This document shows, piece after piece, positions 1 to 64,000 of a stretch of 64,000 nucleotides of DNA. The notes below the pieces were generated by a model. It was not told the origin of the DNA. It saw only the letters and a program-made list of their open reading frames with translations, and made no database searches. The position numbers and the translations under genes were made by a program. How positions within the stretch are numbered: the first letter of the stretch is position 1; every line of letters starts with the position of its first letter. Origin of the DNA: Halomicroarcula saliterrae. Lineage in GTDB: Archaea; Halobacteriota; Halobacteria; Halobacteriales; Haloarculaceae. The DNA is taken from positions 310,001 through 374,000 of the forward strand of contig NZ_JAMQON010000002.1 in NCBI RefSeq assembly GCF_031624395.1, in the 5' to 3' direction.

Positions 1-117
1 GTCATCAGCCCCGCGGTCATCGGTGGCCACCTGCTCGTCCAGTCGGCGCTGGGTCGCGAGGGGATGGAGAGCGTCGCCGACCACCTCCTCGACGTCAAGG
101 ACGAGGGCGACCTGTAG
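1..117 (+). CDS. 3' end of an unidentified gene
   Basis: The first 38 codons form an open frame that enters from the left edge and ends at TAG. The visible tail is a mixed hydrophobic then acidic helix ending in KDEGDL, which fits a soluble haloarchaeal protein. No motif survives that identifies the family, so I assign no function. The gene converges on the lipoprotein gene to its right. Confidence 0.6.
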   Translation, partial: VISPAVIGGHLLVQSALGREGMESVADHLLDVKDEGDL

Positions 118-146
118 CACAACCGCTACCGGACCTCGCCGCGTCG

Positions 147-152
147 AAAAAA
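147..152 (-). terminator. T6 run downstream of the Tat lipoprotein gene
   Basis: Read on the minus strand this is six consecutive T residues about 25 bases past the lipoprotein stop codon. Short T runs are the usual archaeal intrinsic termination signal. Assignment is by position only. Confidence 0.45.
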
Positions 153-177
153 GGACCCTGTTCGGAGGCGACTCGCT

Positions 178-774
178 CTAGAACGACTGGGAGAACGTCG
201 TCCCGCCGGACTGTGGGTTCACCGTGACCTCGACGGTGTAGCTCCCCATGCCGGAGACGCCCGACAGTTCGACGGCCATCTCGTCACCGCTCCCGATCTG
301 GTAGTTCCCGCCGAAGTCGAGCGTCAGCGTTTCCCCGTTGTTCGACGTCGAGGAACCGTCGAGGTCGTCGGAGATGTCGGTCCCGCCCAGCGTGGCGCTG
401 GCGACCGACGCGTCACTCACGGCCCCGGAGCCGTCCGGGTAGTCGAACGTCGTCCCCGTCAGCGAACTCCCGACGACGTCGTCGCTGTCACTGAACGTGT
501 AGCTGTACGCGTCAGTGGACCCGCTGTCGTCGCCCGCGTTCGAGTCGGAGTCGTCCGTGCCCGAATCGGTGCTGGATTCGGTCATGTCCGAACTGTCCGT
601 GTTCGAATCGGTGTCGGAGTCGTCCATCTCCGAATCGTCCATCTCCGAATCGTCACCGCCGGCAGCCGGGGATTCGGTGGCTTCGCTTCCGCCGCCACCG
701 CAGCCAGCTAGTCCGACCGTTCCTGCGACGCCAATACCTTTCACAACGTCTCGCCGCGACAGATTTCTCGTCAC
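178..774 (-). CDS. Tat-exported lipoprotein with acidic Ser/Asp/Thr linker
   Basis: The 198-residue product starts with a twin-arginine signal (NLSRRDVVKG), a short hydrophobic stretch and a lipobox (LAGC), so it should be folded before export and lipid-anchored outside the cell. A linker of about 60 residues rich in Asp, Ser and Glu contains DSEMDDSEMDDSD-type repeats. It is followed by a roughly 100-residue beta-rich domain with many Gly, Ser and Thr that I do not recognise. The GTG start was chosen because a minus-strand TATA-like element lies about 27 bases upstream, which suits a leaderless transcript. The frame is open for another 103 codons upstream, but that stretch has shadow-like Arg/Ser-rich composition. 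Confidence 0.8.
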   Translation of the reverse strand: MTRNLSRRDVVKGIGVAGTVGLAGCGGGGSEATESPAAGGDDSEMDDSEMDDSDTDSNTDSSDMTESSTDSGTDDSDSNAGDDSGSTDAYSYTFSDSDDVVGSSLTGTTFDYPDGSGAVSDASVASATLGGTDISDDLDGSSTSNNGETLTLDFGGNYQIGSGDEMAVELSGVSGMGSYTVEVTVNPQSGGTTFSQSF

Positions 775-791
775 GCGACGACCCACACAAT

Positions 792-808
792 CACTACTAA
801 TAATAGTG
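792..808 (-). promoter_or_regulatory. Promoter with embedded palindrome for the Tat lipoprotein
   Basis: This AT-rich element has perfect 5-base inverted arms (CACTA and TAGTG) around a 7-base centre. Read on the minus strand the centre gives TATTATTAG, a TATA-like box about 27 bases upstream of the GTG start. A palindrome on top of the TATA element could also be an operator. The regulator is unknown. Confidence 0.45.
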
Positions 809-913
809 TATACCTCCGCTGGGCCCGTACGTATCGTTTCAGCTACTCTATTCTCATATTTGGTATTGGTTTTATCCGTGGTCCCGGGGTGACCGTGGGG
901 GAGACGAGACCGG

Positions 914-2356
914 CTAGTGGTTGCGGTCGACGATGGCCACGTCGGCCTCGACGTCCTCCAGTCGCTCGAAGGTCGGGGGCGCGATGAACCGCGAAGCCGC
1001 GCTTCGGTCCTGACTCGCCCCGATGATAACGAGGTCGTACTCGCCGCTGGTCCCGGTGAGAAACGACTGGATGTCGGTCTCACTGACCCGCGTCTCGATC
1101 GGACCCTCGAACGGCTCGGCGAGGTCGGCCAGCATCGACTCCGCGCGCCGGCGGTCCCCCCGCTTCCCGATACAGGTCGCGACCGCCACGCGTCCGCTGT
1201 GGGTGCTGAGACGTACGGCGAAATCGATCATGTGGTGTGCCACGTCGCTGGCCCGCCTGACGGGGACGAGCACGCGCTGCCAGCGCGTGCGGCCGTCGCG
1301 CGAGCGGTGGACGAGCACGTCCGTCTCCCCGCGGAACAGCTGGCGCAGATACGTCGTCAACGCGCCGTGTCTGCTCTCGTAGGGGGCGACGACGAGGTCG
1401 CAGTTCGTGGCGGCGGCGGCCTCGAGCGTCGTCGCGGCCGCCGACTCCTCGCCCGTGGCGACGACCACCTGACAGGGGACGCCGACGCGCGTCTCGATGG
1501 TGGCTGCGCGGCCTTCGAGCCGGTCGACTCGCTCGCGCAGCGCACCGCTCGTGTCCGCGGGCGCCTCGACCCCGGCGGCCTCGACGCCGCCGTTCAGCAT
1601 CGCTCGCTCGGCCTCCGCGGCGTCGGTGTCCGCCACGATGTCCAGCAGGACGACCTTCCCGGCCTCGTGGGCCGCGGCCAGCCGAGCGGCCAGCATCGCC
1701 GTCGCGTCGGCGCGGTCGCCCCGCATCGGCACGAGGACGTGGTCGTCACCCGTCGTCGACTCGTACAGCACCGTCGCCCGCCGGTCGTAGAACCGGTTGC
1801 GCCAGACGACGAAGACGACGGCCACGATGGCGCTCGCGAGGAAGATGCTGCCGAGGAACGTCCATCGCTGATCCGGCTGGACCAGCAGCGCCAGCAGGGC
1901 CGTCGAGTACGCCGACGGCTCCTCGATGTCGAACGGCCAGGTGACGAGCCCGGTCGCGAGCGTCGCCAGGACCGCCGCCCCGGCGGCCACCCGGAACTGG
2001 CCCACCGGCGGCGTGAGCAGCGCGGTAGACACCCACAGCGCCCCCAGTCCGCAGGCCGCTCCGATAGTCAGCCCGGCGACGAACTGCCCCGGTTCGGCGT
2101 ACTTCCCGCGCGGGTCCACGAACAGCGTGTAGCTCCCCGAGGCCAGCGGCGGGAAGAGCAGAAAGGAGAGCTGCGGGACGGCGTTCGACAGCAGCGTCAC
2201 CAGCCCGATGAGCAGCGGCACGAACACCAGCACGGAGAGGTGGACGAGCCTGTCAGTCGTCTCCGCCCACCGGCGGAACTCCCGGAGCTCCCGGCGCTCG
2301 GCGCGGCGGAGCCTGACCGCCAGCGTCCGGACCCGCCTGAGGAGGTCCCTGAGCAT
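914..2356 (-). CDS. HPP-family membrane protein fused to two UspA-like domains
   Basis: The 480-residue protein has an N-terminal Arg-rich amphipathic segment, then four to five hydrophobic helices (about residues 35-180) typical of the HPP integral membrane family, including SFLLFPPLASGSYTLF and the GKYAEPGQFVAG loop. Two universal-stress-protein-like domains follow, roughly 200-335 and 360-478. HPP proteins have been linked to nitrite transport in plastids, and the UspA part suggests nucleotide-responsive regulation of the membrane part. That role is inferred. The gene stands alone between intergenic gaps. Confidence 0.85.
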   Translation of the reverse strand: MLRDLLRRVRTLAVRLRRAERRELREFRRWAETTDRLVHLSVLVFVPLLIGLVTLLSNAVPQLSFLLFPPLASGSYTLFVDPRGKYAEPGQFVAGLTIGAACGLGALWVSTALLTPPVGQFRVAAGAAVLATLATGLVTWPFDIEEPSAYSTALLALLVQPDQRWTFLGSIFLASAIVAVVFVVWRNRFYDRRATVLYESTTGDDHVLVPMRGDRADATAMLAARLAAAHEAGKVVLLDIVADTDAAEAERAMLNGGVEAAGVEAPADTSGALRERVDRLEGRAATIETRVGVPCQVVVATGEESAAATTLEAAAATNCDLVVAPYESRHGALTTYLRQLFRGETDVLVHRSRDGRTRWQRVLVPVRRASDVAHHMIDFAVRLSTHSGRVAVATCIGKRGDRRRAESMLADLAEPFEGPIETRVSETDIQSFLTGTSGEYDLVIIGASQDRSAASRFIAPPTFERLEDVEADVAIVDRNH

Positions 2357-2481
2357 AGCTAGAGGATGGTTCGACGACGCCCTAAGCGCACCGGCCGGCG
2401 CTCGGACGGGTCGCTGTAGCCGCTTACCGGTATCGGCGACTCCAGCGGCCGCTTACCGGGCCGTAGCGACGACGGTCCGTC

Positions 2482-3207
2482 TCACAGCGTCGTCGCGGCC
2501 GTCAGCGCGATTTCGATGGCCCGCTCGACGTTGTTCTTTGCCTTCTCCGGGAGCTCGTCGGCGTCGGTCTCGCCCTTCTGTGTCCCCTCGACGAGGTTCC
2601 CGTCGACGGTGCAGATGGCGCCGGCGGAGAGCCCCTTGCGGCGGGCCAGCGAGAAGATGGCGGCGGCCTCCATCTCGACGCACTGCAGGCCGGCGGCCTC
2701 CCAACCCTCGACGTACGCGTCGGTCTCGGCGTAGAACGCGTCGTCCGTCGCGACCGGGCCGACGTGGACAGCTTCGCCGTTCGCCTCGGAGGCGTCCACG
2801 AGCGCCGTCAGCACGTCGTAGGACGGCACCGCCGGGACGGCCTTGTCCTCGTAGCGTTCCGTCGTGCCCTCGTCTTTGGCGGCGCCGGTCGCGACGACCA
2901 TGTCGCCGATATCGATGCCGCGCTGGAGCGCGCCGGTCGTGCCGACGCGGACGAACGTCTCACAGCCGACCGCGGCCAGTTCCTCCACGGCGATGGCCGC
3001 CGACGGCGAGCCGATACCGGTCGAGCAGATAGTCAGTTCCCGGCCCTCGTAGGTCGCGTTGACGAGCTTGTACTCGCGGTTCTGTGCGACGACCTCGCTG
3101 TCCTCACAGTGGCCCGCAATGCGGTCGACGCGACCCGGGTCGCCGGGCAGCAGCACGATGTCGTTCAGGTCGCCCGGTTCCACCAGCAGGTGGGGTTGTT
3201 TTGCCAT
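2482..3207 (-). CDS. udp: Uridine phosphorylase-type nucleoside phosphorylase
   Basis: This 241-residue member of the PNP/UDP family carries the N-terminal phosphate-binding signature LLPGDPGRVDRIA and the core FVRVGTTGALQ. QCVEMEAAAIF is the ribose-binding region containing the conserved Met-Glu. It should split a nucleoside with phosphate into base and (deoxy)ribose-1-phosphate in the cytoplasm. Uridine is the most likely substrate by family resemblance, but other nucleosides are possible. The MAKQPHLLVEPGD start was chosen because homology begins there. With deoC at 5.9 kb it suggests a dispersed nucleoside catabolism route. Confidence 0.88.
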   Translation of the reverse strand: MAKQPHLLVEPGDLNDIVLLPGDPGRVDRIAGHCEDSEVVAQNREYKLVNATYEGRELTICSTGIGSPSAAIAVEELAAVGCETFVRVGTTGALQRGIDIGDMVVATGAAKDEGTTERYEDKAVPAVPSYDVLTALVDASEANGEAVHVGPVATDDAFYAETDAYVEGWEAAGLQCVEMEAAAIFSLARRKGLSAGAICTVDGNLVEGTQKGETDADELPEKAKNNVERAIEIALTAATTL

Positions 3208-3295
3208 GCAGGGGGTTCGGCGTGGGGTGATAAAACCGCCGGGGATTCGACGGCCCACGGAACGTGGCGGCGCCGGGAGCCGTGTCGACACGCGC

Positions 3296-4432
3296 TCACA
3301 GAATCGAGACGAGCAGCCAGCCGACACCGAAGACGACCCCCGCCGCGCCCAGAACCTTCGTGACCGCGACGTTCCACTCGGCGGGTTCGACCTCGCTGGC
3401 TCGGGTTGTGCTGCCGATAGCGTCGAGCTGCTCGCTGATTCTCGTGATCTGGTAGGCGTATCTGTACGAGAGCGCGCCGCCGATTGCCAGCAGCGGACCG
3501 AACGCGAGTCCGTTCGCCGTGTCCTCAGACCGGTCCGGAGGGTCGTTCTCGGGGACCGAGTCGGGGTCGATGGGGAACATATCGTCAGTCTCGGCCTCGT
3601 CCGCTGGCGCAGTCGCCCGGCCGGTCGCGGTCGACGACTCGCCGTCGGTCTCGGCGCTCTCGTGGGTGCCGACTCCGATTTCGTCCAGATACGCTCGCCC
3701 GTCGAGTCGGACCGCCCAGGAGGCGTTCCCGTCGCCGGCCTCGACCGCGGCGGTCACGCGGTCCGGCCGCGCCCGCTCGGTGTCCCACAGCGTGACGTGA
3801 ACGGTGCCGTCCGGATACCATCGGACGTCGAAGGCAACGAACCGACCGGACGGGGCGGTGAACCGCTCGCGGTACGTAGTCGCGCCCGTTTCGTTCGTGA
3901 CTACGACGGCCAGTCGGTCGCTGTTCTCCCGACCGACGTTCTCTACGGCGACGGCGGCCGTGGCGTTCGCGTCCGTTCGCTGGACGAAGCGAAGCGCGCC
4001 GTCACGGCCGACATCGACCATCCCGGTGACGCGCCCGCGGTTCGGGTCGACTGTCGCGGCGGTGAGTGTGGCAGTCCGAGCAGCGCCGACACCGAGCGAA
4101 CAGTCCCCGGCCGCGCCGATGCGAAGCGGTTCGCCGTCGGTCCAGTCGGCCGTCGACCGGCCCGAGAGCCCGTCGACGTAGCTGTAGTCGGACGGGTCGT
4201 CCACGAGCCGAGTGGGCTCGTCCGCCGTGGTACAGTTCTGGCCGAACCCGTCCGTCTCAGCGGGACTACCGAACGCCCCGGGCTCGGGAGCCGCTGCGCT
4301 CGTCGGCGGGCTCGGAGGTGCCTGCCCCGGCGCGACCGTCGCAGCCCCGGCGTGGGCCACAGTCGGTACGGTCAGGAGCAAGGCGACGAACGCGACGGCG
4401 TATCGAGTCGTGTGTGAGGACCGGACGGTCAT
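3296..4432 (-). CDS. Secreted, C-terminally membrane-anchored protein of unknown function
   Basis: The 378-residue product begins with a signal peptide (MTVRSSHTTRYAVAFVALLL, cleaved near AHAGA). A Pro/Ala-rich segment and a beta-rich extracellular domain follow, with several Asn-X-Thr sites; DVRWYPDGTVHVTLWD resembles a lectin or concanavalin-like fold. An acidic linker leads to two C-terminal hydrophobic helices, so the domain should sit outside the cell and be tethered. Upstream in-frame residues look like non-coding sequence, hence this start. I do not recognise the family. Confidence 0.75.
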   Translation of the reverse strand: MTVRSSHTTRYAVAFVALLLTVPTVAHAGAATVAPGQAPPSPPTSAAAPEPGAFGSPAETDGFGQNCTTADEPTRLVDDPSDYSYVDGLSGRSTADWTDGEPLRIGAAGDCSLGVGAARTATLTAATVDPNRGRVTGMVDVGRDGALRFVQRTDANATAAVAVENVGRENSDRLAVVVTNETGATTYRERFTAPSGRFVAFDVRWYPDGTVHVTLWDTERARPDRVTAAVEAGDGNASWAVRLDGRAYLDEIGVGTHESAETDGESSTATGRATAPADEAETDDMFPIDPDSVPENDPPDRSEDTANGLAFGPLLAIGGALSYRYAYQITRISEQLDAIGSTTRASEVEPAEWNVAVTKVLGAAGVVFGVGWLLVSIL

Positions 4433-4698
4433 AGTCTGGAGGGGCGGTGGCAACGGCGGTTCCTCGCCGTACACGTACTCCACTACGAGTGACAGTATTC
4501 ACCTTTGTGATTATCGTCGGCCGGTCCGTAATCACTGTCAGCCCGCCGTGATTCCACCGTACGCGCCGCTCACCGGGCGTCCTGTGGGAAAACACCGTCG
4601 CTGCCGTCCCCGTCGCGCCGGGCAGGACTCGCGGGCGAGAGGGCGTCGGAAACGGGACTTCCACAACAGTAAGGTGGTTCGGTGGCAACGGTCCAGTT

Positions 4699-4923
4699 AT
4701 GAGCGACGACATCTCACCGTTGCACCCGCGGATGCGAAAGCCGGCGGTCATCTCACTGGTGTTCGGCCTCGCGCTCGGCTTCCTGGCGATGGGCGCCCAG
4801 CGAATCAGGGGCGGGTCGGGTCAGTCGCTGCCACTCGCAATCGTGCTCGGACTGCTGGCCGCTGCGTTCCTCTTCGGCATCATGTACCGCAACCTCTCCC
4901 AGCACCTCGCCGATCAGGACTAG
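4699..4923 (+). CDS. Small two-helix membrane protein
   Basis: The 74-residue protein contains two hydrophobic helices (about residues 16-33 and 45-62) joined by a short basic/Gly loop, with acidic termini as usual in haloarchaea. It lies alone on the plus strand between two minus-strand genes, and its composition is that of a real membrane protein. No functional family is recognised. Confidence 0.65.
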   Translation: MSDDISPLHPRMRKPAVISLVFGLALGFLAMGAQRIRGGSGQSLPLAIVLGLLAAAFLFGIMYRNLSQHLADQD

Positions 4924-4949
4924 CCGCCGACGGTTGGCTCGCGACCGTC

Positions 4950-5783
4950 TCAGCCCGCGAAGAGAAACAGGACGACGTTGTTCGTCGCCGGCCCGATGCC
5001 GACGGCGGCGACCAGCGAGAGGAGCAGGCTCGCTTCGACGGGGTCGTCGTTGAGGTAGTCGTCCATGAGGACGACGACGCCGGTCGCGACGACGATCTTC
5101 ACGAGGACGAACAGCCACCCGCTACCGATGGCCGCGGCCGTCGGCAGGCTCCCGGCGAACTCCATTATCGCCCGCGGGAGAGGGGAGCGCTCGCTGACTC
5201 CGAGGATGTCGGTCCCGATGGCTGTCGACACCCCGTCGAAGACGTGCGCGAAGACGACGACCGGGGCGGCGTACCGCGCTCGGATGATTAGCGGCGTCCG
5301 CCAGAGCGCCACCGCGAGCACGACGATGGCGGCGACGAACAGCGAGACGAGGACGGCAAGCGCCGGCCAGACGGGCTCGACCAGCCCCGACCGGAGAGCG
5401 GTGATGGCCGACAGCAGCAGGACGACGGTCAGGACGCCCGTGCCCACGAGGCCGAGATTTCGCGAGACGTTCTCGGCGTGGCCGGTGCGGACGCCGAACA
5501 TCGAGAGCAGGAGCCACACCGTCGCCATGGTGTTGAACGTGGTGAGATAGACGGCTGGCGTCCCGAACAGCGGCGAAAGCGTCGCGTCGTACAGCTCGAT
5601 GGGCGGCTGGTTGAGCGCGTGGAGGGCACCCCCCAGTGCCATCCACGGTGCCAGGGCGACGACAGTCCGCTGGTCGACAGGGGGCTCCAGTGCGACCAGC
5701 AGCGCCGCGAGCAGGACCACCCCGCCCAAGAGCACGACCAGATACGGCAGCGGTGGCAACCCAAAGCCCGTCGGCAGTACCAT
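4950..5783 (-). CDS. DUF63 family polytopic membrane protein
   Basis: The 277-residue, almost entirely hydrophobic protein has about eight predicted membrane helices. Polar signatures typical of the archaeal DUF63 family include ALGGALHALNQPP and VFAHVFDGVSTAIGTD, where the His-Val-Phe-Asp-Gly motif is intramembrane and conserved. The function is not established. The start MVLPTGFGLP lies just before the first helix and is divergent from deoC, about 80 bases away, so the two may share a promoter region. Confidence 0.82.
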   Translation of the reverse strand: MVLPTGFGLPPLPYLVVLLGGVVLLAALLVALEPPVDQRTVVALAPWMALGGALHALNQPPIELYDATLSPLFGTPAVYLTTFNTMATVWLLLSMFGVRTGHAENVSRNLGLVGTGVLTVVLLLSAITALRSGLVEPVWPALAVLVSLFVAAIVVLAVALWRTPLIIRARYAAPVVVFAHVFDGVSTAIGTDILGVSERSPLPRAIMEFAGSLPTAAAIGSGWLFVLVKIVVATGVVVLMDDYLNDDPVEASLLLSLVAAVGIGPATNNVVLFLFAG

Positions 5784-5866
5784 ATCCCCCACGCCGCTCC
5801 CGGGCGACGAAAAGGTTCCGGCCTGTTCGTCGGGACGTTTAGGTACGTGCCTTCTGTGGAGGTGGT

Positions 5867-6499
5867 ATGGACGACGTTCCCGACCGCATCGAGCACACAG
5901 TGCTGGGGCCGACGACGGGCCCGAGCGACGTTCGCGCCTGTCTGGACACGGCACTGCAGTACGGCATGCGGGCCTGCGTGCCACCGTGGGCGCTCCCGCT
6001 CGCGACCGACTACGCCAACGTTCCGCTGACGGCGGTCATCGACTTCCCGCACGGCCAGGGGGCGACCGACGCCGTCTGTGCGGCGGCCCGGGCGGCGTGG
6101 GACGACGGGGCCGACGAACTCGACGTGGTCTGTAACGTCGGGCGCCTGCAAGCCGGCGACGACGAGGCCGTCCGAGAGCACCTCTCGGAGGTCGTCGCCG
6201 GGGTGCCGATCCCGGTGAAGGTCATCGTCGAGGCCCCGCTGCTGACCGACGCGGAGCTCCACCGAGTCGGCCAGCTGGTCGCGGACAGCGACGCGGACTA
6301 CCTGAAGACCGCGACGGGCTTCTCGGAGGGCGGCGCGACCGTCGAAGACGTCGCGACGCTGAGTCAGTACCGGCCGGTGAAAGCCAGCGGCGGCATCGGC
6401 TCGTGGGCCGAGGCCGAGGCGATGTTCGACGCCGGGGCCGACCGCATCGGCGCCTCCAGCGGCGACCGCATCGTCGAGGAGTGGCGGGAGGAGGGGTAA
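5867..6499 (+). CDS. deoC: Deoxyribose-phosphate aldolase
   Basis: This 210-residue DeoC/LacD-type TIM barrel splits 2-deoxyribose-5-phosphate to acetaldehyde and glyceraldehyde-3-phosphate. Diagnostic motifs are DELDVVCNVG, PVKVIVEAPLL, DYLKTATGF (Schiff-base lysine) and PVKASGGIGSW (second conserved lysine). It would act downstream of nucleoside phosphorylases such as the one at 2.5 kb. The stop codon overlaps the start of the next small gene by one base, so they are probably one transcript. Confidence 0.92.
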   Translation: MDDVPDRIEHTVLGPTTGPSDVRACLDTALQYGMRACVPPWALPLATDYANVPLTAVIDFPHGQGATDAVCAAARAAWDDGADELDVVCNVGRLQAGDDEAVREHLSEVVAGVPIPVKVIVEAPLLTDAELHRVGQLVADSDADYLKTATGFSEGGATVEDVATLSQYRPVKASGGIGSWAEAEAMFDAGADRIGASSGDRIVEEWREEG

Positions 6500-6726
6500 T
6501 GGGCTTCCTGACGGCTCTGGTCGATGCGACACCGCTCGCTGTACTCGTGGCCGTCGCCGCGACGTGGGCGACGACTGTCAGCGCGAGCCTGCCGCCGCTG
6601 CTGGTCGGTCCGCTCGCTGGGCTCGCCGTCCTCGCGGCCGGGACGATGCTGAGCCTCCGCTACCAGACAGACGAGCGACGGTTCCCGGTCTTCAGAGTGG
6701 TGTTCGAACTCCTGACGTTCTGGTGA
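6499..6726 (+). CDS. Small membrane protein coupled to deoC
   Basis: The ATG uses the last base of the deoC stop codon (TAATG), a classic coupled start. The 75-residue product has two hydrophobic segments (about 5-28 and 33-52) followed by a basic turn and a short amphipathic tail ending FELLTFW. No family is recognised. Coupling argues that it is real and co-expressed with deoC. Confidence 0.65.
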   Translation: MGFLTALVDATPLAVLVAVAATWATTVSASLPPLLVGPLAGLAVLAAGTMLSLRYQTDERRFPVFRVVFELLTFW

Positions 6727-6857
6727 GCGGGTGAGCAGCGGCGAGTCGAGGGACGCACCGTCTGGTTGTCGGTTCCCGGAAGCAGGCTCGGCAGTCCCGG
6801 CGGGGACGGCCAATCCGTCGCACTTTTGCCCGCAAAGATACTGCTTCCAAGCAAGCG

Positions 6858-8141
6858 ATGGCCCGCTATCACATCGAGACGTACGGGTGCACCTCCAACA
6901 GAGGTGAGACCCAGCAGATAGAGCAGGCGCTCCGCGAGGGCGGCCACCACCCGGCCGAGGACCCGCAGTCGGCCGACGTGGCCATCCTCAACACCTGCAC
7001 GGTGCTGGAGAAGACCGAGCGCAACATGCTCAGCCGGGCCAGAGAGCTGGACGACGAGACGCCCGCCGACCTCGTCGTCACGGGGTGTATGGCGCTGGCA
7101 CAGGGCGAGGAGTTCCGCGAGGCCGGCCTCGACGCCGAGGTGCTCCACTGGGACGACGTGCCACAGTACGTCCTCAACGGGGAGTGCCCGACGGTCACGC
7201 CCGACACGGAGACGGTCATCAACGGCGTCGTCGGCATCCTCCCCATCGCGCGGGGCTGTATGTCGGACTGCTCGTACTGCATCACGAAGCAGGCGACCGG
7301 CCGCATCGAGTCGCCGTCCGTCGACGAGAACGTCGCGAAGGCCCGCGCGCTGGTCCACGCCGGCGCGAAGGAGCTCCGGATTACGGGCCAGGACACCGGC
7401 GTCTACGGCTGGGACACGAATCAGGGAACCAGCCTCCTCCCGGAGCTGCTGGACCGCATCTGCACCGAGATCGAGGGCGACTTTCGGGTCCGGGTCGGGA
7501 TGGCGAACCCGAAGGGGCTCCACGGCGTCCGCGAGGAACTCGCGGCGGTGTTCGCCGAGCACGACGAGCTGTACAACTTCATCCACGCCCCGGTCCAGTC
7601 CGGCAGCGACGACGTGCTCGCCGAGATGCGTCGCCAGCACAGCGTCTCCGAGTACCTCGACGTCGTCGACGCGTTCGACGACGCGCTCGACTACTGGACC
7701 CTCTCGACGGACTTCATCGTCGGCTTCCCGACCGAGGAGCCCGCCGACCACGAGCAGTCGATGGCGCTGCTGCGCGAGACCGCGCCGGAGAAGATAAACG
7801 TCACCCGCTTCTCGAAGCGGCCCGGCACCGACGCCGCCGACATGAAGGGGCTCGGCGGTCAGACGAAGAAGGACCGCTCGAAGGCGATGAGCGAGCTGAA
7901 GATGGACGTGGTGGGCGCGGCCCACGAGGAGATGGTCGGCCGTACCTCGTCGGTGCTGCTGGTGGAGGACGGCACCGACGAGTCGCTGGTGGGCTACGAC
8001 GAGGCCTACCGGCAGGTCGTCATCGTCGACGCCGAGGAACGCGGGCTGGAAGTCGGCGACACCGTGGACGTGGAGATAACGAGTCACAGCACCGTCTACG
8101 CCTTCGGCGAGCCGGTCGAGCGCGCGCCGCTCGCGGACTGA
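6858..8141 (+). CDS. MiaB-type tRNA methylthiotransferase (archaeal e-MtaB class)
   Basis: This 427-residue radical-SAM enzyme has an N-terminal methylthiotransferase domain with three cysteines (C11 in YGCTSN, C47 in NTCTV, C77 in TGCMA) binding one iron-sulfur cluster. The radical-SAM motif CxxxCxxC is at residues 134-141, and a TRAM RNA-binding domain covers about 370-420. The family adds a methylthio group to t6A37 of tRNAs reading ANN codons, giving ms2t6A. Length and order match the archaeal/eukaryotic CDKAL1-like branch. Confidence 0.92.
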   Translation: MARYHIETYGCTSNRGETQQIEQALREGGHHPAEDPQSADVAILNTCTVLEKTERNMLSRARELDDETPADLVVTGCMALAQGEEFREAGLDAEVLHWDDVPQYVLNGECPTVTPDTETVINGVVGILPIARGCMSDCSYCITKQATGRIESPSVDENVAKARALVHAGAKELRITGQDTGVYGWDTNQGTSLLPELLDRICTEIEGDFRVRVGMANPKGLHGVREELAAVFAEHDELYNFIHAPVQSGSDDVLAEMRRQHSVSEYLDVVDAFDDALDYWTLSTDFIVGFPTEEPADHEQSMALLRETAPEKINVTRFSKRPGTDAADMKGLGGQTKKDRSKAMSELKMDVVGAAHEEMVGRTSSVLLVEDGTDESLVGYDEAYRQVVIVDAEERGLEVGDTVDVEITSHSTVYAFGEPVERAPLAD

Positions 8142-8442
8142 GGAACGGGTAAGCCCGTGGGCCGCGGAACCACTCCGAAATTACCGGGAGTAAGCTGGCT
8201 GCGCGACGCGGCTAGGCCGACCCTCACGGCATCGCGCGGAAACGCGCGGACGCCACACCGCACGGAAACGACCGTCTGTCCGTCGCCGTGAGCGAACGGA
8301 CGCGGCCGGTAATGGCCCCGTACGAGCGCGACGACCCTACCCGATAGAACGTCAGCACGCAAGCGGGGCCACGCTCGGAGTACCCGCAGCCACCCGAGCG
8401 ATGGCGGTTTATAACTAATTCGCTGTGACGACAACGGCTCTC
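8142..8442. other. 301-base gene-free interval with a GNRA-type hairpin
   Basis: No convincing protein gene is visible on either strand. The most structured part is a perfect 6-base-pair CGCGCG stem closed by a GAAA tetraloop at 8233-8248. The right end holds the promoter of the next gene. The left part could be a 3' untranslated region or a small RNA, and I cannot decide between them. Confidence 0.4.
8408..8414 (+). promoter_or_regulatory. TATA box deciding the start of the SELENBP1-like gene
   Basis: The element TTTATAA is centred about 32 bases before the ATG at 8443. A haloarchaeal TATA box places transcription some 25 bases downstream, which fits a near-leaderless message starting at 8443. 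It excludes the upstream in-frame GTG at 8425, which would lie too close to the box. Confidence 0.6.
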
Positions 8443-9834
8443 ATGGCAACGGACCACTCACACGACCACGAGCGGACGGACCACGCCCACCACGACCACA
8501 GCGGTCCGGGCTACATGACGCCTCAGGCGGCCGTCGAGAACGCCCCGCGGGAGCGCCTCGCCTACGTGATGGGGAACCACGTCGGTATCGACGAGACGGC
8601 GCCGGACTTCCTCGCCGTCGTCGACGTCGACCCCGACTCGGACAGCTACTGCCAGCTCGTCGACCGCGTCGACCTGCCGAACGTCGGCGACGAGCTCCAC
8701 CACTTCGGCTGGAACGCCTGCTCCTCGTCCTGTCACATCGGCGGGCTGGAGCGGCGGTATCTGGTCGTCCCCGGAAACCGGAGTTCGCGTCTCCACATCG
8801 TCGACACCGAGGACCGCGAACACCCCGAGATAGCGAAAGTCATCGAGCCCGAGGCGGTCCACGAGTACGACCTCTCGGCGCCCCACACGGTCCACTGCAT
8901 CGGCGGCGGGACCGTCGTCATCTCGATGCTGGGCGACGCCGACGGCGACCTCCCGGGCGGGTTCCTCGAACTCGACGACGAACTGAACGTCAAAGGGCGA
9001 TGGGACCCGGCCGGCGAAATCGACTTCAACTACGACTTCTGGTACCAGCCGCGACACGACGCGATGGTCTCCTCGGAGTGGGCCGCCCCGAAGACCTACC
9101 AGCCCGGCTTCGACATCGAGGACGTCGAGGCGGGCAACTACGGCCACGAACTCCAGTTCTGGAGCTGGGAAGACCGCAAGGTCGAGCAGACGGTCGACCT
9201 CGGCGAGGAGGGGTTGATTCCGCTCGAAGTCCGCTTCCTCCACACGCCCGAACACGCCCACGGGTTCGTCGACGCGGCGCTGTCGTCGAACATCTTCCAC
9301 TTCTGGAAGCGCGACGGGGAGTGGCACACCGAGAAGGTCATCGACTTCGAGAGCCGTGAGCTGGAGGGGTGGGACATGCCGGTGCCGGCGCTGCCGACTG
9401 ACATCCTCGTCTCGATGGACGACCGCTACCTCTACGGCGGGAACTGGCTCCACGGCGAGCTGTGGATGTACGACATCTCCGACCCGGCGAACCCGCGCCA
9501 CGCCGACTCCCTCTCCGTCGGCGGCTACTTCGGCGACGTCCAGGAACTGCAGGGCCGCGACATCGTCGGCGGCCCCCAGATGCTCCAGCTGAGCCTCGAC
9601 GGCGAACGGCTCTACTGGACCACCTCGCTGTACTCCACGTGGGACGACCAGTTCTTCCCCGAAGAGGCGGAGAAGGGGTCCGTGATGCTGAAAGCCGACG
9701 TGGACCCCCGCCGCGGGACGATGACGCTCGACGAGGAGTTCCTCGTGGACTTCGGCGACCTGCCGGACGGCCCGGCCCGCGCCCACGAGATGCGCTGGCC
9801 CGACGGCGACTGCACGAGCGACGTCTGGGAGTGA
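8443..9834 (+). CDS. SELENBP1/SBP56-family protein (methanethiol oxidase-like)
   Basis: The 463-residue protein is full length for this beta-propeller family. It has the near-N-terminal cysteine region GWNACSSSC, the histidine-bearing segments SAPHTVHC and HTPEHAHGF, and the family-typical terminus RAHEMRWPDGDCTSDVW. Characterised relatives are copper-dependent methanethiol oxidases converting methanethiol to formaldehyde, hydrogen sulfide and hydrogen peroxide. The first 19 residues carry seven histidines, an unusual extension that may bind metal. A ferredoxin follows 12 bases downstream, then a DUF2182 membrane protein, so a redox or metal-supply module is likely. Substrate is inferred. Confidence 0.88.
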   Translation: MATDHSHDHERTDHAHHDHSGPGYMTPQAAVENAPRERLAYVMGNHVGIDETAPDFLAVVDVDPDSDSYCQLVDRVDLPNVGDELHHFGWNACSSSCHIGGLERRYLVVPGNRSSRLHIVDTEDREHPEIAKVIEPEAVHEYDLSAPHTVHCIGGGTVVISMLGDADGDLPGGFLELDDELNVKGRWDPAGEIDFNYDFWYQPRHDAMVSSEWAAPKTYQPGFDIEDVEAGNYGHELQFWSWEDRKVEQTVDLGEEGLIPLEVRFLHTPEHAHGFVDAALSSNIFHFWKRDGEWHTEKVIDFESRELEGWDMPVPALPTDILVSMDDRYLYGGNWLHGELWMYDISDPANPRHADSLSVGGYFGDVQELQGRDIVGGPQMLQLSLDGERLYWTTSLYSTWDDQFFPEEAEKGSVMLKADVDPRRGTMTLDEEFLVDFGDLPDGPARAHEMRWPDGDCTSDVWE

Positions 9835-9846
9835 GTCGGGTCGGCG

Positions 9847-10158
9847 ATGTCGACGCTCAGACTCGCGTGGCGAGACGGGCGGACGGCCGCCGTCGAGGAC
9901 CCGGAGGGGACGGTGCTCGACGCCGCCGAGGCCGCCGGGCTGGCACTCCCCTTTGGCTGTCGCACGGGCGCCTGTGGCACCTGCACCGGGCGCGTGCTCG
10001 CGGGCGAAGTGAGCCACGACCGGCGGCCGCGCGCGCTCAAGCGGCGCCACCTCGACGACGGCTACGTGCTGCTCTGTATCGCCACGCCCGACGGCGACTG
10101 CGCGGTCGAAGTCGGTGCCGAGGTGAAACGCGACCTGCTGGCGAACCCGTTCAGATAG
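9847..10158 (+). CDS. Plant-type [2Fe-2S] ferredoxin
   Basis: The 103-residue protein has the ferredoxin cluster pattern: C38, C43 and C46 (CRTGACGTC) and C77. It lacks the long acidic insertion of the major haloarchaeal ferredoxin and is shorter, so it looks like a specialised electron carrier. It sits 12 bases after the SELENBP1-like gene and 15 bases before the DUF2182 gene, most likely in one operon. Confidence 0.9.
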   Translation: MSTLRLAWRDGRTAAVEDPEGTVLDAAEAAGLALPFGCRTGACGTCTGRVLAGEVSHDRRPRALKRRHLDDGYVLLCIATPDGDCAVEVGAEVKRDLLANPFR

Positions 10159-10173
10159 CCACTCAGCGATACC

Positions 10174-10965
10174 ATGCCCCTGCTCGAACAACTGACCACG
10201 CACTCGCGCCAGTCGACGGCCACCGTCGCCGTCGGCACCTATCTCGTCGCAGCACTGGCGTGGCTGGCGCTCGTCCTGCACGACCCGCTCGAACACGCTC
10301 TCGTCGGCCACTCGGTGCTCGGGAGCCACGGCGGGCCGGGCGTCGCCGAGACCACCGCCGTCGCAGACGGCACCCTCGGCGTCGTCCACTACCTGCTGAT
10401 GTGGGGCCTGATGATGGTGGCGATGATGTACCCCTCGACTGCGGCGGCGTTCCAGTGGTACGCCGACCGTCAGCGCCGCCGGCCCGACGCTGGACCGGCT
10501 ACGGCCGTGCTCGCCTTCGTCGCCAGCTACACGCTCCTGTGGGTCGCCGTCGGCGTCGCCCCCCTCGCCGTCGTCGCGCTCGTCCCGCTGGGCACGGTCG
10601 CGGCCGCCCTCGGCCCGGCGTATCTCGGTGTCGCGCTGCTGGCCGTCGGCGGGTTCCAGCTATCGCCGGTCAAACGCCGGTCGTTACGGGCCTGTCGCTC
10701 CCCAGCGGGGTTCCTCCCGCCCGGCACCGAGGACCGACGCCCCGCCAGCCTAGGGTGGCAGTTCGGCCGGCAGGACGTCGCCGCCTGCGGCGTGCTCATG
10801 GCCCTGATGGTCGTCGTCGGCTCGATGAATCTGGGCTGGATGGCGCTCATCACAGTCGTCCTCTCGCTGGAACGGCTGACGGACCACGGAGAACGGTGGG
10901 CCCGGTGGACCGGCTACGTCGCCGTGGGGAGCGGTGTGGGTCTGCTCGCGCTCGCCGCGCTGTGA
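10174..10965 (+). CDS. DUF2182 predicted metal-binding membrane protein
   Basis: The 263-residue protein has about six to seven membrane helices and the family hallmark WGLMMVAMMYPS, a Met-rich intramembrane motif suggesting soft-metal (for example copper) binding. It is the third gene of the SELENBP1-like operon. A role in delivering metal to the copper-dependent partner is attractive but inferred from context only. Confidence 0.8.
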   Translation: MPLLEQLTTHSRQSTATVAVGTYLVAALAWLALVLHDPLEHALVGHSVLGSHGGPGVAETTAVADGTLGVVHYLLMWGLMMVAMMYPSTAAAFQWYADRQRRRPDAGPATAVLAFVASYTLLWVAVGVAPLAVVALVPLGTVAAALGPAYLGVALLAVGGFQLSPVKRRSLRACRSPAGFLPPGTEDRRPASLGWQFGRQDVAACGVLMALMVVVGSMNLGWMALITVVLSLERLTDHGERWARWTGYVAVGSGVGLLALAAL

Positions 10966-10993
10966 GTCGGCTCTGTGCGGGGCTCACGCCGGC

Positions 10994-11389
10994 CTACTCG
11001 CCCCGGTAGGCCTCGTGTAGGAACGCCAGCGCCGCGCCGAACATCGCGAGGTTGCCAAAGAACGCCAGTCGCTCGCCGTCGCGGTCGTCCGGGTCGGCGT
11101 TCCAGAAGTCGTGCATCGTCAGGGTCACGACCCCGAGGAAGCTGGCGACGGCGCCGGTCGCGACGCGGGGGAGCCGCCAGAACGCGACGCCAAGTCCGCC
11201 GACGAGCATCATCCCCGAGGCCATCGGGGCGAGGAGGTCCGGCAACGGGACGCCCGCCGACTCCGCGTACTCGATGGTGTCGTCCATATCCCGGAAGTCT
11301 TCGGAGGCCTGCAGCGCCATCCCGAGCCCGAAGACGAGGCGTCCGAGTCTGAAGTTCGTGCTCTCGCTGTCCGCCGACTCGTCTGTCAT
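10994..11389 (-). CDS. DoxX-like small membrane protein
   Basis: The 131-residue protein has four hydrophobic helices with the DoxX-like pattern: RLVFGLGMALQASEDF at the first helix, an acidic loop, and GMMLVGGLGVAFWRLPRVATG at the next. DoxX relatives have been tied to quinone-linked redox in membranes. It converges on the DUF2182 gene with a 28-base gap. The start MTDESADSES is the first plausible one after a promoter-like region. Confidence 0.7.
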   Translation of the reverse strand: MTDESADSESTNFRLGRLVFGLGMALQASEDFRDMDDTIEYAESAGVPLPDLLAPMASGMMLVGGLGVAFWRLPRVATGAVASFLGVVTLTMHDFWNADPDDRDGERLAFFGNLAMFGAALAFLHEAYRGE

Positions 11390-11430
11390 ACCACAGTACA
11401 CGGTATCATGACCCATAAACTTCGAGCCGA

Positions 11431-12345
11431 TTATTCCAAATCGGAGAGCCGTTCCACCTCGTCGTCGGCCTTCCACTCGCCCAGCTCTCTGGGGTCGACG
11501 TGGACGAACACGTCGTCGACCTCCGGCAGGGCCTGTATCGACTGGATGACCTCGGTCTCGATGTCGTGGGCCTCGTTCAGCGTCAGTTCGCCCTCGACCT
11601 CGATGTGGAGGCTCACGTCGATTTCGGGGCCGACGTAGTGGGCGATGACGTCGTGGGCGCCCTCGACTCGCGGGTGGGAGAGGGCACGTTCGAGGATCTC
11701 CCGGCGGAACTCCTCGGGCGGCGCGGCGCCGACGAGATAGTCGACGTTGTCCCGGACGACCTCGACGCCGGTGTAGAGGATGCCGACGGCGACGACGATG
11801 GCCGCGAGCGGGTCCGCGAGCGGGTAGCCGGCGGTCGCGCCGAGCACGCCGACCAGCGCCGCCCCCGCCGTCAGGATATCGTTGCGGTTGTCCTTGGCCG
11901 TCGCGACCAGCGCGGGGGAGTTGCGGTCGGTCCCCGCGGCCAGACAGTACCGGTAGAGCCCGTACTTCGCGGCGGCCGACAGCAGGAGGACACCGACGGC
12001 GACGGGGCCCTGCGTGACCGAGATATCGCCGGTGAGCAGCGCTCGACCGGCCTGCCAGAGGACGACGCCGCCGGCGAAGAAGATGCCGGCGGCGACGAAC
12101 AGCGAGACGAACGGCTCGATGCGCTCGTGGCCGTGCGGGTGCTCGAAGTCCGGCGGCCGGGTCGTCAGGTAGAGCCCGGCGACGATGACGAGCGAGTAGG
12201 CGGTGTCGGCGGCGCTGTTTACCGCCTCGCTCTGGATGGCCAGACTCCCCGTCGTGACCCAGACCGCGCCTTTCAGCGCAGCGAGCGCGAGGTTCACGCC
12301 CAGAACGAGCAGCCCGACCCGCCGGAGTGTGCCACGGCGAGACAT
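11431..12345 (-). CDS. Cation diffusion facilitator (possibly manganese-type)
   Basis: The 304-residue CDF exporter has six membrane helices and a C-terminal cytoplasmic ferredoxin-like domain (about 205-295). The transport-site pairs are N-x-x-x-D in helix 2 (VNSAADT) and D-x-x-x-D in helix 5 (KDNRND), instead of the His/Asp pair of zinc exporters. I recall such Asn/Asp-Asp/Asp sites from manganese-exporting CDFs, so Mn(II) or Fe(II) is more likely than zinc. The cytoplasmic domain keeps histidines that could sense metal. Confidence 0.88.
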   Translation of the reverse strand: MSRRGTLRRVGLLVLGVNLALAALKGAVWVTTGSLAIQSEAVNSAADTAYSLVIVAGLYLTTRPPDFEHPHGHERIEPFVSLFVAAGIFFAGGVVLWQAGRALLTGDISVTQGPVAVGVLLLSAAAKYGLYRYCLAAGTDRNSPALVATAKDNRNDILTAGAALVGVLGATAGYPLADPLAAIVVAVGILYTGVEVVRDNVDYLVGAAPPEEFRREILERALSHPRVEGAHDVIAHYVGPEIDVSLHIEVEGELTLNEAHDIETEVIQSIQALPEVDDVFVHVDPRELGEWKADDEVERLSDLE

Positions 12346-12369
12346 CTGTTCGAGAGTAGTCAGTGCCGA

Positions 12370-12927
12370 CTAAAGCCCCTTCGGAGGCGCGTCGACGCGA
12401 ACGGCGGCATCGGCCCCCACGACGCTGGTGCCGTCCTGCTCGGCGAAGGCGTCGTGGATGCGGTCGTAGCTATCGTCGACCGCCTCGACGATGACCTGCG
12501 TGTCGCCCACGACGGGCATGAAGTTGGTGTCGCCCTCCCATCGCGGGACGACGTGGGTGTGGAGGTGGTCGTCGATGGAACCGCCCGCGGCCTTCCCGCC
12601 CAGATTGAGCCCGGCGTTGAACCCATCGGGTGAGAGCCCCCGCTCCAGGGCGTCGAACGCCCGCTGTTTCAGCCGGGCGTGGTCGAGCAGCGTCTCGTCG
12701 TCCAGCGCCCCGTACTCGCCGGTGTGCGTGTGGGGTATCACCATCACGTGGCCCGGGCTGTAGGGGTAGTTGTTCAACAGGACGAAGGCGTGGTCGCTCC
12801 GGGCGACCACTCGGTTCTCGCGGTCGGTCTCGGCGTCCCGGAACGCACAGAACACACAGTCGGCGTCCGGGTTCTGCTCCTCCCGTTCGACCCACTCGAT
12901 GCGCCACGGCGCAAACACGCTCTCCAT
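12370..12927 (-). CDS. HIT-family nucleotide hydrolase/transferase
   Basis: The 185-residue protein has a zinc-type CVFC pair near residues 24-27, as in Fhit/Ap4A-phosphorylase-like archaeal members, and the histidine triad HLHTHVVPRW near residue 120. The NNYPYSPGHVMVIPHTH strand is typical. It likely hydrolyses dinucleoside polyphosphates or AMP-linked adducts. The stop lies 24 bases from the CDF start, so the two minus-strand genes may be co-transcribed. Confidence 0.9.
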   Translation of the reverse strand: MESVFAPWRIEWVEREEQNPDADCVFCAFRDAETDRENRVVARSDHAFVLLNNYPYSPGHVMVIPHTHTGEYGALDDETLLDHARLKQRAFDALERGLSPDGFNAGLNLGGKAAGGSIDDHLHTHVVPRWEGDTNFMPVVGDTQVIVEAVDDSYDRIHDAFAEQDGTSVVGADAAVRVDAPPKGL

Positions 12928-13130
12928 ACAGGACGCTCCGCCCGCCGGTCCAAAACCACTTCGACCGGCGCGGGCCCATATTTAAATTTTTCGGCCGTTC
13001 AGGCGGTTGCGTCCGATATCACGGTTTGAGAACGACCGCTAAGCGCTCTGTCGCCCGCGCAGACCCTCGACCGCTCTGTCCGGTTGTTGTCGGGCGATAA
13101 ACGGTCTGAACGAAGGACAACGGTAGACTG

Positions 13131-13139
13131 TTTTTATAC
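13131..13139 (+). promoter_or_regulatory. TATA box of the zinc-ribbon gene
   Basis: A T-rich element (TTTTTATAC) is centred about 30 bases before the ATG at 13166, the expected archaeal TATA position for a nearly leaderless transcript. The rest of the 238-base gap upstream shows no gene. Confidence 0.5.
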
Positions 13140-13165
13140 TCTAATCGGCGCGAATCAGGGACGAG

Positions 13166-13363
13166 ATGGCCACGACAAACGACGGGGTCGACATGTCAGA
13201 GGCGTGTGCGGACTGCGGTCGCGACACCCCCCACACGGTCAGCGTCCAGATACAGACCGAGAGCAGCAAGACCGAGAACGCGGAGTTCTCCCGCGAACCG
13301 TACCGGGTGAGCGAATGCCGGGTCTGTGGCGAGACGACGAGTACGCGGATGAACAACGCATAG
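13166..13363 (+). CDS. Small haloarchaeal zinc-ribbon protein (DUF7835-like)
   Basis: The 65-residue protein has two Cys pairs, CADC near residue 15 and CRVC near 52, consistent with a zinc beta-ribbon. The central segment SKTENAEFSREPYRV is one I associate with a small conserved haloarchaeal family. Small zinc ribbons often bind nucleic acid or protein partners, but the role is unknown. A good TATA box precedes it. Confidence 0.8.
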   Translation: MATTNDGVDMSEACADCGRDTPHTVSVQIQTESSKTENAEFSREPYRVSECRVCGETTSTRMNNA

Positions 13364-13528
13364 ACGGCCTGTTTCTACCGTTCGACTCCCGGGCAGCCGT
13401 CGGCTCGCCAGTCGCGAGCTTCGGACGGCGGAGCGCGAGTCACGCGCTGGCAGCGCCCGGGACCGGGGCTCCGCTCACGGATGGCCTCGCCACCCGTTCG
13501 CCTTTCACGGTCGTAAGCGACCGCGCTA

Positions 13529-13546
13529 CCGCGTCGTCACGTCGAC
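13529..13546. repeat. 18-base copy of the 3' end of map
   Basis: The same 18 bases (CCGCGTCGTCACGTCGAC) recur at 13688-13705, inside the final codons of map. On the minus strand this copy also reads GVDVTTR followed by a stop, like the true C-terminus. A small tandem duplication or relic is likely. Chance is possible given the base composition. Confidence 0.5.
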
Positions 13547-13610
13547 CCCCTCCTCCCACCTTTTTCTTCCTCGGATGTCCAGAGGCCACCCTCGTTGAAA
13601 AACGTAGGCG

Positions 13611-13616
13611 AAAAAA
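13611..13616 (-). terminator. T6 run downstream of map
   Basis: A run of six T on the minus strand lies about 60 bases after the map stop codon, a plausible archaeal terminator. A second run (13599-13602) supports the region as an end of transcription. Confidence 0.4.
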
Positions 13617-13678
13617 CGGGCCCTCACTCCGTTCGGCCCCGCGAACCGCGCTCGCTCCGCTCGCGCGGACGGGATTTG

Positions 13679-14575
13679 TTACCGCGACCGCGTCGTCACG
13701 TCGACGCCGTCGTCGGTCACGATGACGGTGTGTTCCTTCTGGCTGACGAACCGCCCCTCGGCCTCCTTGAGCACGGGGTAGCCGTGGACCATGTCCTGCT
13801 GTTTGAGCCGTCGCAGCGCCATCTTCGCGCGCGGCGAGTCGAGCCAGCGGGCCGCAAAGGGGAGCGTCTTGAACTCCTCGGTGACCTGGTCGAGCACCTG
13901 CCGGGCGTTGCGGTCCCGAATCGACCCCTCCCGTTCCAGCGCGAATATCTCCTCGCTCGCGCCCTCCTGTACCTTGCCACGGCCGTCCGTCGCGAACGGT
14001 TCGATGGCGACCACGTCGCCCGGCGACAGGGTCGCCCCCTGTGCGACCTCTCGGTTCGGGATGTTCGGCGCGGTGTGTTGCTCCCAGTGACCCAGCCCGT
14101 GGCCGGTGAGGTTGACGACGGGGTTGAACCCGTACCCCTCGATGACGTCCTCGACGGCTGCACCGATGTCGCCCACGTTGACGCCGGGGCCTGCGACCTC
14201 CAGCGCGGCGTCCAGGGCCTCTGCAGAGGCGGCGGCCAGTTCGTCCTGTCCCGAGAGGTCGACGGTGACGGCCGTGTCGGCCAGCCAGCCGTCGACGTGG
14301 ACGCCGATGTCCAGGTTGACCATCTCCTCGCCGAACGTGGCGTCGTCGTCGCGTTCGGGGGTCGCGTGGGCGGCCTCCTCGTCGATGGAGATGTTGACCG
14401 GGAAGGCGGGCTCGCCGCCCAGCTCGCGGATTTCGTTTTCGGCCCACTCGGCGACTTCGAGGTGGGAGACCCCCACCTCGACGCGCTCGGCGGCTTCGTC
14501 GCGCACCTGCGCGAGAATCTCGCCGGCCTCACGACACTTCTCGTACTGCTCGGCCTCGAAGTCCACGTCGCTCAT
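13679..14575 (-). CDS. map: Methionine aminopeptidase, archaeal type II
   Basis: The 298-residue enzyme removes the initiator methionine. Metal-ligand motifs of the pita-bread fold are visible: NLDIGVHVDGWLADTAV (two Asp), TGHGLGHWEQH (His), VAIEPF (Glu) and SQKEHTVIV (Glu). The type II insertion between the last ligands (about residues 190-270) is present. The start MSDVDFEAEQYEK matches the family's N-terminal helix. Confidence 0.93.
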   Translation of the reverse strand: MSDVDFEAEQYEKCREAGEILAQVRDEAAERVEVGVSHLEVAEWAENEIRELGGEPAFPVNISIDEEAAHATPERDDDATFGEEMVNLDIGVHVDGWLADTAVTVDLSGQDELAAASAEALDAALEVAGPGVNVGDIGAAVEDVIEGYGFNPVVNLTGHGLGHWEQHTAPNIPNREVAQGATLSPGDVVAIEPFATDGRGKVQEGASEEIFALEREGSIRDRNARQVLDQVTEEFKTLPFAARWLDSPRAKMALRRLKQQDMVHGYPVLKEAEGRFVSQKEHTVIVTDDGVDVTTRSR

Positions 14576-14618
14576 ATCCCGGCGTTGGGTGGTGTCGGTG
14601 AAAGCGTTTGTCGTTGTG

Positions 14619-14933
14619 TCACGCCGGCCGGCGGCGGGCCAGCAACCCGTACCCCGAGAGCACCGTGCCCGCGACGACGGCCGTCGCTGCCGCGGTCAAG
14701 GCGAGCAGTTCACGCGGTGTCGAAACCACCAGTGCCTGACCGTTCAGCGCGGCGTACGCCGACAGCAGGACGCCGTCGGCCGCGAGGACGGCGACTGACG
14801 CGACCAGTGCGACCACGCCGACGCCCAGCGCGGGTGCGAGCCACGCCCGACCGCGGCGGCTGGCGTCCACGCCGGCCAAGAGGCCCGCGAGGCCGGCGAA
14901 GACGGTCGTCAGGGCGATCTGGAGGGGAACCAT
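14619..14933 (-). CDS. Small three-helix membrane protein
   Basis: The 104-residue protein has three hydrophobic segments (about 3-20, 33-52, 77-97) separated by short Arg-rich or polar loops. It sits upstream of map on the same strand, 43 bases away, and downstream of the isoaspartyl peptidase gene. The family is not recognised. Confidence 0.62.
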   Translation of the reverse strand: MVPLQIALTTVFAGLAGLLAGVDASRRGRAWLAPALGVGVVALVASVAVLAADGVLLSAYAALNGQALVVSTPRELLALTAAATAVVAGTVLSGYGLLARRRPA

Positions 14934-14965
14934 ACCGGGATGTCCACAGGAGCGCACAAAAACCT

Positions 14966-15817
14966 TCACTCCGGTCCGGCTCGCGCGGTCTGCATCGCGG
15001 CGGTGTTGTGCTCGCGCCCGACGCGGCCCTCGTGGTCCAGCAGGAGAACGCCGGTCCGACCCCCGGTTTCGGCCTCGAACTCGGCGATGGCCTCGTCGGC
15101 GGCCTGTTGCGGACTGAAGGTGTCGAGCAGTTCGACCGCCCGCCGGGCCAGCCCGAAGCGGGCGATGGCCTCGCCCTCCCCGGTCGCGCTGGCGCCGCCC
15201 CTGTCGTCGGCGAAGAAGCCGGCACCGAGCTGTGGCACGTCGCCGACGCGGCCCGCGAGCGCGAACCAGCGGCCCGCGGTCGAGGTGGCCGCCGCCAGCC
15301 GGTCGCCGTCGGTCGCGACCGCGCCGACGGTGTCGGTGCCGCCGAAGTGGTCGCGGACCCAGTCGAGGTGGTCGTCGCTGCCGAGCGGGGGCGGGTCCGC
15401 CGCGTCGTAACGCGTTCGCGTCGCCTCGGTCAGCAGCTCGCCCTCGGTATCGATATCGTGGGCGGCCGCCAGCTCGACGGCCGGGTCGCCGGCGACGAGC
15501 AGGTGTGGCGTCGCCGTGGCGACGACGTGGGCTACGTCGACGGCGTGGACCACACCGGTCAGCCCCGCCGCGGCACCGGTGTTCCCCCGGTCGGTCATCA
15601 CGCCGGCCTCTGGTCGGACGACGCCGTCGCTCTGGACCGCGCCGCCGACGCCGGCGTTGAACGCGGGGTCGCGTTCCAGCGGTCGGACGGCTTCGCACGC
15701 GGCGTCGAGCGGTGTATCGGCGTCGCTTGCGGTTCGGGCGGCCGCTGCGAGCGACCGCTGGCGGTCCGCGGGCTCTTCTGGCGTACTCCCGGCACCGCCG
15801 TGGACAGCGACGAACAT
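14966..15817 (-). CDS. Isoaspartyl peptidase / plant-type asparaginase (Ntn hydrolase)
   Basis: The 283-residue precursor begins MFVAVHGGAGSTP, the family signature. Self-cleavage should occur before the threonine of TVGAVATDGD, releasing the catalytic Thr of the beta subunit. The following STAGR and GRVGDVPQLGAG motifs build the substrate pocket; the usual STGG is STAG here. It cleaves beta-aspartyl dipeptides from damaged proteins and may hydrolyse asparagine. The upstream open frame lacks protein-like composition, so this start is preferred. Confidence 0.88.
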   Translation of the reverse strand: MFVAVHGGAGSTPEEPADRQRSLAAAARTASDADTPLDAACEAVRPLERDPAFNAGVGGAVQSDGVVRPEAGVMTDRGNTGAAAGLTGVVHAVDVAHVVATATPHLLVAGDPAVELAAAHDIDTEGELLTEATRTRYDAADPPPLGSDDHLDWVRDHFGGTDTVGAVATDGDRLAAATSTAGRWFALAGRVGDVPQLGAGFFADDRGGASATGEGEAIARFGLARRAVELLDTFSPQQAADEAIAEFEAETGGRTGVLLLDHEGRVGREHNTAAMQTARAGPE

Positions 15818-15968
15818 ACGCACAGTTTGGCTGTCGACGGGAAAATAGATACCCCGCCAGCGGGAGGGCAGGTCGATGGGCGACGCGGTGTGGTAGTACT
15901 GCTGCCCCTTCGTGTGGCCCCCGTTACCATATCGACGGCAAAGCGGCAGCCATTTAGGGACAACTATC

Positions 15969-17243
<1,275 letters not shown>

Positions 17244-17272
17244 GCGGCCCCGAACACCGCCGTTTTTTGCCG

Positions 17273-17278
17273 TGTCGA
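17273..17278 (+). terminator. T6 terminator after icd
   Basis: Six T residues about 30 bases after the icd stop codon, preceded by a GC-rich stretch, sit in the short gap to a convergent gene. This is the expected archaeal termination signal. Confidence 0.55.
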
Positions 17279-17296
17279 AACCGGCCAGCCCCGTCT

Positions 17297-18040
17297 TCAG
17301 CCCGTCTCGGTCGCGTTCGAGGCGGCCGCCCACGCCGGCCGCACGGGGTCGCTCTCGCCGACGCGCCGGACGCTCACCCGCAGTCGCACGTCGACTGACT
17401 GGTCGATGTCGGGGTAGGCGGCCCGCGCGGTGACCGTGACCGTCCGGACGATATCCCCGCGTATCACGGCGTTCAGTCCGGCGTCACGGCCGATTCCCAA
17501 CCGTGCCGGCAGCGGGACACCGCGAGCGCCGTCCTGGCGGCCGCTGACGACCGTCTGTCCACCGGTCCGCTCGGCGGTGCGGTCGAACCCGCCCAGCAGG
17601 TTCCCGAGGAAACCCGACAGCGAGACGTCGTCGAAGCCCGAGCGGCTGCGGCTGGTCACCGTCTCGCTGCCGTTCTCGGCAGTCCGGGTGAACTCGTAGC
17701 TGTCGTTCTGCCAGAGCGAGCGGTTCGAGACGGCTTGCGGATAGGGACCACGCGCCCGACGCTCGTAGCTGTAGGTGCCGTCGGCCCCGACGACGAACTC
17801 GTCTGTGAGCCGGGCAGTGGACCCGTTTTCGTAGGTGACGGTCAGAGCCACCGTCGTCGTGTACGACCGGTTCGACAGCGCCGCTCGGTGGGCCGCAGCG
17901 ACCCGCTCGGCGTCGACGGACACCGCACCGGACGCGGTCGGGACCGGGGCGGGCGTCACCGTCTCGGGGACGGCGCTGGGACCCTGACAGCCCGCCAGCA
18001 CGAGGACGGCGAGCACGACCACCGTACGGCCACGATTCAT
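17297..18040 (-). CDS. Haloarchaeal lipoprotein, paralogue of the one at 33.6 kb
   Basis: The 247-residue product has a Sec-type lipoprotein signal with lipobox LAGC. A linker with Val-Pro-Thr-Ala elements (PETVTPAPVPTAS) leads to an outer-face domain starting RVAAAHRAALSNRSYT, with Asn-X-Ser/Thr sites. The overall plan, including the APVP linker and AxHxxAL helix, is shared with the lipoprotein at 33566, so they belong to one family (DUF7537-like). It may carry or sense hydrophobic ligands, but its function is unknown. Confidence 0.78.
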   Translation of the reverse strand: MNRGRTVVVLAVLVLAGCQGPSAVPETVTPAPVPTASGAVSVDAERVAAAHRAALSNRSYTTTVALTVTYENGSTARLTDEFVVGADGTYSYERRARGPYPQAVSNRSLWQNDSYEFTRTAENGSETVTSRSRSGFDDVSLSGFLGNLLGGFDRTAERTGGQTVVSGRQDGARGVPLPARLGIGRDAGLNAVIRGDIVRTVTVTARAAYPDIDQSVDVRLRVSVRRVGESDPVRPAWAAASNATETG

Positions 18041-18165
18041 ACGCACCAATCCGACCGGTCGGGCAAATCGTTTGTGCCGATGCGGGAGTCCGCTGGACCG
18101 GTGTGGCCGTCCCACGGGGCTGTGGCGTCGGAAGCGCTTTGTGAACGGAACGGTTCCGTGGGCAC

Positions 18166-19386
18166 ATGGCTTCGCTCCCGGTCGAGATTCTCCTCGGTAT
18201 CTATCTGGGACTGCTGGTGGGCGTCATCCCGGCGCTCGCCTCGTGGGCCCTCGGATTTGCGTTCAAGTACTTCACCGGGGTGACCCTCCCCGGCTTCGGT
18301 GTCGCCGTGCTGGCCATCGCGCTGGCCGGCGTCAGCGGCGGCCTGCTGGCGCTCGCGGACCGCTCTATCACGACGGCACCGAACGCGGAGCGGGTCATCA
18401 CGGCCATCATCCTCGTCGGGATGGTGTCGCTGTACGCCCACAGCAAGGGCGACCAGATGGGCGCGACGTTCCCGAAACGGCTCTCCCTGCAGGGGCTTCG
18501 GGACAAGCGCCTGTCGGCGGACGTGGTAGAACTGGTCGGCGGGCGCGACGAGGTCCGCATCCGCGTGGTCGGCGACGTGGCCGACATGGAGGGGTACCCG
18601 CCGCTGCCCGAGTCGCTCCGGGCCGAGATTCGGGGCGGCGAGTGGACCTTCCCCGTGGACCTCCGCATCGGCGAACTCGAAGCGCGCATGGAGGAGCGCC
18701 TGAAGACCGAGTTCGACCTCGGGGACGTGGCAGTCAGCATCGACGAGCAGGGGCGGGCGACCGTCGTCGCCGCCCCGCCCTTCTCCGGGCTCTCGAAGCG
18801 GGTGGGCGACGGCCGCCACGCCGTCTCCGTCGAGGCGCTGCTCCCGACTGGGCTCGCGCGCAACGACGAGGTGACGGTGCTGACCCCGGACGCCGAAGTG
18901 CGGGCGACCGTGGTCAGCGCCACCACCAAGCGCACCGAGAAACCCGTCGAGACCCCGGAGGAGCCCACAGTGGTCGACGCCGACGCCCCGCCGGCACCGG
19001 TCCGGGCGCCGACGACCGACGGCGGCGAGGGGCGGCTGACCGTCGCTGCCAACCGCGCCGACGTACAGGCGCTGCTCCGGAGCGAGAGCGCGAAGGTCGT
19101 CGTCGAACCGCGGGGCACCCGCCGGGAGTACGAACTCATCTCGCTGTTGCGCCGGGCTGGGAACCGCTTCCGGAAGCTGAGCATCGCCGGCGAGGGCGCG
19201 CTCGACGGGGTCTCGCTCCGCGAGGCCCGCGTCCGGGACACCTACGGCGTGGCGGTGCTCGCCGTCCGCAAACAGGGCGGCTGGCGCCTCGCCCCGCAGG
19301 GCGACACCGAACTCGCCGCTGGCGAAGCGGTGTACGCGGTCGGGACCACGGACGCGCTCGACGCGTTCGCGGAGGCGGTGGCATGA
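18166..19386 (+). CDS. TrkA-C domain membrane protein, first of a coupled pair
   Basis: The 406-residue protein has three N-terminal membrane helices (about residues 5-28, 38-62, 72-90). A long cytoplasmic region follows, ending in a TrkA-C/RCK-C-like ligand-binding domain (about 325-405, with GVSLREARVRDTYGVAVLAVRKQGGW). RCK-C domains bind small ligands and gate potassium or other cation transport. No pore-loop signature is evident, so this may be a regulator rather than a channel. Its TGA overlaps the next ATG by four bases. Confidence 0.8.
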   Translation: MASLPVEILLGIYLGLLVGVIPALASWALGFAFKYFTGVTLPGFGVAVLAIALAGVSGGLLALADRSITTAPNAERVITAIILVGMVSLYAHSKGDQMGATFPKRLSLQGLRDKRLSADVVELVGGRDEVRIRVVGDVADMEGYPPLPESLRAEIRGGEWTFPVDLRIGELEARMEERLKTEFDLGDVAVSIDEQGRATVVAAPPFSGLSKRVGDGRHAVSVEALLPTGLARNDEVTVLTPDAEVRATVVSATTKRTEKPVETPEEPTVVDADAPPAPVRAPTTDGGEGRLTVAANRADVQALLRSESAKVVVEPRGTRREYELISLLRRAGNRFRKLSIAGEGALDGVSLREARVRDTYGVAVLAVRKQGGWRLAPQGDTELAAGEAVYAVGTTDALDAFAEAVA

Positions 19387-20726
19387 CCGTCGCGACGCTG
19401 TCGGCGACACCCCTCCAGGGGCTCGCACTGCAGGGCGGGTCGACCGCGACCACGCCGCTCCAGGTGGCGGCACAGGTCCTGGTAATCGGTATCGGCGCCG
19501 CGACGGCCGCCGGCCTCGTGGCGCTTGGCTACCGCTGGTACGTCCGCGAGCGCGTCCCGACGGGTCTCGGGGTGCTGTTCGGTCTCTCCGTCGTCGCCGT
19601 CAGCCTCATCCCGACCGGCGCACTCGGGCAGGTGATACTCGGCGACGACGCCGTCCTCGGCTCCCAGTACGTCCTGCGGAACCTCGCCGCCTTCGCGCTG
19701 GGCGCGCTCGGCTCCTCGGTGGGCATCCGGGTCGGCGACGCCGTCGGAACGGACCTCTTTGCCGCCACCGGCGGCCGCACTGTCAACGCGGACGTGAGCG
19801 ACATCGTCCAGACCGTGGGCCGGGTGACGTCGGTGCGCCTGCCGTCTGATATCGACGACATCGTCGGCTACGACCCGATGCCCGACAAGACGAAGGAGGG
19901 GCTCGCCGGCAAGCGGTTCCTCTTCCCGCGTCGCCTGACCAAGACCGAGCTCCGCGAGCGGCTCGTCACCCGGCTCAAGACGGACTACGGCGTCGGCCAC
20001 GTCGACGTCGAACTCGACGACGACGGCGACGTGACGTACATCGGCGTGGGCTCGCGGGCGGCCGGTATCGGCCCGACGCTCCCGCCGGCGACCAACGCCG
20101 TGGCCGTCCGCGCCGACCCGGCCAACGCCACGAGCGCCGGCGACCTCGTCCAGGTGTGGGACACCGACCCGTTCGAGCGGGTGGTGACCGGGGAGCTCCG
20201 CGGCGTCGCCGACGACGTGGTGACCGTGGCCATCGACGCCGCGGACACGCCGCGACTCGACCCGAGCGAGGAGTACAAACTGGTCACGCTCCCGGTGCAG
20301 GACCGGCCTGACCGGGAGTTCGCCTCCCTGCTCCGGGCCGCCGACGAGACGATGGGAACAGTGACCGTCCCCGCCGGGAGCGAACTCGTCGGGACCCCCG
20401 TCGGCGAGCTGGGTGTCACCGTCGCGGCCATCACGCGGCCCGACGGCCCGCCGGAACCGATTCCCTCCCGCGACCGACCGCTGGCGGCCGGCGACGTTGT
20501 CTACGCTATCGCCACGCCCGAGGCGCTCCGGCGCGTCGAGGCGGCCGCCGGCCGGCAGCGCGAGGTCACCGACGAGACGACCGACGGGGGCGAGCCCTCG
20601 GACGGCGACCTCGTGGCCGAGGGCGGGTCCGACGCCGACGCGGGGGCGAGCGACGAGGAGACGCCGGCGACCGGCAGCGAGGGCGCTGCCGGGGATTCCG
20701 ACGCTGCCGAGGACACCCGGAGCTGA
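19383..20726 (+). CDS. TrkA-C domain membrane protein, second of the pair
   Basis: The 447-residue protein starts within the preceding stop codon (ATGA), so translation is coupled. It has three hydrophobic helices (about 26-48, 60-80, 95-112), a conserved region like its partner's, a TrkA-C-like domain (about 305-400, GSELVGTPVGELGVTVAAI) and a very acidic disordered tail. The two proteins share layout and motifs such as KxGLxGKR and RLKTxxxxG. They look like an old tandem duplication that may form a heteromeric complex. Confidence 0.8.
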   Translation: MTVATLSATPLQGLALQGGSTATTPLQVAAQVLVIGIGAATAAGLVALGYRWYVRERVPTGLGVLFGLSVVAVSLIPTGALGQVILGDDAVLGSQYVLRNLAAFALGALGSSVGIRVGDAVGTDLFAATGGRTVNADVSDIVQTVGRVTSVRLPSDIDDIVGYDPMPDKTKEGLAGKRFLFPRRLTKTELRERLVTRLKTDYGVGHVDVELDDDGDVTYIGVGSRAAGIGPTLPPATNAVAVRADPANATSAGDLVQVWDTDPFERVVTGELRGVADDVVTVAIDAADTPRLDPSEEYKLVTLPVQDRPDREFASLLRAADETMGTVTVPAGSELVGTPVGELGVTVAAITRPDGPPEPIPSRDRPLAAGDVVYAIATPEALRRVEAAAGRQREVTDETTDGGEPSDGDLVAEGGSDADAGASDEETPATGSEGAAGDSDAAEDTRS

Positions 20727-20785
20727 CGCCGGGACCGTCGGTGCCGTGTCACAACGCTCAATAGTGGCGCTCTCCGGGTTCGGGT

Positions 20786-21061
20786 ATGGAGTGGAAGCTG
20801 TTCGCACACCTCCGGGACATCGCCGGCGACGAGACGGTCGGCGTCGACGTCGAGGCGGGCGCGACGGTCGAACAGGCGCTCGCGGCGCTGGTCGAGGCGC
20901 GTCCGGAGCTACACGACGAGCTGTTCGAGGACGGGGAGCTGGCCGACCACATCCGGCTGCTGGTCGACGGGGAGGACGCCTTCGCCGCGCGCGAGGGGTT
21001 GGAAACGGCAGTGAGGGGCGACACCGAACTCGCGCTCTTCCCGCCGGTCAGCGGCGGCTGA
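20786..21061 (+). CDS. samp1: Ubiquitin-like small archaeal modifier SAMP1 (MoaD fold)
   Basis: The 91-residue beta-grasp protein begins MEWKLFAHLRDIAG and ends ALFPPVSGG with the di-glycine tail. This matches SAMP1 of Haloferax closely from memory. After adenylation by the E1-like UbaA, the C-terminal Gly is joined to lysines of target proteins or used as a sulfur carrier in molybdopterin synthesis. It follows the TrkA-C pair by 59 bases. Confidence 0.93.
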   Translation: MEWKLFAHLRDIAGDETVGVDVEAGATVEQALAALVEARPELHDELFEDGELADHIRLLVDGEDAFAAREGLETAVRGDTELALFPPVSGG

Positions 21062-21257
21062 GAGGGAACATAGAGCGAGTGTGGGCGCGAGCCGCCCCAC
21101 CGGAGGCCGCCCACAGCGCGACCGCGCCGACAGCGAGGACGCCCGAGATAAGCAGCCGTATCGACGGGCCGGAGCCGACGAGCGTTCCCCCAGCCCCGGT
21201 CGGGGCGAACGCGACTGAGTCGGCTGCCACCGCCCGCAGACCGGTCACAGTCACCAT
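21048..21257 (-). CDS. Doubtful small one-helix protein antisense to the SAMP1 tail
   Basis: This 69-codon frame contains one hydrophobic helix (about residues 33-50) and overlaps the last 14 bases of samp1 on the opposite strand. It covers most of the 293-base gap before the CPBP gene. Composition is compatible with a small membrane protein, but there is no conserved motif and no clear promoter. It is listed so the gap is described, not as a firm gene. Confidence 0.25.
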   Translation of the reverse strand: MVTVTGLRAVAADSVAFAPTGAGGTLVGSGPSIRLLISGVLAVGAVALWAASGGAARAHTRSMFPLSRR

Positions 21258-21354
21258 CACGGTGACCGGCAGCCGAGTCGACTGAACGGGCGATTCTCGC
21301 CGCCGGAGAACGGCGTCGCTAGTATATGTTCCACTGCCGAATAGCAGTCAGTGA

Positions 21355-22251
21355 ATGCCACAGAACAGTCACACGCCACGTTCACAGCCGCTCTGGGCGA
21401 CGGTCCCAGAGAGCGACCGCGGGTCTGTGCGCCTCCTCGGCGCGGTAGTCGGAATCGGCGTCCTCCAGCTGCTGTTCTACTTCGGAGCCGTGTTACACCC
21501 GTGGACGAAAGCGACGATCAGCAGACCAGTGTACGCCGCGACGGGCGGGTTCGTCCATCCGGAGCTCGTGATGAATCTCGCCTGGCTCGGGCTCGTCTTG
21601 TTCGTCCTCCGCAGTGAGTCACTAACCGCCCGGGACGTCGGACTGAGGCGAGCGGTCGTCGGTCCGGCGCTCTGGAGCGTGGTGCTCGTCTGGCTCGGGG
21701 CACAGATGCTGCTCGTGACAGCCACCGTCGTGACGACGGGACGAGTCCCGGGGTTCGCGGTCACACCACTGTTTTCCGACGGTGTGGTCGTCTTCGTCGG
21801 ACTGCTCGTCAGAGAGCTCTTTGGGAACTCCCTCTACGAAGAGGTTCTGTACCGGGGCTTGCTCACAGAGCAGGTCCGACTCCACCTCGGTTCGCTGTCC
21901 GGGGTCGGGCCGTCGAGCGCGCTCGCGCTCGCACTCGCGGGCTCTCAGGCACTGTTCGCGTTCGTGCACGTCCCTGCCCGGTTGTATCAGGGCGCGACCG
22001 TCCCGCAGACGGCGCTGAGCGTCGCCGCGCTGTTCGTCGTTGGGCTGCTGTTTGCCGTCGTCTACTACCGGACTGGGAACCTCTTGCTCGCTGTCGGCGT
22101 TCACACGCTCAGCAATTTCCCGGTGTTCGTTTTCGGGGCCACAGCGCAGTGGGCCGTCTGGCTCGCGACGCTCGGACTCTTACTCGTCTGGCCGCGGCTG
22201 TCGCTGAGTCAGACGGCCGCTCGGCCCGCGACCGTACAGCCGGGCGACTAA
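21355..22251 (+). CDS. CPBP-family intramembrane protease (CaaX protease-like)
   Basis: The 298-residue protein has about eight membrane helices and the three abortive-infection/CPBP motifs: EEVLYRG (EExxxR), FAFVHV (FxxxH) and HTLSN (HxxxN/B). These form the metal site of an intramembrane endopeptidase. Such proteins process prenylated or membrane peptides, or protect against self-made bacteriocins. A TATA-like AGTATATGT lies about 30 bases before the ATG. The first 25 residues are polar and cytoplasmic. Confidence 0.88.
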   Translation: MPQNSHTPRSQPLWATVPESDRGSVRLLGAVVGIGVLQLLFYFGAVLHPWTKATISRPVYAATGGFVHPELVMNLAWLGLVLFVLRSESLTARDVGLRRAVVGPALWSVVLVWLGAQMLLVTATVVTTGRVPGFAVTPLFSDGVVVFVGLLVRELFGNSLYEEVLYRGLLTEQVRLHLGSLSGVGPSSALALALAGSQALFAFVHVPARLYQGATVPQTALSVAALFVVGLLFAVVYYRTGNLLLAVGVHTLSNFPVFVFGATAQWAVWLATLGLLLVWPRLSLSQTAARPATVQPGD

Positions 22252-22260
22252 CTGGCTAAG

Positions 22261-23151
22261 CTAGGTCAGGTCCGCCGAGAGGACGAAATCGGGCCAGTCG
22301 GCAAGCTCCGCCCGGACCGCCGCCGCCTCCGCGACGTGGCGCGGGGTCTCGGGAATCAGCACCCGAGTTCCGTCGACGTCCAGCGCGGCCGCGTCGGCCC
22401 GGATCGCGTCGAACAGCGCCGCGGCCGTGTTGCGGTCCTCCCACGCGCCGACGGCGTACTCGGCGAGTCGGTCGCCGTCGGGGCCATCTCGCTCGCCGGT
22501 TCGACAGGCCATCCCACTCGTCCCGCCTCCGTTGACCGCGAAGACGGTCTCGTCGTCGGCCAGCCGGTGGAGTCGCTCGCGGGTCAGCTCGGAGAGGGCC
22601 CACGGCTGGTCGGGGTCCAGTGCCAGCCCGGAGAGGTGCGTCCGAGCCCCGCTCGCGGTCCAGTAACTCCAGGCCGCGGCGGGGTCGTTCTCGACGGGCG
22701 TGTCGGGGTCGGCCCCCGCGTCCGGGGCCGGATGGGCGAACCGGAACGCCGTGTCGGGCTCGAACCCCGCGGCGACCGACTGCCCGAGCCCGGCGTCGTT
22801 CCACGAGAACACCATGTTCCGCCCGACGGTCGCACCCCGGTCGCGGACCCACTCGAAACAGTGCTCGACCATGGCGAGTCCGAGCCCCTCGCCCCGATAG
22901 TCGGGGGCGACGCGCATCCCCTGGAACCACGCCTCGTGGCCGGTGAGGCGGAGCGCCTGACAGAGCCCCGCGGCCGTCCCGTCGACCTCGGCGACGACGG
23001 TGCGCTGGTCCGGCCCGTCGCTCTCGACCCAGTCGGTGAACACGTCGGGGATGTAATCCACGGTGTCCGGGCGGTCGCGCCAGACCTGTTCGGCGAACGC
23101 CACGACGTCGTCGCGGTCCTCGGCGCGGGCCTGCCGGACGGTCGGTGTCAT
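22261..23151 (-). CDS. GNAT-family N-acetyltransferase
   Basis: The 296-residue protein has one clear N-terminal GNAT domain (about 1-150) with the acetyl-CoA-binding signature GMRVAPDYRGEGLGLAMV. A second, more diverged half (about 165-296) probably has the same fold. The substrate is unknown. The start MTPTVRQARAEDRDDVVAFA aligns with the beta1-alpha1 start of GNAT proteins. It converges on the CPBP gene with nine bases between stops. Confidence 0.85.
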   Translation of the reverse strand: MTPTVRQARAEDRDDVVAFAEQVWRDRPDTVDYIPDVFTDWVESDGPDQRTVVAEVDGTAAGLCQALRLTGHEAWFQGMRVAPDYRGEGLGLAMVEHCFEWVRDRGATVGRNMVFSWNDAGLGQSVAAGFEPDTAFRFAHPAPDAGADPDTPVENDPAAAWSYWTASGARTHLSGLALDPDQPWALSELTRERLHRLADDETVFAVNGGGTSGMACRTGERDGPDGDRLAEYAVGAWEDRNTAAALFDAIRADAAALDVDGTRVLIPETPRHVAEAAAVRAELADWPDFVLSADLT

Positions 23152-23174
23152 ACCGTCAGTTGGCGACGAGCGGC

Positions 23175-23180
23175 AAAAAA
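23175..23180 (-). terminator. T6 run between gatD and the GNAT gene
   Basis: On the minus strand six T residues lie in the 143-base gap after the gatD stop and just upstream of the GNAT start. They could end the gatD transcript. They are also close enough to the GNAT ATG to be part of its promoter. Confidence 0.4.
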
Positions 23181-23294
23181 CACAGCGTGCACACCGTGGG
23201 TCGGGGCCGGGCGACGGGCGCTCTCCGTGCGCTCGCGCTCGAATCGGTGTGGAATTCACCCCGCAGCGCCGAACCGGGAGCAGCCTCGGCCGCC

Positions 23295-24542
23295 TCAGAG
23301 CCACGGCGTCGACCGCTGCTGGATCTCGCCCGCTAGCGGCTCGGCCATCGTGTCCGCCGCGTCCTCGCTGTTCGCCAGTGCCCACATCAGTTTGACTTTG
23401 GCCGTCCCGGGGAGCATGTCCTCGCCCTCGATGACGCCGGCGTCGAGCAGGTCCCGCCCGGTGTCGTAGACGCGGTCACAGACACGGCCTTCGAGACACT
23501 GACTGGTCATCACGACCGGGATATCCAGGTCATCGATGACCGAGATCCAGTCGGTGTTGACGTGGCCCAGCCCGGTCCCCTCGATGACGAGCCCGTCGGC
23601 CCCCTCGGCGGCGGCTTCGAGCACGTCGGTGGTCATGCCCGGCGTGAACTTGACGAGCTCGACGTCGGTCGCGAGGTCCTCGTGCAGGGCGAGTTCGCGC
23701 TCGCCCCGTGGCACGTGTTCGCGGCGGAAACTGACGGCGTTGTCCCCGTCGGTGTCGTAGTCGACGACCCCCAGCGGCTTCGCGCCGACGGTCTCGAAGG
23801 CGTCCCGTCGGGAGGTGTGGTTCTTGCGGACGCGGGTGCCCCGGTGGAGCGCACAGCGGTCGTCGGACTCGTTTTCGTGCATACAGACCAGCACCTCCGC
23901 GCAGTCGCTCGTGGCGGCCTCGACGGCCGAGACCGCGTTCATCACGTTGTCCGAGGACGGCCGGTCGGCCGAGCGCTGGCTCCCCGTGAAGACGATGGGG
24001 ACCGGCGTGTCGAGCATGAAGGCCATCGCCGAGGCGGAGAACTGCATCGTGTCGGTGCCGTGCATGACGACGACGCCGTCCGCGCCGGCCTCGATTTCGT
24101 CGTGGATGGCTCGGGCGAGGTCCTGCCACACCGCCGGTGTCATGTTCTCCGAGAGGATGTTGGCGACGACGCGGCCGCGGTAGTTGGCCATGCCCGCCAG
24201 GTCCGGCACCGCCCGGAGCACGTCCTCGGCGTCGAACTGGGCCGTGACCGCGCCGGTCCGGTAGTCCACGGTCGAGGCGATGGTCCCGCCGGTGGAGATG
24301 AGCGACACCGTCGGGAGGTCGTCGTCGAACTCGATTTCCGAACTGGACGCCTCGTCCTGTGCGCTCTCGACGTCGTAGACGTCCGATTCGAGCACGTCGA
24401 CGCTCGCCGCGTCGCGGTCGATACCGACGTTGTAACCGCCGTCGAGTTTCACCACGAGGTGGTCGGGCGTACTGGAGGGGAGCAAGACGCCCTCGTAGCG
24501 CTGGTCCGCGCGGTCGACGCGAACCCGGTCGCCTGCGTTCAT
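23295..24542 (-). CDS. gatD: Glu-tRNA(Gln) amidotransferase subunit D
   Basis: The 415-residue asparaginase-like subunit supplies ammonia to GatE, which converts Glu-tRNA(Gln) to Gln-tRNA(Gln). The N-terminal 70 residues are the small beta-barrel (GDRVRVDRADQRYEGVLLP) specific to GatD. Then come the asparaginase motifs STGGTIAS (nucleophile Thr near residue 87) and VMHGTDTMQ, and a conserved QCLEGRV segment. The partner gatE is not in this window, as is common in haloarchaea. Confidence 0.95.
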   Translation of the reverse strand: MNAGDRVRVDRADQRYEGVLLPSSTPDHLVVKLDGGYNVGIDRDAASVDVLESDVYDVESAQDEASSSEIEFDDDLPTVSLISTGGTIASTVDYRTGAVTAQFDAEDVLRAVPDLAGMANYRGRVVANILSENMTPAVWQDLARAIHDEIEAGADGVVVMHGTDTMQFSASAMAFMLDTPVPIVFTGSQRSADRPSSDNVMNAVSAVEAATSDCAEVLVCMHENESDDRCALHRGTRVRKNHTSRRDAFETVGAKPLGVVDYDTDGDNAVSFRREHVPRGERELALHEDLATDVELVKFTPGMTTDVLEAAAEGADGLVIEGTGLGHVNTDWISVIDDLDIPVVMTSQCLEGRVCDRVYDTGRDLLDAGVIEGEDMLPGTAKVKLMWALANSEDAADTMAEPLAGEIQQRSTPWL

Positions 24543-24649
24543 AGGGGGACGTTCCGGCCGGCGTGACTTGAACCCATTTGTTCGTCGGCCGACCGCCGTC
24601 GGCTGACGCCCCCCACAAAGGCCATACGTCCGGCGGTCGGAGTGCGAGT

Positions 24650-25132
24650 ATGTCCGACCGAACGGTGGAGCGAACCCGCGACGCGGACGCCGAGGGGTCG
24701 ACGGACACCGACACGGCGGCGTCGACAGCCGCCAGCGCGGACCTGCTGAGCGATTCGGGGAGCGAAACGGCCGAGGAATCGACGGGTAGTTACTTCTCGG
24801 TTCGGGCGCTGCTCGTCGCGTTCGGCGCCATCGGCATCGGAATGACGCTCGGTAGCCTCATCCCGATAGTTCCGTTCACCGCGTTCGCCGGTATCCCCGT
24901 GGGCTCGTTTCTCCACGGGTTGCTCGACAGCGAACGCCGCTACGCCGAGACGGCGGTCGCCGGCGGCCTGCTGTCGGGACTCGCCGTCGTGACCTCGCTG
25001 CTGCCGATGCTGCTCGCCGGGCTGGACGGGACGCGCCTGTTCGTCATCGCCGCGGCCGCCGGGATGGTCCTGGCCGTCCTGGGCCACTACTTCGGCCGGG
25101 ACCTCAGAGACGGGCTGACCCGAGACCTCTAG
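24650..25132 (+). CDS. Membrane protein with acidic N-terminus, DUF456-like
   Basis: The 160-residue protein has a 48-residue acidic, Thr/Ser-rich cytoplasmic N-terminus and then three to four hydrophobic helices with Gly-rich turns (AIGIGMTLGSLIPIVPF, VGSFLHGLL, MVLAVLGHYFGRDL). Glycine-spaced helices recall the DUF456 fold, but this is weak. Its stop overlaps by four bases the stop of the convergent regulator gene. Confidence 0.7.
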   Translation: MSDRTVERTRDADAEGSTDTDTAASTAASADLLSDSGSETAEESTGSYFSVRALLVAFGAIGIGMTLGSLIPIVPFTAFAGIPVGSFLHGLLDSERRYAETAVAGGLLSGLAVVTSLLPMLLAGLDGTRLFVIAAAAGMVLAVLGHYFGRDLRDGLTRDL

Positions 25133-25776
25133 CGGAGTTCCCAGCCGTCCTCGGTCCGCTCGACGACGTCTTCCTCGGCGAGTCGTCCCAGCGCGTCGTC
25201 GACGAGCTCCGGCGGGGCCTCGACCTCGCGGGCGAGCGAACGCACCGACGACGGCCCGTGAGTGAGCGCGCTCACCAGTTCGGCGTACAGCCGTCCCTCG
25301 CCGTTCTCGACAGCGCCGTCGAACCGGTCGCGAACGTCCGTCACCCGGCCCTGGACCCACCGCTGGGCCATCGACAGCTCGTTTTCCAGCTGTTCGAGCC
25401 GGGCGAGCTGGGCGGCGAGGTCGCGGAGGTCGCCGCCGTCCTCGTCGTCGACCTCGATGGACAGGTGTCGGCACGAGGACATGTCGAGGCCGGTACTCGC
25501 CGGGTAGGCGCTCTTGGTTCCGAACTCGTAGGGCGAGACCCGGACCTCCAGCCGGAGGTTCCGCGAGATGGAGAAGTACTTCCGGCGCTGGTCGTCCGTT
25601 CGCGAGTCGACGAGCCCGGCCTCCTCCAGTTTCTTCAGATGGTCGATAACGGCTTTCGGGCTGACGCCGAGATACTCGCTGATCTCTGTGACGTAGCAGG
25701 GTTTGTGTGCGAGCAGGCGTAGAATCCGCCGGCGGTTAGCGTTTCCAAGCAGGTCGAGTAACTCGGCGGAGTCCAT
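25129..25776 (-). CDS. ArsR-type winged-helix transcription regulator
   Basis: The 215-residue protein has an N-terminal winged helix (about 1-70: LLGNANRRRILRLLAHKPCYVTEISEYLGVSPKAVIDHLKKL). A middle domain of unknown ligand specificity follows, then a coiled segment (about 115-145) and a second C-terminal helical/winged segment. This haloarchaeal architecture is usually called ArsR-like. No metal-site cysteines are arranged as in true ArsR, so the signal is unknown. Confidence 0.85.
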   Translation of the reverse strand: MDSAELLDLLGNANRRRILRLLAHKPCYVTEISEYLGVSPKAVIDHLKKLEEAGLVDSRTDDQRRKYFSISRNLRLEVRVSPYEFGTKSAYPASTGLDMSSCRHLSIEVDDEDGGDLRDLAAQLARLEQLENELSMAQRWVQGRVTDVRDRFDGAVENGEGRLYAELVSALTHGPSSVRSLAREVEAPPELVDDALGRLAEEDVVERTEDGWELR

Positions 25777-25800
25777 TCACCTGACGTAACGGGTCATAGT

Positions 25801-25806
25801 AAAAAA
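25801..25806 (-). terminator. T6 terminator after the repeat-rich secreted protein
   Basis: On the minus strand six T residues lie about 20 bases after the stop codon at 25827 and before the next minus-strand gene, a good position for transcription to end. Confidence 0.5.
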
Positions 25807-25826
25807 GGGTGACTCTCGAATGGCCG

Positions 25827-26915
25827 TCAGTTTCCGCTCCGGCCCGGGGCCTCGTCGGCCCGGTCCCCGCCGGCACCGTCGCTGCCCGAGCCACTGCCTT
25901 TCGTGTCGTCGCTGCTCGACCCACTGCCCTTGGTGTCGTCGCCGCCCGACCCACTGCCCTTGGTGTCGTCGCCGCCCGACTCACTGCCCTTGGTGTCGGG
26001 GCCGTTCGACCGGTCGGCAGCGCCGCCCTCGCTCCCGTCGGTCGCACCGCCAGCGCTGTCCGGTTGACCGGCAGCGGACGTCTCGTTCGTGGCGGTATCG
26101 CCGCCGCCCGACGACCCGGGTGCTTCGCTGCGGTCCGTGGACTGGCCGGGCCCGTCCGTCCGGTTCGCCGCCTCGCCGCGCTCCTCGCTCCGGTTCGCCG
26201 TCTCGCCGCGCTCCTCGCTCCGGTTCGCCGTCTCGCCGCGCTCCTCGCTCCGGTTCGCCGGTGGGCCGCGAGCGTCGTCGGGCGGGCCACGCTCACCGGC
26301 CTCGTCAGGTGGACCGCGAGCGTCGTCGGGCGGACCACGTTCACCGGCCTCGTCTGGTGGCCCCCGGTCAGCCGGCGGACCGCCGCCCAGCCCACGGGCG
26401 ATGGCCGCGACTTCCGGTCCGTCGAGTTCGCTCGCGTTCTCGCGGAGCCGCTCCAGCCGGCTGTCGTTCACACCGGCCCGGGCGGCCGCCTCGTCGGTGT
26501 CGTTCACCGCCGCTCGCAGGCCGTCGATACGGGCGCTGAGCCGGCTCTGTCTGGCGATGTAGGCCGGCTGTGGGAGCGAGCCGTTCTCGTACTCCGCCCG
26601 GAGGCTCTCGTTCTGGCGCTGGAGTCGGTCGAGACGCCGTTCGAGCGTTCCGGCCCGGTCACGGACGAGATTGGTCCGCTCACCGGCGTCCGACTGGTCG
26701 AACCCCGCCCGCCACATCCCGTTCTCGACGGAGTCGTTGGCCGCGGCCGAACTGGACTGGGTGAACGCAGTCAGCTGCGCTCCCATGCCGGCGGTTCCCC
26801 CGCTCCCGTTGGTCGTGTTCCGAGTCGCCGTCGCGGTCTCCTGGGCCATGATAGTCGGCGAGACCAGCAGCGCGACGGCGACACACACCACGAACACTGC
26901 GTGCCGGTTGGTCAT
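25827..26915 (-). CDS. Secreted protein with coiled coil and three tandem-repeat blocks
   Basis: The 362-residue product has a signal peptide (cleaved near TIMAQ), a helical region (about 75-165) with heptad-like Leu/Arg spacing, and a disordered acidic C-terminal half built of repeats. These are a 16-residue Gly-Pro-Pro-Asp unit twice (185-216), NRSEERGETA three times (221-250) and a DTKGSGSGGD-like unit four times (307-346). Asn-X-Ser/Thr sites are frequent, so the tail may be glycosylated. No anchor is seen. The function is unknown; a cell-surface or matrix role is possible. Confidence 0.72.
   Translation of the reverse strand: MTNRHAVFVVCVAVALLVSPTIMAQETATATRNTTNGSGGTAGMGAQLTAFTQSSSAAANDSVENGMWRAGFDQSDAGERTNLVRDRAGTLERRLDRLQRQNESLRAEYENGSLPQPAYIARQSRLSARIDGLRAAVNDTDEAAARAGVNDSRLERLRENASELDGPEVAAIARGLGGGPPADRGPPDEAGERGPPDDARGPPDEAGERGPPDDARGPPANRSEERGETANRSEERGETANRSEERGEAANRTDGPGQSTDRSEAPGSSGGGDTATNETSAAGQPDSAGGATDGSEGGAADRSNGPDTKGSESGGDDTKGSGSGGDDTKGSGSSSDDTKGSGSGSDGAGGDRADEAPGRSGN
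25878..25997 (-). repeat. Four in-frame copies of a 30-base coding repeat
   Basis: Residues 307-346 of the secreted protein repeat the motif DTKGSGSGGD four times with small changes. The DNA copies are nearly identical, suggesting recent slippage. Confidence 0.8.
26166..26255 (-). repeat. Three in-frame copies of a 30-base coding repeat
   Basis: Codons 221-250 give NRSEERGETA three times. The DNA copies differ at only one or two positions, so the array is recent or being homogenised. Confidence 0.85.
26268..26363 (-). repeat. Two in-frame copies of a 48-base coding repeat
   Basis: Codons 185-216 give the 16-residue unit GPPDEAGERGPPDDAR twice. The unit is itself a doubled eight-residue motif. 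All copy lengths keep the frame. Confidence 0.85.
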
Positions 26916-27009
26916 CTATCTGTGCTTGGACCACCGACTAATAAAAACTGGACCGTTCGTTCGCGCCGTTCATCTCCGGACGAGACCCCCCGAGCTAGTC
27001 CAAGAGCGT

Positions 27010-27645
27010 TTATCGACGACTCTCGTCCAGCCGCGGCATGACTCTAGCGGCCACCGCCACCGAGAGCACCGAGAGCGCCACGGTGGCGACGACCAGGGTC
27101 GGCCCGGGGTCGTAGCGCAGCGGCGGGTAGTAGCCAAAGCCGTAGTCCAGTAGGTCGTTGCCCAGGGCGAGCACCAGCGCCGTCGCCAGCGCACCGCGAG
27201 TCGTCCGTCCGTAGTGGGGGACGAGGAACCCCTCGGCGACGAAGCCCACGTGCGTGATGACGATGCCGAAGTAGGCCCACGCCGCGGGGAAGTAGACGTC
27301 GAAGCCCAGGTTCAGCGCGACGACCGTCCAGACGCCCATCTTCACGAGCCACACCAGCGCGATGGTGTGGAGATAGGCCAGCGGGCGGTTCACCGGCACC
27401 TCGTCGAGTGACTTCCCGAGGAAGGGCCACAGCGTCACCAGCGACAGAGTCATCAGGAAGAGCGCGGTCGGCGAATCGGCGTACAGCGGCCAGAGGAACG
27501 TCGACACGTCCGGCATCGTCTCGACGTAGTAGCGGACGCCGACGAGGACGGCGACGGCGTTGACGACGACCAGCCACACCAGACTCGGCGTGTTCTCCAG
27601 ATAGTACCGCGCGTACTTCCGTGGTAGCGGCCCCCGCGTGTCCAT
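27010..27645 (-). CDS. DUF1405 family membrane protein
   Basis: The 211-residue protein has about six membrane helices with polar motifs of the DUF1405 family: VNAVAVLVGVRYYVETMP, WPLYADSPTALFL, HVGFVAEG and GNDLLDYGFGYYPPLRYDP. The conserved Asp/Tyr/Pro residues lie at membrane borders. The function is not established. A 223-base gap to the next gene holds promoters for both directions. Confidence 0.85.
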   Translation of the reverse strand: MDTRGPLPRKYARYYLENTPSLVWLVVVNAVAVLVGVRYYVETMPDVSTFLWPLYADSPTALFLMTLSLVTLWPFLGKSLDEVPVNRPLAYLHTIALVWLVKMGVWTVVALNLGFDVYFPAAWAYFGIVITHVGFVAEGFLVPHYGRTTRGALATALVLALGNDLLDYGFGYYPPLRYDPGPTLVVATVALSVLSVAVAARVMPRLDESRR

Positions 27646-27834
27646 ACACGTCGTCCAGTACGACGGTGTGAAACGCTATCGGTACGAGTCGGCGACGGGA
27701 CCGTGACCGACGTGAGGGCGCTCACCGACGGCCGGAATCTGCGTCGCACGCGAGACAGCACCGCAACCACGCCGAGCCGACAGAAACCGCGTTCGCTAGA
27801 ATAGCCCGCCGACAAGAGAATTTCGCCGAAGGCT

Positions 27835-27843
27835 TTTATATAA
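27835..27843 (+). promoter_or_regulatory. Strong TATA box of the DUF5802 gene
   Basis: TTTATATAA is centred 30 bases before the ATG at 27869, the best consensus archaeal TATA box in the window. It implies a leaderless or very short-leader, well-expressed transcript. Confidence 0.7.
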
Positions 27844-27868
27844 GCATGCGCATCGTTCACGTGCACCG

Positions 27869-28228
27869 ATGTTCGAACAGTTCTCACGCGGCTACTACCT
27901 GGGGCGCCTCTACGTCGAGCCCCGCGACGGTGGGGCCGCGATGTGTCGGGACCAACACGAGCGAGTCAACCAACAGCTGTACGGCGACGAGGGGGTTACA
28001 CGGACCGACCTACCGCTGGTGATGAAGCTCGGCCGTCGCCATTTCCCCGTCCACGGGGACGACGAGGTACCGGCGGACACGCTCGCAGTCCCGGAGGCAG
28101 TGCTGGCGGCTGCGGACGTCCGGAACCCGCCGAGCCTCAAGGAGGTGTTCCTCGCGAAGGCCGACCACGCGGCACAGCTCCTGTCGGTCGCGGACACGGC
28201 GGAGCCACTGCCCGACAGCGCGGTCTGA
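27869..28228 (+). CDS. Conserved haloarchaeal protein (DUF5802-like)
   Basis: The 119-residue soluble protein begins MFEQFSRGYYLGRLYVEP, which I recognise as the conserved start of DUF5802. No enzyme motif is visible. The C-terminal half has a helix with KADHAAQLL. A strong TATA box precedes it and the Vms1-like gene follows after 43 bases, so co-transcription is possible. Confidence 0.82.
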   Translation: MFEQFSRGYYLGRLYVEPRDGGAAMCRDQHERVNQQLYGDEGVTRTDLPLVMKLGRRHFPVHGDDEVPADTLAVPEAVLAAADVRNPPSLKEVFLAKADHAAQLLSVADTAEPLPDSAV

Positions 28229-28271
28229 CCGGCAGCCACTTTTAAGCCCGTCGCCGTAGCCAGTAGCGTTC

Positions 28272-29165
28272 ATGCTGGACCGGTTGCTGGGGCGCGCGTC
28301 GCTGAAGGAGCGCGTCGCCGAGCTCGAAGAGGAGAAGCGCCACCTCGAACGGCAGCTAGACGCCGAGGAGGAGCGCCGCGCCGAGGCCGCCACCGAACGC
28401 CAGCGGGCCGAGGAGCGGGGCAACCGCCTCGAAGACCGAGTCGCCGAACTGGAGGACCGCGTCGAGCGCCAGGGGAGCGCCGACAGCGCCGGCACCGACC
28501 GCGACGCCGAGCGCCTCCACGGGAGCCGCGTCGGGGAGATACTCGACCGGCTCGAATCCTTCGAGACGGGCCGAGAAGGCGTGTTCACCGCCTACGTCCC
28601 CGGCGAGCACGACGTGCCGGCGGCGGTCCGCGAGGCCTTTGGCGACCGCACCGAAGCGGTCGCCGGAGCCGCGCCGTGTCTGGCAGTCACCGACGACGCG
28701 GGGCTGTTGTCGGCCTGTCTCTCGGTCCCCGTCCCGCCCGAACCGTTCGCCGGCTGGGACGACCACGTGCAGTTCGAGCGCGGGTGGTTCGAGCCGACGG
28801 GCCCCCACACCGTCGCGCTCGTCCGCTCGGACCTCTTCGCGCTGGGGGAGTACGACGGCCGCGAGCGGACGGCGTTCCACGGCTTCGACTCCGAGCTCAA
28901 GAGCCAGCACTCGAAGGGCGGGTTCTCCCAGTCCCGATTCGAGCGCCTGCGCGACCAGCAGATAGCCAGCCACGTCGAGCGCTGTCGGGCCGCCATCGAC
29001 GAGGTCGACCCCGAAACCCTGTACGTCGTCGGCGAGGGGTCCGTCATCCACGAGCTCGAAGAGCGGGCCGCGGTAACCAGGACCGTCGACGCGACCGGCG
29101 ACCCGGAAGACGGGCTCGCTGACGCGGTACGGTCGCTGTGGACGGTCCGGCTCGTGGTCCCGTAA
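28272..29165 (+). CDS. Archaeal Vms1-like peptidyl-tRNA hydrolase
   Basis: The 297-residue protein has an N-terminal charged coiled coil (about residues 10-68) and then an eRF1-domain-2-like fold. The catalytic-loop signature KGGFSQSRFERLR has glutamine at 220, the counterpart of the GxxQ motif in Vms1/ANKZF1. These enzymes release nascent chains or tRNA from stalled large ribosomal subunits. Absence of the ankyrin and zinc parts is normal for archaeal members. Confidence 0.85.
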   Translation: MLDRLLGRASLKERVAELEEEKRHLERQLDAEEERRAEAATERQRAEERGNRLEDRVAELEDRVERQGSADSAGTDRDAERLHGSRVGEILDRLESFETGREGVFTAYVPGEHDVPAAVREAFGDRTEAVAGAAPCLAVTDDAGLLSACLSVPVPPEPFAGWDDHVQFERGWFEPTGPHTVALVRSDLFALGEYDGRERTAFHGFDSELKSQHSKGGFSQSRFERLRDQQIASHVERCRAAIDEVDPETLYVVGEGSVIHELEERAAVTRTVDATGDPEDGLADAVRSLWTVRLVVP

Positions 29166-29213
29166 TCCGGCGCCGACCCTAGCTTTAGGCGGCGGCCCCG
29201 CGACGCTACTGGT

Positions 29214-30224
29214 ATGCAGGTCGCCGTCCTCGCCCACGACGCGTTTCCCGACCGCGCCAAGACGGCCGTCGGACTCCTTCGCTACGGTGACCACGAGGTC
29301 CGGGCGGTGCTGGACCAGGCGCGCGCGGGCAAGCGCGTCACCGACGAGCTCCCGGGCGTGCAGGACGCCCCTATCGTTTCCTCGATGGCCGACGTGCCCG
29401 CGGTCGACGCGCTGGTTATCGGCGTCGCCCCGATCGGCGGCGGGTTCGACGAGTCCTGGCGACCGGACGTGCGAGCGGCGCTGGAGCGGGGTTGTCACGT
29501 CCTGTCGGGACTGCACTACTTCCTCGGCGAGGACGACGAGTTCGCCGAACTCGCCGACGAGCACGGCGGCCGGCTCGCCGACCTCCGAAAGCCGCCCGAC
29601 GACCTCACCGTCGCCGACGGGACCGCCGGCGGCGTAGACGCCACGGTGGTCACAACCGTCGGCACCGACTGCTCGACGGGGAAGATGACCACGGCCTTCG
29701 AGCTCCGGGACGCCGCCCGGGAGCGGGGACTCGATGCCGCCGTCGCCCCGACGGGCCAGACCGGCGTCGCTATCGAAGGGTGGGGTATCGTCGTCGACCG
29801 CGTGATTTCGGACTACGCCGCTGGGGCGGTCGAGCGGCTGGTCGAGACGCCGGCGGGGCTGGACCTCGTCGTCGTCGAGGGACAGGGCGCGCTCGCCCAC
29901 CCGGCCTACTCGGGCGTGACGGCGAGCATCCTCCACGGCTCGGCGCCGGACGCGCTCGTCATGTGCCACGAGGCCGGGCGCGAGTCGGTCCACGGCTACG
30001 AGTCGTTCGCGATTCCGCCGCCGGGCGAGTACGTCGACATCTACGAGCGCCTGGCCGGGCCGGTCTCGGGCGCGTCGGTCGTCGCCGGCGCGCTGAACAC
30101 GCAGGGGCTGGCCGACGACGCGGCCGACGACGCCGTCGCGGACTACGCCGAGGCCATCGGCGCGCCGGCGACCGACCCGGTCCGTGACGGGATTCCCGAC
30201 GAGGTGCTCGACGTGATAGTATGA
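29214..30224 (+). CDS. dgcN: DUF1611 protein, likely D-glutamate N-acetyltransferase DgcN
   Basis: The 336-residue protein has an N-terminal Rossmann-like half (about 1-135) and a C-terminal P-loop-like half with GTDCSTGKMTT (about 148-158) and DLVVVEGQGALAHPAYSG. This is the DUF1611 architecture. In marine bacteria a DUF1611 protein was shown to acetylate D-glutamate with acetyl-CoA, and the adjacent epimerase then makes N-acetyl-L-glutamate. Here the epimerase-family gene starts inside this stop codon (ATGA), matching that pair. A TATA-like GCTTTAGGC lies near -28. Confidence 0.8.
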   Translation: MQVAVLAHDAFPDRAKTAVGLLRYGDHEVRAVLDQARAGKRVTDELPGVQDAPIVSSMADVPAVDALVIGVAPIGGGFDESWRPDVRAALERGCHVLSGLHYFLGEDDEFAELADEHGGRLADLRKPPDDLTVADGTAGGVDATVVTTVGTDCSTGKMTTAFELRDAARERGLDAAVAPTGQTGVAIEGWGIVVDRVISDYAAGAVERLVETPAGLDLVVVEGQGALAHPAYSGVTASILHGSAPDALVMCHEAGRESVHGYESFAIPPPGEYVDIYERLAGPVSGASVVAGALNTQGLADDAADDAVADYAEAIGAPATDPVRDGIPDEVLDVIV

Positions 30225-31249
30225 ACTGGACCGTCGAGCGCCACGACCTGCCGCTCTCGACGCCCTTCGGCATCGCTCGGGGGACGGCCGAGACGAGCGA
30301 GACCGTCGTCGTCGAGTTGACGCACGAGGACATCACGGGGTACGGCGCGGCTACTCCGTCGTCGTACTACGACGAGACGGCCGAGTCGGTGGCCGGGGCG
30401 CTCCCGGCGCTGCTCGAAACCGTCGACGAGGTCGGCGACCCGCACGCGGGCCAGCGCATCGAGCGACTGCTACACGAGGAAGCGCCCGACCGGCCGGCGG
30501 CCCGCAGCGCCGTCTCCATCGCCGTCGCCGACCTCGCGGCCCGGGCGCTGGGCGTCCCGCTGTACCGCCAGTGGGGGCTCGACCCCGAGCGGGTGCCGCC
30601 GACGACCTACACGGTCGGTATCGACCCGCCGGCGGAGATGGCGCGGAAGGCCCGGGCGGCCGCGGAGGCCGGCTTCTCGATACTGAAGCTGAAGCTCGGT
30701 ACCGACGGCGACCGGGCGCGGTTCGAGGCGGTCCGCGAGGCCGTCCCCGACGCCGAGCTCCGGGTCGACGCGAACGCGGCGTGGGAGGCCGACGAAGCCG
30801 TCGAGAAGAGCGGGTGGCTGGAGGCCGGCGGCGTGACGATGCTCGAACAGCCCGTCGCGGCCGACGATATCGCCGGCCTCCGGCGAGTCGCAGACGTGAC
30901 CGCGATGCCGGTGTGTGCCGACGAGGCCTGCCGGACCGCGACGGACGTGCCCCGGCTCGCGGACGCCTGCAGCGTCGTCAACGTCAAACTCGTCAAGTGC
31001 GGCGGGCTCCGAGCGGCGCGGCGGCTGGTTCACACGGCCGACGCCCATCGGCTCTCGACGATGGTCGGCTGTATGGTCGAGTCGAACGCCTCGCTGGCCG
31101 CCGCCGTCCACCTCGCCCCGCTGGTCGACTACGCCGACCTCGACGGGGCGCTCCTGCTCGCCGCGGACCCCTTCGACGGCGTGGCGCTCGACGACGAGCG
31201 CTTCGACCTCCGAGCGGTGGCGACGGGCACCGGCGCGCGCCGGGCGTGA
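30221..31249 (+). CDS. dgcA: Enolase-superfamily epimerase (dipeptide epimerase / DgcA type)
   Basis: The 342-residue MLE-like enolase-superfamily enzyme keeps the KxK acid/base pair (K156, K158 in LKLKLG), metal ligands Asp183, Glu209 and Asp234, and the second lysine region NVKLVKCGG. This pattern is that of L-Ala-D/L-Glu epimerases. Coupled to the DUF1611 gene, the likely substrate is N-acetyl-D-glutamate rather than a cell-wall dipeptide, since haloarchaea lack murein. That substrate is inferred. Confidence 0.85.
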   Translation: MNWTVERHDLPLSTPFGIARGTAETSETVVVELTHEDITGYGAATPSSYYDETAESVAGALPALLETVDEVGDPHAGQRIERLLHEEAPDRPAARSAVSIAVADLAARALGVPLYRQWGLDPERVPPTTYTVGIDPPAEMARKARAAAEAGFSILKLKLGTDGDRARFEAVREAVPDAELRVDANAAWEADEAVEKSGWLEAGGVTMLEQPVAADDIAGLRRVADVTAMPVCADEACRTATDVPRLADACSVVNVKLVKCGGLRAARRLVHTADAHRLSTMVGCMVESNASLAAAVHLAPLVDYADLDGALLLAADPFDGVALDDERFDLRAVATGTGARRA

Positions 31250-31394
31250 GCGGGGCGAGTGACCGAGCAGTTCGAGCGGTCGTGTCGGCTGGCAGTACTG
31301 TTGTTGGCGCCTGCTTTATTTACGGAATTGCTTGAGAAATCATGGCTGATAACCGGCAGCACAGAGCTATATGTCGGTTTCCGAACGGTGATGT

Positions 31395-32321
31395 ATGTCC
31401 AAAGCGACAAGCGAGGAGACGACCGACCTCTCCAGAACAGTGCTGTGTGTGGACGACGACGAGCGTATCGGAGCGGTGGCCGAGGCCATCGACACCGAGG
31501 GGACGCTGTCGGCCGTCGAGGCGACCTCGGTCGAGGGCGCGACCCAGCGGCTCCGCGAGGAGTCCGTCGTCTGTGTCGTCACGAGCTACGAGCTGTCCGA
31601 CGGGACCGGGATGGACGTCATCCGCGCCGTGCGCGAACACGCGCCGCAGGTACCGAGCGTCCTCTTTACCGACCGCCCGCCACAGGATATCGACACGGAC
31701 TCCTTCGAGGAGACCATCGTCGAGTATCTCAACCGCGACCTCCCGGACGCCCACGACCGACTGGGCTTTATTACCAACGACGTCATCGAACACAGCGCAC
31801 AGGTCGGCTTCCTGCGGCCCGACGACGAGGAGGAGCGGCTGGCGACGCTGGCCGAGTACGACATCGACGAACTCCCCATCGAGGAGAGCTTCGAGCGGCT
31901 CACCGACCTCATCGCGAGCCACTTCGACGCCGGCGTCGCCTTCATCGGCCTCATCGAGAAAGACGAGGAGAGCTTCCTCGCCTGTCACGGGGCCGACCTG
32001 GACAGCCTCACGCGGGAGGACACCATCTGCACCCACAGCATGCTCCAGGAGGACGTCATGGTCATCGAAGACATCGCCGACGACAACCGCTTCAACAAGA
32101 ACGAACAGCTCGAGAACCTCGGTATCGTCTCCTACGCCGGCGCGAACATGACCGCCCCGAACGGACAGGTCATCGGGCAGGTGTGTCTCATCGACTTCGA
32201 GAGACGGAGCTACGACGCCGAGGAACGCGCCGAACTGCAGGACTTCGCCGAGACGGCGATGGAGATTCTGGACCTGCGACAGTCGCTTCGAGCCGCCCGC
32301 GGCGAGGAGGTGGCACAGTGA
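31395..32321 (+). CDS. Pseudo-receiver plus GAF domain signalling protein
   Basis: The 308-residue protein has a response-regulator-like domain (about 14-125) and a GAF domain (about 150-295). The acidic pocket residues (VDDDE, 19-23) are present. The phospho-acceptor position reads CVVTSYELSDG with Ser64 where Asp is expected, and the conserved lysine is not evident, so it is probably not phosphorylated. No output domain or HTH is seen. It is coupled (GTGA) to the KaiC-like gene, which may be its partner. Confidence 0.8.
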   Translation: MSKATSEETTDLSRTVLCVDDDERIGAVAEAIDTEGTLSAVEATSVEGATQRLREESVVCVVTSYELSDGTGMDVIRAVREHAPQVPSVLFTDRPPQDIDTDSFEETIVEYLNRDLPDAHDRLGFITNDVIEHSAQVGFLRPDDEEERLATLAEYDIDELPIEESFERLTDLIASHFDAGVAFIGLIEKDEESFLACHGADLDSLTREDTICTHSMLQEDVMVIEDIADDNRFNKNEQLENLGIVSYAGANMTAPNGQVIGQVCLIDFERRSYDAEERAELQDFAETAMEILDLRQSLRAARGEEVAQ

Positions 32322-32968
32322 GCCTCGCGACCGACGGCTTCGACGTCGACTCCCTCTCGCTTGGCCCCATCGACAGCGGGACGAGCGTCCTGCTGACCGG
32401 CGAGGACGCCGACGCGCTACAAGCGGTGTTCAGCCGGCTCGTCGCGGCCGACGACGACGAGCGCTCCATCGTCCTCTCGACGGGCAGCGGCGGGCGGTCC
32501 GTCCAGCGGGACCTCAACAGCGTCCGAACCGGGGCCGGCTCGCGCGCCTCTGTCCTGACCTGTGAGGGGCCCGCGGCCGGCGACGACATCCAGTCCGTCG
32601 ACGACATCAGCGACCTGACGCGGCTGGGCATGGACTTCTCGACGCTCGTGGCGTCGGCCCAGCAACACTCCGACCGGTTCCGCTCGGGCATCATGCTCTG
32701 TTCGACCATCGCGGGCGAAGTGGACGACACCCGGTCGCTGTATCGGTTCCTCAACTCCAACTTCCTGACCGAACTGCGCCGGGGCGAAGGGATCGGCGTC
32801 TGTGCGCTGGACACCAGCGCCGACATCGGCGCCGACATGGGCAGCACCATCAGCGGCCTCCAGACCTCCTTCTCGGCACACATCGAGGTCGAGAAGACCG
32901 GTCCCGGACAGGCGACGCTCACCGTCGACGGGCTGGGCGGGTCGGAGACGGTCGACGTCGCGCTGTAA
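32318..32968 (+). CDS. KaiC/RecA-like protein with degenerate P-loop (DUF7504-like)
   Basis: The 216-residue protein starts with a GTG inside the preceding TGA, so it is translationally coupled. It has a RecA-like beta-alpha layout with GTSVLLTGEDADALQAVF where a Walker A would be. The GKT is absent, so ATP binding is doubtful. Haloarchaea carry several such proteins beside sensor genes, and they are thought to be signalling partners. The function is unproven. Confidence 0.72.
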   Translation: MSLATDGFDVDSLSLGPIDSGTSVLLTGEDADALQAVFSRLVAADDDERSIVLSTGSGGRSVQRDLNSVRTGAGSRASVLTCEGPAAGDDIQSVDDISDLTRLGMDFSTLVASAQQHSDRFRSGIMLCSTIAGEVDDTRSLYRFLNSNFLTELRRGEGIGVCALDTSADIGADMGSTISGLQTSFSAHIEVEKTGPGQATLTVDGLGGSETVDVAL

Positions 32969-32973
32969 GGTCG

Positions 32974-32985
32974 AAAAACGGTTTT
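32974..32985. terminator. Bidirectional A5/T4 terminator between convergent genes
   Basis: The short gap between the KaiC-like gene and the peroxiredoxin gene holds an A5 run (a T run on the minus strand) and a T4 run two bases later. It can serve both converging transcripts. Confidence 0.45.
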
Positions 32986-32992
32986 GCGGGAT

Positions 32993-33466
32993 TCAGGCGC
33001 TCTGGACGGCGTCGAGCAGCTCCTCGTAGTCGGGCTCGTTGGTCGGGTCGTCGGCGACCCAGCTGTAGGTGACCTCGCCGTCGTCGTCGAGGACGAACAC
33101 CGAGCGGTTCGCGACGCCGTGGAGTCCGAGGTCCTCGATGTCGATTCGGACGCCGTAGTTGTCGATGGCGCCGCGACTCATGTCGCTGACGAGCGAGAAC
33201 TCGAGGCCGTGCTCGTCGCGGAAGGCGTTCTGCGAGAACGCCGAGTCGGCGCTGACACCCAGAATCGTCGCGCCGGCGGCCTCGAAGTCGCCGAGGTGTT
33301 CCTGCAGCGCGACCATCTCGTTGGAACACGGCGGGGTGAACGCGCCGGGGAAGAACGCGAGCACGACCGGACCGTCACCGAGGTGGTCGGACAGTTCGAA
33401 AGCCTCTACCTCTCCGTTCGCGACCGTCGCGGAGATGTCGGGCGCGGAATCGCCTGTTGATACCAT
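32993..33466 (-). CDS. Peroxiredoxin (AhpC/TSA family)
   Basis: The 157-residue thioredoxin-fold peroxidase has the active-site segment FFPGAFTPPCSNEM, whose Cys47 is the only cysteine. It is therefore a 1-Cys type that needs an external reductant. It reduces hydrogen peroxide and organic hydroperoxides in the cytoplasm. A minus-strand TATA-like element (CATTTATCC) lies about 27 bases upstream. Confidence 0.9.
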   Translation of the reverse strand: MVSTGDSAPDISATVANGEVEAFELSDHLGDGPVVLAFFPGAFTPPCSNEMVALQEHLGDFEAAGATILGVSADSAFSQNAFRDEHGLEFSLVSDMSRGAIDNYGVRIDIEDLGLHGVANRSVFVLDDDGEVTYSWVADDPTNEPDYEELLDAVQSA

Positions 33467-33565
33467 CGGGCAGGTGTAGGTGCGGGACCCGGATAAATGG
33501 TCGTCCGCCGGCGTGAACTGCCAGCTTCCTCTGGCTACTTTTCGCTCCGGGCCGACCATCCGGAC

Positions 33566-34282
33566 GTGCGTCAGGTTCTCGTCCTCGCCGTCGTCGTGCT
33601 GGCCGGCTGTAGCGGCGTGTTCGGCAGCGGCGCGGCGGGTGACACCCCCGAAGTCACGCCGGCGCCCGTGCCGACCCCGTCGTCGGGGAACGTGTGGCTC
33701 CCCCAGACCGCCGACGGGACGCCAGCCGTGGGTCGTATCATCGCGGGCCATCAGGAGGCGCTTTCGAGCCGGGACTTCCACCGACGGGTCGTCGACGGGG
33801 ACCTCTCGACCACGGATGTGTGGGTCGACCGCGCCGCCAACCGGGTTCGAGTCCGCCGCGTGACCACGCAGACGAACGACGTCGTGCTGGCCGACGGTCG
33901 TCGGTACGTGCGGAGCGCGGACGGCCCCGTCAGCAGCGAGCGCCTCGACGACGACAGCGTCCCGTACGTCGACAGCACGACCGGCTTCTTCGTCCTCCAG
34001 CAGCACGTCGCCGGGCTCGTCTACAACCGGACGGAGACGGTCGAGAGGAACGGGACCGAACTGGCGGTCCTGCGGGCGAACACGACCGAGTCGACCATCT
34101 CGCGGTCGGGCTCCCGGACCGTCGTCGCCGCCGACTCGACGCTGTACGTCGACCGCGAGGGCGTCATCCGGGCGATGGACCACCGCGAGCGCTACGCCGA
34201 CGGCACGGTCCGGACGCTCCGCTATCGGGTCTGGACCGGCGAGGACAGCGTCGCGATGCCCGACTGGTTCACCGAGCGGTAG
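33566..34282 (+). CDS. Haloarchaeal lipoprotein, paralogue of the one at 17.3 kb
   Basis: The 238-residue product has a short signal and lipobox (VVVLAGC), then the Pro/Val/Thr linker (EVTPAPVPTPS) and an outer-face domain with AxGRIIAGHQEALSS and several Asn-X-Thr sites. The GTG start gives a signal peptide of ordinary length; the longer open frame would add 23 unrelated residues. It shares family layout with the 17297-18040 lipoprotein. Its stop abuts the next gene's stop with no gap. Confidence 0.75.
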   Translation: MRQVLVLAVVVLAGCSGVFGSGAAGDTPEVTPAPVPTPSSGNVWLPQTADGTPAVGRIIAGHQEALSSRDFHRRVVDGDLSTTDVWVDRAANRVRVRRVTTQTNDVVLADGRRYVRSADGPVSSERLDDDSVPYVDSTTGFFVLQQHVAGLVYNRTETVERNGTELAVLRANTTESTISRSGSRTVVAADSTLYVDREGVIRAMDHRERYADGTVRTLRYRVWTGEDSVAMPDWFTER

Positions 34283-36178
34283 TCAGAGCCACTCGGCGAA
34301 GGCGTGGTGCTCGCGACAGTGCTCGAAGTACTCCCGTTGCATCTCCATCATCGCCTCGTCGAGCGCTAGCCCGTCGTCGAGATGGGCACGGACGCGGTCG
34401 ACCTTCCACGAACTCGGCGTCTCGCCGGCCGCGTACCGCTCCTCGATTGGGCCGAGATACTCGTCGATGCGGGTCTCGGGAATCTCCTGTGCCTCCAGTC
34501 CCAGCCGGGCGTAGCGGAATATCTCGTCGAAGATGACCTCGTGGTCGGTGGTGCGCTCGCCGTGGACGGTGACCCACGAGAGGTCGGCGTCCAGCCCGTC
34601 CGAAGCGGCGGCGTAGAAGCTCCGCTCGGCCTCCTGCCACGGGAGCTCCGTCACGGGGTGGTCCGCGACCACGAGGCCGCGGATGAGCCCGACCGTCAGC
34701 GCCTGCAGGCCGATCATATCCTTGACGTGTGGCTGGGTGGGCAGCGGGCGGTACTCGATGCGCAGCGACCGCTCGTCGCTCGCGCCCTCGACCGGCGCCC
34801 CGCCGACGACACAGCGGAGCCAGCGCCAGTAGGTCCCCCGCTTGTGGTCGAACTCCCAGATGCGGTCGTCCAGCGCCTCGCGTTCGCTCTCGTCGAGCCA
34901 CTCCCGGAGGAACGGGCCAAAGAGGTCGTCGGTCACGACGCGGTCGACCACGTCCGAGACGGTGTCGATATCACGAGGCACCTTCACCTTCGGGCGGTCG
35001 CTGGTGTTGACCGACTGCTCGAAGGCGGCGATTCGCAGCTCGTGGTCGGTGTTTTCACACAGCCACTCGCCGTCGGTGTCGGCCGGGTAGAAATCCGCCG
35101 GCAGGAACGGCGAGTTCGTCGACAGCGCTACCAGCGGGCCCAGCGTCCGGATAGCGGCGTTGTAGTACTCGGGGAACGCGTCGCTGTCGGGAATCTGGAG
35201 GTGTGGCTGGATGGAGGTCGCCAGCGACTCGAACAGGATCGTCGGGAACGACCCCTCGTAGCCCGGCACAGAGAAGTCGATGGCGCCGCCGGCGTGCCGG
35301 ACGGCTTCGTTGTCCAGCGCGACGTAGCGGGGGGCCTGACGCATGTTCTCGGCCAGAATCACGCCATCCCGGTTCTCGTGGTCCGAGAGGTACGCCTCGC
35401 CGCCCTCTTCGGGCGGGATGGTCCACATCGCGTCCAGAATCAGCTCGCAGTTGTGTTTGCTCGCCTGCTGGCGGGCCTGCTTGGTGTGCATCTCGACGGC
35501 GGTCGTCTGGACCTCCATGCCGGCCCCGTCGAAGGTGTTCGGTTCGGTGTTGATTTCGGCGTTGTGCAGGCCCAGCTCCTTGTTGGCCTCGCCCTCGAAC
35601 ACCACGTCGGGCAGCCGGGTGAGCCGGCCCTCCCACTCCTCCGGCTCCATGTACGGCTCGTCGTCGTCCTCGGCTTCGGCCTCGACGGTCGGTTCGGCCT
35701 CCGGTTCCTCGGGTTCGTCGGGCTCGTCGGGGGCGAGCGGGCTGTCGGGGTCCACGTCGAGGGACGGCCCCTCACCGGGCCCGAAGCCGTCGTCGGCCTC
35801 GTCCGCGTCGGCCTCGTCCGCGCCGTCGTCCGGCGGCGGCGTCTCGCTGTCCGGCTCCAGCGACGCGCCGCTGCCGCCGGAGTCGCTCCGGGGCTCCAGC
35901 GAGCCGTCCCAGGCGTTCCCGCTCTCGTCGCCCGCGAGGTCGTCCTCGGCCTGTTCCTCGCCCTCGTCCGCGTCGTCCTCGTCGGGTTCCGGCGGCTCGG
36001 GCACGCTGTTGATCGCGTACAGTTCGACCTCCAGCCCGACCGAGAACCCCTCGTTGTCGAACTCGCCGGCATCGATCGCCCGGCGCAACTGGTCGGCCTG
36101 TGCGTCGACCCGGTCGGTGAACTCCACGTAGGTCTCCTCGGCCAGCGACCGGCGCACCAGGTCGACGATATCGTCCAT
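34283..36178 (-). CDS. Glutamate-cysteine-ligase-like protein with acidic insertion
   Basis: The 631-residue protein belongs to the GCS2/carboxylate-amine-ligase fold. The first catalytic strand is SVGLEVELYAIN (residues 46-57) and the next core segment begins near 186 (LTRLPDVVFEGEANKELG, then AEINTEPNTFDGAG). Between them lies a roughly 120-residue acidic, Pro/Asp/Glu-rich stretch (59-180) that looks disordered. Relatives join glutamate to cysteine or another amine using ATP. The haloarchaeal thiol is gamma-glutamylcysteine, so a ligase role is plausible, though this is not the short enzyme form I would expect. A TATA box lies 27 bases upstream. Confidence 0.78.
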   Translation of the reverse strand: MDDIVDLVRRSLAEETYVEFTDRVDAQADQLRRAIDAGEFDNEGFSVGLEVELYAINSVPEPPEPDEDDADEGEEQAEDDLAGDESGNAWDGSLEPRSDSGGSGASLEPDSETPPPDDGADEADADEADDGFGPGEGPSLDVDPDSPLAPDEPDEPEEPEAEPTVEAEAEDDDEPYMEPEEWEGRLTRLPDVVFEGEANKELGLHNAEINTEPNTFDGAGMEVQTTAVEMHTKQARQQASKHNCELILDAMWTIPPEEGGEAYLSDHENRDGVILAENMRQAPRYVALDNEAVRHAGGAIDFSVPGYEGSFPTILFESLATSIQPHLQIPDSDAFPEYYNAAIRTLGPLVALSTNSPFLPADFYPADTDGEWLCENTDHELRIAAFEQSVNTSDRPKVKVPRDIDTVSDVVDRVVTDDLFGPFLREWLDESEREALDDRIWEFDHKRGTYWRWLRCVVGGAPVEGASDERSLRIEYRPLPTQPHVKDMIGLQALTVGLIRGLVVADHPVTELPWQEAERSFYAAASDGLDADLSWVTVHGERTTDHEVIFDEIFRYARLGLEAQEIPETRIDEYLGPIEERYAAGETPSSWKVDRVRAHLDDGLALDEAMMEMQREYFEHCREHHAFAEWL

Positions 36179-36200
36179 GCAGCAACTGTGGCGGCTCTTG

Positions 36201-36209
36201 CATTATAAG
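36201..36209 (-). promoter_or_regulatory. TATA box of the ligase-like gene
   Basis: On the minus strand CTTATAATG is centred about 27 bases upstream of the ATG at 36178, supporting a leaderless transcript and the chosen start. Confidence 0.6.
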
Positions 36210-36333
36210 TGGTGCGTCCGGTAGTGACATCGGTTGCCGCGACAGCCGAGTGTGACAGCCAGAAACCCCCGAGCCCAGCGCCCCTCGGCGCTTTCCGGCC
36301 GTACAGGCCACGGCCCGCCGAATCAGCCGCGCC

Positions 36334-36846
36334 TTATTCGAACAGGTCCTCGTGGCGCGCCGCGAGGTTCGCGTAGTCGCCCGAGGAGAAGGCCTCGAAC
36401 ACCTCGTCGGGGTCGATTGTCGTCTCCGAGAGCGGCGTCACCTGTGCGGGGCTGCCACGGACGAACGACTCGGGGGGCACCTCGTAGCCCGGCGGGACGA
36501 CCGTCCCCATCGCGACGATGGAGCCGCGGCCGATGGTGGCGTCGCTGACGGTGGAGTTGAACCCCACGAGCGCCCCGTCTTTCACGTCGGCGTCGTTCAG
36601 CACGGCGCCGTGGCCGACCATCACCTTCTCGCCGACGGTCGAGGCGTGGAGGACGGCCCCGTCGCCGATGGCCGTCTCGCGGCCGACCTCGACCGGCCCG
36701 ACGTCGCCCCGGAGCACCGCGCCCGGCCAGACGTTGGCGTTCGGCCCGACGGTCACGTCCCCGACGGCCGTCGCTTCGCGGCTGACGTGGGCGTAGCCGT
36801 GGATATCGGGTGTCGCTCCCTCGAACTCGTACTCGCGACTGTCCAT
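36334..36846 (-). CDS. Gamma-carbonic-anhydrase-like hexapeptide protein, degenerate site
   Basis: The 170-residue left-handed beta-helix protein has hexapeptide repeats from about residue 10 to 125 and a C-terminal helix. Of the three zinc histidines, His67 and His79 are present but the third position (His-x4-His pattern) is Asn84. The catalytic Gln region reads AIGDG with Gly61. Arg46 and Asp48 are kept. Loss of a zinc ligand argues against normal carbonic anhydrase activity; an acyltransferase-like or structural role is possible. Confidence 0.85.
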   Translation of the reverse strand: MDSREYEFEGATPDIHGYAHVSREATAVGDVTVGPNANVWPGAVLRGDVGPVEVGRETAIGDGAVLHASTVGEKVMVGHGAVLNDADVKDGALVGFNSTVSDATIGRGSIVAMGTVVPPGYEVPPESFVRGSPAQVTPLSETTIDPDEVFEAFSSGDYANLAARHEDLFE

Positions 36847-36887
36847 ACGGATATCGGGAGTGGGCCATCCGAAAAGATACCGGTCGT

Positions 36888-39062
36888 CTAGAACGTGAGC
36901 CGTTCGAGCAGCCGCCGACCGAGCCCCGGTCGTCGCGACTCGTGGGGGTACACCGTGACGGTCGTACAGCCGGGGTTCGGGACGGTCGGGCGGTCGTCTA
37001 ACACCGCGTCGCGGACCCGCTGGTCGGCGCCACGGCGCACCAGCAGGTCCGGTCGGGGCGGGGCGCCGCCGTCAGTCCGGAACGGTTCGGACTGGACGGG
37101 AACGGAGAGCAGCGCCGACAGTTCGGACTGGTAGTCTTCGATAGTCCGCTGCTGCTCGTCGGTTCCGTTCCCGGGGTGCCACATCGAGATGTGCCCGCCG
37201 TTGGCGGCGGCGATGGCCCCGGCGACGTTCACCGCGAGCGGCGGGTACGGGCCGCCGTCGCCGGAGAGCGCGACCGTCTTCGGCTCGTCGTACCCCAGGT
37301 TGTCGACGAGCAACACGTCACACGGGGCGTGGCGGACGACCCAGTCGATGGGGTCGCCGAGCAGCCGGGAACGGAGCCGGAGCGGCTCGTGTTCGGCCAC
37401 GACAGTGTCGACGCCGCGGTGCTCGGCGAAGTTCACGACCGCGTGTTTGGTGTCGTGGCTGACGATCTCGTCGGGCTCGATGTCGACGCCCAGCTCGTCG
37501 GCGAGTTCGCCGATACGCGTCTCGAAGGAGAGGTCGGCCGACGACTGGACCGTGGCGTCGTCGGTGAGCGGGGCCTGGTCGGGAATCTCCTCGAACCGGA
37601 CCGCGACCACGCGACCGTCGTCGGCCCTGACGAGGTCCGCGGCCAGCGCCACGAGCGCGCGTTCGCGGGCCGGGTCGGCCTGCTTCGTGAGCGCGACGAG
37701 CACCTCGTTGGGCGTCTCCTCGATTGCGGATTCGACGTCCGTCAGCGCCTCGCGGCCGACCTGCCGGCGGATGGCGTCGGTCGCCGCGCCCTCGCGGTCG
37801 ACCCGCGAGCGGACGTACACGAAGTACCAGACCACGCTCCCGACGGTGATACCCGCCGCACCCCAGATGGCGTCTGCCCCCATCTGCGTGAGCAGCAAGA
37901 TGCCGGTGAGGGCCCCGAATATCTGCATCCACGGGTACAGCGGCGAGGTGAACTCGGGCTCGTACTCCACGCTCCCCTCCCGGAACGCGACGACGGCCAC
38001 GTTGATGAGTGCGAACACCAGTATCTGGAAGGCGCTTGCGAGCTTCGCTATCTGGAGGATGGGGAGGAAGGCGATGAGCGCGAGCAGGACCGCACCGGTG
38101 AGGGTGATAGCGTTCAGCGGCGTCCCGAACCGCTCGCTGACTTCCGAGAACGACGGCGGGGCGAGCTTGTCCCGACTCATCGCGAACGGGTATCGCGACG
38201 AGGAGAGGATGCCCGCGTTGGCCGTCGACACCAGGGCGAGCATCGCGGCGAGGATGACGGCGAGCCAGCCGGCGTAGCCGAGTGTCGCGTCCGCGGCGAC
38301 GGCCACCGGCGTGTCCGACCCGGCGACGCTACCGGGGTCGGTCACGCCGACGAGCACGGCGACGATGGCGACGTAGAGCAGCGTGGTGAACACGAGCGAG
38401 CCCAGTATCCCGAGCGGAATGTTCCGGCCGGGGTTCTCGACCTCCTCGGCGACGCTCGCGACCTTGGTGACGCCCGCGTAGGAGACGAACACCAGCCCAG
38501 TCGCCGCGAGTAAGCCCCCGACCCCGTCGGCGAAGAAGTTCGCGTAGTTGGCCGACTGGACGCTGGGAGCGCTCCCGGCTGCGAACCAGCCAAGCGCGGC
38601 CAGCATCACGACGACGATGGCGACCTGCAGCCGACCGGTCTGTTTGGCACCGACGATGTTGATGAGGATGAGGACGGCGGCGAGCGCCAGCGCGACTGGC
38701 TTCGTCGGGAGATCGAGGAGCAAGAGGAGGTAGGGGACCCCGCCGACCAGCGCGAGCGCGCCCTTGAACGACAGCGAGAACCACGTTCCCACACCCGCGA
38801 TAGTCCCGAGCAGCGGTCCCATCCCGCGCTCGATGTAGATGTAGGTGCCGCCGGCTTCGGGCATCGCGGTTGCCATCTCCGACTTCGAGAGGGCGGCGGG
38901 CACGACGAGCAGGCCGGCCAGCGCGTACGCCACGATGACGGCCGGGCCGGCGATTTCCAGCGCCAGCGCCGGGAGGATGAAGATGCCGCTGCCGATCATC
39001 GCGCCGATACTTATCGCCAGCACGGACGGGAGTCCGAGGTCGCGTTCGAGGTCTTTCGTCAT
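36888..39062 (-). CDS. APC-family amino acid permease fused to UspA domains
   Basis: The 724-residue protein has 12 membrane helices of the APC superfamily in its first 420 residues; ISIGAMIGSGIFILPA is the substrate-binding unwound helix 1. Two UspA-like cytoplasmic domains follow (about 440-580 and 590-715). This is the common haloarchaeal Cat-type transporter with stress-domain regulation. Substrate is unknown, but a cationic or neutral amino acid is likely. Its ATG overlaps the previous gene's stop by four bases. Confidence 0.9.
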   Translation of the reverse strand: MTKDLERDLGLPSVLAISIGAMIGSGIFILPALALEIAGPAVIVAYALAGLLVVPAALSKSEMATAMPEAGGTYIYIERGMGPLLGTIAGVGTWFSLSFKGALALVGGVPYLLLLLDLPTKPVALALAAVLILINIVGAKQTGRLQVAIVVVMLAALGWFAAGSAPSVQSANYANFFADGVGGLLAATGLVFVSYAGVTKVASVAEEVENPGRNIPLGILGSLVFTTLLYVAIVAVLVGVTDPGSVAGSDTPVAVAADATLGYAGWLAVILAAMLALVSTANAGILSSSRYPFAMSRDKLAPPSFSEVSERFGTPLNAITLTGAVLLALIAFLPILQIAKLASAFQILVFALINVAVVAFREGSVEYEPEFTSPLYPWMQIFGALTGILLLTQMGADAIWGAAGITVGSVVWYFVYVRSRVDREGAATDAIRRQVGREALTDVESAIEETPNEVLVALTKQADPARERALVALAADLVRADDGRVVAVRFEEIPDQAPLTDDATVQSSADLSFETRIGELADELGVDIEPDEIVSHDTKHAVVNFAEHRGVDTVVAEHEPLRLRSRLLGDPIDWVVRHAPCDVLLVDNLGYDEPKTVALSGDGGPYPPLAVNVAGAIAAANGGHISMWHPGNGTDEQQRTIEDYQSELSALLSVPVQSEPFRTDGGAPPRPDLLVRRGADQRVRDAVLDDRPTVPNPGCTTVTVYPHESRRPGLGRRLLERLTF

Positions 39063-39403
39063 GAGTGAGATGAGGTGGGTTCCGAGAGCGTCTGTTCGAC
39101 CGCCGCACCGAGCGCCGCCGAGAGACAGGTGGAGCCACAGACGACGGTAGTCGCGATGTCCGCGACGGCCTCGCGTCGCTGCGGGTCGTCGAGCAAGACG
39201 ACGAGAGAGCCGGTTTCGAAGCGCGTTCGCAGCAGTTGCGCCACGAGCGACGCCCGCCGGTCACGCCGGAGCGCGACAACCGCCACGGCCGCCCCAGCGC
39301 CGGCAGCGAGCGTCGACCCGACGTTGCTGTCGGTGACGACGAGCAGCGACGGCGCTGACGGTGAACGGGCGAGTGTGTCCGTCAGGCGGGTTCGGAGGGT
39401 CAT
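39059..39403 (-). CDS. Unrecognised small protein coupled to the permease
   Basis: The 114-residue product ends in the permease start codon (ATGA), so the two are translated together. It has a central hydrophobic strand-helix pattern (SLLVVTDSNVGSTLAAGAGAAVAVVALRRDRR) and a second region LVVLLDDPQRREAVADIATTVVCGST. This is alternating alpha/beta, possibly a truncated UspA or nucleotide-binding fold. I do not recognise a family. Position suggests a regulator or subunit of the permease. Confidence 0.65.
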   Translation of the reverse strand: MTLRTRLTDTLARSPSAPSLLVVTDSNVGSTLAAGAGAAVAVVALRRDRRASLVAQLLRTRFETGSLVVLLDDPQRREAVADIATTVVCGSTCLSAALGAAVEQTLSEPTSSHS

Positions 39404-39466
39404 GTCGTGTGGGACGGCGGTGTCGGACCGGCAAAGCGCCGCCGCACCGCGCAGTCACTACCCGCC

Positions 39467-39477
39467 TTTATATTCCG
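39467..39477 (-). promoter_or_regulatory. Likely promoter region of the permease operon
   Basis: On the minus strand GGAATATAAAGG forms a TATA-like box about 70 bases before the ATG at 39403. Three CCGGAAC/TTCCG-like elements lie around it (39474-39550) and could be binding sites for the Lrp-type regulator encoded next door. This is inferred from spacing and repetition only. Confidence 0.4.
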
Positions 39478-39555
39478 GAACCGGATAAAGAACTAGGTTC
39501 GGGTTCCGTTTCGGAAATATGTTAGAGTATATATCCGTCCGCCGGAACTATATCC

Positions 39556-40044
39556 TCATTTATCATCGTCAATTCTCTCCCCGCAGAACTGGTGGAACGG
39601 GCGCGTGTACTCGTTGCGGATGAGGTCCTCGTCGACGACTTCGAGCCCGATGTCGTTGAGGTCGCGGCCGATGCGGCTGAGGTCGTTGCCGTCGACGCCG
39701 ACGACCTCGACGTGGACGTTGTCCGCGCCGGTCATCACCTCGCGGAGCGCGACCACGCCGTCCACGTCGAGCGCCCGCGTCGCTATCTCCTCGCGCTCGT
39801 GAATCGGGGCGGTACAGACGATGAGCGTGTGGAGCTGGTAGCCGGCGGCCTCGTAGTCCACGTCGACGTCGTACCCCCGGATGACGCCGCTGTCCTCCAG
39901 GTTGGTGATGCGATTGCGGACGGTGCGGGCCGAGACGTCCAGCGACTCCGCGATTTCGCTGGCGGACGTGTGGCGGGCGTCGCGTTGCAGCGCGTGGATT
40001 ATCTGTCGGTCGAGGTCGTCTATCGGGTACTCCGAGTCGGCCAT
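39556..40044 (-). CDS. Lrp/AsnC-family transcription regulator
   Basis: The 162-residue protein has an N-terminal helix-turn-helix (DDLDRQIIHALQRDARHTSASEIAESLDVSARTVRNRITNLEDSG, in pieces) and a C-terminal RAM ligand domain (about 70-150). Such regulators bind amino acids and control their transport or synthesis. It lies upstream of the permease operon on the same strand, separated by an AT-rich 152-base control region, which suggests it may regulate that operon. Confidence 0.92.
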   Translation of the reverse strand: MADSEYPIDDLDRQIIHALQRDARHTSASEIAESLDVSARTVRNRITNLEDSGVIRGYDVDVDYEAAGYQLHTLIVCTAPIHEREEIATRALDVDGVVALREVMTGADNVHVEVVGVDGNDLSRIGRDLNDIGLEVVDEDLIRNEYTRPFHQFCGERIDDDK

Positions 40045-40195
40045 GCCCACCCGTTTGCGAGGGGATGGCACAAAAGTTCGTGATTCTCGCGCACGTAGAC
40101 CGCGGGGGAGGAGAGCCTCGCCGTCGGGTCGTCGTGGACTCGGAGACGCGTTGTTCGACAGAAAGTACTCAAGGGCATCGTGCGTGTATCGGCCA

Positions 40196-40588
40196 ATGCA
40201 ACCGCGTTCGGCCGCCCTGCTCCTGCTTTTGCTTTCTGTCACGGCCGGCTGTCTGGGCTTCGACCAGCGGTCCGATATTCCCGACCCCGACAAGCAACTG
40301 GAACTGCGTAACGACTGGAACCAGACCGTCACAGTCGGCGTCGAGGTGATTCGAAACGCCACGAACGCCACGGTCCACCGCGGGAGCTACGAAATCGAAC
40401 CGAACACGCAGCGAGCAGTGTACAGCACGGCCAAAGCGAACCCGGAGGGGGCCGAATACTTCAGGTTCGTACTGACCGCCCGGAACACGACGGTACAAGA
40501 GACCATCAGAACGAGTACCTGTTACGGCGGCCCGGTGCTCGAGATAGCCGCCGACGGGACGGTGTCTTCGCACTACAGCGTCTGTTGA
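40196..40588 (+). CDS. Small lipoprotein with immunoglobulin-like domain
   Basis: The 130-residue product has a signal peptide and lipobox (SVTAGC), then one beta-sandwich-like domain of about 100 residues with Asn-X-Thr sites (NQTVTV, NATNATV, NTTV). The first conserved strand is LELRNDWNQTVTVGVEVI. The layout is that of small haloarchaeal surface lipoproteins. The function is unknown. Confidence 0.75.
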   Translation: MQPRSAALLLLLLSVTAGCLGFDQRSDIPDPDKQLELRNDWNQTVTVGVEVIRNATNATVHRGSYEIEPNTQRAVYSTAKANPEGAEYFRFVLTARNTTVQETIRTSTCYGGPVLEIAADGTVSSHYSVC

Positions 40589-40599
40589 GTCGCTCCGGG

Positions 40600-41817
40600 T
40601 CAGCGTCCGAGTTCCGCGTGCGCCGAGGAGAGATGTCGGGAGGACAGCGCCGCGAGCAGGGAGAGCTCGCCGGCCAGCACGCCCGCGGCGATGACCTCCG
40701 CCAGCGCGTCGGCGTTGCTCCCGGCGGGGTCGCCGCCGCCGGCGTAGCCCAGTACGTCCAGTGCTTCGGCCTGCGTCGGTAGCGAGGTGCCGCCACCGAC
40801 GGTACCGACTTCGAGCGACGCCAGCGTCACCGAGGCGTAGAGCCCGTCCTCGCGCGCGTCGACGGTCGTGATGGTGTTGCTCCCTTCGACGACCTGGGCG
40901 GCGTCCTGTCCCAGCGCGAGGAAGGCGGCGGCGACGACGTTGGCGGCGTGGGCGTTGAAGCCCAGCGCGCCCGCCTTCGCCGAGCCGACCAGGTTCTTGC
41001 GGGTGTTGGCCTCGGCGATGGCTGCCGTCGTCGTGTCCAGCCGTTCCTCGACCTGCTCGTGGGGGACCAGGACGTCGGCCGAGACCGTTCGGCCGCGACC
41101 CTCGACGGCGTTGATGGCAGCGGGTTTCTTGTCCGAACAGAGGTTCCCCGACAGCGCGACGAGGTCCGCCGGCGTCTCGGACTCGACGACATCGCAGGCC
41201 GCCTCCGTGGCGATGGTGGCCATGTTCATCCCCATCGCGTCCTTCGTGTCGTAGGAAAAGCGCAGGAAGACGCTGTCACCGACGACGTAGGGCGTCACGT
41301 CCTGTAGCTCCCCGTGGCTGGTCGTCGACTCGGCGGCCTCGGCCAGCTCCGCGACGTGTTCGCGGACCCACGCCGACACCTCGCCGGCCTCGGCCACGTC
41401 GGCTACTTTGAACACGGGCGCACGCGTCATCCCCGATTTCAGCACCCGCGCGGTCGCGCCGCCGGCGTGCCGGATGGTCGAGACGCCCCGGTTGACACTC
41501 GCCAGCAGCGCGCCCTCCGTCGTCGCCAGCGGGAGGTAGTGCTCGCCGTCGGCGGCGCCGCCGTCGACGGGGAGCGGGCCGACGACGCCCATCGGAATCT
41601 GGGCCGCGCCGACCATGTTCTCGACGTTGCTGTCGGCGTCGGCGGCGTCGAAAGCGTAGTCGCCGACCGTCGAGAGGTCGGCCCCGGTCTCTTCGGCCAG
41701 CAGGTACCGGCGGGCCGCGGCGGCCGTCTCGGCGTCGGCGTGGTCTTCGAGTTCGTAGAGGCGCAGTTCGCCCTCGCGGACGCGCTCGGCGAGGGTCGCG
41801 GCGTCGGTGTCGGTCAT
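40600..41817 (-). CDS. hmgA: HMG-CoA reductase
   Basis: The 405-residue class I enzyme makes mevalonate for archaeal isoprenoid lipids using NADPH. Catalytic features are visible: ENMVGAAQIPMGVVGP, TTEGALLAS (Glu), LCSDKKPAA (Lys), GQDAAQVVEGSN (Asp) and the C-terminal SRHLSSAH (His). It is the target of mevinolin-type inhibitors in haloarchaea. It stands alone and reads toward the 40.2 kb lipoprotein. Confidence 0.96.
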   Translation of the reverse strand: MTDTDAATLAERVREGELRLYELEDHADAETAAAARRYLLAEETGADLSTVGDYAFDAADADSNVENMVGAAQIPMGVVGPLPVDGGAADGEHYLPLATTEGALLASVNRGVSTIRHAGGATARVLKSGMTRAPVFKVADVAEAGEVSAWVREHVAELAEAAESTTSHGELQDVTPYVVGDSVFLRFSYDTKDAMGMNMATIATEAACDVVESETPADLVALSGNLCSDKKPAAINAVEGRGRTVSADVLVPHEQVEERLDTTTAAIAEANTRKNLVGSAKAGALGFNAHAANVVAAAFLALGQDAAQVVEGSNTITTVDAREDGLYASVTLASLEVGTVGGGTSLPTQAEALDVLGYAGGGDPAGSNADALAEVIAAGVLAGELSLLAALSSRHLSSAHAELGR

Positions 41818-41950
41818 ACAGGTCGGTTGCGGGCCGGCCCCCTAACAGTTGCTCTTGTCGGTCGTTGCGACGCGAACGGAGGCGAGCGGTGAACCGCGAC
41901 CGGCGGCTGTAGTAACAATTGAAACGATTCACACACCGACCGCACCGTCC

Positions 41951-41999
41951 TCAGAAATCTTCGATTTCTGATGGGCTGCACGAGATCGGAGCTCTCGTG
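41951..41999. repeat. Two adjacent perfect hairpins upstream of hmgA
   Basis: The first hairpin has 9-base arms TCAGAAATC/GATTTCTGA with a 3-base loop (41951-41971). The second has 7-base arms CACGAGA/TCTCGTG with a 7-base loop (41979-41999). They lie between the phoD stop and the hmgA start, both on the minus strand. They may end the phosphatase transcript or act as hmgA control elements. Confidence 0.6.
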
Positions 42000-42031
42000 A
42001 ACGCTGTCGGCGGTCGGGTGTGCGTTAATTT

Positions 42032-43693
42032 TCAACGGCTACTACAGTCCGTCCGTTGCAGGTCCGGCTCGCCGGGCGGCGTCTCGTACCGGGCCAGCAG
42101 TTCCCGGTCCGTGTCGGCCGAGTCCTCGCTCTTGTCGACGCTGTAGGCGCTGTACGTACACTTCTCCGGCGTGAACTCCACGGTCGCGTACCCCCAGTGG
42201 TGGCTGTCGAAGAAGTCGATGTGGGGGTTGTGCGTCTCGACGTACTCGCGGACGGTCGCTTCGCTGTCGGGGTCGTCCTCCAGTTCCAGCAGTTCCAGCA
42301 GGTTCTGGCTTGTCACGGCGGGGGTCATGAACTCGACGCCGTAGCGGGTGCCACCGCCCTCGATGTAGCCCGCGAGCGCGGTGTGCATGTCGCCCGTGAG
42401 CGCGACCAGCGAGCTCTCGCCCGCGTCGGCGTACTGGAGCAGGTGGTCGCGTTCGGCGGGGTACCCGTCCCAGGCGTCGGCGTTGCGCAGTTCGGCCGAC
42501 TCGATATCGAGGTCGAGCGACATCGCCAGCACCTCGTTGGCCCAGGCCGTCCACGTCGCCGAGCAGTCGGCCAGTCGGTCGGCGAACCACTCGCGCTGGG
42601 GCGCCCCGAGCATCGTCGCCGTGATCTCCTCGCCCGCGCTGCCGATGTCGACGGCGCGCTGGTCGGCGTCGGCCGGTGCGGTCCGGTAGAGCCGCTCGTC
42701 GGTGAGGACCAGGTCGACGAGGTCGCCAAAGCGCAGCCCCCGCTGGAGTTCGATACGGTCCAGCAGCGAGTCGGCGTCGGGGTCGAACGGGACGCGTGTC
42801 GGCGTGTACTCCCACCACGCGCGGATACCGTCGGCGAACAGCTCCGTCATGAACTCGGCGTCGTCGTTGCGCGGGTGGTCGCCGTCGCCGGCGTGTGGGC
42901 GGTCGTCCTCGTAGTCGTAGTACCGGTCGTTGACGATTTCGTGGTCGTCCCAGACGGGCACGACGGGGTGGGCGGCGAGCGCATCTCGCAGGAAGCGGTC
43001 GGTGCGATACGTGCGGTGGAGATAGCGGAAATCGTCGAGCCCCATCGCGACCGACGCCCCGCTCGGCAAGGTCAGCGAGCGGCCGTCGTACTCGCTGTCG
43101 CCGCCGTACTCGTAGATGAAATCGCCCAGATGGACGATGAAGTCCACGTCGGCGTCCGCGATGTGACCGTAGGCCCCGTAGTAGCCGTTCCGGTAGTCCT
43201 GGCAGGTCGCGAGCGCGAACGCGACGCGCTCGGGGCTGGCGTCGGCGGTGGGCAGCGTCCGACAGCGGCCGACCGAGGAGGTCGCGCCGTCGTAGGCGAA
43301 CCGGTAGTAGTAGCTCCGGTCGGCGTCGAGCTCGCCGTTCAGGTCTACCTTCGCCGTGTAGTCGTGTGCCGTGAGTCGGTCGGCGGGCACCTGCCACGAG
43401 CCGACGACAGCCGAGAGCTCGCGGTCGGTGGCGACAGTCAGCGTAAGCGGCGTGTTCGCGGTGTGGGCGTCGGGGGCCACGCGGGTCCAGCAGACCGCAC
43501 CGGCGTCGGTCGGAGCGCCGCTGGCGACGCCCTGCGGGAACACGTCCGCGTCCGGCGTGCCCTCGGTCCGTGGCGTCGCTGTCGGAAGCGCGTCGGTGCC
43601 GTGTGCCCGGGCGACCCCGGTCGGGAGGGCCGTCGCCAGTGCGGCCGCGAGAACGGCCCGCCGCCCCGAATCGACGTCGTCTGCGCCGGTCAT
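42032..43693 (-). CDS. phoD: PhoD-like alkaline phosphatase, Tat-exported
   Basis: The 553-residue enzyme has a twin-arginine-type signal (SGRRAVLAAALATALP), an N-terminal beta domain (about 45-145) and a metallophosphoesterase domain. Visible metal-site motifs are HLGDFIYEYGG, PVVPVWDDHEIVND and ALTGDMHTALAG. PhoD enzymes use calcium and iron to hydrolyse phosphomono- and diesters outside the cell, supplying phosphate under limitation. A Pho-box-type site is not evident upstream. Confidence 0.9.
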   Translation of the reverse strand: MTGADDVDSGRRAVLAAALATALPTGVARAHGTDALPTATPRTEGTPDADVFPQGVASGAPTDAGAVCWTRVAPDAHTANTPLTLTVATDRELSAVVGSWQVPADRLTAHDYTAKVDLNGELDADRSYYYRFAYDGATSSVGRCRTLPTADASPERVAFALATCQDYRNGYYGAYGHIADADVDFIVHLGDFIYEYGGDSEYDGRSLTLPSGASVAMGLDDFRYLHRTYRTDRFLRDALAAHPVVPVWDDHEIVNDRYYDYEDDRPHAGDGDHPRNDDAEFMTELFADGIRAWWEYTPTRVPFDPDADSLLDRIELQRGLRFGDLVDLVLTDERLYRTAPADADQRAVDIGSAGEEITATMLGAPQREWFADRLADCSATWTAWANEVLAMSLDLDIESAELRNADAWDGYPAERDHLLQYADAGESSLVALTGDMHTALAGYIEGGGTRYGVEFMTPAVTSQNLLELLELEDDPDSEATVREYVETHNPHIDFFDSHHWGYATVEFTPEKCTYSAYSVDKSEDSADTDRELLARYETPPGEPDLQRTDCSSR

Positions 43694-43874
43694 ACCGGTG
43701 GAAGGGGCGAGAGCCACAAAGTTACCAGAGGTCGAAGGCGCCGTAGGGCTCGCTTACGGCGCCCTCGTCGTCCCCGGCGACGGACGCGTAGCGGGCTCGT
43801 GGATGTGTTACCCGGTACCATACACCAAAATCTATCGGTTCGCCGCTCCGACCTACTATTCTCCTCACCGGGCC

Positions 43875-43901
43875 CTATTGAAGGCAAAATCTTTTCAATA
43901 G
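43875..43901 (+). promoter_or_regulatory. Palindromic operator candidate upstream of nadABC
   Basis: Perfect 8-base arms CTATTGAA and TTCAATAG flank an 11-base AT-rich centre. The element ends 39 bases before the nadA start, in the promoter region of the NAD operon. It is a good candidate binding site for a regulator of de novo NAD synthesis. The regulator is unknown. Confidence 0.55.
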
Positions 43902-43927
43902 AGGGGTCCGAACGGCTAGACACCTAT

Positions 43928-43934
43928 AGGAGGG
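43928..43934 (+). promoter_or_regulatory. Shine-Dalgarno site deciding the nadA start
   Basis: The sequence AGGAGGG lies 6-7 bases before a TTG codon at 43941 that is in frame with nadA. The nearest ATG (43950) would be too far away. Leadered translation from TTG is therefore preferred, unusual in a haloarchaeon where most messages are leaderless. Confidence 0.6.
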
Positions 43935-43940
43935 TCAACT

Positions 43941-45071
43941 TTGCCCGAAATGGAAACGGCTGAGTTCGAGACCGACCTCAGCCTCTTCAAATACGACAAC
44001 CTCGAACAGCTCCCACCGGCCTATCGGGAGCTAGAGGAGGACGAACGGACCGAGCGCATCGAGCGAGCGCTCGAGACTCTGGGTGACGACGTGGTCATCC
44101 TGGGGCACAACTACCAGCGTCGCGAAATCGTCGAGCACGCGGACTTCATCGGGGACTCCTACCAGCTCTCCAAGGAGGCCGCGGCCGCCGACGCCGACTA
44201 CGTCGTCTTCGGCGGCGTGACGTTCATGGCCGAGTCCGCCGACATCATCACCGACGACAGCCAGAGCGTCATCCTCCCGTCCATGGAGGCGTCCTGTCCG
44301 ATGGCCGGGATGGCCGAGGCGCTGCAGGTCGACGCCGCGTGGGCCGAGCTCACCGCCGAGACCGACGAGAACATCATCCCCATCACGTACATGAACAGCT
44401 ACGCCGACCTGAAGGCCTTCTGCGCCCAGCAGGGCGGGCTGGTCTGTACGTCTTCCAACGCTCACAAGGCCTTCGAGTACGCCTTCGAGCAGGGCGACAA
44501 GGTCCTGTTCCTCCCGGACAAGCACCTGGGCGAGAACACCGCCTACCGTCTGGGGATGGAAGACGAACTCGTCGACTGGGACCCGTGGGACCCCGAGGGG
44601 ACCACCGCCGAGGACGCTGTCGAGAACGACATCATCCTCTGGGAGGGGTACTGTCAGGTCCACGAGCGCTTCCGCGAACACCACATCGACCAGATTCGGG
44701 ACGAGCACCCCGACGCCAACGTCATCGTCCACCCCGAGTGCCGCCGGGAGGTCGTCGAAGCGGCCGACGTGAGCGGCTCCACGGCGACTATCTGTGAGAT
44801 GGTGGCGGAGGCCGACCCCGGCGACACCTGGGCCATCGGCACCGAGATCCACCTCACCTACCACCTCCAGCGCTGGCACCCCGAAGTGAACGTCGTCCCG
44901 CTGTGTGGCGACGCCTGCATGGACTGCAACGCCATGCGCCAGATAGACCCGAACTACCTCACCTGGGTCCTCGAAGAGCTCGTGGCGGGCCGCGAGCGCA
45001 ACGTCATCGAGGTCGCTCCCGAGGAGAAGGAGCTAGCACAGGTCGCACTGGACCGGATGCTGGAAATCTGA
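43941..45071 (+). CDS. nadA: Quinolinate synthase
   Basis: The 376-residue [4Fe-4S] enzyme condenses iminoaspartate with dihydroxyacetone phosphate to quinolinate. Cluster cysteines are C119 (EASCPM), C238 (EGYCQVH) and a C-terminal CxxxCxxC group (322-329). Other signatures are VILGHNYQRREIVEHADFIGDS and PECRREVV. It is the first gene of nadA-nadB-nadC. The TTG start is supported by the Shine-Dalgarno site. Confidence 0.95.
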   Translation: MPEMETAEFETDLSLFKYDNLEQLPPAYRELEEDERTERIERALETLGDDVVILGHNYQRREIVEHADFIGDSYQLSKEAAAADADYVVFGGVTFMAESADIITDDSQSVILPSMEASCPMAGMAEALQVDAAWAELTAETDENIIPITYMNSYADLKAFCAQQGGLVCTSSNAHKAFEYAFEQGDKVLFLPDKHLGENTAYRLGMEDELVDWDPWDPEGTTAEDAVENDIILWEGYCQVHERFREHHIDQIRDEHPDANVIVHPECRREVVEAADVSGSTATICEMVAEADPGDTWAIGTEIHLTYHLQRWHPEVNVVPLCGDACMDCNAMRQIDPNYLTWVLEELVAGRERNVIEVAPEEKELAQVALDRMLEI

Positions 45072-45073
45072 GT

Positions 45074-46666
45074 ATGAGCGAGTACGACACTTCCGACGTA
45101 CTGGTCGTCGGCTCCGGTATCGCGGGGCTGGCCGCCGCACTCGGCGCCGTTCGCGAGCTCGAACAGCGTGAGCGTTCGGAGCAGGCGAGCGGCGAAGCCG
45201 CGAGCAGCGAGGTCACGATAGCCACGAAGGCCACCCGACCGGAAGGGGCCTCCTCGTGGTGGGCGCAGGGCGGCATCGCCGTCTCCCGGGACCACCCCGA
45301 CCAGTTCAAGCGGGACATCCTGACCGCGAGCGACGGCACCGCCGACCCCGACGCCGTCGACGTGCTCGTCGAGAACGCCAACGACGCCGTCGAGGACGTG
45401 CTGCTCGACACGCTGGAGGTGGCGTTCGACGCGAACGGCGACGACCTGGACTTCACCCGCGAGGCCGCCCACAGCGAGGACCGCATCCTCCACGTGGACG
45501 CCGCGACGGGCAAGCACATCCACGTCCCGTTCCTGAACTACCTGGACGACCACGAGCGGGTGCGGATTCTGGACGACACCGCTGCACTGGAACTGATTCG
45601 CCACGAGGGCCGCGTCCACGGCGCGATGCTCGACTCCGGCGGCGAGGTCCGGCCGCACTTCGCCGGGAGCGTCGTGCTCGCCACCGGCGGCATCGGCGAA
45701 CTCTACCCCCGGACGACCAACCCCGACAACGCCACCGGCGACGGCATCGGGATGGCGGCACTGGCCGGTGCCGAGGTCGCGGACATGGAGTACGTCCAGT
45801 TCCACCCGACCGTGGCGACGCCGGGCGAGGCCCAGCGGGCCTCGGCGCGAGGCGGTGAAACCGCCGAGGACGACGGCGACGTCTTCCTCGTCAGCGAGGC
45901 CGTCCGCGGCGAGGGCGGCCTGCTCAGGAACGGCGACGGCGAGCGGTTCATGCCCGACTACCACGAGGACGCGGAGCTGGCACCGCGAGACGTGGTCGCC
46001 CGCGCCGTCACGGCCGAACGCGAGGCGACCGGCGAGGTCACCCTCGACGTGAGCCCGCTGGAGTTCGCCGCGGAGTTCCCCGGCCTGGCACAGCGCTGTG
46101 TGGACCACGACATCGACTACGAGGACGGCATCCCGGTCGCGCCCGCCGAGCACTTCCTCTGTGGCGGGGTGGCGGTCGACGACCGCGGCCGGACGACGCT
46201 CGACCGCCTCTACGCCGTCGGGGAGTGTTCCCGGACCGGCGTCCACGGCGCGAACCGGCTGGCCTCGACCTCCCTGCTCGAAGGGCTGGTCTGGGGCCTG
46301 CGCGCCGGCGAGGACGCCGCCGGAAACGGCGTCGAGCCCATCGAGGCCCCGGACCTGCTGGAACGGGACCCCGACCTGCCCGCGCGGTTCGCCCGGGACA
46401 AGATGCACCGACTGCGCCGCGTGATGGACGAGCAACTCGGTGTGGAGCGCGACCCGGACGAACTGGGCCGCGCCATGGCGATGCTCCGCCGGCTCAAAGG
46501 CGAGGTCGACGCCTACGTCCGCACGCGGACCAGCCGCTCGCTGTACGAGCTGCGCCACGCGAGCGTCACCGCGCTGCTCGTCGCGCGCCACGCGAGCGAG
46601 AACACCGAGAGCGTCGGTACCCACAACCTCGTCACCGGGGAGCCGGCGGAGCCCTCCGCCGACTGA
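45074..46666 (+). CDS. nadB: L-aspartate oxidase
   Basis: The 530-residue flavoprotein oxidises L-aspartate to iminoaspartate for NadA. The FAD-binding site is DVLVVGSGIAGLAAALGA. Catalytic-region signatures include SSWWAQGGIAV, EYVQFHPT, a basic-residue segment near GVHGANRLASTSLLEGLVWG and a C-terminal helical domain. It starts three bases after nadA and overlaps nadC by one base, so the three genes form one transcription unit. Confidence 0.95.
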   Translation: MSEYDTSDVLVVGSGIAGLAAALGAVRELEQRERSEQASGEAASSEVTIATKATRPEGASSWWAQGGIAVSRDHPDQFKRDILTASDGTADPDAVDVLVENANDAVEDVLLDTLEVAFDANGDDLDFTREAAHSEDRILHVDAATGKHIHVPFLNYLDDHERVRILDDTAALELIRHEGRVHGAMLDSGGEVRPHFAGSVVLATGGIGELYPRTTNPDNATGDGIGMAALAGAEVADMEYVQFHPTVATPGEAQRASARGGETAEDDGDVFLVSEAVRGEGGLLRNGDGERFMPDYHEDAELAPRDVVARAVTAEREATGEVTLDVSPLEFAAEFPGLAQRCVDHDIDYEDGIPVAPAEHFLCGGVAVDDRGRTTLDRLYAVGECSRTGVHGANRLASTSLLEGLVWGLRAGEDAAGNGVEPIEAPDLLERDPDLPARFARDKMHRLRRVMDEQLGVERDPDELGRAMAMLRRLKGEVDAYVRTRTSRSLYELRHASVTALLVARHASENTESVGTHNLVTGEPAEPSAD

Positions 46667-47481
46667 TGCTGACCGACGCCGACGTCGAACGGTGGCTCCG
46701 CGAGGACGTTGGCCACCACGACGTGACCAACCAGGTCCCGGGCGACACCGAGGGCCGTCTGGTGGCGAAAGAGAGCGGGACGATAGCGGGCCTCGATGCG
46801 GCAGACGCCGTGTTCTCGTATCTGGACTGTGAGCCGGCGCTGGAAGTCGACCCCGGCGACCGCGTCGAGCCCGGCGACATCGTATTGGGCGTCGACGGCC
46901 CGGCCCGCGAGGTCCTGCGCGGCGAGCGCGTCGCGGTCAACGTCGTCGGCCACGCCGCGGGTATCGCGACGGCGACGGCGGCGGCCGTCGCAGCGGCCAG
47001 GACAGTCTCCGACGACGTGGCCGTCGCCGGCACCCGAAAGACCACGCCCGGACTGCGCGGCGTCGAGAAGCGCGCCGTCGCGGCCGGCGGCGGCGATACC
47101 CACCGACTCGACCTCTCGCACATGGTGATGGTCAAGGACAACCACGTCGCCGAGATGGGGCTCGAAGGGGCTATCTACCATTTCCGGGACCGGGCGTCCT
47201 TCGCGACGAAGCTCGACGTGGAGGTCGAGACCCCAGAGGACGCGCCCAGGGCCGCCGAGGCCGGTGCGGACATCGTCCTGCTCGACAACATGACGCCGGC
47301 CGAGACCGAGCGGGCCGTCGAACTGGTGGCCGAGAGGGACGGGGAGACGCTGACCGAGGCCAGCGGCGGCATCACCGTCGAGACGGTCGCCGACTACGCC
47401 GCCACGGGCGTCGACATCGTCTCGATGGGGTCGCTCACCCACTCCGCGCCGACGCTCGACCTCTCCTTTCGGACCGGGTGA
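46666..47481 (+). CDS. nadC: Nicotinate-nucleotide diphosphorylase (QPRTase)
   Basis: The 271-residue enzyme converts quinolinate and PRPP to nicotinate mononucleotide. Family motifs include LREDVGHHDVT, AGTRKTTPGLRGVEKRAVAAGGG (PRPP and quinolinate site), VKDNH and EASGGIT. Start overlaps the nadB stop (TGATG). It completes de novo NAD synthesis up to the mononucleotide. Confidence 0.95.
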   Translation: MLTDADVERWLREDVGHHDVTNQVPGDTEGRLVAKESGTIAGLDAADAVFSYLDCEPALEVDPGDRVEPGDIVLGVDGPAREVLRGERVAVNVVGHAAGIATATAAAVAAARTVSDDVAVAGTRKTTPGLRGVEKRAVAAGGGDTHRLDLSHMVMVKDNHVAEMGLEGAIYHFRDRASFATKLDVEVETPEDAPRAAEAGADIVLLDNMTPAETERAVELVAERDGETLTEASGGITVETVADYAATGVDIVSMGSLTHSAPTLDLSFRTG

Positions 47482-47520
47482 GCAGGACACTTTTCAGCGA
47501 CGGCGACCGAGTCGGAGACG

Positions 47521-48174
47521 ATGCCAGCGGACGCACGCACCTGTCCGGACCACGGCTTCTTCGAGGGGCCCGACTGCCCGCGCTGTGGCGCGGCGGGTGA
47601 GCCGGTCGTCGAGGGCGGTCGGCGGCGGCAGCTCTCGAAGTTCGTGTCGGGCGCTCTGCGACACTTCCCCGACGACGCCGGGCTGGAGCTGGACGACGCG
47701 GGCTGGACGCCGCTTCCCGACCTCGTCGACGCCGTCGAGTCGAAGTACCACTGGCCCGACCGCGAGACCGTCGAGGCCGTCCTCGCGACGGACCCGAAGG
47801 GCCGGTTCGAGCGCGACCCCGGCTTCGGGACCGCGCCGGACCGCGTCCGGGCGGCCTACGGCCACTCGGTCGAGGTAGACATCGAGGACGACGGCGGCCC
47901 GGTGCCGGAGACGCTCTATCACGGCACCGCGCCCCGAAACGTCGAGTCCATCACCGACGAGGGGCTCCGGCCGATGAGCCGCCAGCGGGTCCACCTCTCG
48001 GCGAGCGTCGAGACGGCGACGGACGTGGGCAATCGCCACGCCGAGGACCCGGTAGTGCTCGAAGTCGACGCGGGGGCGATGGAACGGGACGGCCACGACA
48101 TCGCACACAGGGGGGAAGCGACCTACACCACCGAGTGCGTCCCGCCGCAGTACCTCTCGCGGCGGTCGGAATAA
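47521..48174 (+). CDS. kptA: RNA 2'-phosphotransferase (KptA/Tpt1)
   Basis: The 217-residue NAD-dependent enzyme transfers an RNA 2'-phosphate to NAD+, giving ADP-ribose cyclic phosphate and nicotinamide. Motifs are RRRQLSKFVSGALRHFP, TLYHGTAPRNVESITDEGL and RVHLSASVETA. An N-terminal zinc-ribbon-like extension (CPDHGFFEGPDCPRC, residues 8-22) precedes the core. It lies 39 bases after nadC and probably reads through from it. Confidence 0.9.
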   Translation: MPADARTCPDHGFFEGPDCPRCGAAGEPVVEGGRRRQLSKFVSGALRHFPDDAGLELDDAGWTPLPDLVDAVESKYHWPDRETVEAVLATDPKGRFERDPGFGTAPDRVRAAYGHSVEVDIEDDGGPVPETLYHGTAPRNVESITDEGLRPMSRQRVHLSASVETATDVGNRHAEDPVVLEVDAGAMERDGHDIAHRGEATYTTECVPPQYLSRRSE

Positions 48175-48179
48175 CGCCG

Positions 48180-49739
48180 TTACTCCACCAGCGGTTCGCC
48201 GGTCATCTCCTCGGGCTGGTCGATGTCGACGAGCGAGAGCATCGTCGGCGCGAGGTCGGCCAGCGTGCCGCCGTCGCGGGCCGACCGTCCGGCGGCGGTC
48301 CCGTCGGGCGCGACGTAGATGAACGGCACCGGGTTCGTCGTGTGTGCGGTGTGGGGGTCGTCCTCGGTCCCCATGTCGTCGGCGTTGCCGTGGTCGGCAC
48401 AGACGAGGACGTGCCCGCCGGCGTCGTGGATGGTCTCGACCAGCCGGCCGAGCTGTTCGTCGACGGCCTCGACGGCGGTGGTCGCCGCGTCGAAGTCGCC
48501 CGTGTGGCCCACCATGTCGGGGTTGGCGTAGTTCAACACCAGGGCGTCGGGGTCCTCCGTCTCGATGACGTCGATAGCGGTGTCGGTGACGCCGGGGGCG
48601 CTCATCTCGGGCTGGAGGTCGTAGGTCGGCACGTCCGGGCTCTGGACGATTTCGCGGCGCTCGCCCTCGAACTCCACTTCGCGCCCGCCGTTGAGGAAGT
48701 AGGTGACGTGCGGGTACTTCTCGGACTCGGCCAGCCGAAGCTGGGTCAGGCCGGCGGTCGAGAGCACCTCACCGTAGGTCTGCTCGGGCTGGTTCGGCGG
48801 GAAGGCGACGGGGAGGTCGAAGGTGCTGTCGTACTGCGTCATCGTGACCATCCGGATGGTCGGCGGCTCGGTGTCGGCGCCCCACGCGTCCGGGCGGATG
48901 TTCGCGAGCAGCCGGGTGAGCTGGCGGGCGCGGTCCGAGCGGAAGTTGAAGAAGATAGCCGCGTCGCCGTCGGCCATCCCCTCGTAATCGCCGACGACGG
49001 TCGGCTCGATGAACTCGTCGGTGGTGTCGCGGGCGTACGATTCGGTGGTGGCCGTGACGGCGGCGCCGACCTCGTGGTCGCCGTCGGCGTCGACGACGGC
49101 GTCGTAGGCCCGGCGGGTGCGCTCCCAGTTCTGGTCGCGGTCCATGGCGTAGTAGCGGCCGGTGACCGTCGCGACGTGGCCGGTACCGTGTTTCTCGGCG
49201 TGGGACGCGAGCTGGGAGAGGTACCCCTCGCCGCCCTTCGGCGAGGTGTCGCGTCCGTCGGTGAAGGCGTGGGTGACCGCCTCCGTCCCGCGCTCGTCGG
49301 CGAGTTCGATGAGCGCGTGGAGGTGGTCCTGATACGAGTGGACGCCGCCGTCGGAGACCAGACCCATGAAGTGGACTGTGCCGTCGTTGGTCTCGGCGTA
49401 GTCGAAGGCAGACAGGATCTGTTCGTTCTCGAAGAAGGGCGGGTCCTGGTCGTCCTCGTCGGGCGGGCTCGTCCCACGCGACCGGGCGACGGCGTCGCTG
49501 ACGCGCGCGGAGTCCTGCTTGACGACGCGGCCGGCGCCGATGTTGAGGTGGCCCACCTCGCTATTGCCCATCTGGCCCTCGGGCAGTCCGACGCGGCGCC
49601 CGTGTGTCGTCAACGTCGAGTCCGCGCCCGCCTCGCGGTACCGGTCGAAGTTCGGTGTCTCGGCCGCGGCCACGGCGTCCCGTGCGTTCTCGTCCGGATT
49701 CAGTCCCCAGCCATCGAGGATTACGAGCCCGACTTGCAT
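48180..49739 (-). CDS. gpmI: Phosphoglycerate mutase, cofactor-independent
   Basis: The 519-residue di-manganese enzyme interconverts 3- and 2-phosphoglycerate. It starts MQVGLVILDGWGLNPDEN, has the nucleophile serine motif MGNSEVGHLNIGAGR near residue 60, and carries the second-half metal motifs NYANPDMVGHTGD and CADHGNAD. It converges on kptA with five bases between stops. The start was chosen by homology; upstream codons are unrelated. Confidence 0.95.
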   Translation of the reverse strand: MQVGLVILDGWGLNPDENARDAVAAAETPNFDRYREAGADSTLTTHGRRVGLPEGQMGNSEVGHLNIGAGRVVKQDSARVSDAVARSRGTSPPDEDDQDPPFFENEQILSAFDYAETNDGTVHFMGLVSDGGVHSYQDHLHALIELADERGTEAVTHAFTDGRDTSPKGGEGYLSQLASHAEKHGTGHVATVTGRYYAMDRDQNWERTRRAYDAVVDADGDHEVGAAVTATTESYARDTTDEFIEPTVVGDYEGMADGDAAIFFNFRSDRARQLTRLLANIRPDAWGADTEPPTIRMVTMTQYDSTFDLPVAFPPNQPEQTYGEVLSTAGLTQLRLAESEKYPHVTYFLNGGREVEFEGERREIVQSPDVPTYDLQPEMSAPGVTDTAIDVIETEDPDALVLNYANPDMVGHTGDFDAATTAVEAVDEQLGRLVETIHDAGGHVLVCADHGNADDMGTEDDPHTAHTTNPVPFIYVAPDGTAAGRSARDGGTLADLAPTMLSLVDIDQPEEMTGEPLVE

Positions 49740-49787
49740 ACTCGAAGGGTCACACGAACGGCGTAATAGCGCTTCGGTCGCCACAGT

Positions 49788-50110
49788 GTGACGGCCGGCG
49801 GCGAATTCGACACCGCAGCCATCGACGTCGTCGAGTGGGAGACTGGCCAGACCGAGTGCGCGCTAACCTACGCCACGGCGGAGAGAAGTAACAAGGCTAT
49901 CGGCGACGAAATCTGAGAGGTCGCCAGGCAGTACGCGTCGGCCGCCGATATCGGGACCCAGCGGCTGACTGCAACAGTTACCGATGGGACCCAGACGGTG
50001 GCCACGTGGCACATCCGTAGCGAGTGGTTGGACCAGTTCGAGGACGGGACGCTCTCCGTGGGGAGTTTGAACGAAAGGTAGTGGGAACGCTCTCTCTCTC
50101 AGCGGCTGCC
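49788..50110 (+). pseudogene. Broken duplicate of the receptor-like protein's C-terminal domain
   Basis: From the GTG at 49788 this encodes a close relative of residues 323-420 of the 50635-51897 product. Shared segments are SNKAIGDEI, IGTQRL and QTVATWHIRSEWL. A TGA at 49914-49916 stops it where the intact copy has Arg, probably from CGA. A frameshift near 50065 breaks the end, and homology then resumes as FERKVVGT in another frame. Two codons are also missing near 49945. It is non-functional or, at most, a short peptide. Confidence 0.88.
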
Positions 50111-50133
50111 AGCGAGCCGTTCGCGGTCCGAGT

Positions 50134-50162
50134 CCGGACGCACGATTTGTCGTGCCGTCCGG
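50134..50162. repeat. Strong 12-base-pair hairpin after the pseudogene
   Basis: Left arm CCGGACGCACGA (50134-50145), loop TTTG, right arm TCGTGCCGTCCGG (50150-50162). Pairing is complete apart from one bulged base. It could be a terminator-like stem, an end of a lost mobile element or a protein-binding site. Confidence 0.65.
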
Positions 50163-50464
50163 TGGCATTCGGGACGCGATGCAGTGACTGGGGGACTGTT
50201 CAGCGTGTGTGAACCGTGGGGTAGATATGGCACATACCTTGCCGAGCCACGACTGCCCGACGGACTGGTTCCACACGCAGCACGGGTGGCCCTCCGATAC
50301 TGCGTGGGTCTCGCCGCGTCGTCGTACTGATGGATTCACACCAACAGGGACGCGAAATATTTTAGTGTAGTTTGAGTAAATTTTATTCACGCAAATTTAA
50401 GTACACGCGATTGCTTTCTCCAGAGGAGTAATGTTCGGCTGGCGCCGGTGTGGGGAGGGAACCT
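50163..50464 (+). promoter_or_regulatory. AT-rich control region of the receptor-like operon
   Basis: This 302-base gap has no convincing gene. Its right half (50350-50405) is much richer in A and T than the surrounding DNA and holds TATA-like ATTTAAG and AATATTTTAG elements. A 14-codon mini-frame (50431-50475, MFGWRRCGEGTYDR) overlaps the next gene's start. A GGGGAGGGA Shine-Dalgarno-like site at 50453-50461 precedes the ATG at 50465. Confidence 0.5.
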
Positions 50465-50638
50465 ATGACAGATGACGGACCGACAGTTCAGGACACAGCA
50501 GAGCCGATAGACGACGCCGACGAGAACGAGCCGGTGACCACGGCCACCGCGGACAGGGGTCGGTCGGGCAGCAGTACGTGGCCCGGGCGGAACCTGCTCG
50601 AACCCGTCGACAACTGGCAGAACAGTGGGGCCGAATGA
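50465..50638 (+). CDS. Acidic mini-protein coupled to the receptor-like gene
   Basis: The 57-residue product is hydrophilic and acidic in its first half, ending with a Trp-containing segment (TWPGRNLLEPVDNWQ). It has a good Shine-Dalgarno-like site, and its stop overlaps the next ATG (ATGA). It may be a small regulator or mainly serve to couple translation. The family is not recognised. Confidence 0.55.
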   Translation: MTDDGPTVQDTAEPIDDADENEPVTTATADRGRSGSSTWPGRNLLEPVDNWQNSGAE

Positions 50639-51897
50639 AACGGACGCTGTATGGTGTCGTCGCCGTGGTACTCGTCGCGGTACTCGCAGCGCCGGCGGTA
50701 GCTGAGCCGGCGACCACGTCGATAACCGGCCCGACCCAGGTGCAGCCCGGCGACACGGTCACGTACACGTTCACCGTGACGAACACCGGCGGGAACGAGA
50801 GCGGCTACCTGCTGGACGCCACCCTGCCCGACGGCTGGGCGATAGTCGAGCGGAGCGACGACGGTGGTCGGTGGAAGGCCTCGGAGAACCAGTGGCTCTG
50901 GCTGTCGATAGAGCCTGATATCACGAAGGCGACCTCACTCACGCTCTCGGTACCGGCCAACACGAGCGCCAGTAGCGTGACAGTCACGTCCCGGGCCTCC
51001 AATAGCGACGGGCTGCAGGACGTCGCGACCAAAGAGGTGACTGTCGAGGACGACGACGGGTCGGGCGGCGGCGGGTCCGACGACGGCGGGACCTATGGCG
51101 GCGGGTCGGATGACGGTGGCCCCTCCGACAGTGAGGCGAACGCTACCGGCAGTGAGGCGAACGCCGCCACCGACAGTGAGACGAACGCCGCCACCGACAG
51201 TGAGCAGAACACCGCGACCGGCAGTGAGCCAGACCCCAGCACCGAGAGCGAAGCGGTCGGTACAGCGGGCGGCTCCGCGTCCGAGCCCACCGACGAGTCC
51301 GCGACGGACAGCGCGTCCGAGACCGGCGACGAAGCGGGGGCTTCGGACACTGGAGGCGGGACGAACACCGCCCTCGGGATGGGGATCGGAGCACTGGTGG
51401 TGCTTGCTGTCGGGGTCGGTATAGGTACCGCCCGGTGGAACGCGGCTGGCGAGTCGGCGGCGACTGACACCGCGAGTGGCGACGTGGAAGCCGAGTCCGG
51501 GACGACCGCGAGTGACGACGTGGAAACCGAGTCCGGGACGACCGCGAGTGGCGCTACCGACGACGGCGTGTCGGCGTCAGGTGACGAGGGCGGAACGGGG
51601 GACATCGACGTGCTCGATTTACAGAAGGGATCGGCCGAGTGTACGATCACGTATTCGACGGCCGAGACGAGCAACAAAGCGATCGGTGACGAGATACGGG
51701 AGATAGCGCAGGGCTACGCCTCGGCCGGCGCCGACGATATCGGAACCCAGCGGTTAGAGGCGACGATTACCGACGGGGAGCAGACGGTGGCCACGTGGCA
51801 CATCCGCAGCGAGTGGCTGTGCCAGCTCGAAAACGGGGAACTGTCCGCGGAGACGTTCGAACGGAAGGTGCTGGGGACGATCTGTTTCAGTAGCTGA
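50635..51897 (+). CDS. Receptor-like membrane protein with conserved C-terminal domain
   Basis: The 420-residue protein has a signal peptide (about 1-24) and an outer CARDB/NEW3-like beta-sandwich domain (about 25-138: GPTQVQPGDTVTYTFTVTNTG). A Gly/Ser/Asp then Asn/Thr/Ser-repeat linker (140-240) leads to one membrane helix (246-264). Inside, a second linker with a doubled 12-residue repeat (283-306) is followed by a compact domain (323-420). That last domain is duplicated as the upstream pseudogene, so it is a mobile module in its own right. Function is unknown; the layout suggests outside sensing or adhesion with inside output. Confidence 0.78.
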   Translation: MKRTLYGVVAVVLVAVLAAPAVAEPATTSITGPTQVQPGDTVTYTFTVTNTGGNESGYLLDATLPDGWAIVERSDDGGRWKASENQWLWLSIEPDITKATSLTLSVPANTSASSVTVTSRASNSDGLQDVATKEVTVEDDDGSGGGGSDDGGTYGGGSDDGGPSDSEANATGSEANAATDSETNAATDSEQNTATGSEPDPSTESEAVGTAGGSASEPTDESATDSASETGDEAGASDTGGGTNTALGMGIGALVVLAVGVGIGTARWNAAGESAATDTASGDVEAESGTTASDDVETESGTTASGATDDGVSASGDEGGTGDIDVLDLQKGSAECTITYSTAETSNKAIGDEIREIAQGYASAGADDIGTQRLEATITDGEQTVATWHIRSEWLCQLENGELSAETFERKVLGTICFSS

Positions 51898-51998
51898 AAC
51901 GGGTCGTCTCGCCGCTCGGTACCGGCGGCAGGTGGCCAGTTCCGTCCGGAAGGGGGTGGCGAGGCGACTCCGAGCCTGGGTAACTACTAAGTGGGTGT

Positions 51999-52031
51999 GT
52001 AAAGTACACTTTACTGTAAAGCGTGCTTTCC
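51999..52031 (+). promoter_or_regulatory. Tandem palindromic operator over a promoter
   Basis: A perfect 7+2+7 palindrome (GTAAAGTACACTTTAC, 51999-52014) is followed, 17 bases later in register, by a near-copy (GTAAAGCGTGCTTTCC, 52016-52031). The second copy spans the position where the TATA box of the gene at 52051 should be. Two turns on nearly one face suggest cooperative binding of a dimeric regulator. Confidence 0.65.
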
Positions 52032-52050
52032 ACCACGTGCTACACAGAAT

Positions 52051-52302
52051 ATGACGACTGCACACGAACGACGTACTGACCGCCTGACGAACTGGTCCCA
52101 CAGAACCGCACTGGCGTTGCTGACTGCCACGCTTCTGGTCGGCTCGCTGTCGACCGTCGCGATGTCGCTTGGCGACCCCGAACTGCTCGCGCTGCTCGCG
52201 GCGGTGGGCTGTGGCCTCGCGCTGCTGGGCATCGGGCTGACCGCGATGACACAGCGCCGTATCGCGGCGTCGAACCGGCGCGCGTCTCCCGACGCGGCGT
52301 AG
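52051..52302 (+). CDS. Small two-helix membrane protein under the palindrome
   Basis: The 83-residue protein has two hydrophobic helices (about 19-40 and 44-65) with polar or basic ends. It starts 20 bases after the tandem palindrome, so a leaderless transcript controlled there is likely. The family is not recognised. Confidence 0.65.
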   Translation: MTTAHERRTDRLTNWSHRTALALLTATLLVGSLSTVAMSLGDPELLALLAAVGCGLALLGIGLTAMTQRRIAASNRRASPDAA

Positions 52303-52374
52303 CCCACCGGCGCCGTTTAGCCGGGGGGTGCCGGGAACCCCGAGGTTAAGAGGATGGCCCGTCACCCTACGGGC

Positions 52375-52767
52375 ATGACGCGAAATATCCTCTCGGACGA
52401 TCTGGCCGACAGCATCGTCACGACAGCGCGGACGGCCACGGGCGACTCGCTGCGGTCGGTGACGTACTTCACCCGGGCGAACTTCGAGCAGCTGTATCTA
52501 CGCGAGGACCTGGAACAGGACGCCGATCTCAACGACTTCGTCGGCCACGAGTGGCAGGGGTACAAACAGACCAAGAACGCCTACCAGGACTCCGAGCTGG
52601 GCGAGTACCGGTTCACGGTGCGGGCCTTCGAGAACGGCTATCTGCTGCGGGCGACCACGGAGCGACAGGGCGTGCTCATCACCACCGACGGGCTCTCGAT
52701 GGGCTCCTACGAGGAGATCGCCGAGGCCATCGAACGGCTCCTGCGCGAGGAGTCGGGCAAGGAATAG
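52375..52767 (+). CDS. Conserved soluble haloarchaeal protein (DUF7522-like)
   Basis: The 130-residue acidic alpha/beta protein has segments such as FTRANFEQLYLREDLE and YRFTVRAFENGYLLRATTERQGVLITTD, a layout I associate loosely with small haloarchaeal proteins of a roadblock-like type. An earlier in-frame ATG at 52354 exists. The TATA-like GGTTAAGAG at 52342-52350 gives correct leaderless spacing only for 52375. The function is unknown. Confidence 0.7.
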   Translation: MTRNILSDDLADSIVTTARTATGDSLRSVTYFTRANFEQLYLREDLEQDADLNDFVGHEWQGYKQTKNAYQDSELGEYRFTVRAFENGYLLRATTERQGVLITTDGLSMGSYEEIAEAIERLLREESGKE

Positions 52768-52853
52768 AGCGGCGTATTCGGTGACCGCTTCGGGGGAGCG
52801 TACAGCCGGAAGAGAGCGGGTTCGGTCTAATTTACAGAGAGGCAAGGAGAAAG

Positions 52854-52882
52854 CCCACGAGTTCAGTCGTGGGTGGATGTCA
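52854..52882 (+). mobile_element. Lone right-end hairpin resembling an IS200/IS605-family element
   Basis: A perfect 7-base stem (CCCACGA/TCGTGGG, loop GTTCAG) is followed by TGGATGTCA. This is the pattern I associate with the right ends of haloarchaeal IS200/IS605/TnpB elements. No transposase or TnpB frame and no left end are visible nearby, so it looks like a remnant or a minimal non-autonomous element. In intact elements this end overlaps the guide-RNA scaffold. Confidence 0.6.
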
Positions 52883-52918
52883 AGCGACCGAAAGCTGTCG
52901 ACGCCACCGGGGGGAGTT

Positions 52919-53833
52919 TTACACCAGGTTCAGGAGCCAGTTCGCAGCGTTGAGCACGACCAACAGCCCGCCCTCCAGTCGTGAGAGCGTTTCTTCGGTG
53001 TAGAACAGCACCACTACCAGTACGGTGGTTCCAAGCAGCCACGCTGTCCCCTCGACACCGACCGGTGAGACGGTGAGTGGCTGGACCAGCGCGGCCAGTC
53101 CCAGCACGCCCAGGGCGTTGAAGATGCAGCTGCCGACCAGATTCCCCGCGGAGATGCCCGTCCGACCGGTCCGAGCGGCGGCGAGCGAGGTGGCGAACTC
53201 CGGAAGCGAGGTGCCGGCGGCGACGACAGTGAGCCCGATGACCCACTCGGAGACGCCGGCGACGCGGGCGATGTCGACCGCCGAGACGACGAGCAGGTGG
53301 CCGCCGCCGACGACCAGCGCGAGGCCGACGACCAGCCGGCCAACGTCGGGCGGGTGAAACGGGTCGGCCGCGGTCGTCGCGCCGTCGGACTCGGTGCGGA
53401 CGAGCACGCCCAGATACGCGAGCAGCGACGCGAAAAGCACCGCGCCTTCGAGTGCCGAGAGTCGCCCGTCGGCGGCGAGGCCGAGCAGCAGCGCCGTCGA
53501 GGCGACGAGCAGGAGGCCGTCGCGGCGCACGAGCGTCGGCGAGGTGACGAGCGCCCGAACCAGCGCGACCCCGCCGAGGATGAACCCGAGGTTCAACACG
53601 TTGGAGCCGACGACGTTGGCCACGGAGATGTCAGACTGGCCCGCGAGGGCGGCGTCGAGCGTCACCGCGAACTCGGGGGCCGAGGTGCCGAAGGCGACGA
53701 CTGTGAGGCCGACGACGAGTCCCGAGACGCCGAGTCGGCGGGCGACGCGGGCGGCACCGGTGACGAACTGGTCGGCACCGAACCAGAGCGCGACGACGGC
53801 GACGCCGACGTAGAGCACGTCGAACAGGACCAC
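52919..53833 (-). CDS. Calcium/sodium:proton antiporter (CaCA family)
   Basis: The 304-residue protein has ten membrane helices in two inverted halves. Each half carries an alpha-repeat with ion-site residues: VAFGTSAPEF in the first and VAAGTSLPEF in the second, plus GSNVLNLGFILG and GSCIFNALGVLG. The ion is probably Ca2+ exchanged for Na+ or H+. A divergent Asp/Thr loop joins the halves. Confidence 0.92.
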   Translation of the reverse strand: MVLFDVLYVGVAVVALWFGADQFVTGAARVARRLGVSGLVVGLTVVAFGTSAPEFAVTLDAALAGQSDISVANVVGSNVLNLGFILGGVALVRALVTSPTLVRRDGLLLVASTALLLGLAADGRLSALEGAVLFASLLAYLGVLVRTESDGATTAADPFHPPDVGRLVVGLALVVGGGHLLVVSAVDIARVAGVSEWVIGLTVVAAGTSLPEFATSLAAARTGRTGISAGNLVGSCIFNALGVLGLAALVQPLTVSPVGVEGTAWLLGTTVLVVVLFYTEETLSRLEGGLLVVLNAANWLLNLV

Positions 53834-53961
53834 GTCAGTTCCCTCCGGCGTGACCGTTCGAGCTCGGTTGCGATAGCACTGGACTAGCGTAGCGACAGGA
53901 CCGCCCTAACTGTTGCCCCGCGGCCCACCAGAGTTATGCCCCCGCCAGCGAACGCTGGCAT

Positions 53962-55212
53962 ATGACGCTGGACCCGGTGCACGTCGACGGAATCGCCCAG
54001 CTCGCCGGGCAGGTGCGGGCGACCGTCGAGACGAGTGACCAGGGGGCCGCCGCCGAGGAGGTGTGGGAGTCGTTTCTGGACCCGCTGTGGCAGGACGGGC
54101 GGGAACTGCTGTCGCCCATGGGCGAGCAGCGCCGCCGGAAGGTCCCCGTCGCGGACATCGCGCTGGAGGACCCGCCGTTCCCGACCCAGCACGGGCTCGA
54201 CTCGGGGACCATCAACCCGACGACGTTCAAGAACGGGCTCGTACTGGACGTGGCCCAGGCGGCCATGAGTGCGGTTCCCTCCGACGTCGAACTCCACCGC
54301 GGTCGGACCATCATCATGGGCGTCCACTCGAACGACACCACCATCTCGCTCGGCGGCGAGTGGCGCCGCGGCGACCGCGGGTACGCGCGCCGGCGGGTGC
54401 TCGACGTGCCGAAAGTCGACCGCTACGAACAGCGGGTCGTCCACGCACTGGCGCTGTATCTGGCCGAGAGCGAACACGCCCTGTTGAACGCTGACGTGGT
54501 CGAGGACCTGTTCATCCTCGACGGCCCCGTCTACCCGACCGGCCTGCTCCGGTGGGCCGAACGCGACACCGAACTGGCCGACCTGCTGTCGGAGGACGAC
54601 CGACCGAAGACCGTCGTCGGGAACTACGTCGAACTGGTCGAGCAGTTCGTCGAGCGGGACGTGCCGCTGGTCGGCTTCATCAAGAACTCCGCGGCGAAGG
54701 GACTCACGCGAGCGGTGCGGCGGAAGACCAACGCGCCGTGGGTCGACGACACCGCCTTCTTCCGGCGGGTGCTCGAACGCCGCGACGACGGCGGCGAGCT
54801 GCAGACCGAGGCGCTGACCTGCACGAACTGGTTTCGCTCCCGGGGCGGCACCGACGGCGTGATGGCCGCCGATGGGGACGCGCTGGGCATCGAGCGCTCG
54901 CTCGACCCCGAGCTGTACGAGGTGACCTTCTTCGTCCTCTATGACCCCCGGACGGACCTCGTCTTCCGCGTCGAGGCCCCCTACGCCTTCACGCGGGACC
55001 CCGACCGCCGGGAGCGGCTCACGCGCCAGATACTCCACGAGGTGGCCTGCGAACAGGGGCCGCCACTGGCCGTCGCCAAGGCCGACGAGCTGGCGGGTAT
55101 CGACCGGCAGGGCAGCGAGGAGTTGACCCGTCGCATCGAGCGCGCGTTCGACATCGACCGGGAGAAGAGCTACGACGACTCGCGGTGGGGCGCCGTCGAC
55201 GAGGCCTTCTAG
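53962..55212 (+). CDS. nurA: DNA double-strand-break repair nuclease NurA
   Basis: The 416-residue nuclease works with the hexameric helicase HerA to resect DNA ends for homologous recombination. The RNase H-like NurA core has catalytic acidic positions in LHRGRTIIMGVHSND (approximate region), FILDGPVYPTG and the following helix. A long family-typical insertion and C-terminal DPDRRERLTRQILHEV are present. Its partner gene herA lies 2.6 kb downstream on the same strand, separated by four minus-strand genes. Confidence 0.9.
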   Translation: MTLDPVHVDGIAQLAGQVRATVETSDQGAAAEEVWESFLDPLWQDGRELLSPMGEQRRRKVPVADIALEDPPFPTQHGLDSGTINPTTFKNGLVLDVAQAAMSAVPSDVELHRGRTIIMGVHSNDTTISLGGEWRRGDRGYARRRVLDVPKVDRYEQRVVHALALYLAESEHALLNADVVEDLFILDGPVYPTGLLRWAERDTELADLLSEDDRPKTVVGNYVELVEQFVERDVPLVGFIKNSAAKGLTRAVRRKTNAPWVDDTAFFRRVLERRDDGGELQTEALTCTNWFRSRGGTDGVMAADGDALGIERSLDPELYEVTFFVLYDPRTDLVFRVEAPYAFTRDPDRRERLTRQILHEVACEQGPPLAVAKADELAGIDRQGSEELTRRIERAFDIDREKSYDDSRWGAVDEAF

Positions 55213-55266
55213 GCGTCGGCTGCCTGCCGGACCGCCAGGTCGAATCGCCGCCCTCGAACGCGCGGC

Positions 55267-55671
55267 TCACTCACCGAAGCGGAACGGTTCCCACACCGAG
55301 TAGTTCCCCGTGCCGAGAAGGACGATCCCGACACAGCCGACCAGGACGAGCGCGTTGAAGACGTTGACAGCATCGACCGCCATGGCGGTCAGCATCACCG
55401 GGACCGTCACCAGCGCGCCGAGTCGCCCCGCAGCGCCGGCAGCGATCGTCACGACGGCAAAGAGCTGGGCGACGCCGACGAGCAGCACGGTTATCTCGGG
55501 GGCTGGAATCCCGTACGCGGCGAAGTTCGCCGCGCGGTCGCTGTAGCGGAGGAACTTCGACACCGCTGGAGCGGTGAGAATCAGAACTACGAGGCCGCGC
55601 AGTACGACGGGCAGCCAACCGCCCGCGATATCGTCTCCGACGGTCCCGAACTGGAGTGTGTCTTGAACCAT
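55267..55671 (-). CDS. DoxX-family membrane protein
   Basis: The 134-residue protein has four helices with the DoxX core GLVVLILTAPAVSKF, AAYGIPAPEITVLLVGVAQLFAVV and AGRLGALVTVPVMLTA. It may take part in membrane quinone redox or sulfur oxidation. It differs from the other DoxX-like protein at 11 kb in length and helix sequence. Confidence 0.82.
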   Translation of the reverse strand: MVQDTLQFGTVGDDIAGGWLPVVLRGLVVLILTAPAVSKFLRYSDRAANFAAYGIPAPEITVLLVGVAQLFAVVTIAAGAAGRLGALVTVPVMLTAMAVDAVNVFNALVLVGCVGIVLLGTGNYSVWEPFRFGE

Positions 55672-55751
55672 ACGAGACTGTCAGGCCGACACGTAATCGG
55701 GATTCCGTGCCACATCTGGGCCGGGTTTATCCGTCCACCGCTCGGCGTCGA

Positions 55752-56396
55752 CTACGGTACGAACTCGGCAAACACCTTCGATTCCACGGATCGGAGATGT
55801 CTGCCGACCGTCCCGGGGTCGATATCGAGCGCCGTCCCGAGGTCGTCGAGCGTCGCCTCGCGCGGCGTCTCGTAGTAGCCGAGCTGCACTGCGGTGGTCA
55901 GCGCCTCCCGCTGGCGGTCGGTGAGCGCCGAGAAGACGCCGCCGGCGTCCGGGACGTACGGGCCGGTAGAGACGAGTTCGACGTCGATGTCGTCGAACAG
56001 GTCCGGGACGGCCGTCAGGTCGCTCTCCGACCCGACGATGGTCATCTGGAGCCCGCCGTCGTCGGTGAACGTCATCGGCATCTCGACGATGAACTGCCCC
56101 GCCTCGCGGCGCTGGAGCAACGCTTTGCTGGCCGCCGTCGGTTCTATCTGGGAGTAACAGTAGCCCGACTCGTCGCCCGAGACCGCGAACCGTCGGACCT
56201 CCGGCGTCTCGCGCAGAATCTCCCGGTACCGGTCGAGGTCGCCGTCGACCTCCGCCAGCGCTGCCACGGTGCCGTCGTCGAGGAGTTTGAGCGCGTGGAG
56301 CTTCCGCCGTCGGATATCCGGTTCCCGAAAGAGCCGCTGTTTGAGCGACGGAAAGGTCTCCCAGTCCGGATACATCCTGACGTCCATGTATCGCAT
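55752..56396 (-). CDS. Bat-type helix-turn-helix regulator (HTH_10)
   Basis: The 214-residue protein has a C-terminal HTH_10 domain (about 160-212: LTDRQREALTTAVQLGYYETPREATLDDLG and ALDIDPGTVGRHLRSVESKV) preceded by the bacterioopsin-activator N-terminal extension. This group senses oxygen, light or redox state. It is next to the DoxX gene on the same strand, so it may control it. Start MRYMDVRMYPDW or the second Met at 56387. Confidence 0.88.
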   Translation of the reverse strand: MRYMDVRMYPDWETFPSLKQRLFREPDIRRRKLHALKLLDDGTVAALAEVDGDLDRYREILRETPEVRRFAVSGDESGYCYSQIEPTAASKALLQRREAGQFIVEMPMTFTDDGGLQMTIVGSESDLTAVPDLFDDIDVELVSTGPYVPDAGGVFSALTDRQREALTTAVQLGYYETPREATLDDLGTALDIDPGTVGRHLRSVESKVFAEFVP

Positions 56397-56561
56397 CGAT
56401 AGTTACCAGACGCGTGGCACCGACAAAAAGGAAACCACTGGGTGCGTATCTGTCGACCTCTGCAGCGGTCGTCAACTGCGACCACGTCGACTGGTCCGGC
56501 CTGCTCTGGCACCGGGCCCGACCCCCGCGCGGCCAGTTGTGGGGTGACTGGGACCGCGCTC

Positions 56562-56897
56562 CTATGCGTCGGCGGCCTGCCGGACCGACAGTTCGACCTC
56601 GTTCGTCGGGACGCCGAGCCGGGCGAACTGGGTGCGGATGTGCTCTCTGGCCGCCGAGAGCGCCGCCGCCCGGTCCTGAAATCCCCGGGGCGAGGGGGAC
56701 TCGAAGGCCACCCGGAGGTCTCGGTCCCCGACGGTCTGGCGTTTCCCACCGCTCTCGACTTCGTAGAAGGCGTCACACACCCAGACGTACGGCGCCGCCT
56801 CGTCCGGTGCGCCCCGGAACGACGGCGGCTCCTCGCCCGGTTCGTACAGCGTGCCGGTCAGCCCGGTCCCCCCAGCGGTGCCGGATACCAGTAACAT
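56562..56897 (-). CDS. Conserved haloarchaeal protein (DUF7113-like)
   Basis: The 111-residue soluble protein has a conserved Gly-rich N-terminus (MLLVSGTAGGTGLTGTLYEPGEEPPSF) and C-terminal FARLGVPTNEVELSVRQ. No catalytic motif was identified. It lies 44 bases after the EEP nuclease stop on the same strand and could be co-transcribed. Confidence 0.72.
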   Translation of the reverse strand: MLLVSGTAGGTGLTGTLYEPGEEPPSFRGAPDEAAPYVWVCDAFYEVESGGKRQTVGDRDLRVAFESPSPRGFQDRAAALSAAREHIRTQFARLGVPTNEVELSVRQAADA

Positions 56898-56941
56898 AGC
56901 GACCGGTAGGCGCCCGACGGACAAAAGCCTCACCGGGGTCG

Positions 56942-57733
56942 TCAGCACTCACAGTCGACGACGACGGGCAGGTGGTCGGACGCGTAGTGGGCGTCGTCGC
57001 GGTCGGTGACGGCCGACCAGCCGGTGACCTCGGTGTCGTCGCTGACGAAGACGTGGTCGATACCCATGTCGGGGACGAGCGTCTCGAAGTCGGTCCGGGT
57101 CGTCGTCGGCCCGTGGCAGTGGGGCGCCAGCCGCCGGCTGTCGCGGAGCCGTCGACCCCCTGGGAGGGGGGAGCCACTGGCGGCGCCGTGGGCCGGCTCG
57201 CCGACGACACAGTTGAAGTCCCCGCTCAGAACGACCGCCTCGTCCTCGACGAGCGCGGCCAGTCGCTCCAGCACCAGCCTGATTCCCTCGATGCGGGCGC
57301 GTTCGCCCCGGTGGTCCAGATGTGTGTTCATCAGCAAGAGCCCGTCGCCAGTGGCCCGGTCCCGGAGGCGAGCCCACGTCGCGACGCGAGGGTGGCGTGC
57401 GTCCCAGCCGACGGAGTTGGCCTCCTCGGGCGTCGGCGAGAGCCAAAACGTGTCGGTCCCCTCGGCAGTAAAGCGGTCGCGCCGGTAGCCGACCGCCGTG
57501 TGCTCCCCGCTCGTTGCGACGGTGTCTCGGGCGTCGCCGACCCACTCGTACCCCGGGAGCATCGTCTCCAGCTCCCGGAGCTGGTGGGTCATGGCCTCCT
57601 GCACTCCGACGACGTCCGGGTCGTGGTACGTGACGGTGTCGGCCACCAGCCGTCGCCGGTGTGCCCAGTTGTGTACACCGTCCTTGGCAGTGTCGTACCG
57701 AACGTTGAACGACATCATCCGCACCGGCTTCAT
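56942..57733 (-). CDS. Endonuclease/exonuclease/phosphatase (EEP) family enzyme
   Basis: The 263-residue metal-dependent hydrolase has the EEP signature set: MSFNVRYD, VVGVQEAM, NTHLDHRGERARIEG, VVLSGDFNCV and ASDHLPVVVD. It is close in pattern to secreted-type DNase I/phosphodiesterases but has no signal peptide here. Substrate is unknown. It is divergent from herA, so a role in DNA processing is possible. Confidence 0.88.
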   Translation of the reverse strand: MKPVRMMSFNVRYDTAKDGVHNWAHRRRLVADTVTYHDPDVVGVQEAMTHQLRELETMLPGYEWVGDARDTVATSGEHTAVGYRRDRFTAEGTDTFWLSPTPEEANSVGWDARHPRVATWARLRDRATGDGLLLMNTHLDHRGERARIEGIRLVLERLAALVEDEAVVLSGDFNCVVGEPAHGAASGSPLPGGRRLRDSRRLAPHCHGPTTTRTDFETLVPDMGIDHVFVSDDTEVTGWSAVTDRDDAHYASDHLPVVVDCEC

Positions 57734-57822
57734 ACAGGTCGGTGTGTGTGCCAGAAGGGTAAGCGTTCCACTTTGGCTCGGCTGGGGAAAGGTGTTAATC
57801 CCCGGCTACCGTGGGTGGCTGT

Positions 57823-59661
57823 ATGTCCGACCTCGGGGATTTCACCGATTTCGACGGCGATAGCGACGACGGGGCCGAATCGGACAGCGGCGACGCCGCT
57901 GTCGACGAGCCCGACGCCGCCGACGAGTTCGAGACCATGGACGTCACGCCGGCCGGGACGGACACCGGGCTGGGCGTCCTCTCGGCGGCCGACGGGCTGC
58001 GTATCAGCGAGGACGACGACGAGTGTAATCTCCGTGCGTACGTCACGGTCCAGAACCGCTCGCGAGTGCGACTCGGCAAGTATCTGCTCGTCCCGTACCC
58101 CGACGGGGCGGCTTCGACGCCGGCCGGAGGGCCCGCGGGCGGCGAGCGGCTCTTCTGTCGCATCTCGGCCCTGGAGTACGCCCAGGAGTTCCGCGCCGAC
58201 GACGCGACCGAAATCCACGCCCGCCGGGCGATGCGCGAGGAGGGTATCGACGAGCAGGACTTCAAGTTCATGGCGACGCTCGACCCCATCGCCGTGCTGT
58301 ACCGGGACGGGGACGAACTCAAACGCCGGATGACCGACCGCGTCCCCAAACCCGAGACCGTCGTCCGCGAGGCCAGCGACAAGTCCGAGATAAAGACCGG
58401 GCTGAAGATTCCGGAAGACGGCGTCTTCCTGGGCCACCTCTCGGTCGGCGGCGAGAAGGTCAAAACGAGCGCGAAACCCCCCACTATCGACTACCGGCTG
58501 AAAGACGACTACGAGTCGGGCGACCCGCTGGTCTTCAGGCACACGCTCGTGGCCGGTGGCACCGGGTCGGGGAAGACCCACAGCTCGAAGAACGTCCTCC
58601 GGCAGTATCTGGGCCGCACCTACGAGATGGGCGACGGCCGCACCCCAGAACTCGCCGTCGTCCAGTTCGACCCGCAGGACGAGTACGCCCAGATGCACGA
58701 CGACAACCCCGAGATGGACGACGAGTTCGCCCGCCGGTGCGAACGCGAGGGGGTCAAGACGGGCGGGCACGACGACACCATCGCCTTCGTCCCGAAGGTC
58801 GCGGGCGCCGAATACAACGCCAGCCACCACCGCGCCGAACAGGTCGAGTTCACCATCCCGTTCTCGCTGGTCCACTCGAACCCGTGGCTCATCGCCGGCT
58901 CCAGCCTGAACGACAACCAGTACGGCGCGCTGGTGAACACACTGCTGCCGCGGTTCGAGCGCGAGTACGGCCGGAGCGCCAGCTACGACCAGTTCATCAC
59001 GTTCCTGAACGACCCCGCGCTCAAGGAGGAACTCGACGAGACCGGCGACATCCACGAGGCCACCTTCGACGCCGTGAAACGACGGGTTCGTGGCTTCGGC
59101 GGCGTCTTCGACCAGGACGCCCGCCCCATCACCGACCAGATTTCACAGCTCGTGCGGGACGGCGGCCTGACCGTGATTCCGACCTACCACATCACGGACT
59201 CACGGACGGCCTCGACCATCGTCCTCGCGGTGTCGAGCCTGCTCATCGACCAGAAGCTCTCGAACGACCCGCTGTACGACCGCATCAAGGAGACGCCGCT
59301 CGTGTTGGGGATGGACGAGGCCCACAACTTCCTCACCGACGCCGACAGCGTCCAGGGCCGCAAGGTCATCGGGAAGTTCACCGAGGCGGCAAAGCAGGGC
59401 CGGAAAGAACGGCTCGGGCTCTATCTCATCACGCAGGACCCACAGGACATCGCCGACCCCGTGTTCAAACAGATAAACACGACGATGGTGCTGAATCTGG
59501 GCGACGAGGACGCGATCAAGGCGGTCAACATCCCCCGGAACCTCGAATCGAAGGTCCCCTACATGGAGAAGGGCCAGCGAGTGGTGTACTCGCCGGACAA
59601 CTCCGAGCCGGTGGAGCTCATCGGCCTCTCGACGTGTGTGACCCGTCACGGGCGGGAGTGA
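57823..59661 (+). CDS. herA: DNA-end-processing helicase HerA
   Basis: The 612-residue bidirectional DNA translocase partners NurA. It has an acidic N-terminal extension (1-45), the HAS-barrel (about 50-140), and Walker A AGGTGSGKTHSSKN near residue 244. Walker B (LVLGMDEAHNF) is near 492, followed by the sensor region LYLITQDPQDIADPVFKQINTT (given in part). It forms a hexamer feeding DNA to NurA in double-strand-break resection. It starts 2.6 kb after nurA. Confidence 0.93.
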   Translation: MSDLGDFTDFDGDSDDGAESDSGDAAVDEPDAADEFETMDVTPAGTDTGLGVLSAADGLRISEDDDECNLRAYVTVQNRSRVRLGKYLLVPYPDGAASTPAGGPAGGERLFCRISALEYAQEFRADDATEIHARRAMREEGIDEQDFKFMATLDPIAVLYRDGDELKRRMTDRVPKPETVVREASDKSEIKTGLKIPEDGVFLGHLSVGGEKVKTSAKPPTIDYRLKDDYESGDPLVFRHTLVAGGTGSGKTHSSKNVLRQYLGRTYEMGDGRTPELAVVQFDPQDEYAQMHDDNPEMDDEFARRCEREGVKTGGHDDTIAFVPKVAGAEYNASHHRAEQVEFTIPFSLVHSNPWLIAGSSLNDNQYGALVNTLLPRFEREYGRSASYDQFITFLNDPALKEELDETGDIHEATFDAVKRRVRGFGGVFDQDARPITDQISQLVRDGGLTVIPTYHITDSRTASTIVLAVSSLLIDQKLSNDPLYDRIKETPLVLGMDEAHNFLTDADSVQGRKVIGKFTEAAKQGRKERLGLYLITQDPQDIADPVFKQINTTMVLNLGDEDAIKAVNIPRNLESKVPYMEKGQRVVYSPDNSEPVELIGLSTCVTRHGRE

Positions 59662-59737
59662 GCGACCGCAGCGCGTTCGCGAACGGCGAGGGAAACACTG
59701 CAAAAGAGTGATGTGTCACTGCCGAGTGAGTCTCGGT

Positions 59738-60442
59738 ATGAGCGGGTCATTTGGTGAACAGGCCGTCAACGCTACGGAAACAATCGACCAGAACCTGAAC
59801 AAGATAATCGGGATAGCCACCGGACTCGTCGCAGTCAACATCCTGTTGCTGCTGGCGCTGTCGTTCGTGCCGCCGGTGGTCGCGCTGGGGAGGGTCCTGT
59901 TCGGGAACTTCTTCCTCGGAATCGCCGTCTTCGCCGTCACCGTCGGGGGCGGCTCGTGGGTCGCGAGCAAGGGGACCCAGCGCGGGAGTCTCCCGCTCGC
60001 GGGGGCCGGCGTCACGCTGACGCAGGTCGGGTACGCCCTCTTCGGAGCGACGATACTGGGCGGAGTGGCGGCGGCCCTCAAACTGACCGCCGTCGGCATC
60101 TCAGTCGTCGTTACCGCCGGTATCACCGGCGCGGTCGCCTACGTGGTGTTCACGACGAACAGGGACTTCTCCAGCTGGCAGAACTACTCTTTCTACTGTT
60201 TCATCGGCGGGTTCGCGGTCGGGGCGGTCGGGTTCTTCGTCTTCCAGCCGCTCGTCATACTCGCCAGCCTCATCTTCTTCGCCGCGTTCATCGTCAGCCT
60301 CACCTACGAGATCTGGGCGGTCAAGCAGAACCGCTACGCCAGCGACCTGCGCAACGCTATCGGCATCTACGTCGCCGTCATGGGCGTGTTCGTCAACGTG
60401 CTCCTCTGGGTGCTTCGCATCCTCGAACTGCTCGACGCCTGA
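59738..60442 (+). CDS. BI-1/YccA-like seven-helix membrane protein
   Basis: The 234-residue protein has seven predicted helices and a C-terminal VKQNRYASDLRNAIGIYVAVMGVFVNVLLWVLRILELL segment (given in part), where an Asp next to a Tyr and helix end fits the Bax-inhibitor-1 family. BI-1-like proteins modulate ion leak or cell stress. The start after TCGGT is chosen over the upstream in-frame ATG by membrane topology. Confidence 0.75.
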   Translation: MSGSFGEQAVNATETIDQNLNKIIGIATGLVAVNILLLLALSFVPPVVALGRVLFGNFFLGIAVFAVTVGGGSWVASKGTQRGSLPLAGAGVTLTQVGYALFGATILGGVAAALKLTAVGISVVVTAGITGAVAYVVFTTNRDFSSWQNYSFYCFIGGFAVGAVGFFVFQPLVILASLIFFAAFIVSLTYEIWAVKQNRYASDLRNAIGIYVAVMGVFVNVLLWVLRILELLDA

Positions 60443-60591
60443 GCGGACAGCGAGAGCGGTTTGGGACGGACGCACATCACCGACGCCGGGCTGCTGGACC
60501 GCATCGTGCGCTGGCGAAACGGGAACTAGACGGCCCGAGAACGGTGCTGCAGGGCCGAAGATTCAAGCCCGCCGGCAGTGCCAGTGCACGT

Positions 60592-61023
60592 ATGAGCAAG
60601 CGTATTCTCGTCCCGGTCGACGGCTCCGAGCAGGCCGCGGTGGCCACGGCGTTCGCGGCCGAGAACTTCCCCGACGCGACGCTGGTACTCTTTCACGTCA
60701 TCAACCCCGCCGAGGCGGGCTACAGCGCGCAGGCGTCCGTGCCGTCCTTCTCCGAGGAGTGGTACGAACAGAAGCAGACGGAGGCCCGGGAACGGTTCGA
60801 CGAGCTGGCGGCCGTCGCCCGCGAGGCCGGCGTCGAGACGGTCGAGCGGGTGGTAGAGGTCGGCCGCCCGACCAAGACCATCGTCGAATACGCCGAGGAG
60901 AACGACATCGACCAGATCGTCATGGGAAGTCACGGCCGGTCGGGGATGTCCAGAATTCTGCTGGGTAGCGTCGCCGAAATCGTCGTTCGGCGAGCGACCG
61001 TTCCGGTGACTGTCGTGCGGTGA
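60592..61023 (+). CDS. Universal stress protein A-like
   Basis: The 143-residue single UspA domain has a complete nucleotide-binding loop near its end (MGSHGRSGMSRILLGSVAEIVVRRATVPV), so it should bind ATP, unlike many degenerate copies. It is convergent with a second UspA gene at 61160, with a 34-base tandem repeat between them. Confidence 0.92.
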   Translation: MSKRILVPVDGSEQAAVATAFAAENFPDATLVLFHVINPAEAGYSAQASVPSFSEEWYEQKQTEARERFDELAAVAREAGVETVERVVEVGRPTKTIVEYAEENDIDQIVMGSHGRSGMSRILLGSVAEIVVRRATVPVTVVR

Positions 61024-61051
61024 GCGGCGCCGAGTCCGTGTGACTCACTCA

Positions 61052-61168
61052 CCGCGAATCTGCGTGAGAAAGCGCGGCTGTATTGCCGCGAATCTGCGTG
61101 AGAAAGCGCGGCTGTATTGCCGCGCTTACGCGTGAGAGAGCGCGGCTCACCTGCCGCGCTCACGCGTG
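61052..61168. repeat. 34-base tandem repeat of phased hairpins between two UspA genes
   Basis: Three complete 34-base units (61052-61085, 61086-61119, 61120-61153) are followed by a partial fourth reaching 61168. Units one and two are identical; unit three is diverged. At each unit border a GCGCGGC arm pairs with GCCGCG(C/A), giving 6-7 base-pair stems with 6-base loops (TGTATT twice, TCACCT once). The array overlaps the last codons of the minus-strand UspA gene. Confidence 0.88.
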
Positions 61169-61603
61169 CCGTATTATATACACGTCGTACCCCGGGTCCT
61201 CCGAGACGGGGGCGCCGACACTCGACACCGGCGAGGAGACGCGCCCGGCGTTCTCGCTGCCGATGAAGACGACGGAGGCCTCGACGTCGTGGGCGACCGC
61301 GCGGATGGTCCGTATCACGTCGGTCGTGATGGAGGCCATCGAACTCACGTCCTCGGGAATCTCGTAGCGGAAGTCGGCCTCGGGGGCGATGTCCGCGACG
61401 CGGTCGCGGAGCCGGTCGGCGATGGCGTCCGGGTCGAACGGGTCGTCGGCGTCGAGCCAGTTCCGCGAGAGTGCGTACTCCGGCTCGTCGGGGACGACCG
61501 TCAGCGCGACCACGTCCTCGCCGGTGAACTCCGCGAACTCGGTGGCGCGTTCGAGGGCGGCTTCCGAGAGCTCCGAGCCGTCGAAGGGGACGAGTAGCGT
61601 CAT
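61160..61603 (-). CDS. Universal stress protein-like, diverged nucleotide loop
   Basis: The 147-residue UspA-fold protein begins MTLLVPFDGSELSEAALERA. The C-terminal nucleotide loop is altered (FIGSENAGRVSSPVSSVGAP in place of the GxxGxxG-S pattern), so ATP binding may be weak or absent. It differs in this respect from the convergent copy at 60592. Final codons lie within the tandem hairpin array. Confidence 0.85.
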   Translation of the reverse strand: MTLLVPFDGSELSEAALERATEFAEFTGEDVVALTVVPDEPEYALSRNWLDADDPFDPDAIADRLRDRVADIAPEADFRYEIPEDVSSMASITTDVIRTIRAVAHDVEASVVFIGSENAGRVSSPVSSVGAPVSEDPGYDVYIIRHA

Positions 61604-61727
61604 ACCCGAGGGTTCGCCGGTCGGACGGATAAAACGTGGTTGCCAGTCGATAGCAGGTGGCCGGTCACACTGTCAGCGACGGACCGGTACTCGCGGTTGC
61701 GCTTTCGGGACGGGTCCAGCAACGGTC

Positions 61728-62795
61728 TCAGAAGATGTTGGCCTGCTGGTAGACGCTGATGCCGTCCATCGTGATCTCGTAGGGTTTGGTCTCCCGGGAG
61801 TGGTTCGCGTTGCGTATCTTCTGTATCTCGACGGCCAGGCGCGTCTCTCGGGTCTCCGAACGGACGTACTGGAGGACGAAGACGGCGTCCGTGAGGTACT
61901 CGATGATACCGTGGCGGGAGGCGTAGGGGTTGTCCTCGCTGGCTTCGGAGGTGAGCATCGTCGTGACGCCGGCGTTTTTCAGCGACCGGGTGAAATCGAA
62001 CACCTCGGTGCGTCGCTTCGCTGGGTTGTCGTACATCATCTCCAGCAGCGAGACGGAGTCGAGCACCAGTCGGTCGGCGTCGAAGTCCTCGATGAGTCCC
62101 GGCAGCTCCCCCCGGATGTTGTCGAGGCTGTTCGCCATCTCCACCGGGTCCAGGTCGATGACGGCCAGCTGGTCGTTGGCCTCGTACTCGTCGAACCCCC
62201 ACTCCCGGTCGTTCGCGGTGTCCATGATAGCGCTGTGGGACTGTTCGAGCGTGATGAACACGCAGTTCTCGCCGTTTTCGAGGCCGTGGTGCAGGAACTG
62301 CAGGCCGAAGGTCGTCTTGCCGGTCCCCGCCGACCCGATGCTGACGATGAGATGGCGACGGGGGATACCGCCCTGTATCATCCGGTCGAGGCCGTCGATA
62401 CCGATGTCGATACGCGGGATGTCGGAGTCGAAGTCCTCGTCCTCGAACTCGGCGGCGCCCCCGCCGCCACCGCCGCTCCCGGCGGACTCGAACGCCGTCG
62501 CGAAGTCGTCACCGAACAGCCCGCCGCCGTCGTCGCCACCGGCCCCGTCGTCCTCGAACGGGCTCGGGCTGTCATCGTCGAACGAGCCGTCGTCCTCGAA
62601 CGGACTCTCCGATTCGGCGTCGCTCGCGAATGGGTCCTCCTCGCCGTCGTCGCCGAAGGGGTTCTCCTCGCCGTCGTCGCCGAAGGGGTCGGCCGTGTCG
62701 CTGCCGGCGGACGTGTCGGTGGAATCGGCCTCTGCCGAGGCCTTGGCGTCCTCTTCGAGCGCGCTCTCGAACCAGTCGTCGTCCCCGTCACTCAT
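61728..62795 (-). CDS. KaiC-like RecA-family ATPase with acidic PF-repeat N-terminus
   Basis: The 355-residue protein has a 120-residue acidic disordered N-terminus built of Asp/Glu-Pro-Phe repeats (DPFGDDGEENPFGDDGEEDP and similar). A KaiC/RecA domain follows, with Walker A GSAGTGKTTFGLQF near 153, catalytic ITLEQ, and Walker B DRLVLDSVSLL. It resembles gas-vesicle or RAD55-type KaiC proteins. PF-type acidic tails often bind partner proteins. The gene is divergent from nadK, which starts about 110 bases away. Confidence 0.85.
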   Translation of the reverse strand: MSDGDDDWFESALEEDAKASAEADSTDTSAGSDTADPFGDDGEENPFGDDGEEDPFASDAESESPFEDDGSFDDDSPSPFEDDGAGGDDGGGLFGDDFATAFESAGSGGGGGGAAEFEDEDFDSDIPRIDIGIDGLDRMIQGGIPRRHLIVSIGSAGTGKTTFGLQFLHHGLENGENCVFITLEQSHSAIMDTANDREWGFDEYEANDQLAVIDLDPVEMANSLDNIRGELPGLIEDFDADRLVLDSVSLLEMMYDNPAKRRTEVFDFTRSLKNAGVTTMLTSEASEDNPYASRHGIIEYLTDAVFVLQYVRSETRETRLAVEIQKIRNANHSRETKPYEITMDGISVYQQANIF

Positions 62796-62905
62796 GTGCG
62801 CGACCACCGGCCACAGGCGCAGGCCATGGGTGCACACTGTCGTGCAGACGGATATAAGCTTGCCGTCGTGCAGGGTTTATATTCGCCCGGCGGGAACGGC
62901 CACCA

Positions 62906-63757
62906 ATGACCGTCGGTATCGTCGCCCAGCGGGACAACGACCGGGCGATGGCGCTCGCGAGCACGCTGGCCGACCGACTCCGGGAGGTGTCGGCGCCGGT
63001 CGCCGTCGACGAGACGACCGGAGCGGCGCTCACGGACCACGAGGCGTGGGACGCGGCCACGCCGTCGACGCGCCCGGTCGACGAGATGCACGAGTGTACC
63101 CTCGTCGTCAGTATCGGCGGCGACGGGACCTTCCTCTATGCCGCCCGCGGTGCGGGGTCGACCCCGATAATGGGCGTCAACCTCGGCGAAGTGGGGTTCC
63201 TGAACGCGCTCGCGCCCGAGGAGGCCGTCGAGACGGTCGTCGCAGAGGTCGAACACATCCAGAAGACCGGGAGCGCGCGGACCCGGGCGATGCCCCGGCT
63301 GCGGGCCAGCGGCGACGACTGGGAGCTCTCGCCCGCGCTCAACGAGGTGGTGGTGCAGGGGTCACACCGCGGGGACGGCGGCGGTGCCGAGTTCGAGATA
63401 CGGGTCGACGGGTCGCTGTACACCCGCGGGCACGCCGACGGGGTGCTCGTGGCGACGCCGACCGGCTCTACCGCCTACAACCTGAGCGAGGGCGGGCCGC
63501 TGGTCCATCCCGAAGTCGGCGGGCTCGTCATCACCGGGATGGCCCAGGCCGACGGGATGCCGCCGCTCGTGGTCGACGTCGACAGCGACGTGACGGTGTC
63601 GCTGTCCGGGACAGAACGCGGCGTCGCCGTCAGCGACGGACGAATCCGCGAGTCGCTGTCGCCACCGGAGACAGTGACGCTGTCGCGGGCAAACGAACCG
63701 ATACGGCTCGCCGGCCCACCGCTCGATTTCTTCACCGCCCTGCGAAAACTGGGGTAG
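62906..63757 (+). CDS. nadK: NAD kinase
   Basis: The 283-residue enzyme phosphorylates NAD+ to NADP+. The motifs are VVSIGGDGTFLYAARG (GGDG, catalytic Asp), ALNEVVVQGS (NE) and the ATP-binding LVATPTGSTAYNLSEGGPLV. It complements nadABC at 44-47.5 kb and supplies NADP to enzymes such as isocitrate dehydrogenase and HMG-CoA reductase. It starts with MTVGIVAQRDN, consistent with the Rossmann-like first strand. Confidence 0.95.
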   Translation: MTVGIVAQRDNDRAMALASTLADRLREVSAPVAVDETTGAALTDHEAWDAATPSTRPVDEMHECTLVVSIGGDGTFLYAARGAGSTPIMGVNLGEVGFLNALAPEEAVETVVAEVEHIQKTGSARTRAMPRLRASGDDWELSPALNEVVVQGSHRGDGGGAEFEIRVDGSLYTRGHADGVLVATPTGSTAYNLSEGGPLVHPEVGGLVITGMAQADGMPPLVVDVDSDVTVSLSGTERGVAVSDGRIRESLSPPETVTLSRANEPIRLAGPPLDFFTALRKLG

Positions 63758-64000
63758 TTACTGTCGGCCGACCGCGTACAGAATCGGCGCGAGCGCGAGC
63801 AGGACCAGCCCGACGAGCTTGTACGCAAACGCCGATGTGAGCAGGCTCCCGGCGTTCGGTTCCATCATCGATGCGGGAATCAGCAGGAGCAAGACACCTA
63901 TCGAGACGGTGTGTGCCCCCAGCATCTTGAGCGAGCGCGTCGGCAGGATGCCGACTGCACCGAGGACGAACCCGAGCAACAGGACATCACCGATGGTGTA
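63758..64000 (-). CDS. C-terminal part of a membrane protein, cut by the window edge
   Basis: The frame stays open to the right edge (reading YTIGDVLLLGFVLG inward), so the start lies beyond the window. The visible 80 codons have three hydrophobic helices ending LLALAPILYAVGRQ. The stop codon abuts the nadK stop with no intervening base. The family is not recognised. Confidence 0.6.
   Translation of the reverse strand, partial: YTIGDVLLLGFVLGAVGILPTRSLKMLGAHTVSIGVLLLLIPASMMEPNAGSLLTSAFAYKLVGLVLLALAPILYAVGRQ

Follow-up and report, generated by a model that had tools for sequence, protein, structure and literature searches.

A haloarchaeal locus that probably encodes the membrane-bound partner of a two-gene cassette for surface docking

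We analysed a 64,000-nucleotide stretch of the Halomicroarcula saliterrae genome (contig NZ_JAMQON010000002.1, positions 310,001 to 374,000), here called the window and used for all positions unless otherwise indicated. Judging from sequence comparisons, the locus around a 420-residue membrane protein probably represents one half, the membrane-bound one, of a two-gene cassette for surface docking of a non-canonical cohesin/dockerin type. Because in relatives the gene is the second of a coupled pair with an exported protein, a docking or anchoring role is better supported than that of a free-standing sensor. Within the family (146 genomes), close relatives of the C-terminal domain (C-domain) of this protein were found in just two further genomes, namely G028, which is of the same genus and encodes three full-length receptors (two of them named R1 and R2 below), and G081, which is of another genus. 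In these relatives the exported protein is a giant ending in a module that we call the W-tail. The features of the locus are as follows.

48180..49739, minus strand: 2,3-bisphosphoglycerate-independent phosphoglycerate mutase (PGM), the conserved left neighbour (TIGR01307, 674 bits)
49779..49791, no strand: putative deletion junction between the PGM 5' flank and a receptor C-domain, placed by similarity limits
49783-50108, plus strand: decayed copy of the receptor C-domain (DNA alignment, translation, whole-genome protein search)
50340..50440, plus strand: AT-rich stretch, probable promoter of the 57-residue ORF/receptor operon (GC 0.45 for 50300-50440 against 0.64-0.65 on both sides)
50465..50638, plus strand: 57-residue ORF, internal-deletion remnant of a giant exported W-tail gene (both ends match the giant; ends ...LLEPVDNWQNSGAE)
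50635..51897, plus strand: receptor/anchor protein, 420 residues (signal-like N-terminus, NEW3, linker, membrane helix, C-domain)
50728..51000, plus strand: NEW3/DUF11 domain, proposed socket for dockerin-like tails (PF01345 and PF10633 matches)
51361..51426, plus strand: single membrane-spanning helix (hydropathy match starting at residue 243)
51601..51894, plus strand: C-domain, no Pfam family (predicted beta-beta-alpha-beta-beta-alpha-alpha)
51988..52055, no strand: conserved AT-rich element 3' of the receptor (82% over 68 nt against G028 R1, 76% over 49 nt against R2)
52375..52767, plus strand: DUF7522 gene, the conserved right neighbour (PF24366, E 9.8e-56)

An earlier note, made from the DNA letters alone, had proposed for the intact protein an outer NEW3/CARDB-like domain, one membrane helix, repeat-rich linkers and an inner C-domain, and this layout is supported. 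The N-terminus is signal-peptide-like, the linker is rich in repeats and in Ser, Asp and Gly, and there is one later hydrophobic helix, from residue 243. The ectodomain exceeds the cut-offs of both PF01345 (37.7 bits, cut-off 24.6) and PF10633 (34.2 bits, cut-off 24.4), which makes it a member of NEW3/DUF11; CARDB alone falls below its cut-off. Where it differs from the known NEW3/DUF11 families is in its pairing with dockerin-like tails. Comparison with G028 R1 gave dN/dS values of 0.40 for NEW3 and 0.23 for the C-domain, indicating purifying selection on both. We also see that the AT-rich element downstream of the receptor recurs behind both R1 and R2 of G028.

The relatives supply the missing partner. 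G081 shows, in this order, the PGM 5' flank, the giant gene for the exported protein, the receptor gene and DUF7522. The series in G028 is longer, with PGM, giant, receptor R2, PGM fragment, 79-codon ORF, receptor R1 and DUF7522, so that G028 carries a tandem duplication of the cassette. In the window we find PGM, a decayed C-domain, a 57-codon ORF, the receptor and DUF7522, with the last gene at the same position as in both relatives and with PGM region DNA 88.6% identical to that of G028. The giants of G028 and G081 comprise 1340 and 1441 residues, respectively, with a Tat-type N-terminus and G8, CEMIP beta-helix, PKD and plastocyanin-like domains, joined by PA14 in G081, and they end in the W-tail, a module of about 60 residues with the consensus SIxEAIDxDDDGxIDDxEILDAVxYWxxxEPVPGTdGETIxDxxLLxLVexWQ. 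At every cassette in these two genomes the junction from giant to receptor is a 4-nt ATGA overlap. The 79-codon ORF of G028 consists of the giant's Tat signal joined to its tail via an internal deletion.

The 57-residue ORF of the window is coupled in the same manner, its TGA overlapping the receptor ATG (ATGA). Its last 13 residues match the G028 remnant (a score reached by none of 200 shuffles), its inner stretch PVTTATAD..TW matches the giant N-terminus (reached by 1 of 200 shuffles), and DNA homology to the ends of the giant genes starts at 50597. By these matches the ORF is the start and end of a giant exported gene, whose body would have been lost by internal deletion. A functional small protein was considered and is not favoured, as the ORF has no domain match and carries both ends of the giant. 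The low-GC stretch that the earlier note called a control region is present upstream of this ORF, where it most plausibly serves as the operon promoter.

The decayed copy of the C-domain at 49783-50108 is real, as the earlier note had claimed, and the similarity survives a proper alignment, in which 235 of 321 aligned bases are identical to the intact domain (73%, score 256); no other 360-nt segment of the window exceeds 67, and 200 shuffles reach 49 at most. Translated from 49791, the copy reads ...TECALTYATAERSNKAIGDEI, a stop, EVARQYASAADIGTQRLTATVTDGTQTVATWHIRSEWLDQFEDGTLSVGSLNER and a second stop, and is recognisable as the domain of residues 323-420. Each of the lesions previously listed could be located: the in-frame stop is a TGA at 49914-49916, the two-codon deletion removes 6 nt at 49940/49941, and the frameshift is a 1-nt deletion at 50064/50065, with an additional small indel near 50090. 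A whole-genome protein search recovered the copy independently (64% amino acid identity, E 4.7e-31, one TGA). Compared with the intact copy it still shows a low dN/dS (0.24), and GC at third positions has not changed, so that it probably remained functional until recent times. Directly after it lies a bulged GC-rich hairpin (50134-50162, CCGGACGCACGA / TCGTGCCGTCCGG), probably the hairpin mentioned in the earlier note; the IS-like remnant also mentioned there was not found in the flanks, without IS-database comparison.

The earlier note had taken the decayed copy to result from duplication of the inside domain only, and this part of its reading is not supported. We consider such an event quite unlikely, even though the NEW3 half is untraceable beside the copy and the copy groups with the window/G028 R1 type rather than with R2. 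A whole second cassette occupies the same place in G028, where tandem copies including a PGM fragment are present, and the decayed copy begins where the similarity upstream of PGM ends: that similarity stops at 49779 against G028 and at 49788 against G081, and domain similarity begins at 49783-49791. A deletion remnant is therefore the simpler reading, and the copy is best read as the stub of a second cassette that would have been deleted up to the C-domain of its receptor. Orthology to G028 R2 was rejected, as the tree places the copy with the window/R1 type, without strong support, suggesting that the lost cassette was not simply the orthologue of R2.

The W-tail alone was searched in 293 genomes of the order and the next gene was read. 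NEW3 genes lie directly downstream of W-tail genes in families f8, f17, f4 and f6 and also in that of the window. Over all loci analysed, 21 distinct pairs were counted, mostly of overlapping or abutting genes and including four genera outside the seed family, and the order of W-tail before NEW3 spans at least five haloarchaeal families. Every adjacent pair was typed by best profile, with profiles partly seeded from these adjacent genes; among them W-tail genes precede NEW3 in 15 cases and cohesin in none, and dockerin genes precede cohesin in 13 and NEW3 in none. Restricting the count to non-seed loci leaves about five W-tail/NEW3 pairs against six dockerin/cohesin pairs, still with no cross pairs. 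Tail and socket genes are spaced by 10 nt or less in 19 of 28 pairs, 11 of which show a 4-nt overlap, and the window keeps only a remnant of its tail gene. The same 4-nt overlap is seen in canonical pairs of dockerin and membrane-anchored cohesin genes in the same genus; in the canonical pair tested, the type I dockerin scored 21.2 bits, just below the 22.9 cut-off. Distances among tails and among NEW3 domains are correlated (Mantel r 0.81, 21 pairs), which is partly expected from linked inheritance and could arise in the absence of contact, and the two are enriched together with an odds ratio of 12.6 (p 1.4e-8), within regions chosen for tails. Outside the family, roughly half of the W-tail genes have no adjacent NEW3 gene, and several genes for NEW3 membrane proteins, including two paralogues in the window's own genome, have no adjacent tail gene. 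In one locus (L108 of G073, 6671-8044) the NEW3 partner has beta-propeller-like repeats and no predicted membrane helix, so membrane anchoring is not common to all socket proteins.

Known cohesin-dockerin pairs (PF00963/PF00404) include noncellulosomal archaeal ones (Bayer 1999; Peer 2009, both as cited in PMC9012536). The system described here resembles them in that the gene for an exported protein ending in a two-fold EF-hand-type module lies beside one for a membrane-bound beta-sandwich protein, with the 4-nt overlap of the haloarchaeal dockerin/cohesin pairs. It differs in that the family profiles match neither of the partners, a single calcium loop is retained in the W-tail, and NEW3 takes the place of cohesin. 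The two-fold repeat of the W-tail was recovered by aligning half against half (shuffle p of 0.001 or less in all seven tails tested), and the calcium ligands DxDxDG are in the first half only, the second half reading VPGTDGETI. The W-tail did not match PF00404 (dockerin type I), giving only weak EF-hand matches, so it was rejected as a plain dockerin in the sense of family membership; in profile-profile comparison with haloarchaeal dockerins it reached 36%, over only 27 columns.

On the socket side, the NEW3 domain of the window alone gave no match to PF00963. Profile-profile comparison of NEW3 with haloarchaeal cohesin gave a probability of 88.9% (PKD control 0.6%), but the 44% obtained for NEW3 against PKD means that part of this similarity comes from the Ig-like sandwich that they have in common. 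For a naturally occurring fusion of NEW3 and tail, a structure model (pLDDT 78, pTM 0.56) matches several cohesins with Z of 8.1-9.4, with 2w1n, 6kgf, 5aoz, 5m2s and 5n5p at 8.3-9.4, and matches sialidase NEW3, integrin and other Ig-like folds equally. The predicted fold is compatible with a cohesin-like NEW3 socket, and is not proof of one. We found no description of the pairing in the literature searched, which largely omits subscription papers, and pairing of NEW3 with dockerin-like tails appears to be undescribed in the searchable literature.

In the mechanism we propose, gene 1 would make a large Tat-exported protein (with G8/CEMIP-like beta-helix, PKD, PA14 and plastocyanin-like domains) bearing the 60-residue W-tail at its C-terminus, and the translationally coupled gene 2 would supply a protein with NEW3 outside the cell, followed by an extended flexible linker and a single membrane helix, to which this lineage adds a small domain in the cytoplasm, such that exported protein and socket would be produced from one message. 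NEW3 would grip the W-tail outside the membrane as cohesin grips dockerin, perhaps in a calcium-dependent manner, the linker and helix would keep the docked protein at the cell surface, and the inner C-domain may signal that the socket is occupied. In the genome analysed here, deletion would have left nothing of the second cassette but the decayed C-domain at 49791-50108, and the remaining cassette would have lost the body of gene 1, its 57-residue leader still coupled to gene 2. If this is true, the pseudogene and the tiny ORF of the window become one history, in which the exported half of a surface pair was lost.

Two other accounts of the pairing were weighed. It is unlikely, in our estimation, that the NEW3 membrane protein is a stand-alone receptor, its NEW3 domain binding a small ligand or a glycan and its C-domain passing on the signal, with the pairing reflecting co-regulation in surface or polysaccharide operons. 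Sialidases and galactosidases are known to carry NEW3 domains, purifying selection acts on NEW3 and C-domain alike despite the lost cis partner, and no copy of the lineage lacks the C-domain apart from the frameshifted one of G081, all of which would suit a receptor. However, the C-domain is missing from most NEW3 membrane partners of W-tail proteins, the exported partners are very diverse whereas the tail/NEW3 combination is constant, and the 15:0 and 0:13 segregation from dockerin/cohesin pairs also argues against this account. Smaller still is the chance that the W-tail is a C-terminal sorting or processing signal, and that the NEW3 protein serves it in the membrane as a chaperone or transfer factor and not as a durable anchor. 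This would agree with the C-terminal position of the tail in most pairs, the tight gene coupling and the membrane partner, but the tails have an internal repeat and an EF-hand loop, typical of folded docking modules, they are also found inside longer proteins, and the relay operons described below terminate in a membrane protein with a cohesin-like domain.

If the receptor still docks anything, the docking reading offers a possible trans partner. The window's own genome has a single intact W-tail, on a G8/CEMIP/PKD protein at G000:C1:185658 (locus L104, G000:C1:178000-192000, 7656-11063), with no adjacent NEW3 gene, and the cohesin profile PF00963 had no match anywhere in this genome. G8 and CEMIP beta-helix domains (PF10162, PF24606) are found on the G028 and G081 partners and on this orphan W-tail protein, whereas the partner gene in the window is cut to 57 codons; no enzymatic activity is implied.

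The C-domain is an add-on to the anchor, and possibly an occupancy reporter, since among anchors it is confined to this small lineage and a frameshift cuts it off in G081. In that genome the frameshift lies between helix and C-domain (L037, 5603-5795), as an assembly error or a natural loss. The domain alone gave no Pfam match at E up to 10 and no Foldseek match at E 0.001 or better, and searches of Pfam, NCBIfam, PDB sequences and PDB folds returned nothing convincing; the best fold match, to the sex-pheromone cAM373 family, was discounted because its Z of 6.8 is within the range of common arrangements. A query of genome contigs with the domain returned no relative. Distant kin do exist, in the form of a 121-residue protein beside an aldehyde-oxidoreductase-like gene in many genomes of the same family, which at 22-38% identity is a distant homologue of the receptor C-domain, and in the form of lipoproteins. 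These kin are soluble stand-alone proteins or lipoproteins, and the receptor C-domain is instead tethered to the membrane by a helix. The 121-residue family (L008-L021 and similar loci) is conserved, has no Pfam membership and also occurs near a small MoaD-like gene. An apparent link to cohesin, from a match beside C-domain kin in G065, was dropped because the two are separate genes on opposite strands. The earlier suggestion that the domain is reused by other proteins is supported, and of the receptor-like reading as a whole the layout, the decayed copy and the domain reuse hold, while the exported partner was missed and the domain-only duplication is not supported.

Two operons of family f17 chain these modules together, in the order W-tail giant, NEW3..W-tail protein, protein with two NEW3 domains and a dockerin, and cohesin-like membrane protein (four genes each; L194, G161:C4:210000-228000, 1288-13382, and L195, G256:C8:178000-197000, 488-11950). 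The dockerins of one of the two and of a similar operon score 40 and 27 bits, over the Pfam cut-off; the terminal domain is cohesin-like by our own profile only and not by Pfam. The relay order would run from W-tail protein to NEW3..W-tail adaptor, to NEW3..dockerin adaptor, to cohesin membrane anchor. We offer tentatively, as a possibility short of probable, that W-tail and NEW3 form a second haloarchaeal plug-and-socket code beside dockerin and cohesin, that operons chain the two codes into ordered relays, that tails may also dock on NEW3-bearing S-layer-like proteins, and that the anchor of the window lineage signals inward. If true, an archaeal non-canonical cohesin/dockerin-like code, missed by profile searches, displays very different exported proteins, with the testable rule that a W-tail gene is often followed by the gene for its socket. 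Such a code would also be a possible explanation for the ordering of large exported proteins on the haloarchaeal surface, and would provide a salt-stable set of protein connectors. Docking of EF-hand-tailed proteins onto S-layer-like proteins is a possible reading of four loci (L202, L203, L204 and L205). Each encodes a large S-layer-like protein that has NEW3 at its N-terminus and a PGF-type helix at its C-terminus, and the genes before them encode exported proteins or two-NEW3 adaptors with EF-hand-like tails.

Follow-up and report, generated by a model that had tools for sequence, protein, structure and literature searches.

The window, a stretch of 64,000 nucleotides from a Haloarcula genome (Halomicroarcula saliterrae, GCF_031624395.1, contig NZ_JAMQON010000002.1, positions 310,001-374,000), carries two convergent universal stress protein genes, uspA and uspB, with a tandem array at their facing ends (Table 1). 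The three 34-base units plus a partial one described in a previous sequence-only reading were confirmed: the first two (61052-61085 and 61086-61119) do not differ, the third (61120-61153) has 74% identity, and a partial copy extends to 61168. The third unit has indeed an altered loop and flanks and a retained stem. As for the claim of stems at fixed spacing, the spacing itself held (34 and 34 bp), but the placement of the hairpins within the units did not, as they straddle the unit borders. Similarly, the array does lie between convergent usp genes, yet it is not purely intergenic: its final nine bases (61160-61168) are the uspB stop codon and last two codons, and the right arm of the gene-proximal hairpin takes in two bases of this stop codon. 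We regard a 94-aa open reading frame at 61083-61367 as spurious, since it overlaps uspB on the opposite strand and was not selected by our codon model.

Table 1. Features of the usp locus, in window coordinates.
Feature	Position	Strand	Evidence and remarks
uspA, universal stress protein, 143 aa	60592..61023	+	Pfam PF00582, E 1.2e-38; convergent partner, left
uspB, universal stress protein, 147 aa	61160..61603	-	Pfam PF00582, E 1.4e-11; convergent partner, right
uspB stop codon TGA, within the array	61160..61162	-	ORF reading
34-bp tandem array, 3 units and a partial copy	61052..61168	.	repeat search; TRF score 157
Hairpin 1, 6-bp stem CGCGGC/GCCGCG, loop TGTATT (61079-61084)	61073..61090	.	stem search
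Hairpin 2, 9-bp stem AAGCGCGGC/GCCGCGCTT, loop TGTATT (61113-61118)	61104..61127	.	stem search
Hairpin 3 (gene-proximal), 9-bp stem GAGCGCGGC/GCCGCGCTC, loop TCACCT (61147-61152)	61138..61161	.	stem search

The hairpin core, CGGCTSNNYTGCCG, occurs three times in the window, always within the array (0.17 occurrences expected; 0 of 100 shuffles reach three). The array folds better than dinucleotide shuffles on both strands (z-scores of -6.7 and -5.25), values that are this strong partly because shuffling breaks up the repeat itself. When the host genome was searched for the array unit at E<=10, no second copy was found at E<1. Two other tandem-repeat clusters of the window, at 25877-26376 and 51049-51550, have periods that are almost all multiples of three and are probably coding.

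The array arose from the uspB gene end by tandem duplication. Its remaining units contain diverged copies of the uspB 3' end, and across the nine hairpin-bearing usp loci of the genus 19 of the 23 hairpins are followed by GCGTG, a sequence from the end of uspB. Hairpin spacing at these loci is 34 bp, except for 70 bp in genome G016 and one instance of 30 bp in G011. The gene-proximal hairpin has a 9-bp stem in all seven usp loci with multiple hairpins, and the non-proximal ones have stems of 3-6 bp, the single exception being the middle hairpin of the host genome (9 bp). At most loci the stems of the remaining copies are short, at 3-7 bp, so these extra copies may be by-products. The duplication joints probably lie inside the hairpin, such that internal copies would pair left and right arms of different hairpins, which fits the 9-bp proximal versus shorter internal stems. 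A polarity is also seen when arrays of two or more hairpins are read in the direction of the loop T[GC]NNYT: the longest stem comes last in 12 of 16 arrays, is tied in four and is never contrary. Orthologous arrays in this count are interdependent, representing about five or six distinct loci, and it excludes the lrp gene arrays of mixed orientation (G022 and G017) as well as that part of the 468k locus which runs in minus orientation. A hairpin of another family, in G158, shows the same habit as the usp array: at C1:599447-599549 (L249), a post-stop hairpin with a nine-base loop lies in three tandem 37-bp units that hold a copy of the gene end and stop codon. The same nine-base-loop hairpin lies behind another gene of this genome (C1:1557376, L163).

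To follow the locus across the genus, we searched 32 genomes, recovering loci for 30 of them, with both genes readable in 29 (G025 and G030 gave no locus, and G026 no uspB within the locus). The hairpin is present in nine of the 29, answering the question, raised by the sequence-only reading, of whether homologous loci share it; here the stops lie 62-188 bp apart, with two or more hairpins in seven genomes and one in two. The same hairpin is present in the named records H. pellucida, H. rara, Halomicroarcula rubra and H. amylovorans. In 17 genomes the stop-to-stop gap is 0-2 bp, and the others have 9 bp (G013), 36 bp with a different single hairpin, as judged by eye (G015), and 106 bp without the core (G028). 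In a two-gene tree, a single branch (support 96/94) parts the nine hairpin loci from the 17 loci with abutting stops. G013 and G028 fall on the hairpin side despite having no such hairpin, so that one gain with later losses and several gains are both possible.

The structure is conserved in these relatives, so the lack of conservation named by the sequence-only reading as evidence against it was not observed. In an alignment of the orthologous gene-proximal hairpin (eight rows, seven distinct), 60 of the 63 stem cells of the distinct rows pair (95.2%), compared to at most 52.4% in slid controls. Compensatory changes, proposed earlier as a check, were found as well: both sides changed at three of the nine pairs, one of which lies inside the uspB stop codon (TGA with G-C, TAA with A-T), and two-sided changes occupy 8 cells versus 3.2 in shuffles, with 1 of 500 shuffles as high. 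Likewise, a cross-locus alignment of 30 selected rows holds 42 two-sided cells versus 17.0 in shuffles; its rows were selected partly on the five inner pairs, the outer pairs playing no part, and pairing continues beyond the core with differing sequences. Of four measures based on counts of pairs or types, two stay within the shuffle level in these two alignments. The array and its hairpin are real and shaped by evolution.

What shaped them is less clear-cut, as all changes between standard pairs at the orthologous hairpin are two-sided, with zero one-sided G-U steps. Template switching at inverted repeats is described as yielding such two-sided changes without selection (PMC8794818), and the lack of one-sided intermediates means that template switching in DNA would also fit. 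The earlier claim that the structure matters is therefore upheld as to the paired stems and the three two-sided pairs, but template switching can mimic this pattern. Wobble pairs point to no preferred RNA strand (14 G-T versus 27 A-C among 46 distinct units). The main and serious rival to a functional reading, which we consider less probable though well worth entertaining, is a neutral minisatellite. Inverted repeats are prone to slippage, unequal crossing-over and template switching, and under this reading such events would copy the unit and repair its stems, so that arms change together and loops invert in the absence of selection while the array itself has no function. It draws further support from unequal copy numbers in close relatives (five hairpins in G017, two in G022) and from other, unrelated intergenic arrays in the 854 kb of the host genome that were read. 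Mutation alone, however, leaves unexplained why unrelated loci share one loop consensus and why the hairpins sit behind stop codons; moreover, the gene-proximal stem has 9 bp throughout, more than most of the others.

Within the genus, the loci that share this loop came from pattern and model searches; those read include lrp, a site upstream of a ferredoxin gene and the 468k locus. The core, with its loop T[GC]NNYT, recurs mostly directly after stop codons and 32-35 bp apart; it lies behind lrp, a response-regulator gene and a gene that precedes one for a small membrane protein, and in another genus it occurs where two genes converge. Since a reversed control was commoner than the pattern in the genus, the raw count is no evidence, whereas the tandem spacing is. 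At lrp, 5 of the 30 genomes read have the core (G022, G017, G026, G025 and G028), the host genome has two other hairpins and G009 has one. By eye, six of the 30 (G022, G017, G025 and G028 with this core, G009 and the host with other hairpins) have hairpins in the interval from the lrp stop codon to a conserved stretch, TGTTCTCCGTT, and T-runs are common there in the remaining genomes. Of 30 genomes read at the ferredoxin locus, two have the core (G022 and G017); the host has this gene pair but not the core. At E<0.1, the host genome has the three array hairpins and one more at C4:409471; the maximum is 13 matches, in G022, spread over a handful of loci. An order-wide model search matched 19 of 293 genomes (18 besides the host) at E<=0.05 per genome, close to the chance expectation of 0.05 x 293 = 15, and we therefore counted only tandem matches in other genera. 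Tandem copies with this loop were found there only in G234 (two loci, spacing 34 and 33) and G237 (one, 33). In G237 a 12-bp stem finishes at the stop of a minus-strand gene, as at usp, and the 3326k array of G234 lies between divergent genes; the tandem array of G158 has a different loop. Among L001 and 11 further loci, Rfam yielded nothing credible (two listed matches fall under the gathering score), and we found no earlier description of the hairpin repeat in the open-licence literature.

We also searched for the stem with a free loop (CGCGGCN6GCCGCG) and classified 35 sites lacking the family loop from six genomes, i.e., the host, G022, G017, G009, G025 and, for one of its two sites, G026; the set includes neither the sites of G028, G002, G010, G011, G016 and G019 nor two sites with a TGCGGT loop that belong to known loci of the family. 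Seventeen sites are coding and 18 intergenic, by our own codon model rather than a published gene finder, as for the gene calls at other hairpin loci and host-genome arrays. Sixteen of the 18 intergenic sites belong to another, longer dispersed element of more than 120 bp, in which a hairpin is followed by a conserved stretch with CCTGCCCTTCCCCG and then GCGCGGC-ACGGAG-GCCGCGC, many copies having an A-run at the far end. It is mostly intergenic, often between convergent genes, and occurs in the host genome G000 (C1:343374, L237; C7:114589, L243), G022, G017, G009 and others. When as many as two mismatches are allowed, a 24-letter pattern matches in 11 of 32 genus genomes (control 0). Rfam gave no credible match in the eight loci scanned, and the element may be an unnamed structured RNA. 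The host genome also holds a period-36 tandem hairpin array beginning directly after a stop codon (C1:221715-221891), a period-45 hairpin array between divergent genes (C2:281148-281328) and a period-58 tandem array (C1:154325-154512) followed by a tRNA-like stretch, the start of which its units seem to copy; ARAGORN found no tRNA there.

Occupation of the same core's loci in differing subsets of the genus, together with both loop orientations within one lrp array, could reflect a small REP-like mobile palindrome that lands at gene ends and is then multiplied in tandem. We consider this unlikely, as there are few loci per genome, the flanks beyond the stem are mostly unshared between loci (by eye; a short TGTCCCG is common to two), and no Y1 transposase was found in the hairpin-bearing genomes G009, G010, G234 and the host. 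The array does resemble bacterial REP elements of the GTAG and CGTC families as described in PMC3733652, which are short palindromes between genes, in some cases clustered, with 5-13 bp stems and possibly forming hairpins in RNA; it too is an extragenic palindrome able to form a hairpin. It differs from the elements described there in its tandem direct repeats, few copies and variable outer stem sequence with a conserved loop, and in having neither a terminal tag nor a Y1 transposase in its genome. By eye, GTAG, CGTC and their complements are absent from 61052-61168. RAYT (Y1) transposase association is given as a trait of GTAG REP families (PMC3733652); PF01797 had 0 matches in the host genome, and 4 of 8 genomes searched have one. 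With neither tag nor transposase, and only the few host copies listed above in place of many dispersed ones, REP membership was rejected. The SMRs of Haloquadratum, as described in PMC3119063, are likewise short haloarchaeal repeats without a transposase gene, but measure about 80-110 bp, have inverted terminal repeats and often lie inside other mobile elements, unlike the 24-bp hairpin behind genes seen here. The array is a variant of intergenic palindromic repeats that is itself new.

That the core is the part conserved across loci in the alignment could alternatively mean that a regulator reads GGCTSNNYTGCC as a double-stranded DNA site. This is very improbable, as pairing reaches outside the core with different sequences, which a duplex site would not need, and the sites are mostly behind genes rather than at promoters. 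A protein bound in register, suggested by the sequence-only reading, is also unlikely: spacing is 34 bp here and in the range 32-35 bp at most of the other loci, and loops within one array need not share an orientation. The DNA helix has 10.5 bp per turn, so 34 bp make about 3.2 turns, and with the spacing differing between loci we rejected helical phasing as unlikely.

Taken together, place, symmetry and structure suggest, with a probability of roughly 0.5, that the array is a gene-end hairpin enlarged by tandem duplication and acting as a two-way RNA 3'-end structure. The hairpin would have stood directly behind the uspB stop, and a 34-bp piece comprising the uspB end and the hairpin would have been duplicated in tandem into the array. 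Because it is nearly palindromic, the hairpin could fold in the mRNA of either convergent gene. There it would mark the 3' ends of both mRNAs, shield them from 3' exonucleases and slow or partly terminate the polymerase, so that neither transcript would reach far into the facing gene as antisense; transcription through the array and any factor reading the conserved loop are likewise presumed. Against this 3'-end reading, 17 of the 29 genomes manage with 0-2 bp between the usp genes, G013 and G028 lack the hairpin within its clade, and one G234 array lies at divergent genes.

It is possible that the array ends both transcripts, as the sequence-only reading had proposed. A scan of 60900-61300 for a stem followed by a T-run returned no T-tract terminator, and by eye 61052-61168 contains no run of five T. 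In Haloferax, T stretches are described as the strong intergenic termination signal (PMC7237163), and, as they are absent at the array, partial termination or protection would be expected rather than sharp termination. The same study describes a hairpin upstream of RNA 3' ends that terminated 59% in vivo (PMC7237163), a partial haloarchaeal signal like the one proposed here, although the hairpin tested was single and within a coding region. The array also resembles the bacterial hairpin-cluster terminators of PMC8355165, in which two or more adjacent hairpins lie shortly after stop codons and poly A/U trails are stated to be unnecessary; it differs in facing an archaeal polymerase, in its tandem copies with a common loop and in that its terminating role is putative.

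More speculatively, and in our estimation improbably, the hairpins could make up a haloarchaeal family of their own, as yet unnamed, with the loop T[GC]NNYT as a putative recognition site, either for an RNA-binding protein or nuclease that sets the 3' ends of facing genes, or for a single-stranded DNA enzyme whose nicks lead to directional tandem duplication. The nicking version would account for the polarity of stem length described above.

To our knowledge, little is known about how the transcripts of convergent genes are kept separate in archaea. The usp locus is a natural experiment in this respect, as related species have this gene pair either without a spacer or with anything from one to five hairpins between the genes. 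Its hairpin also offers a clear case for telling selection on RNA structure from the mending of DNA palindromes by template switching.
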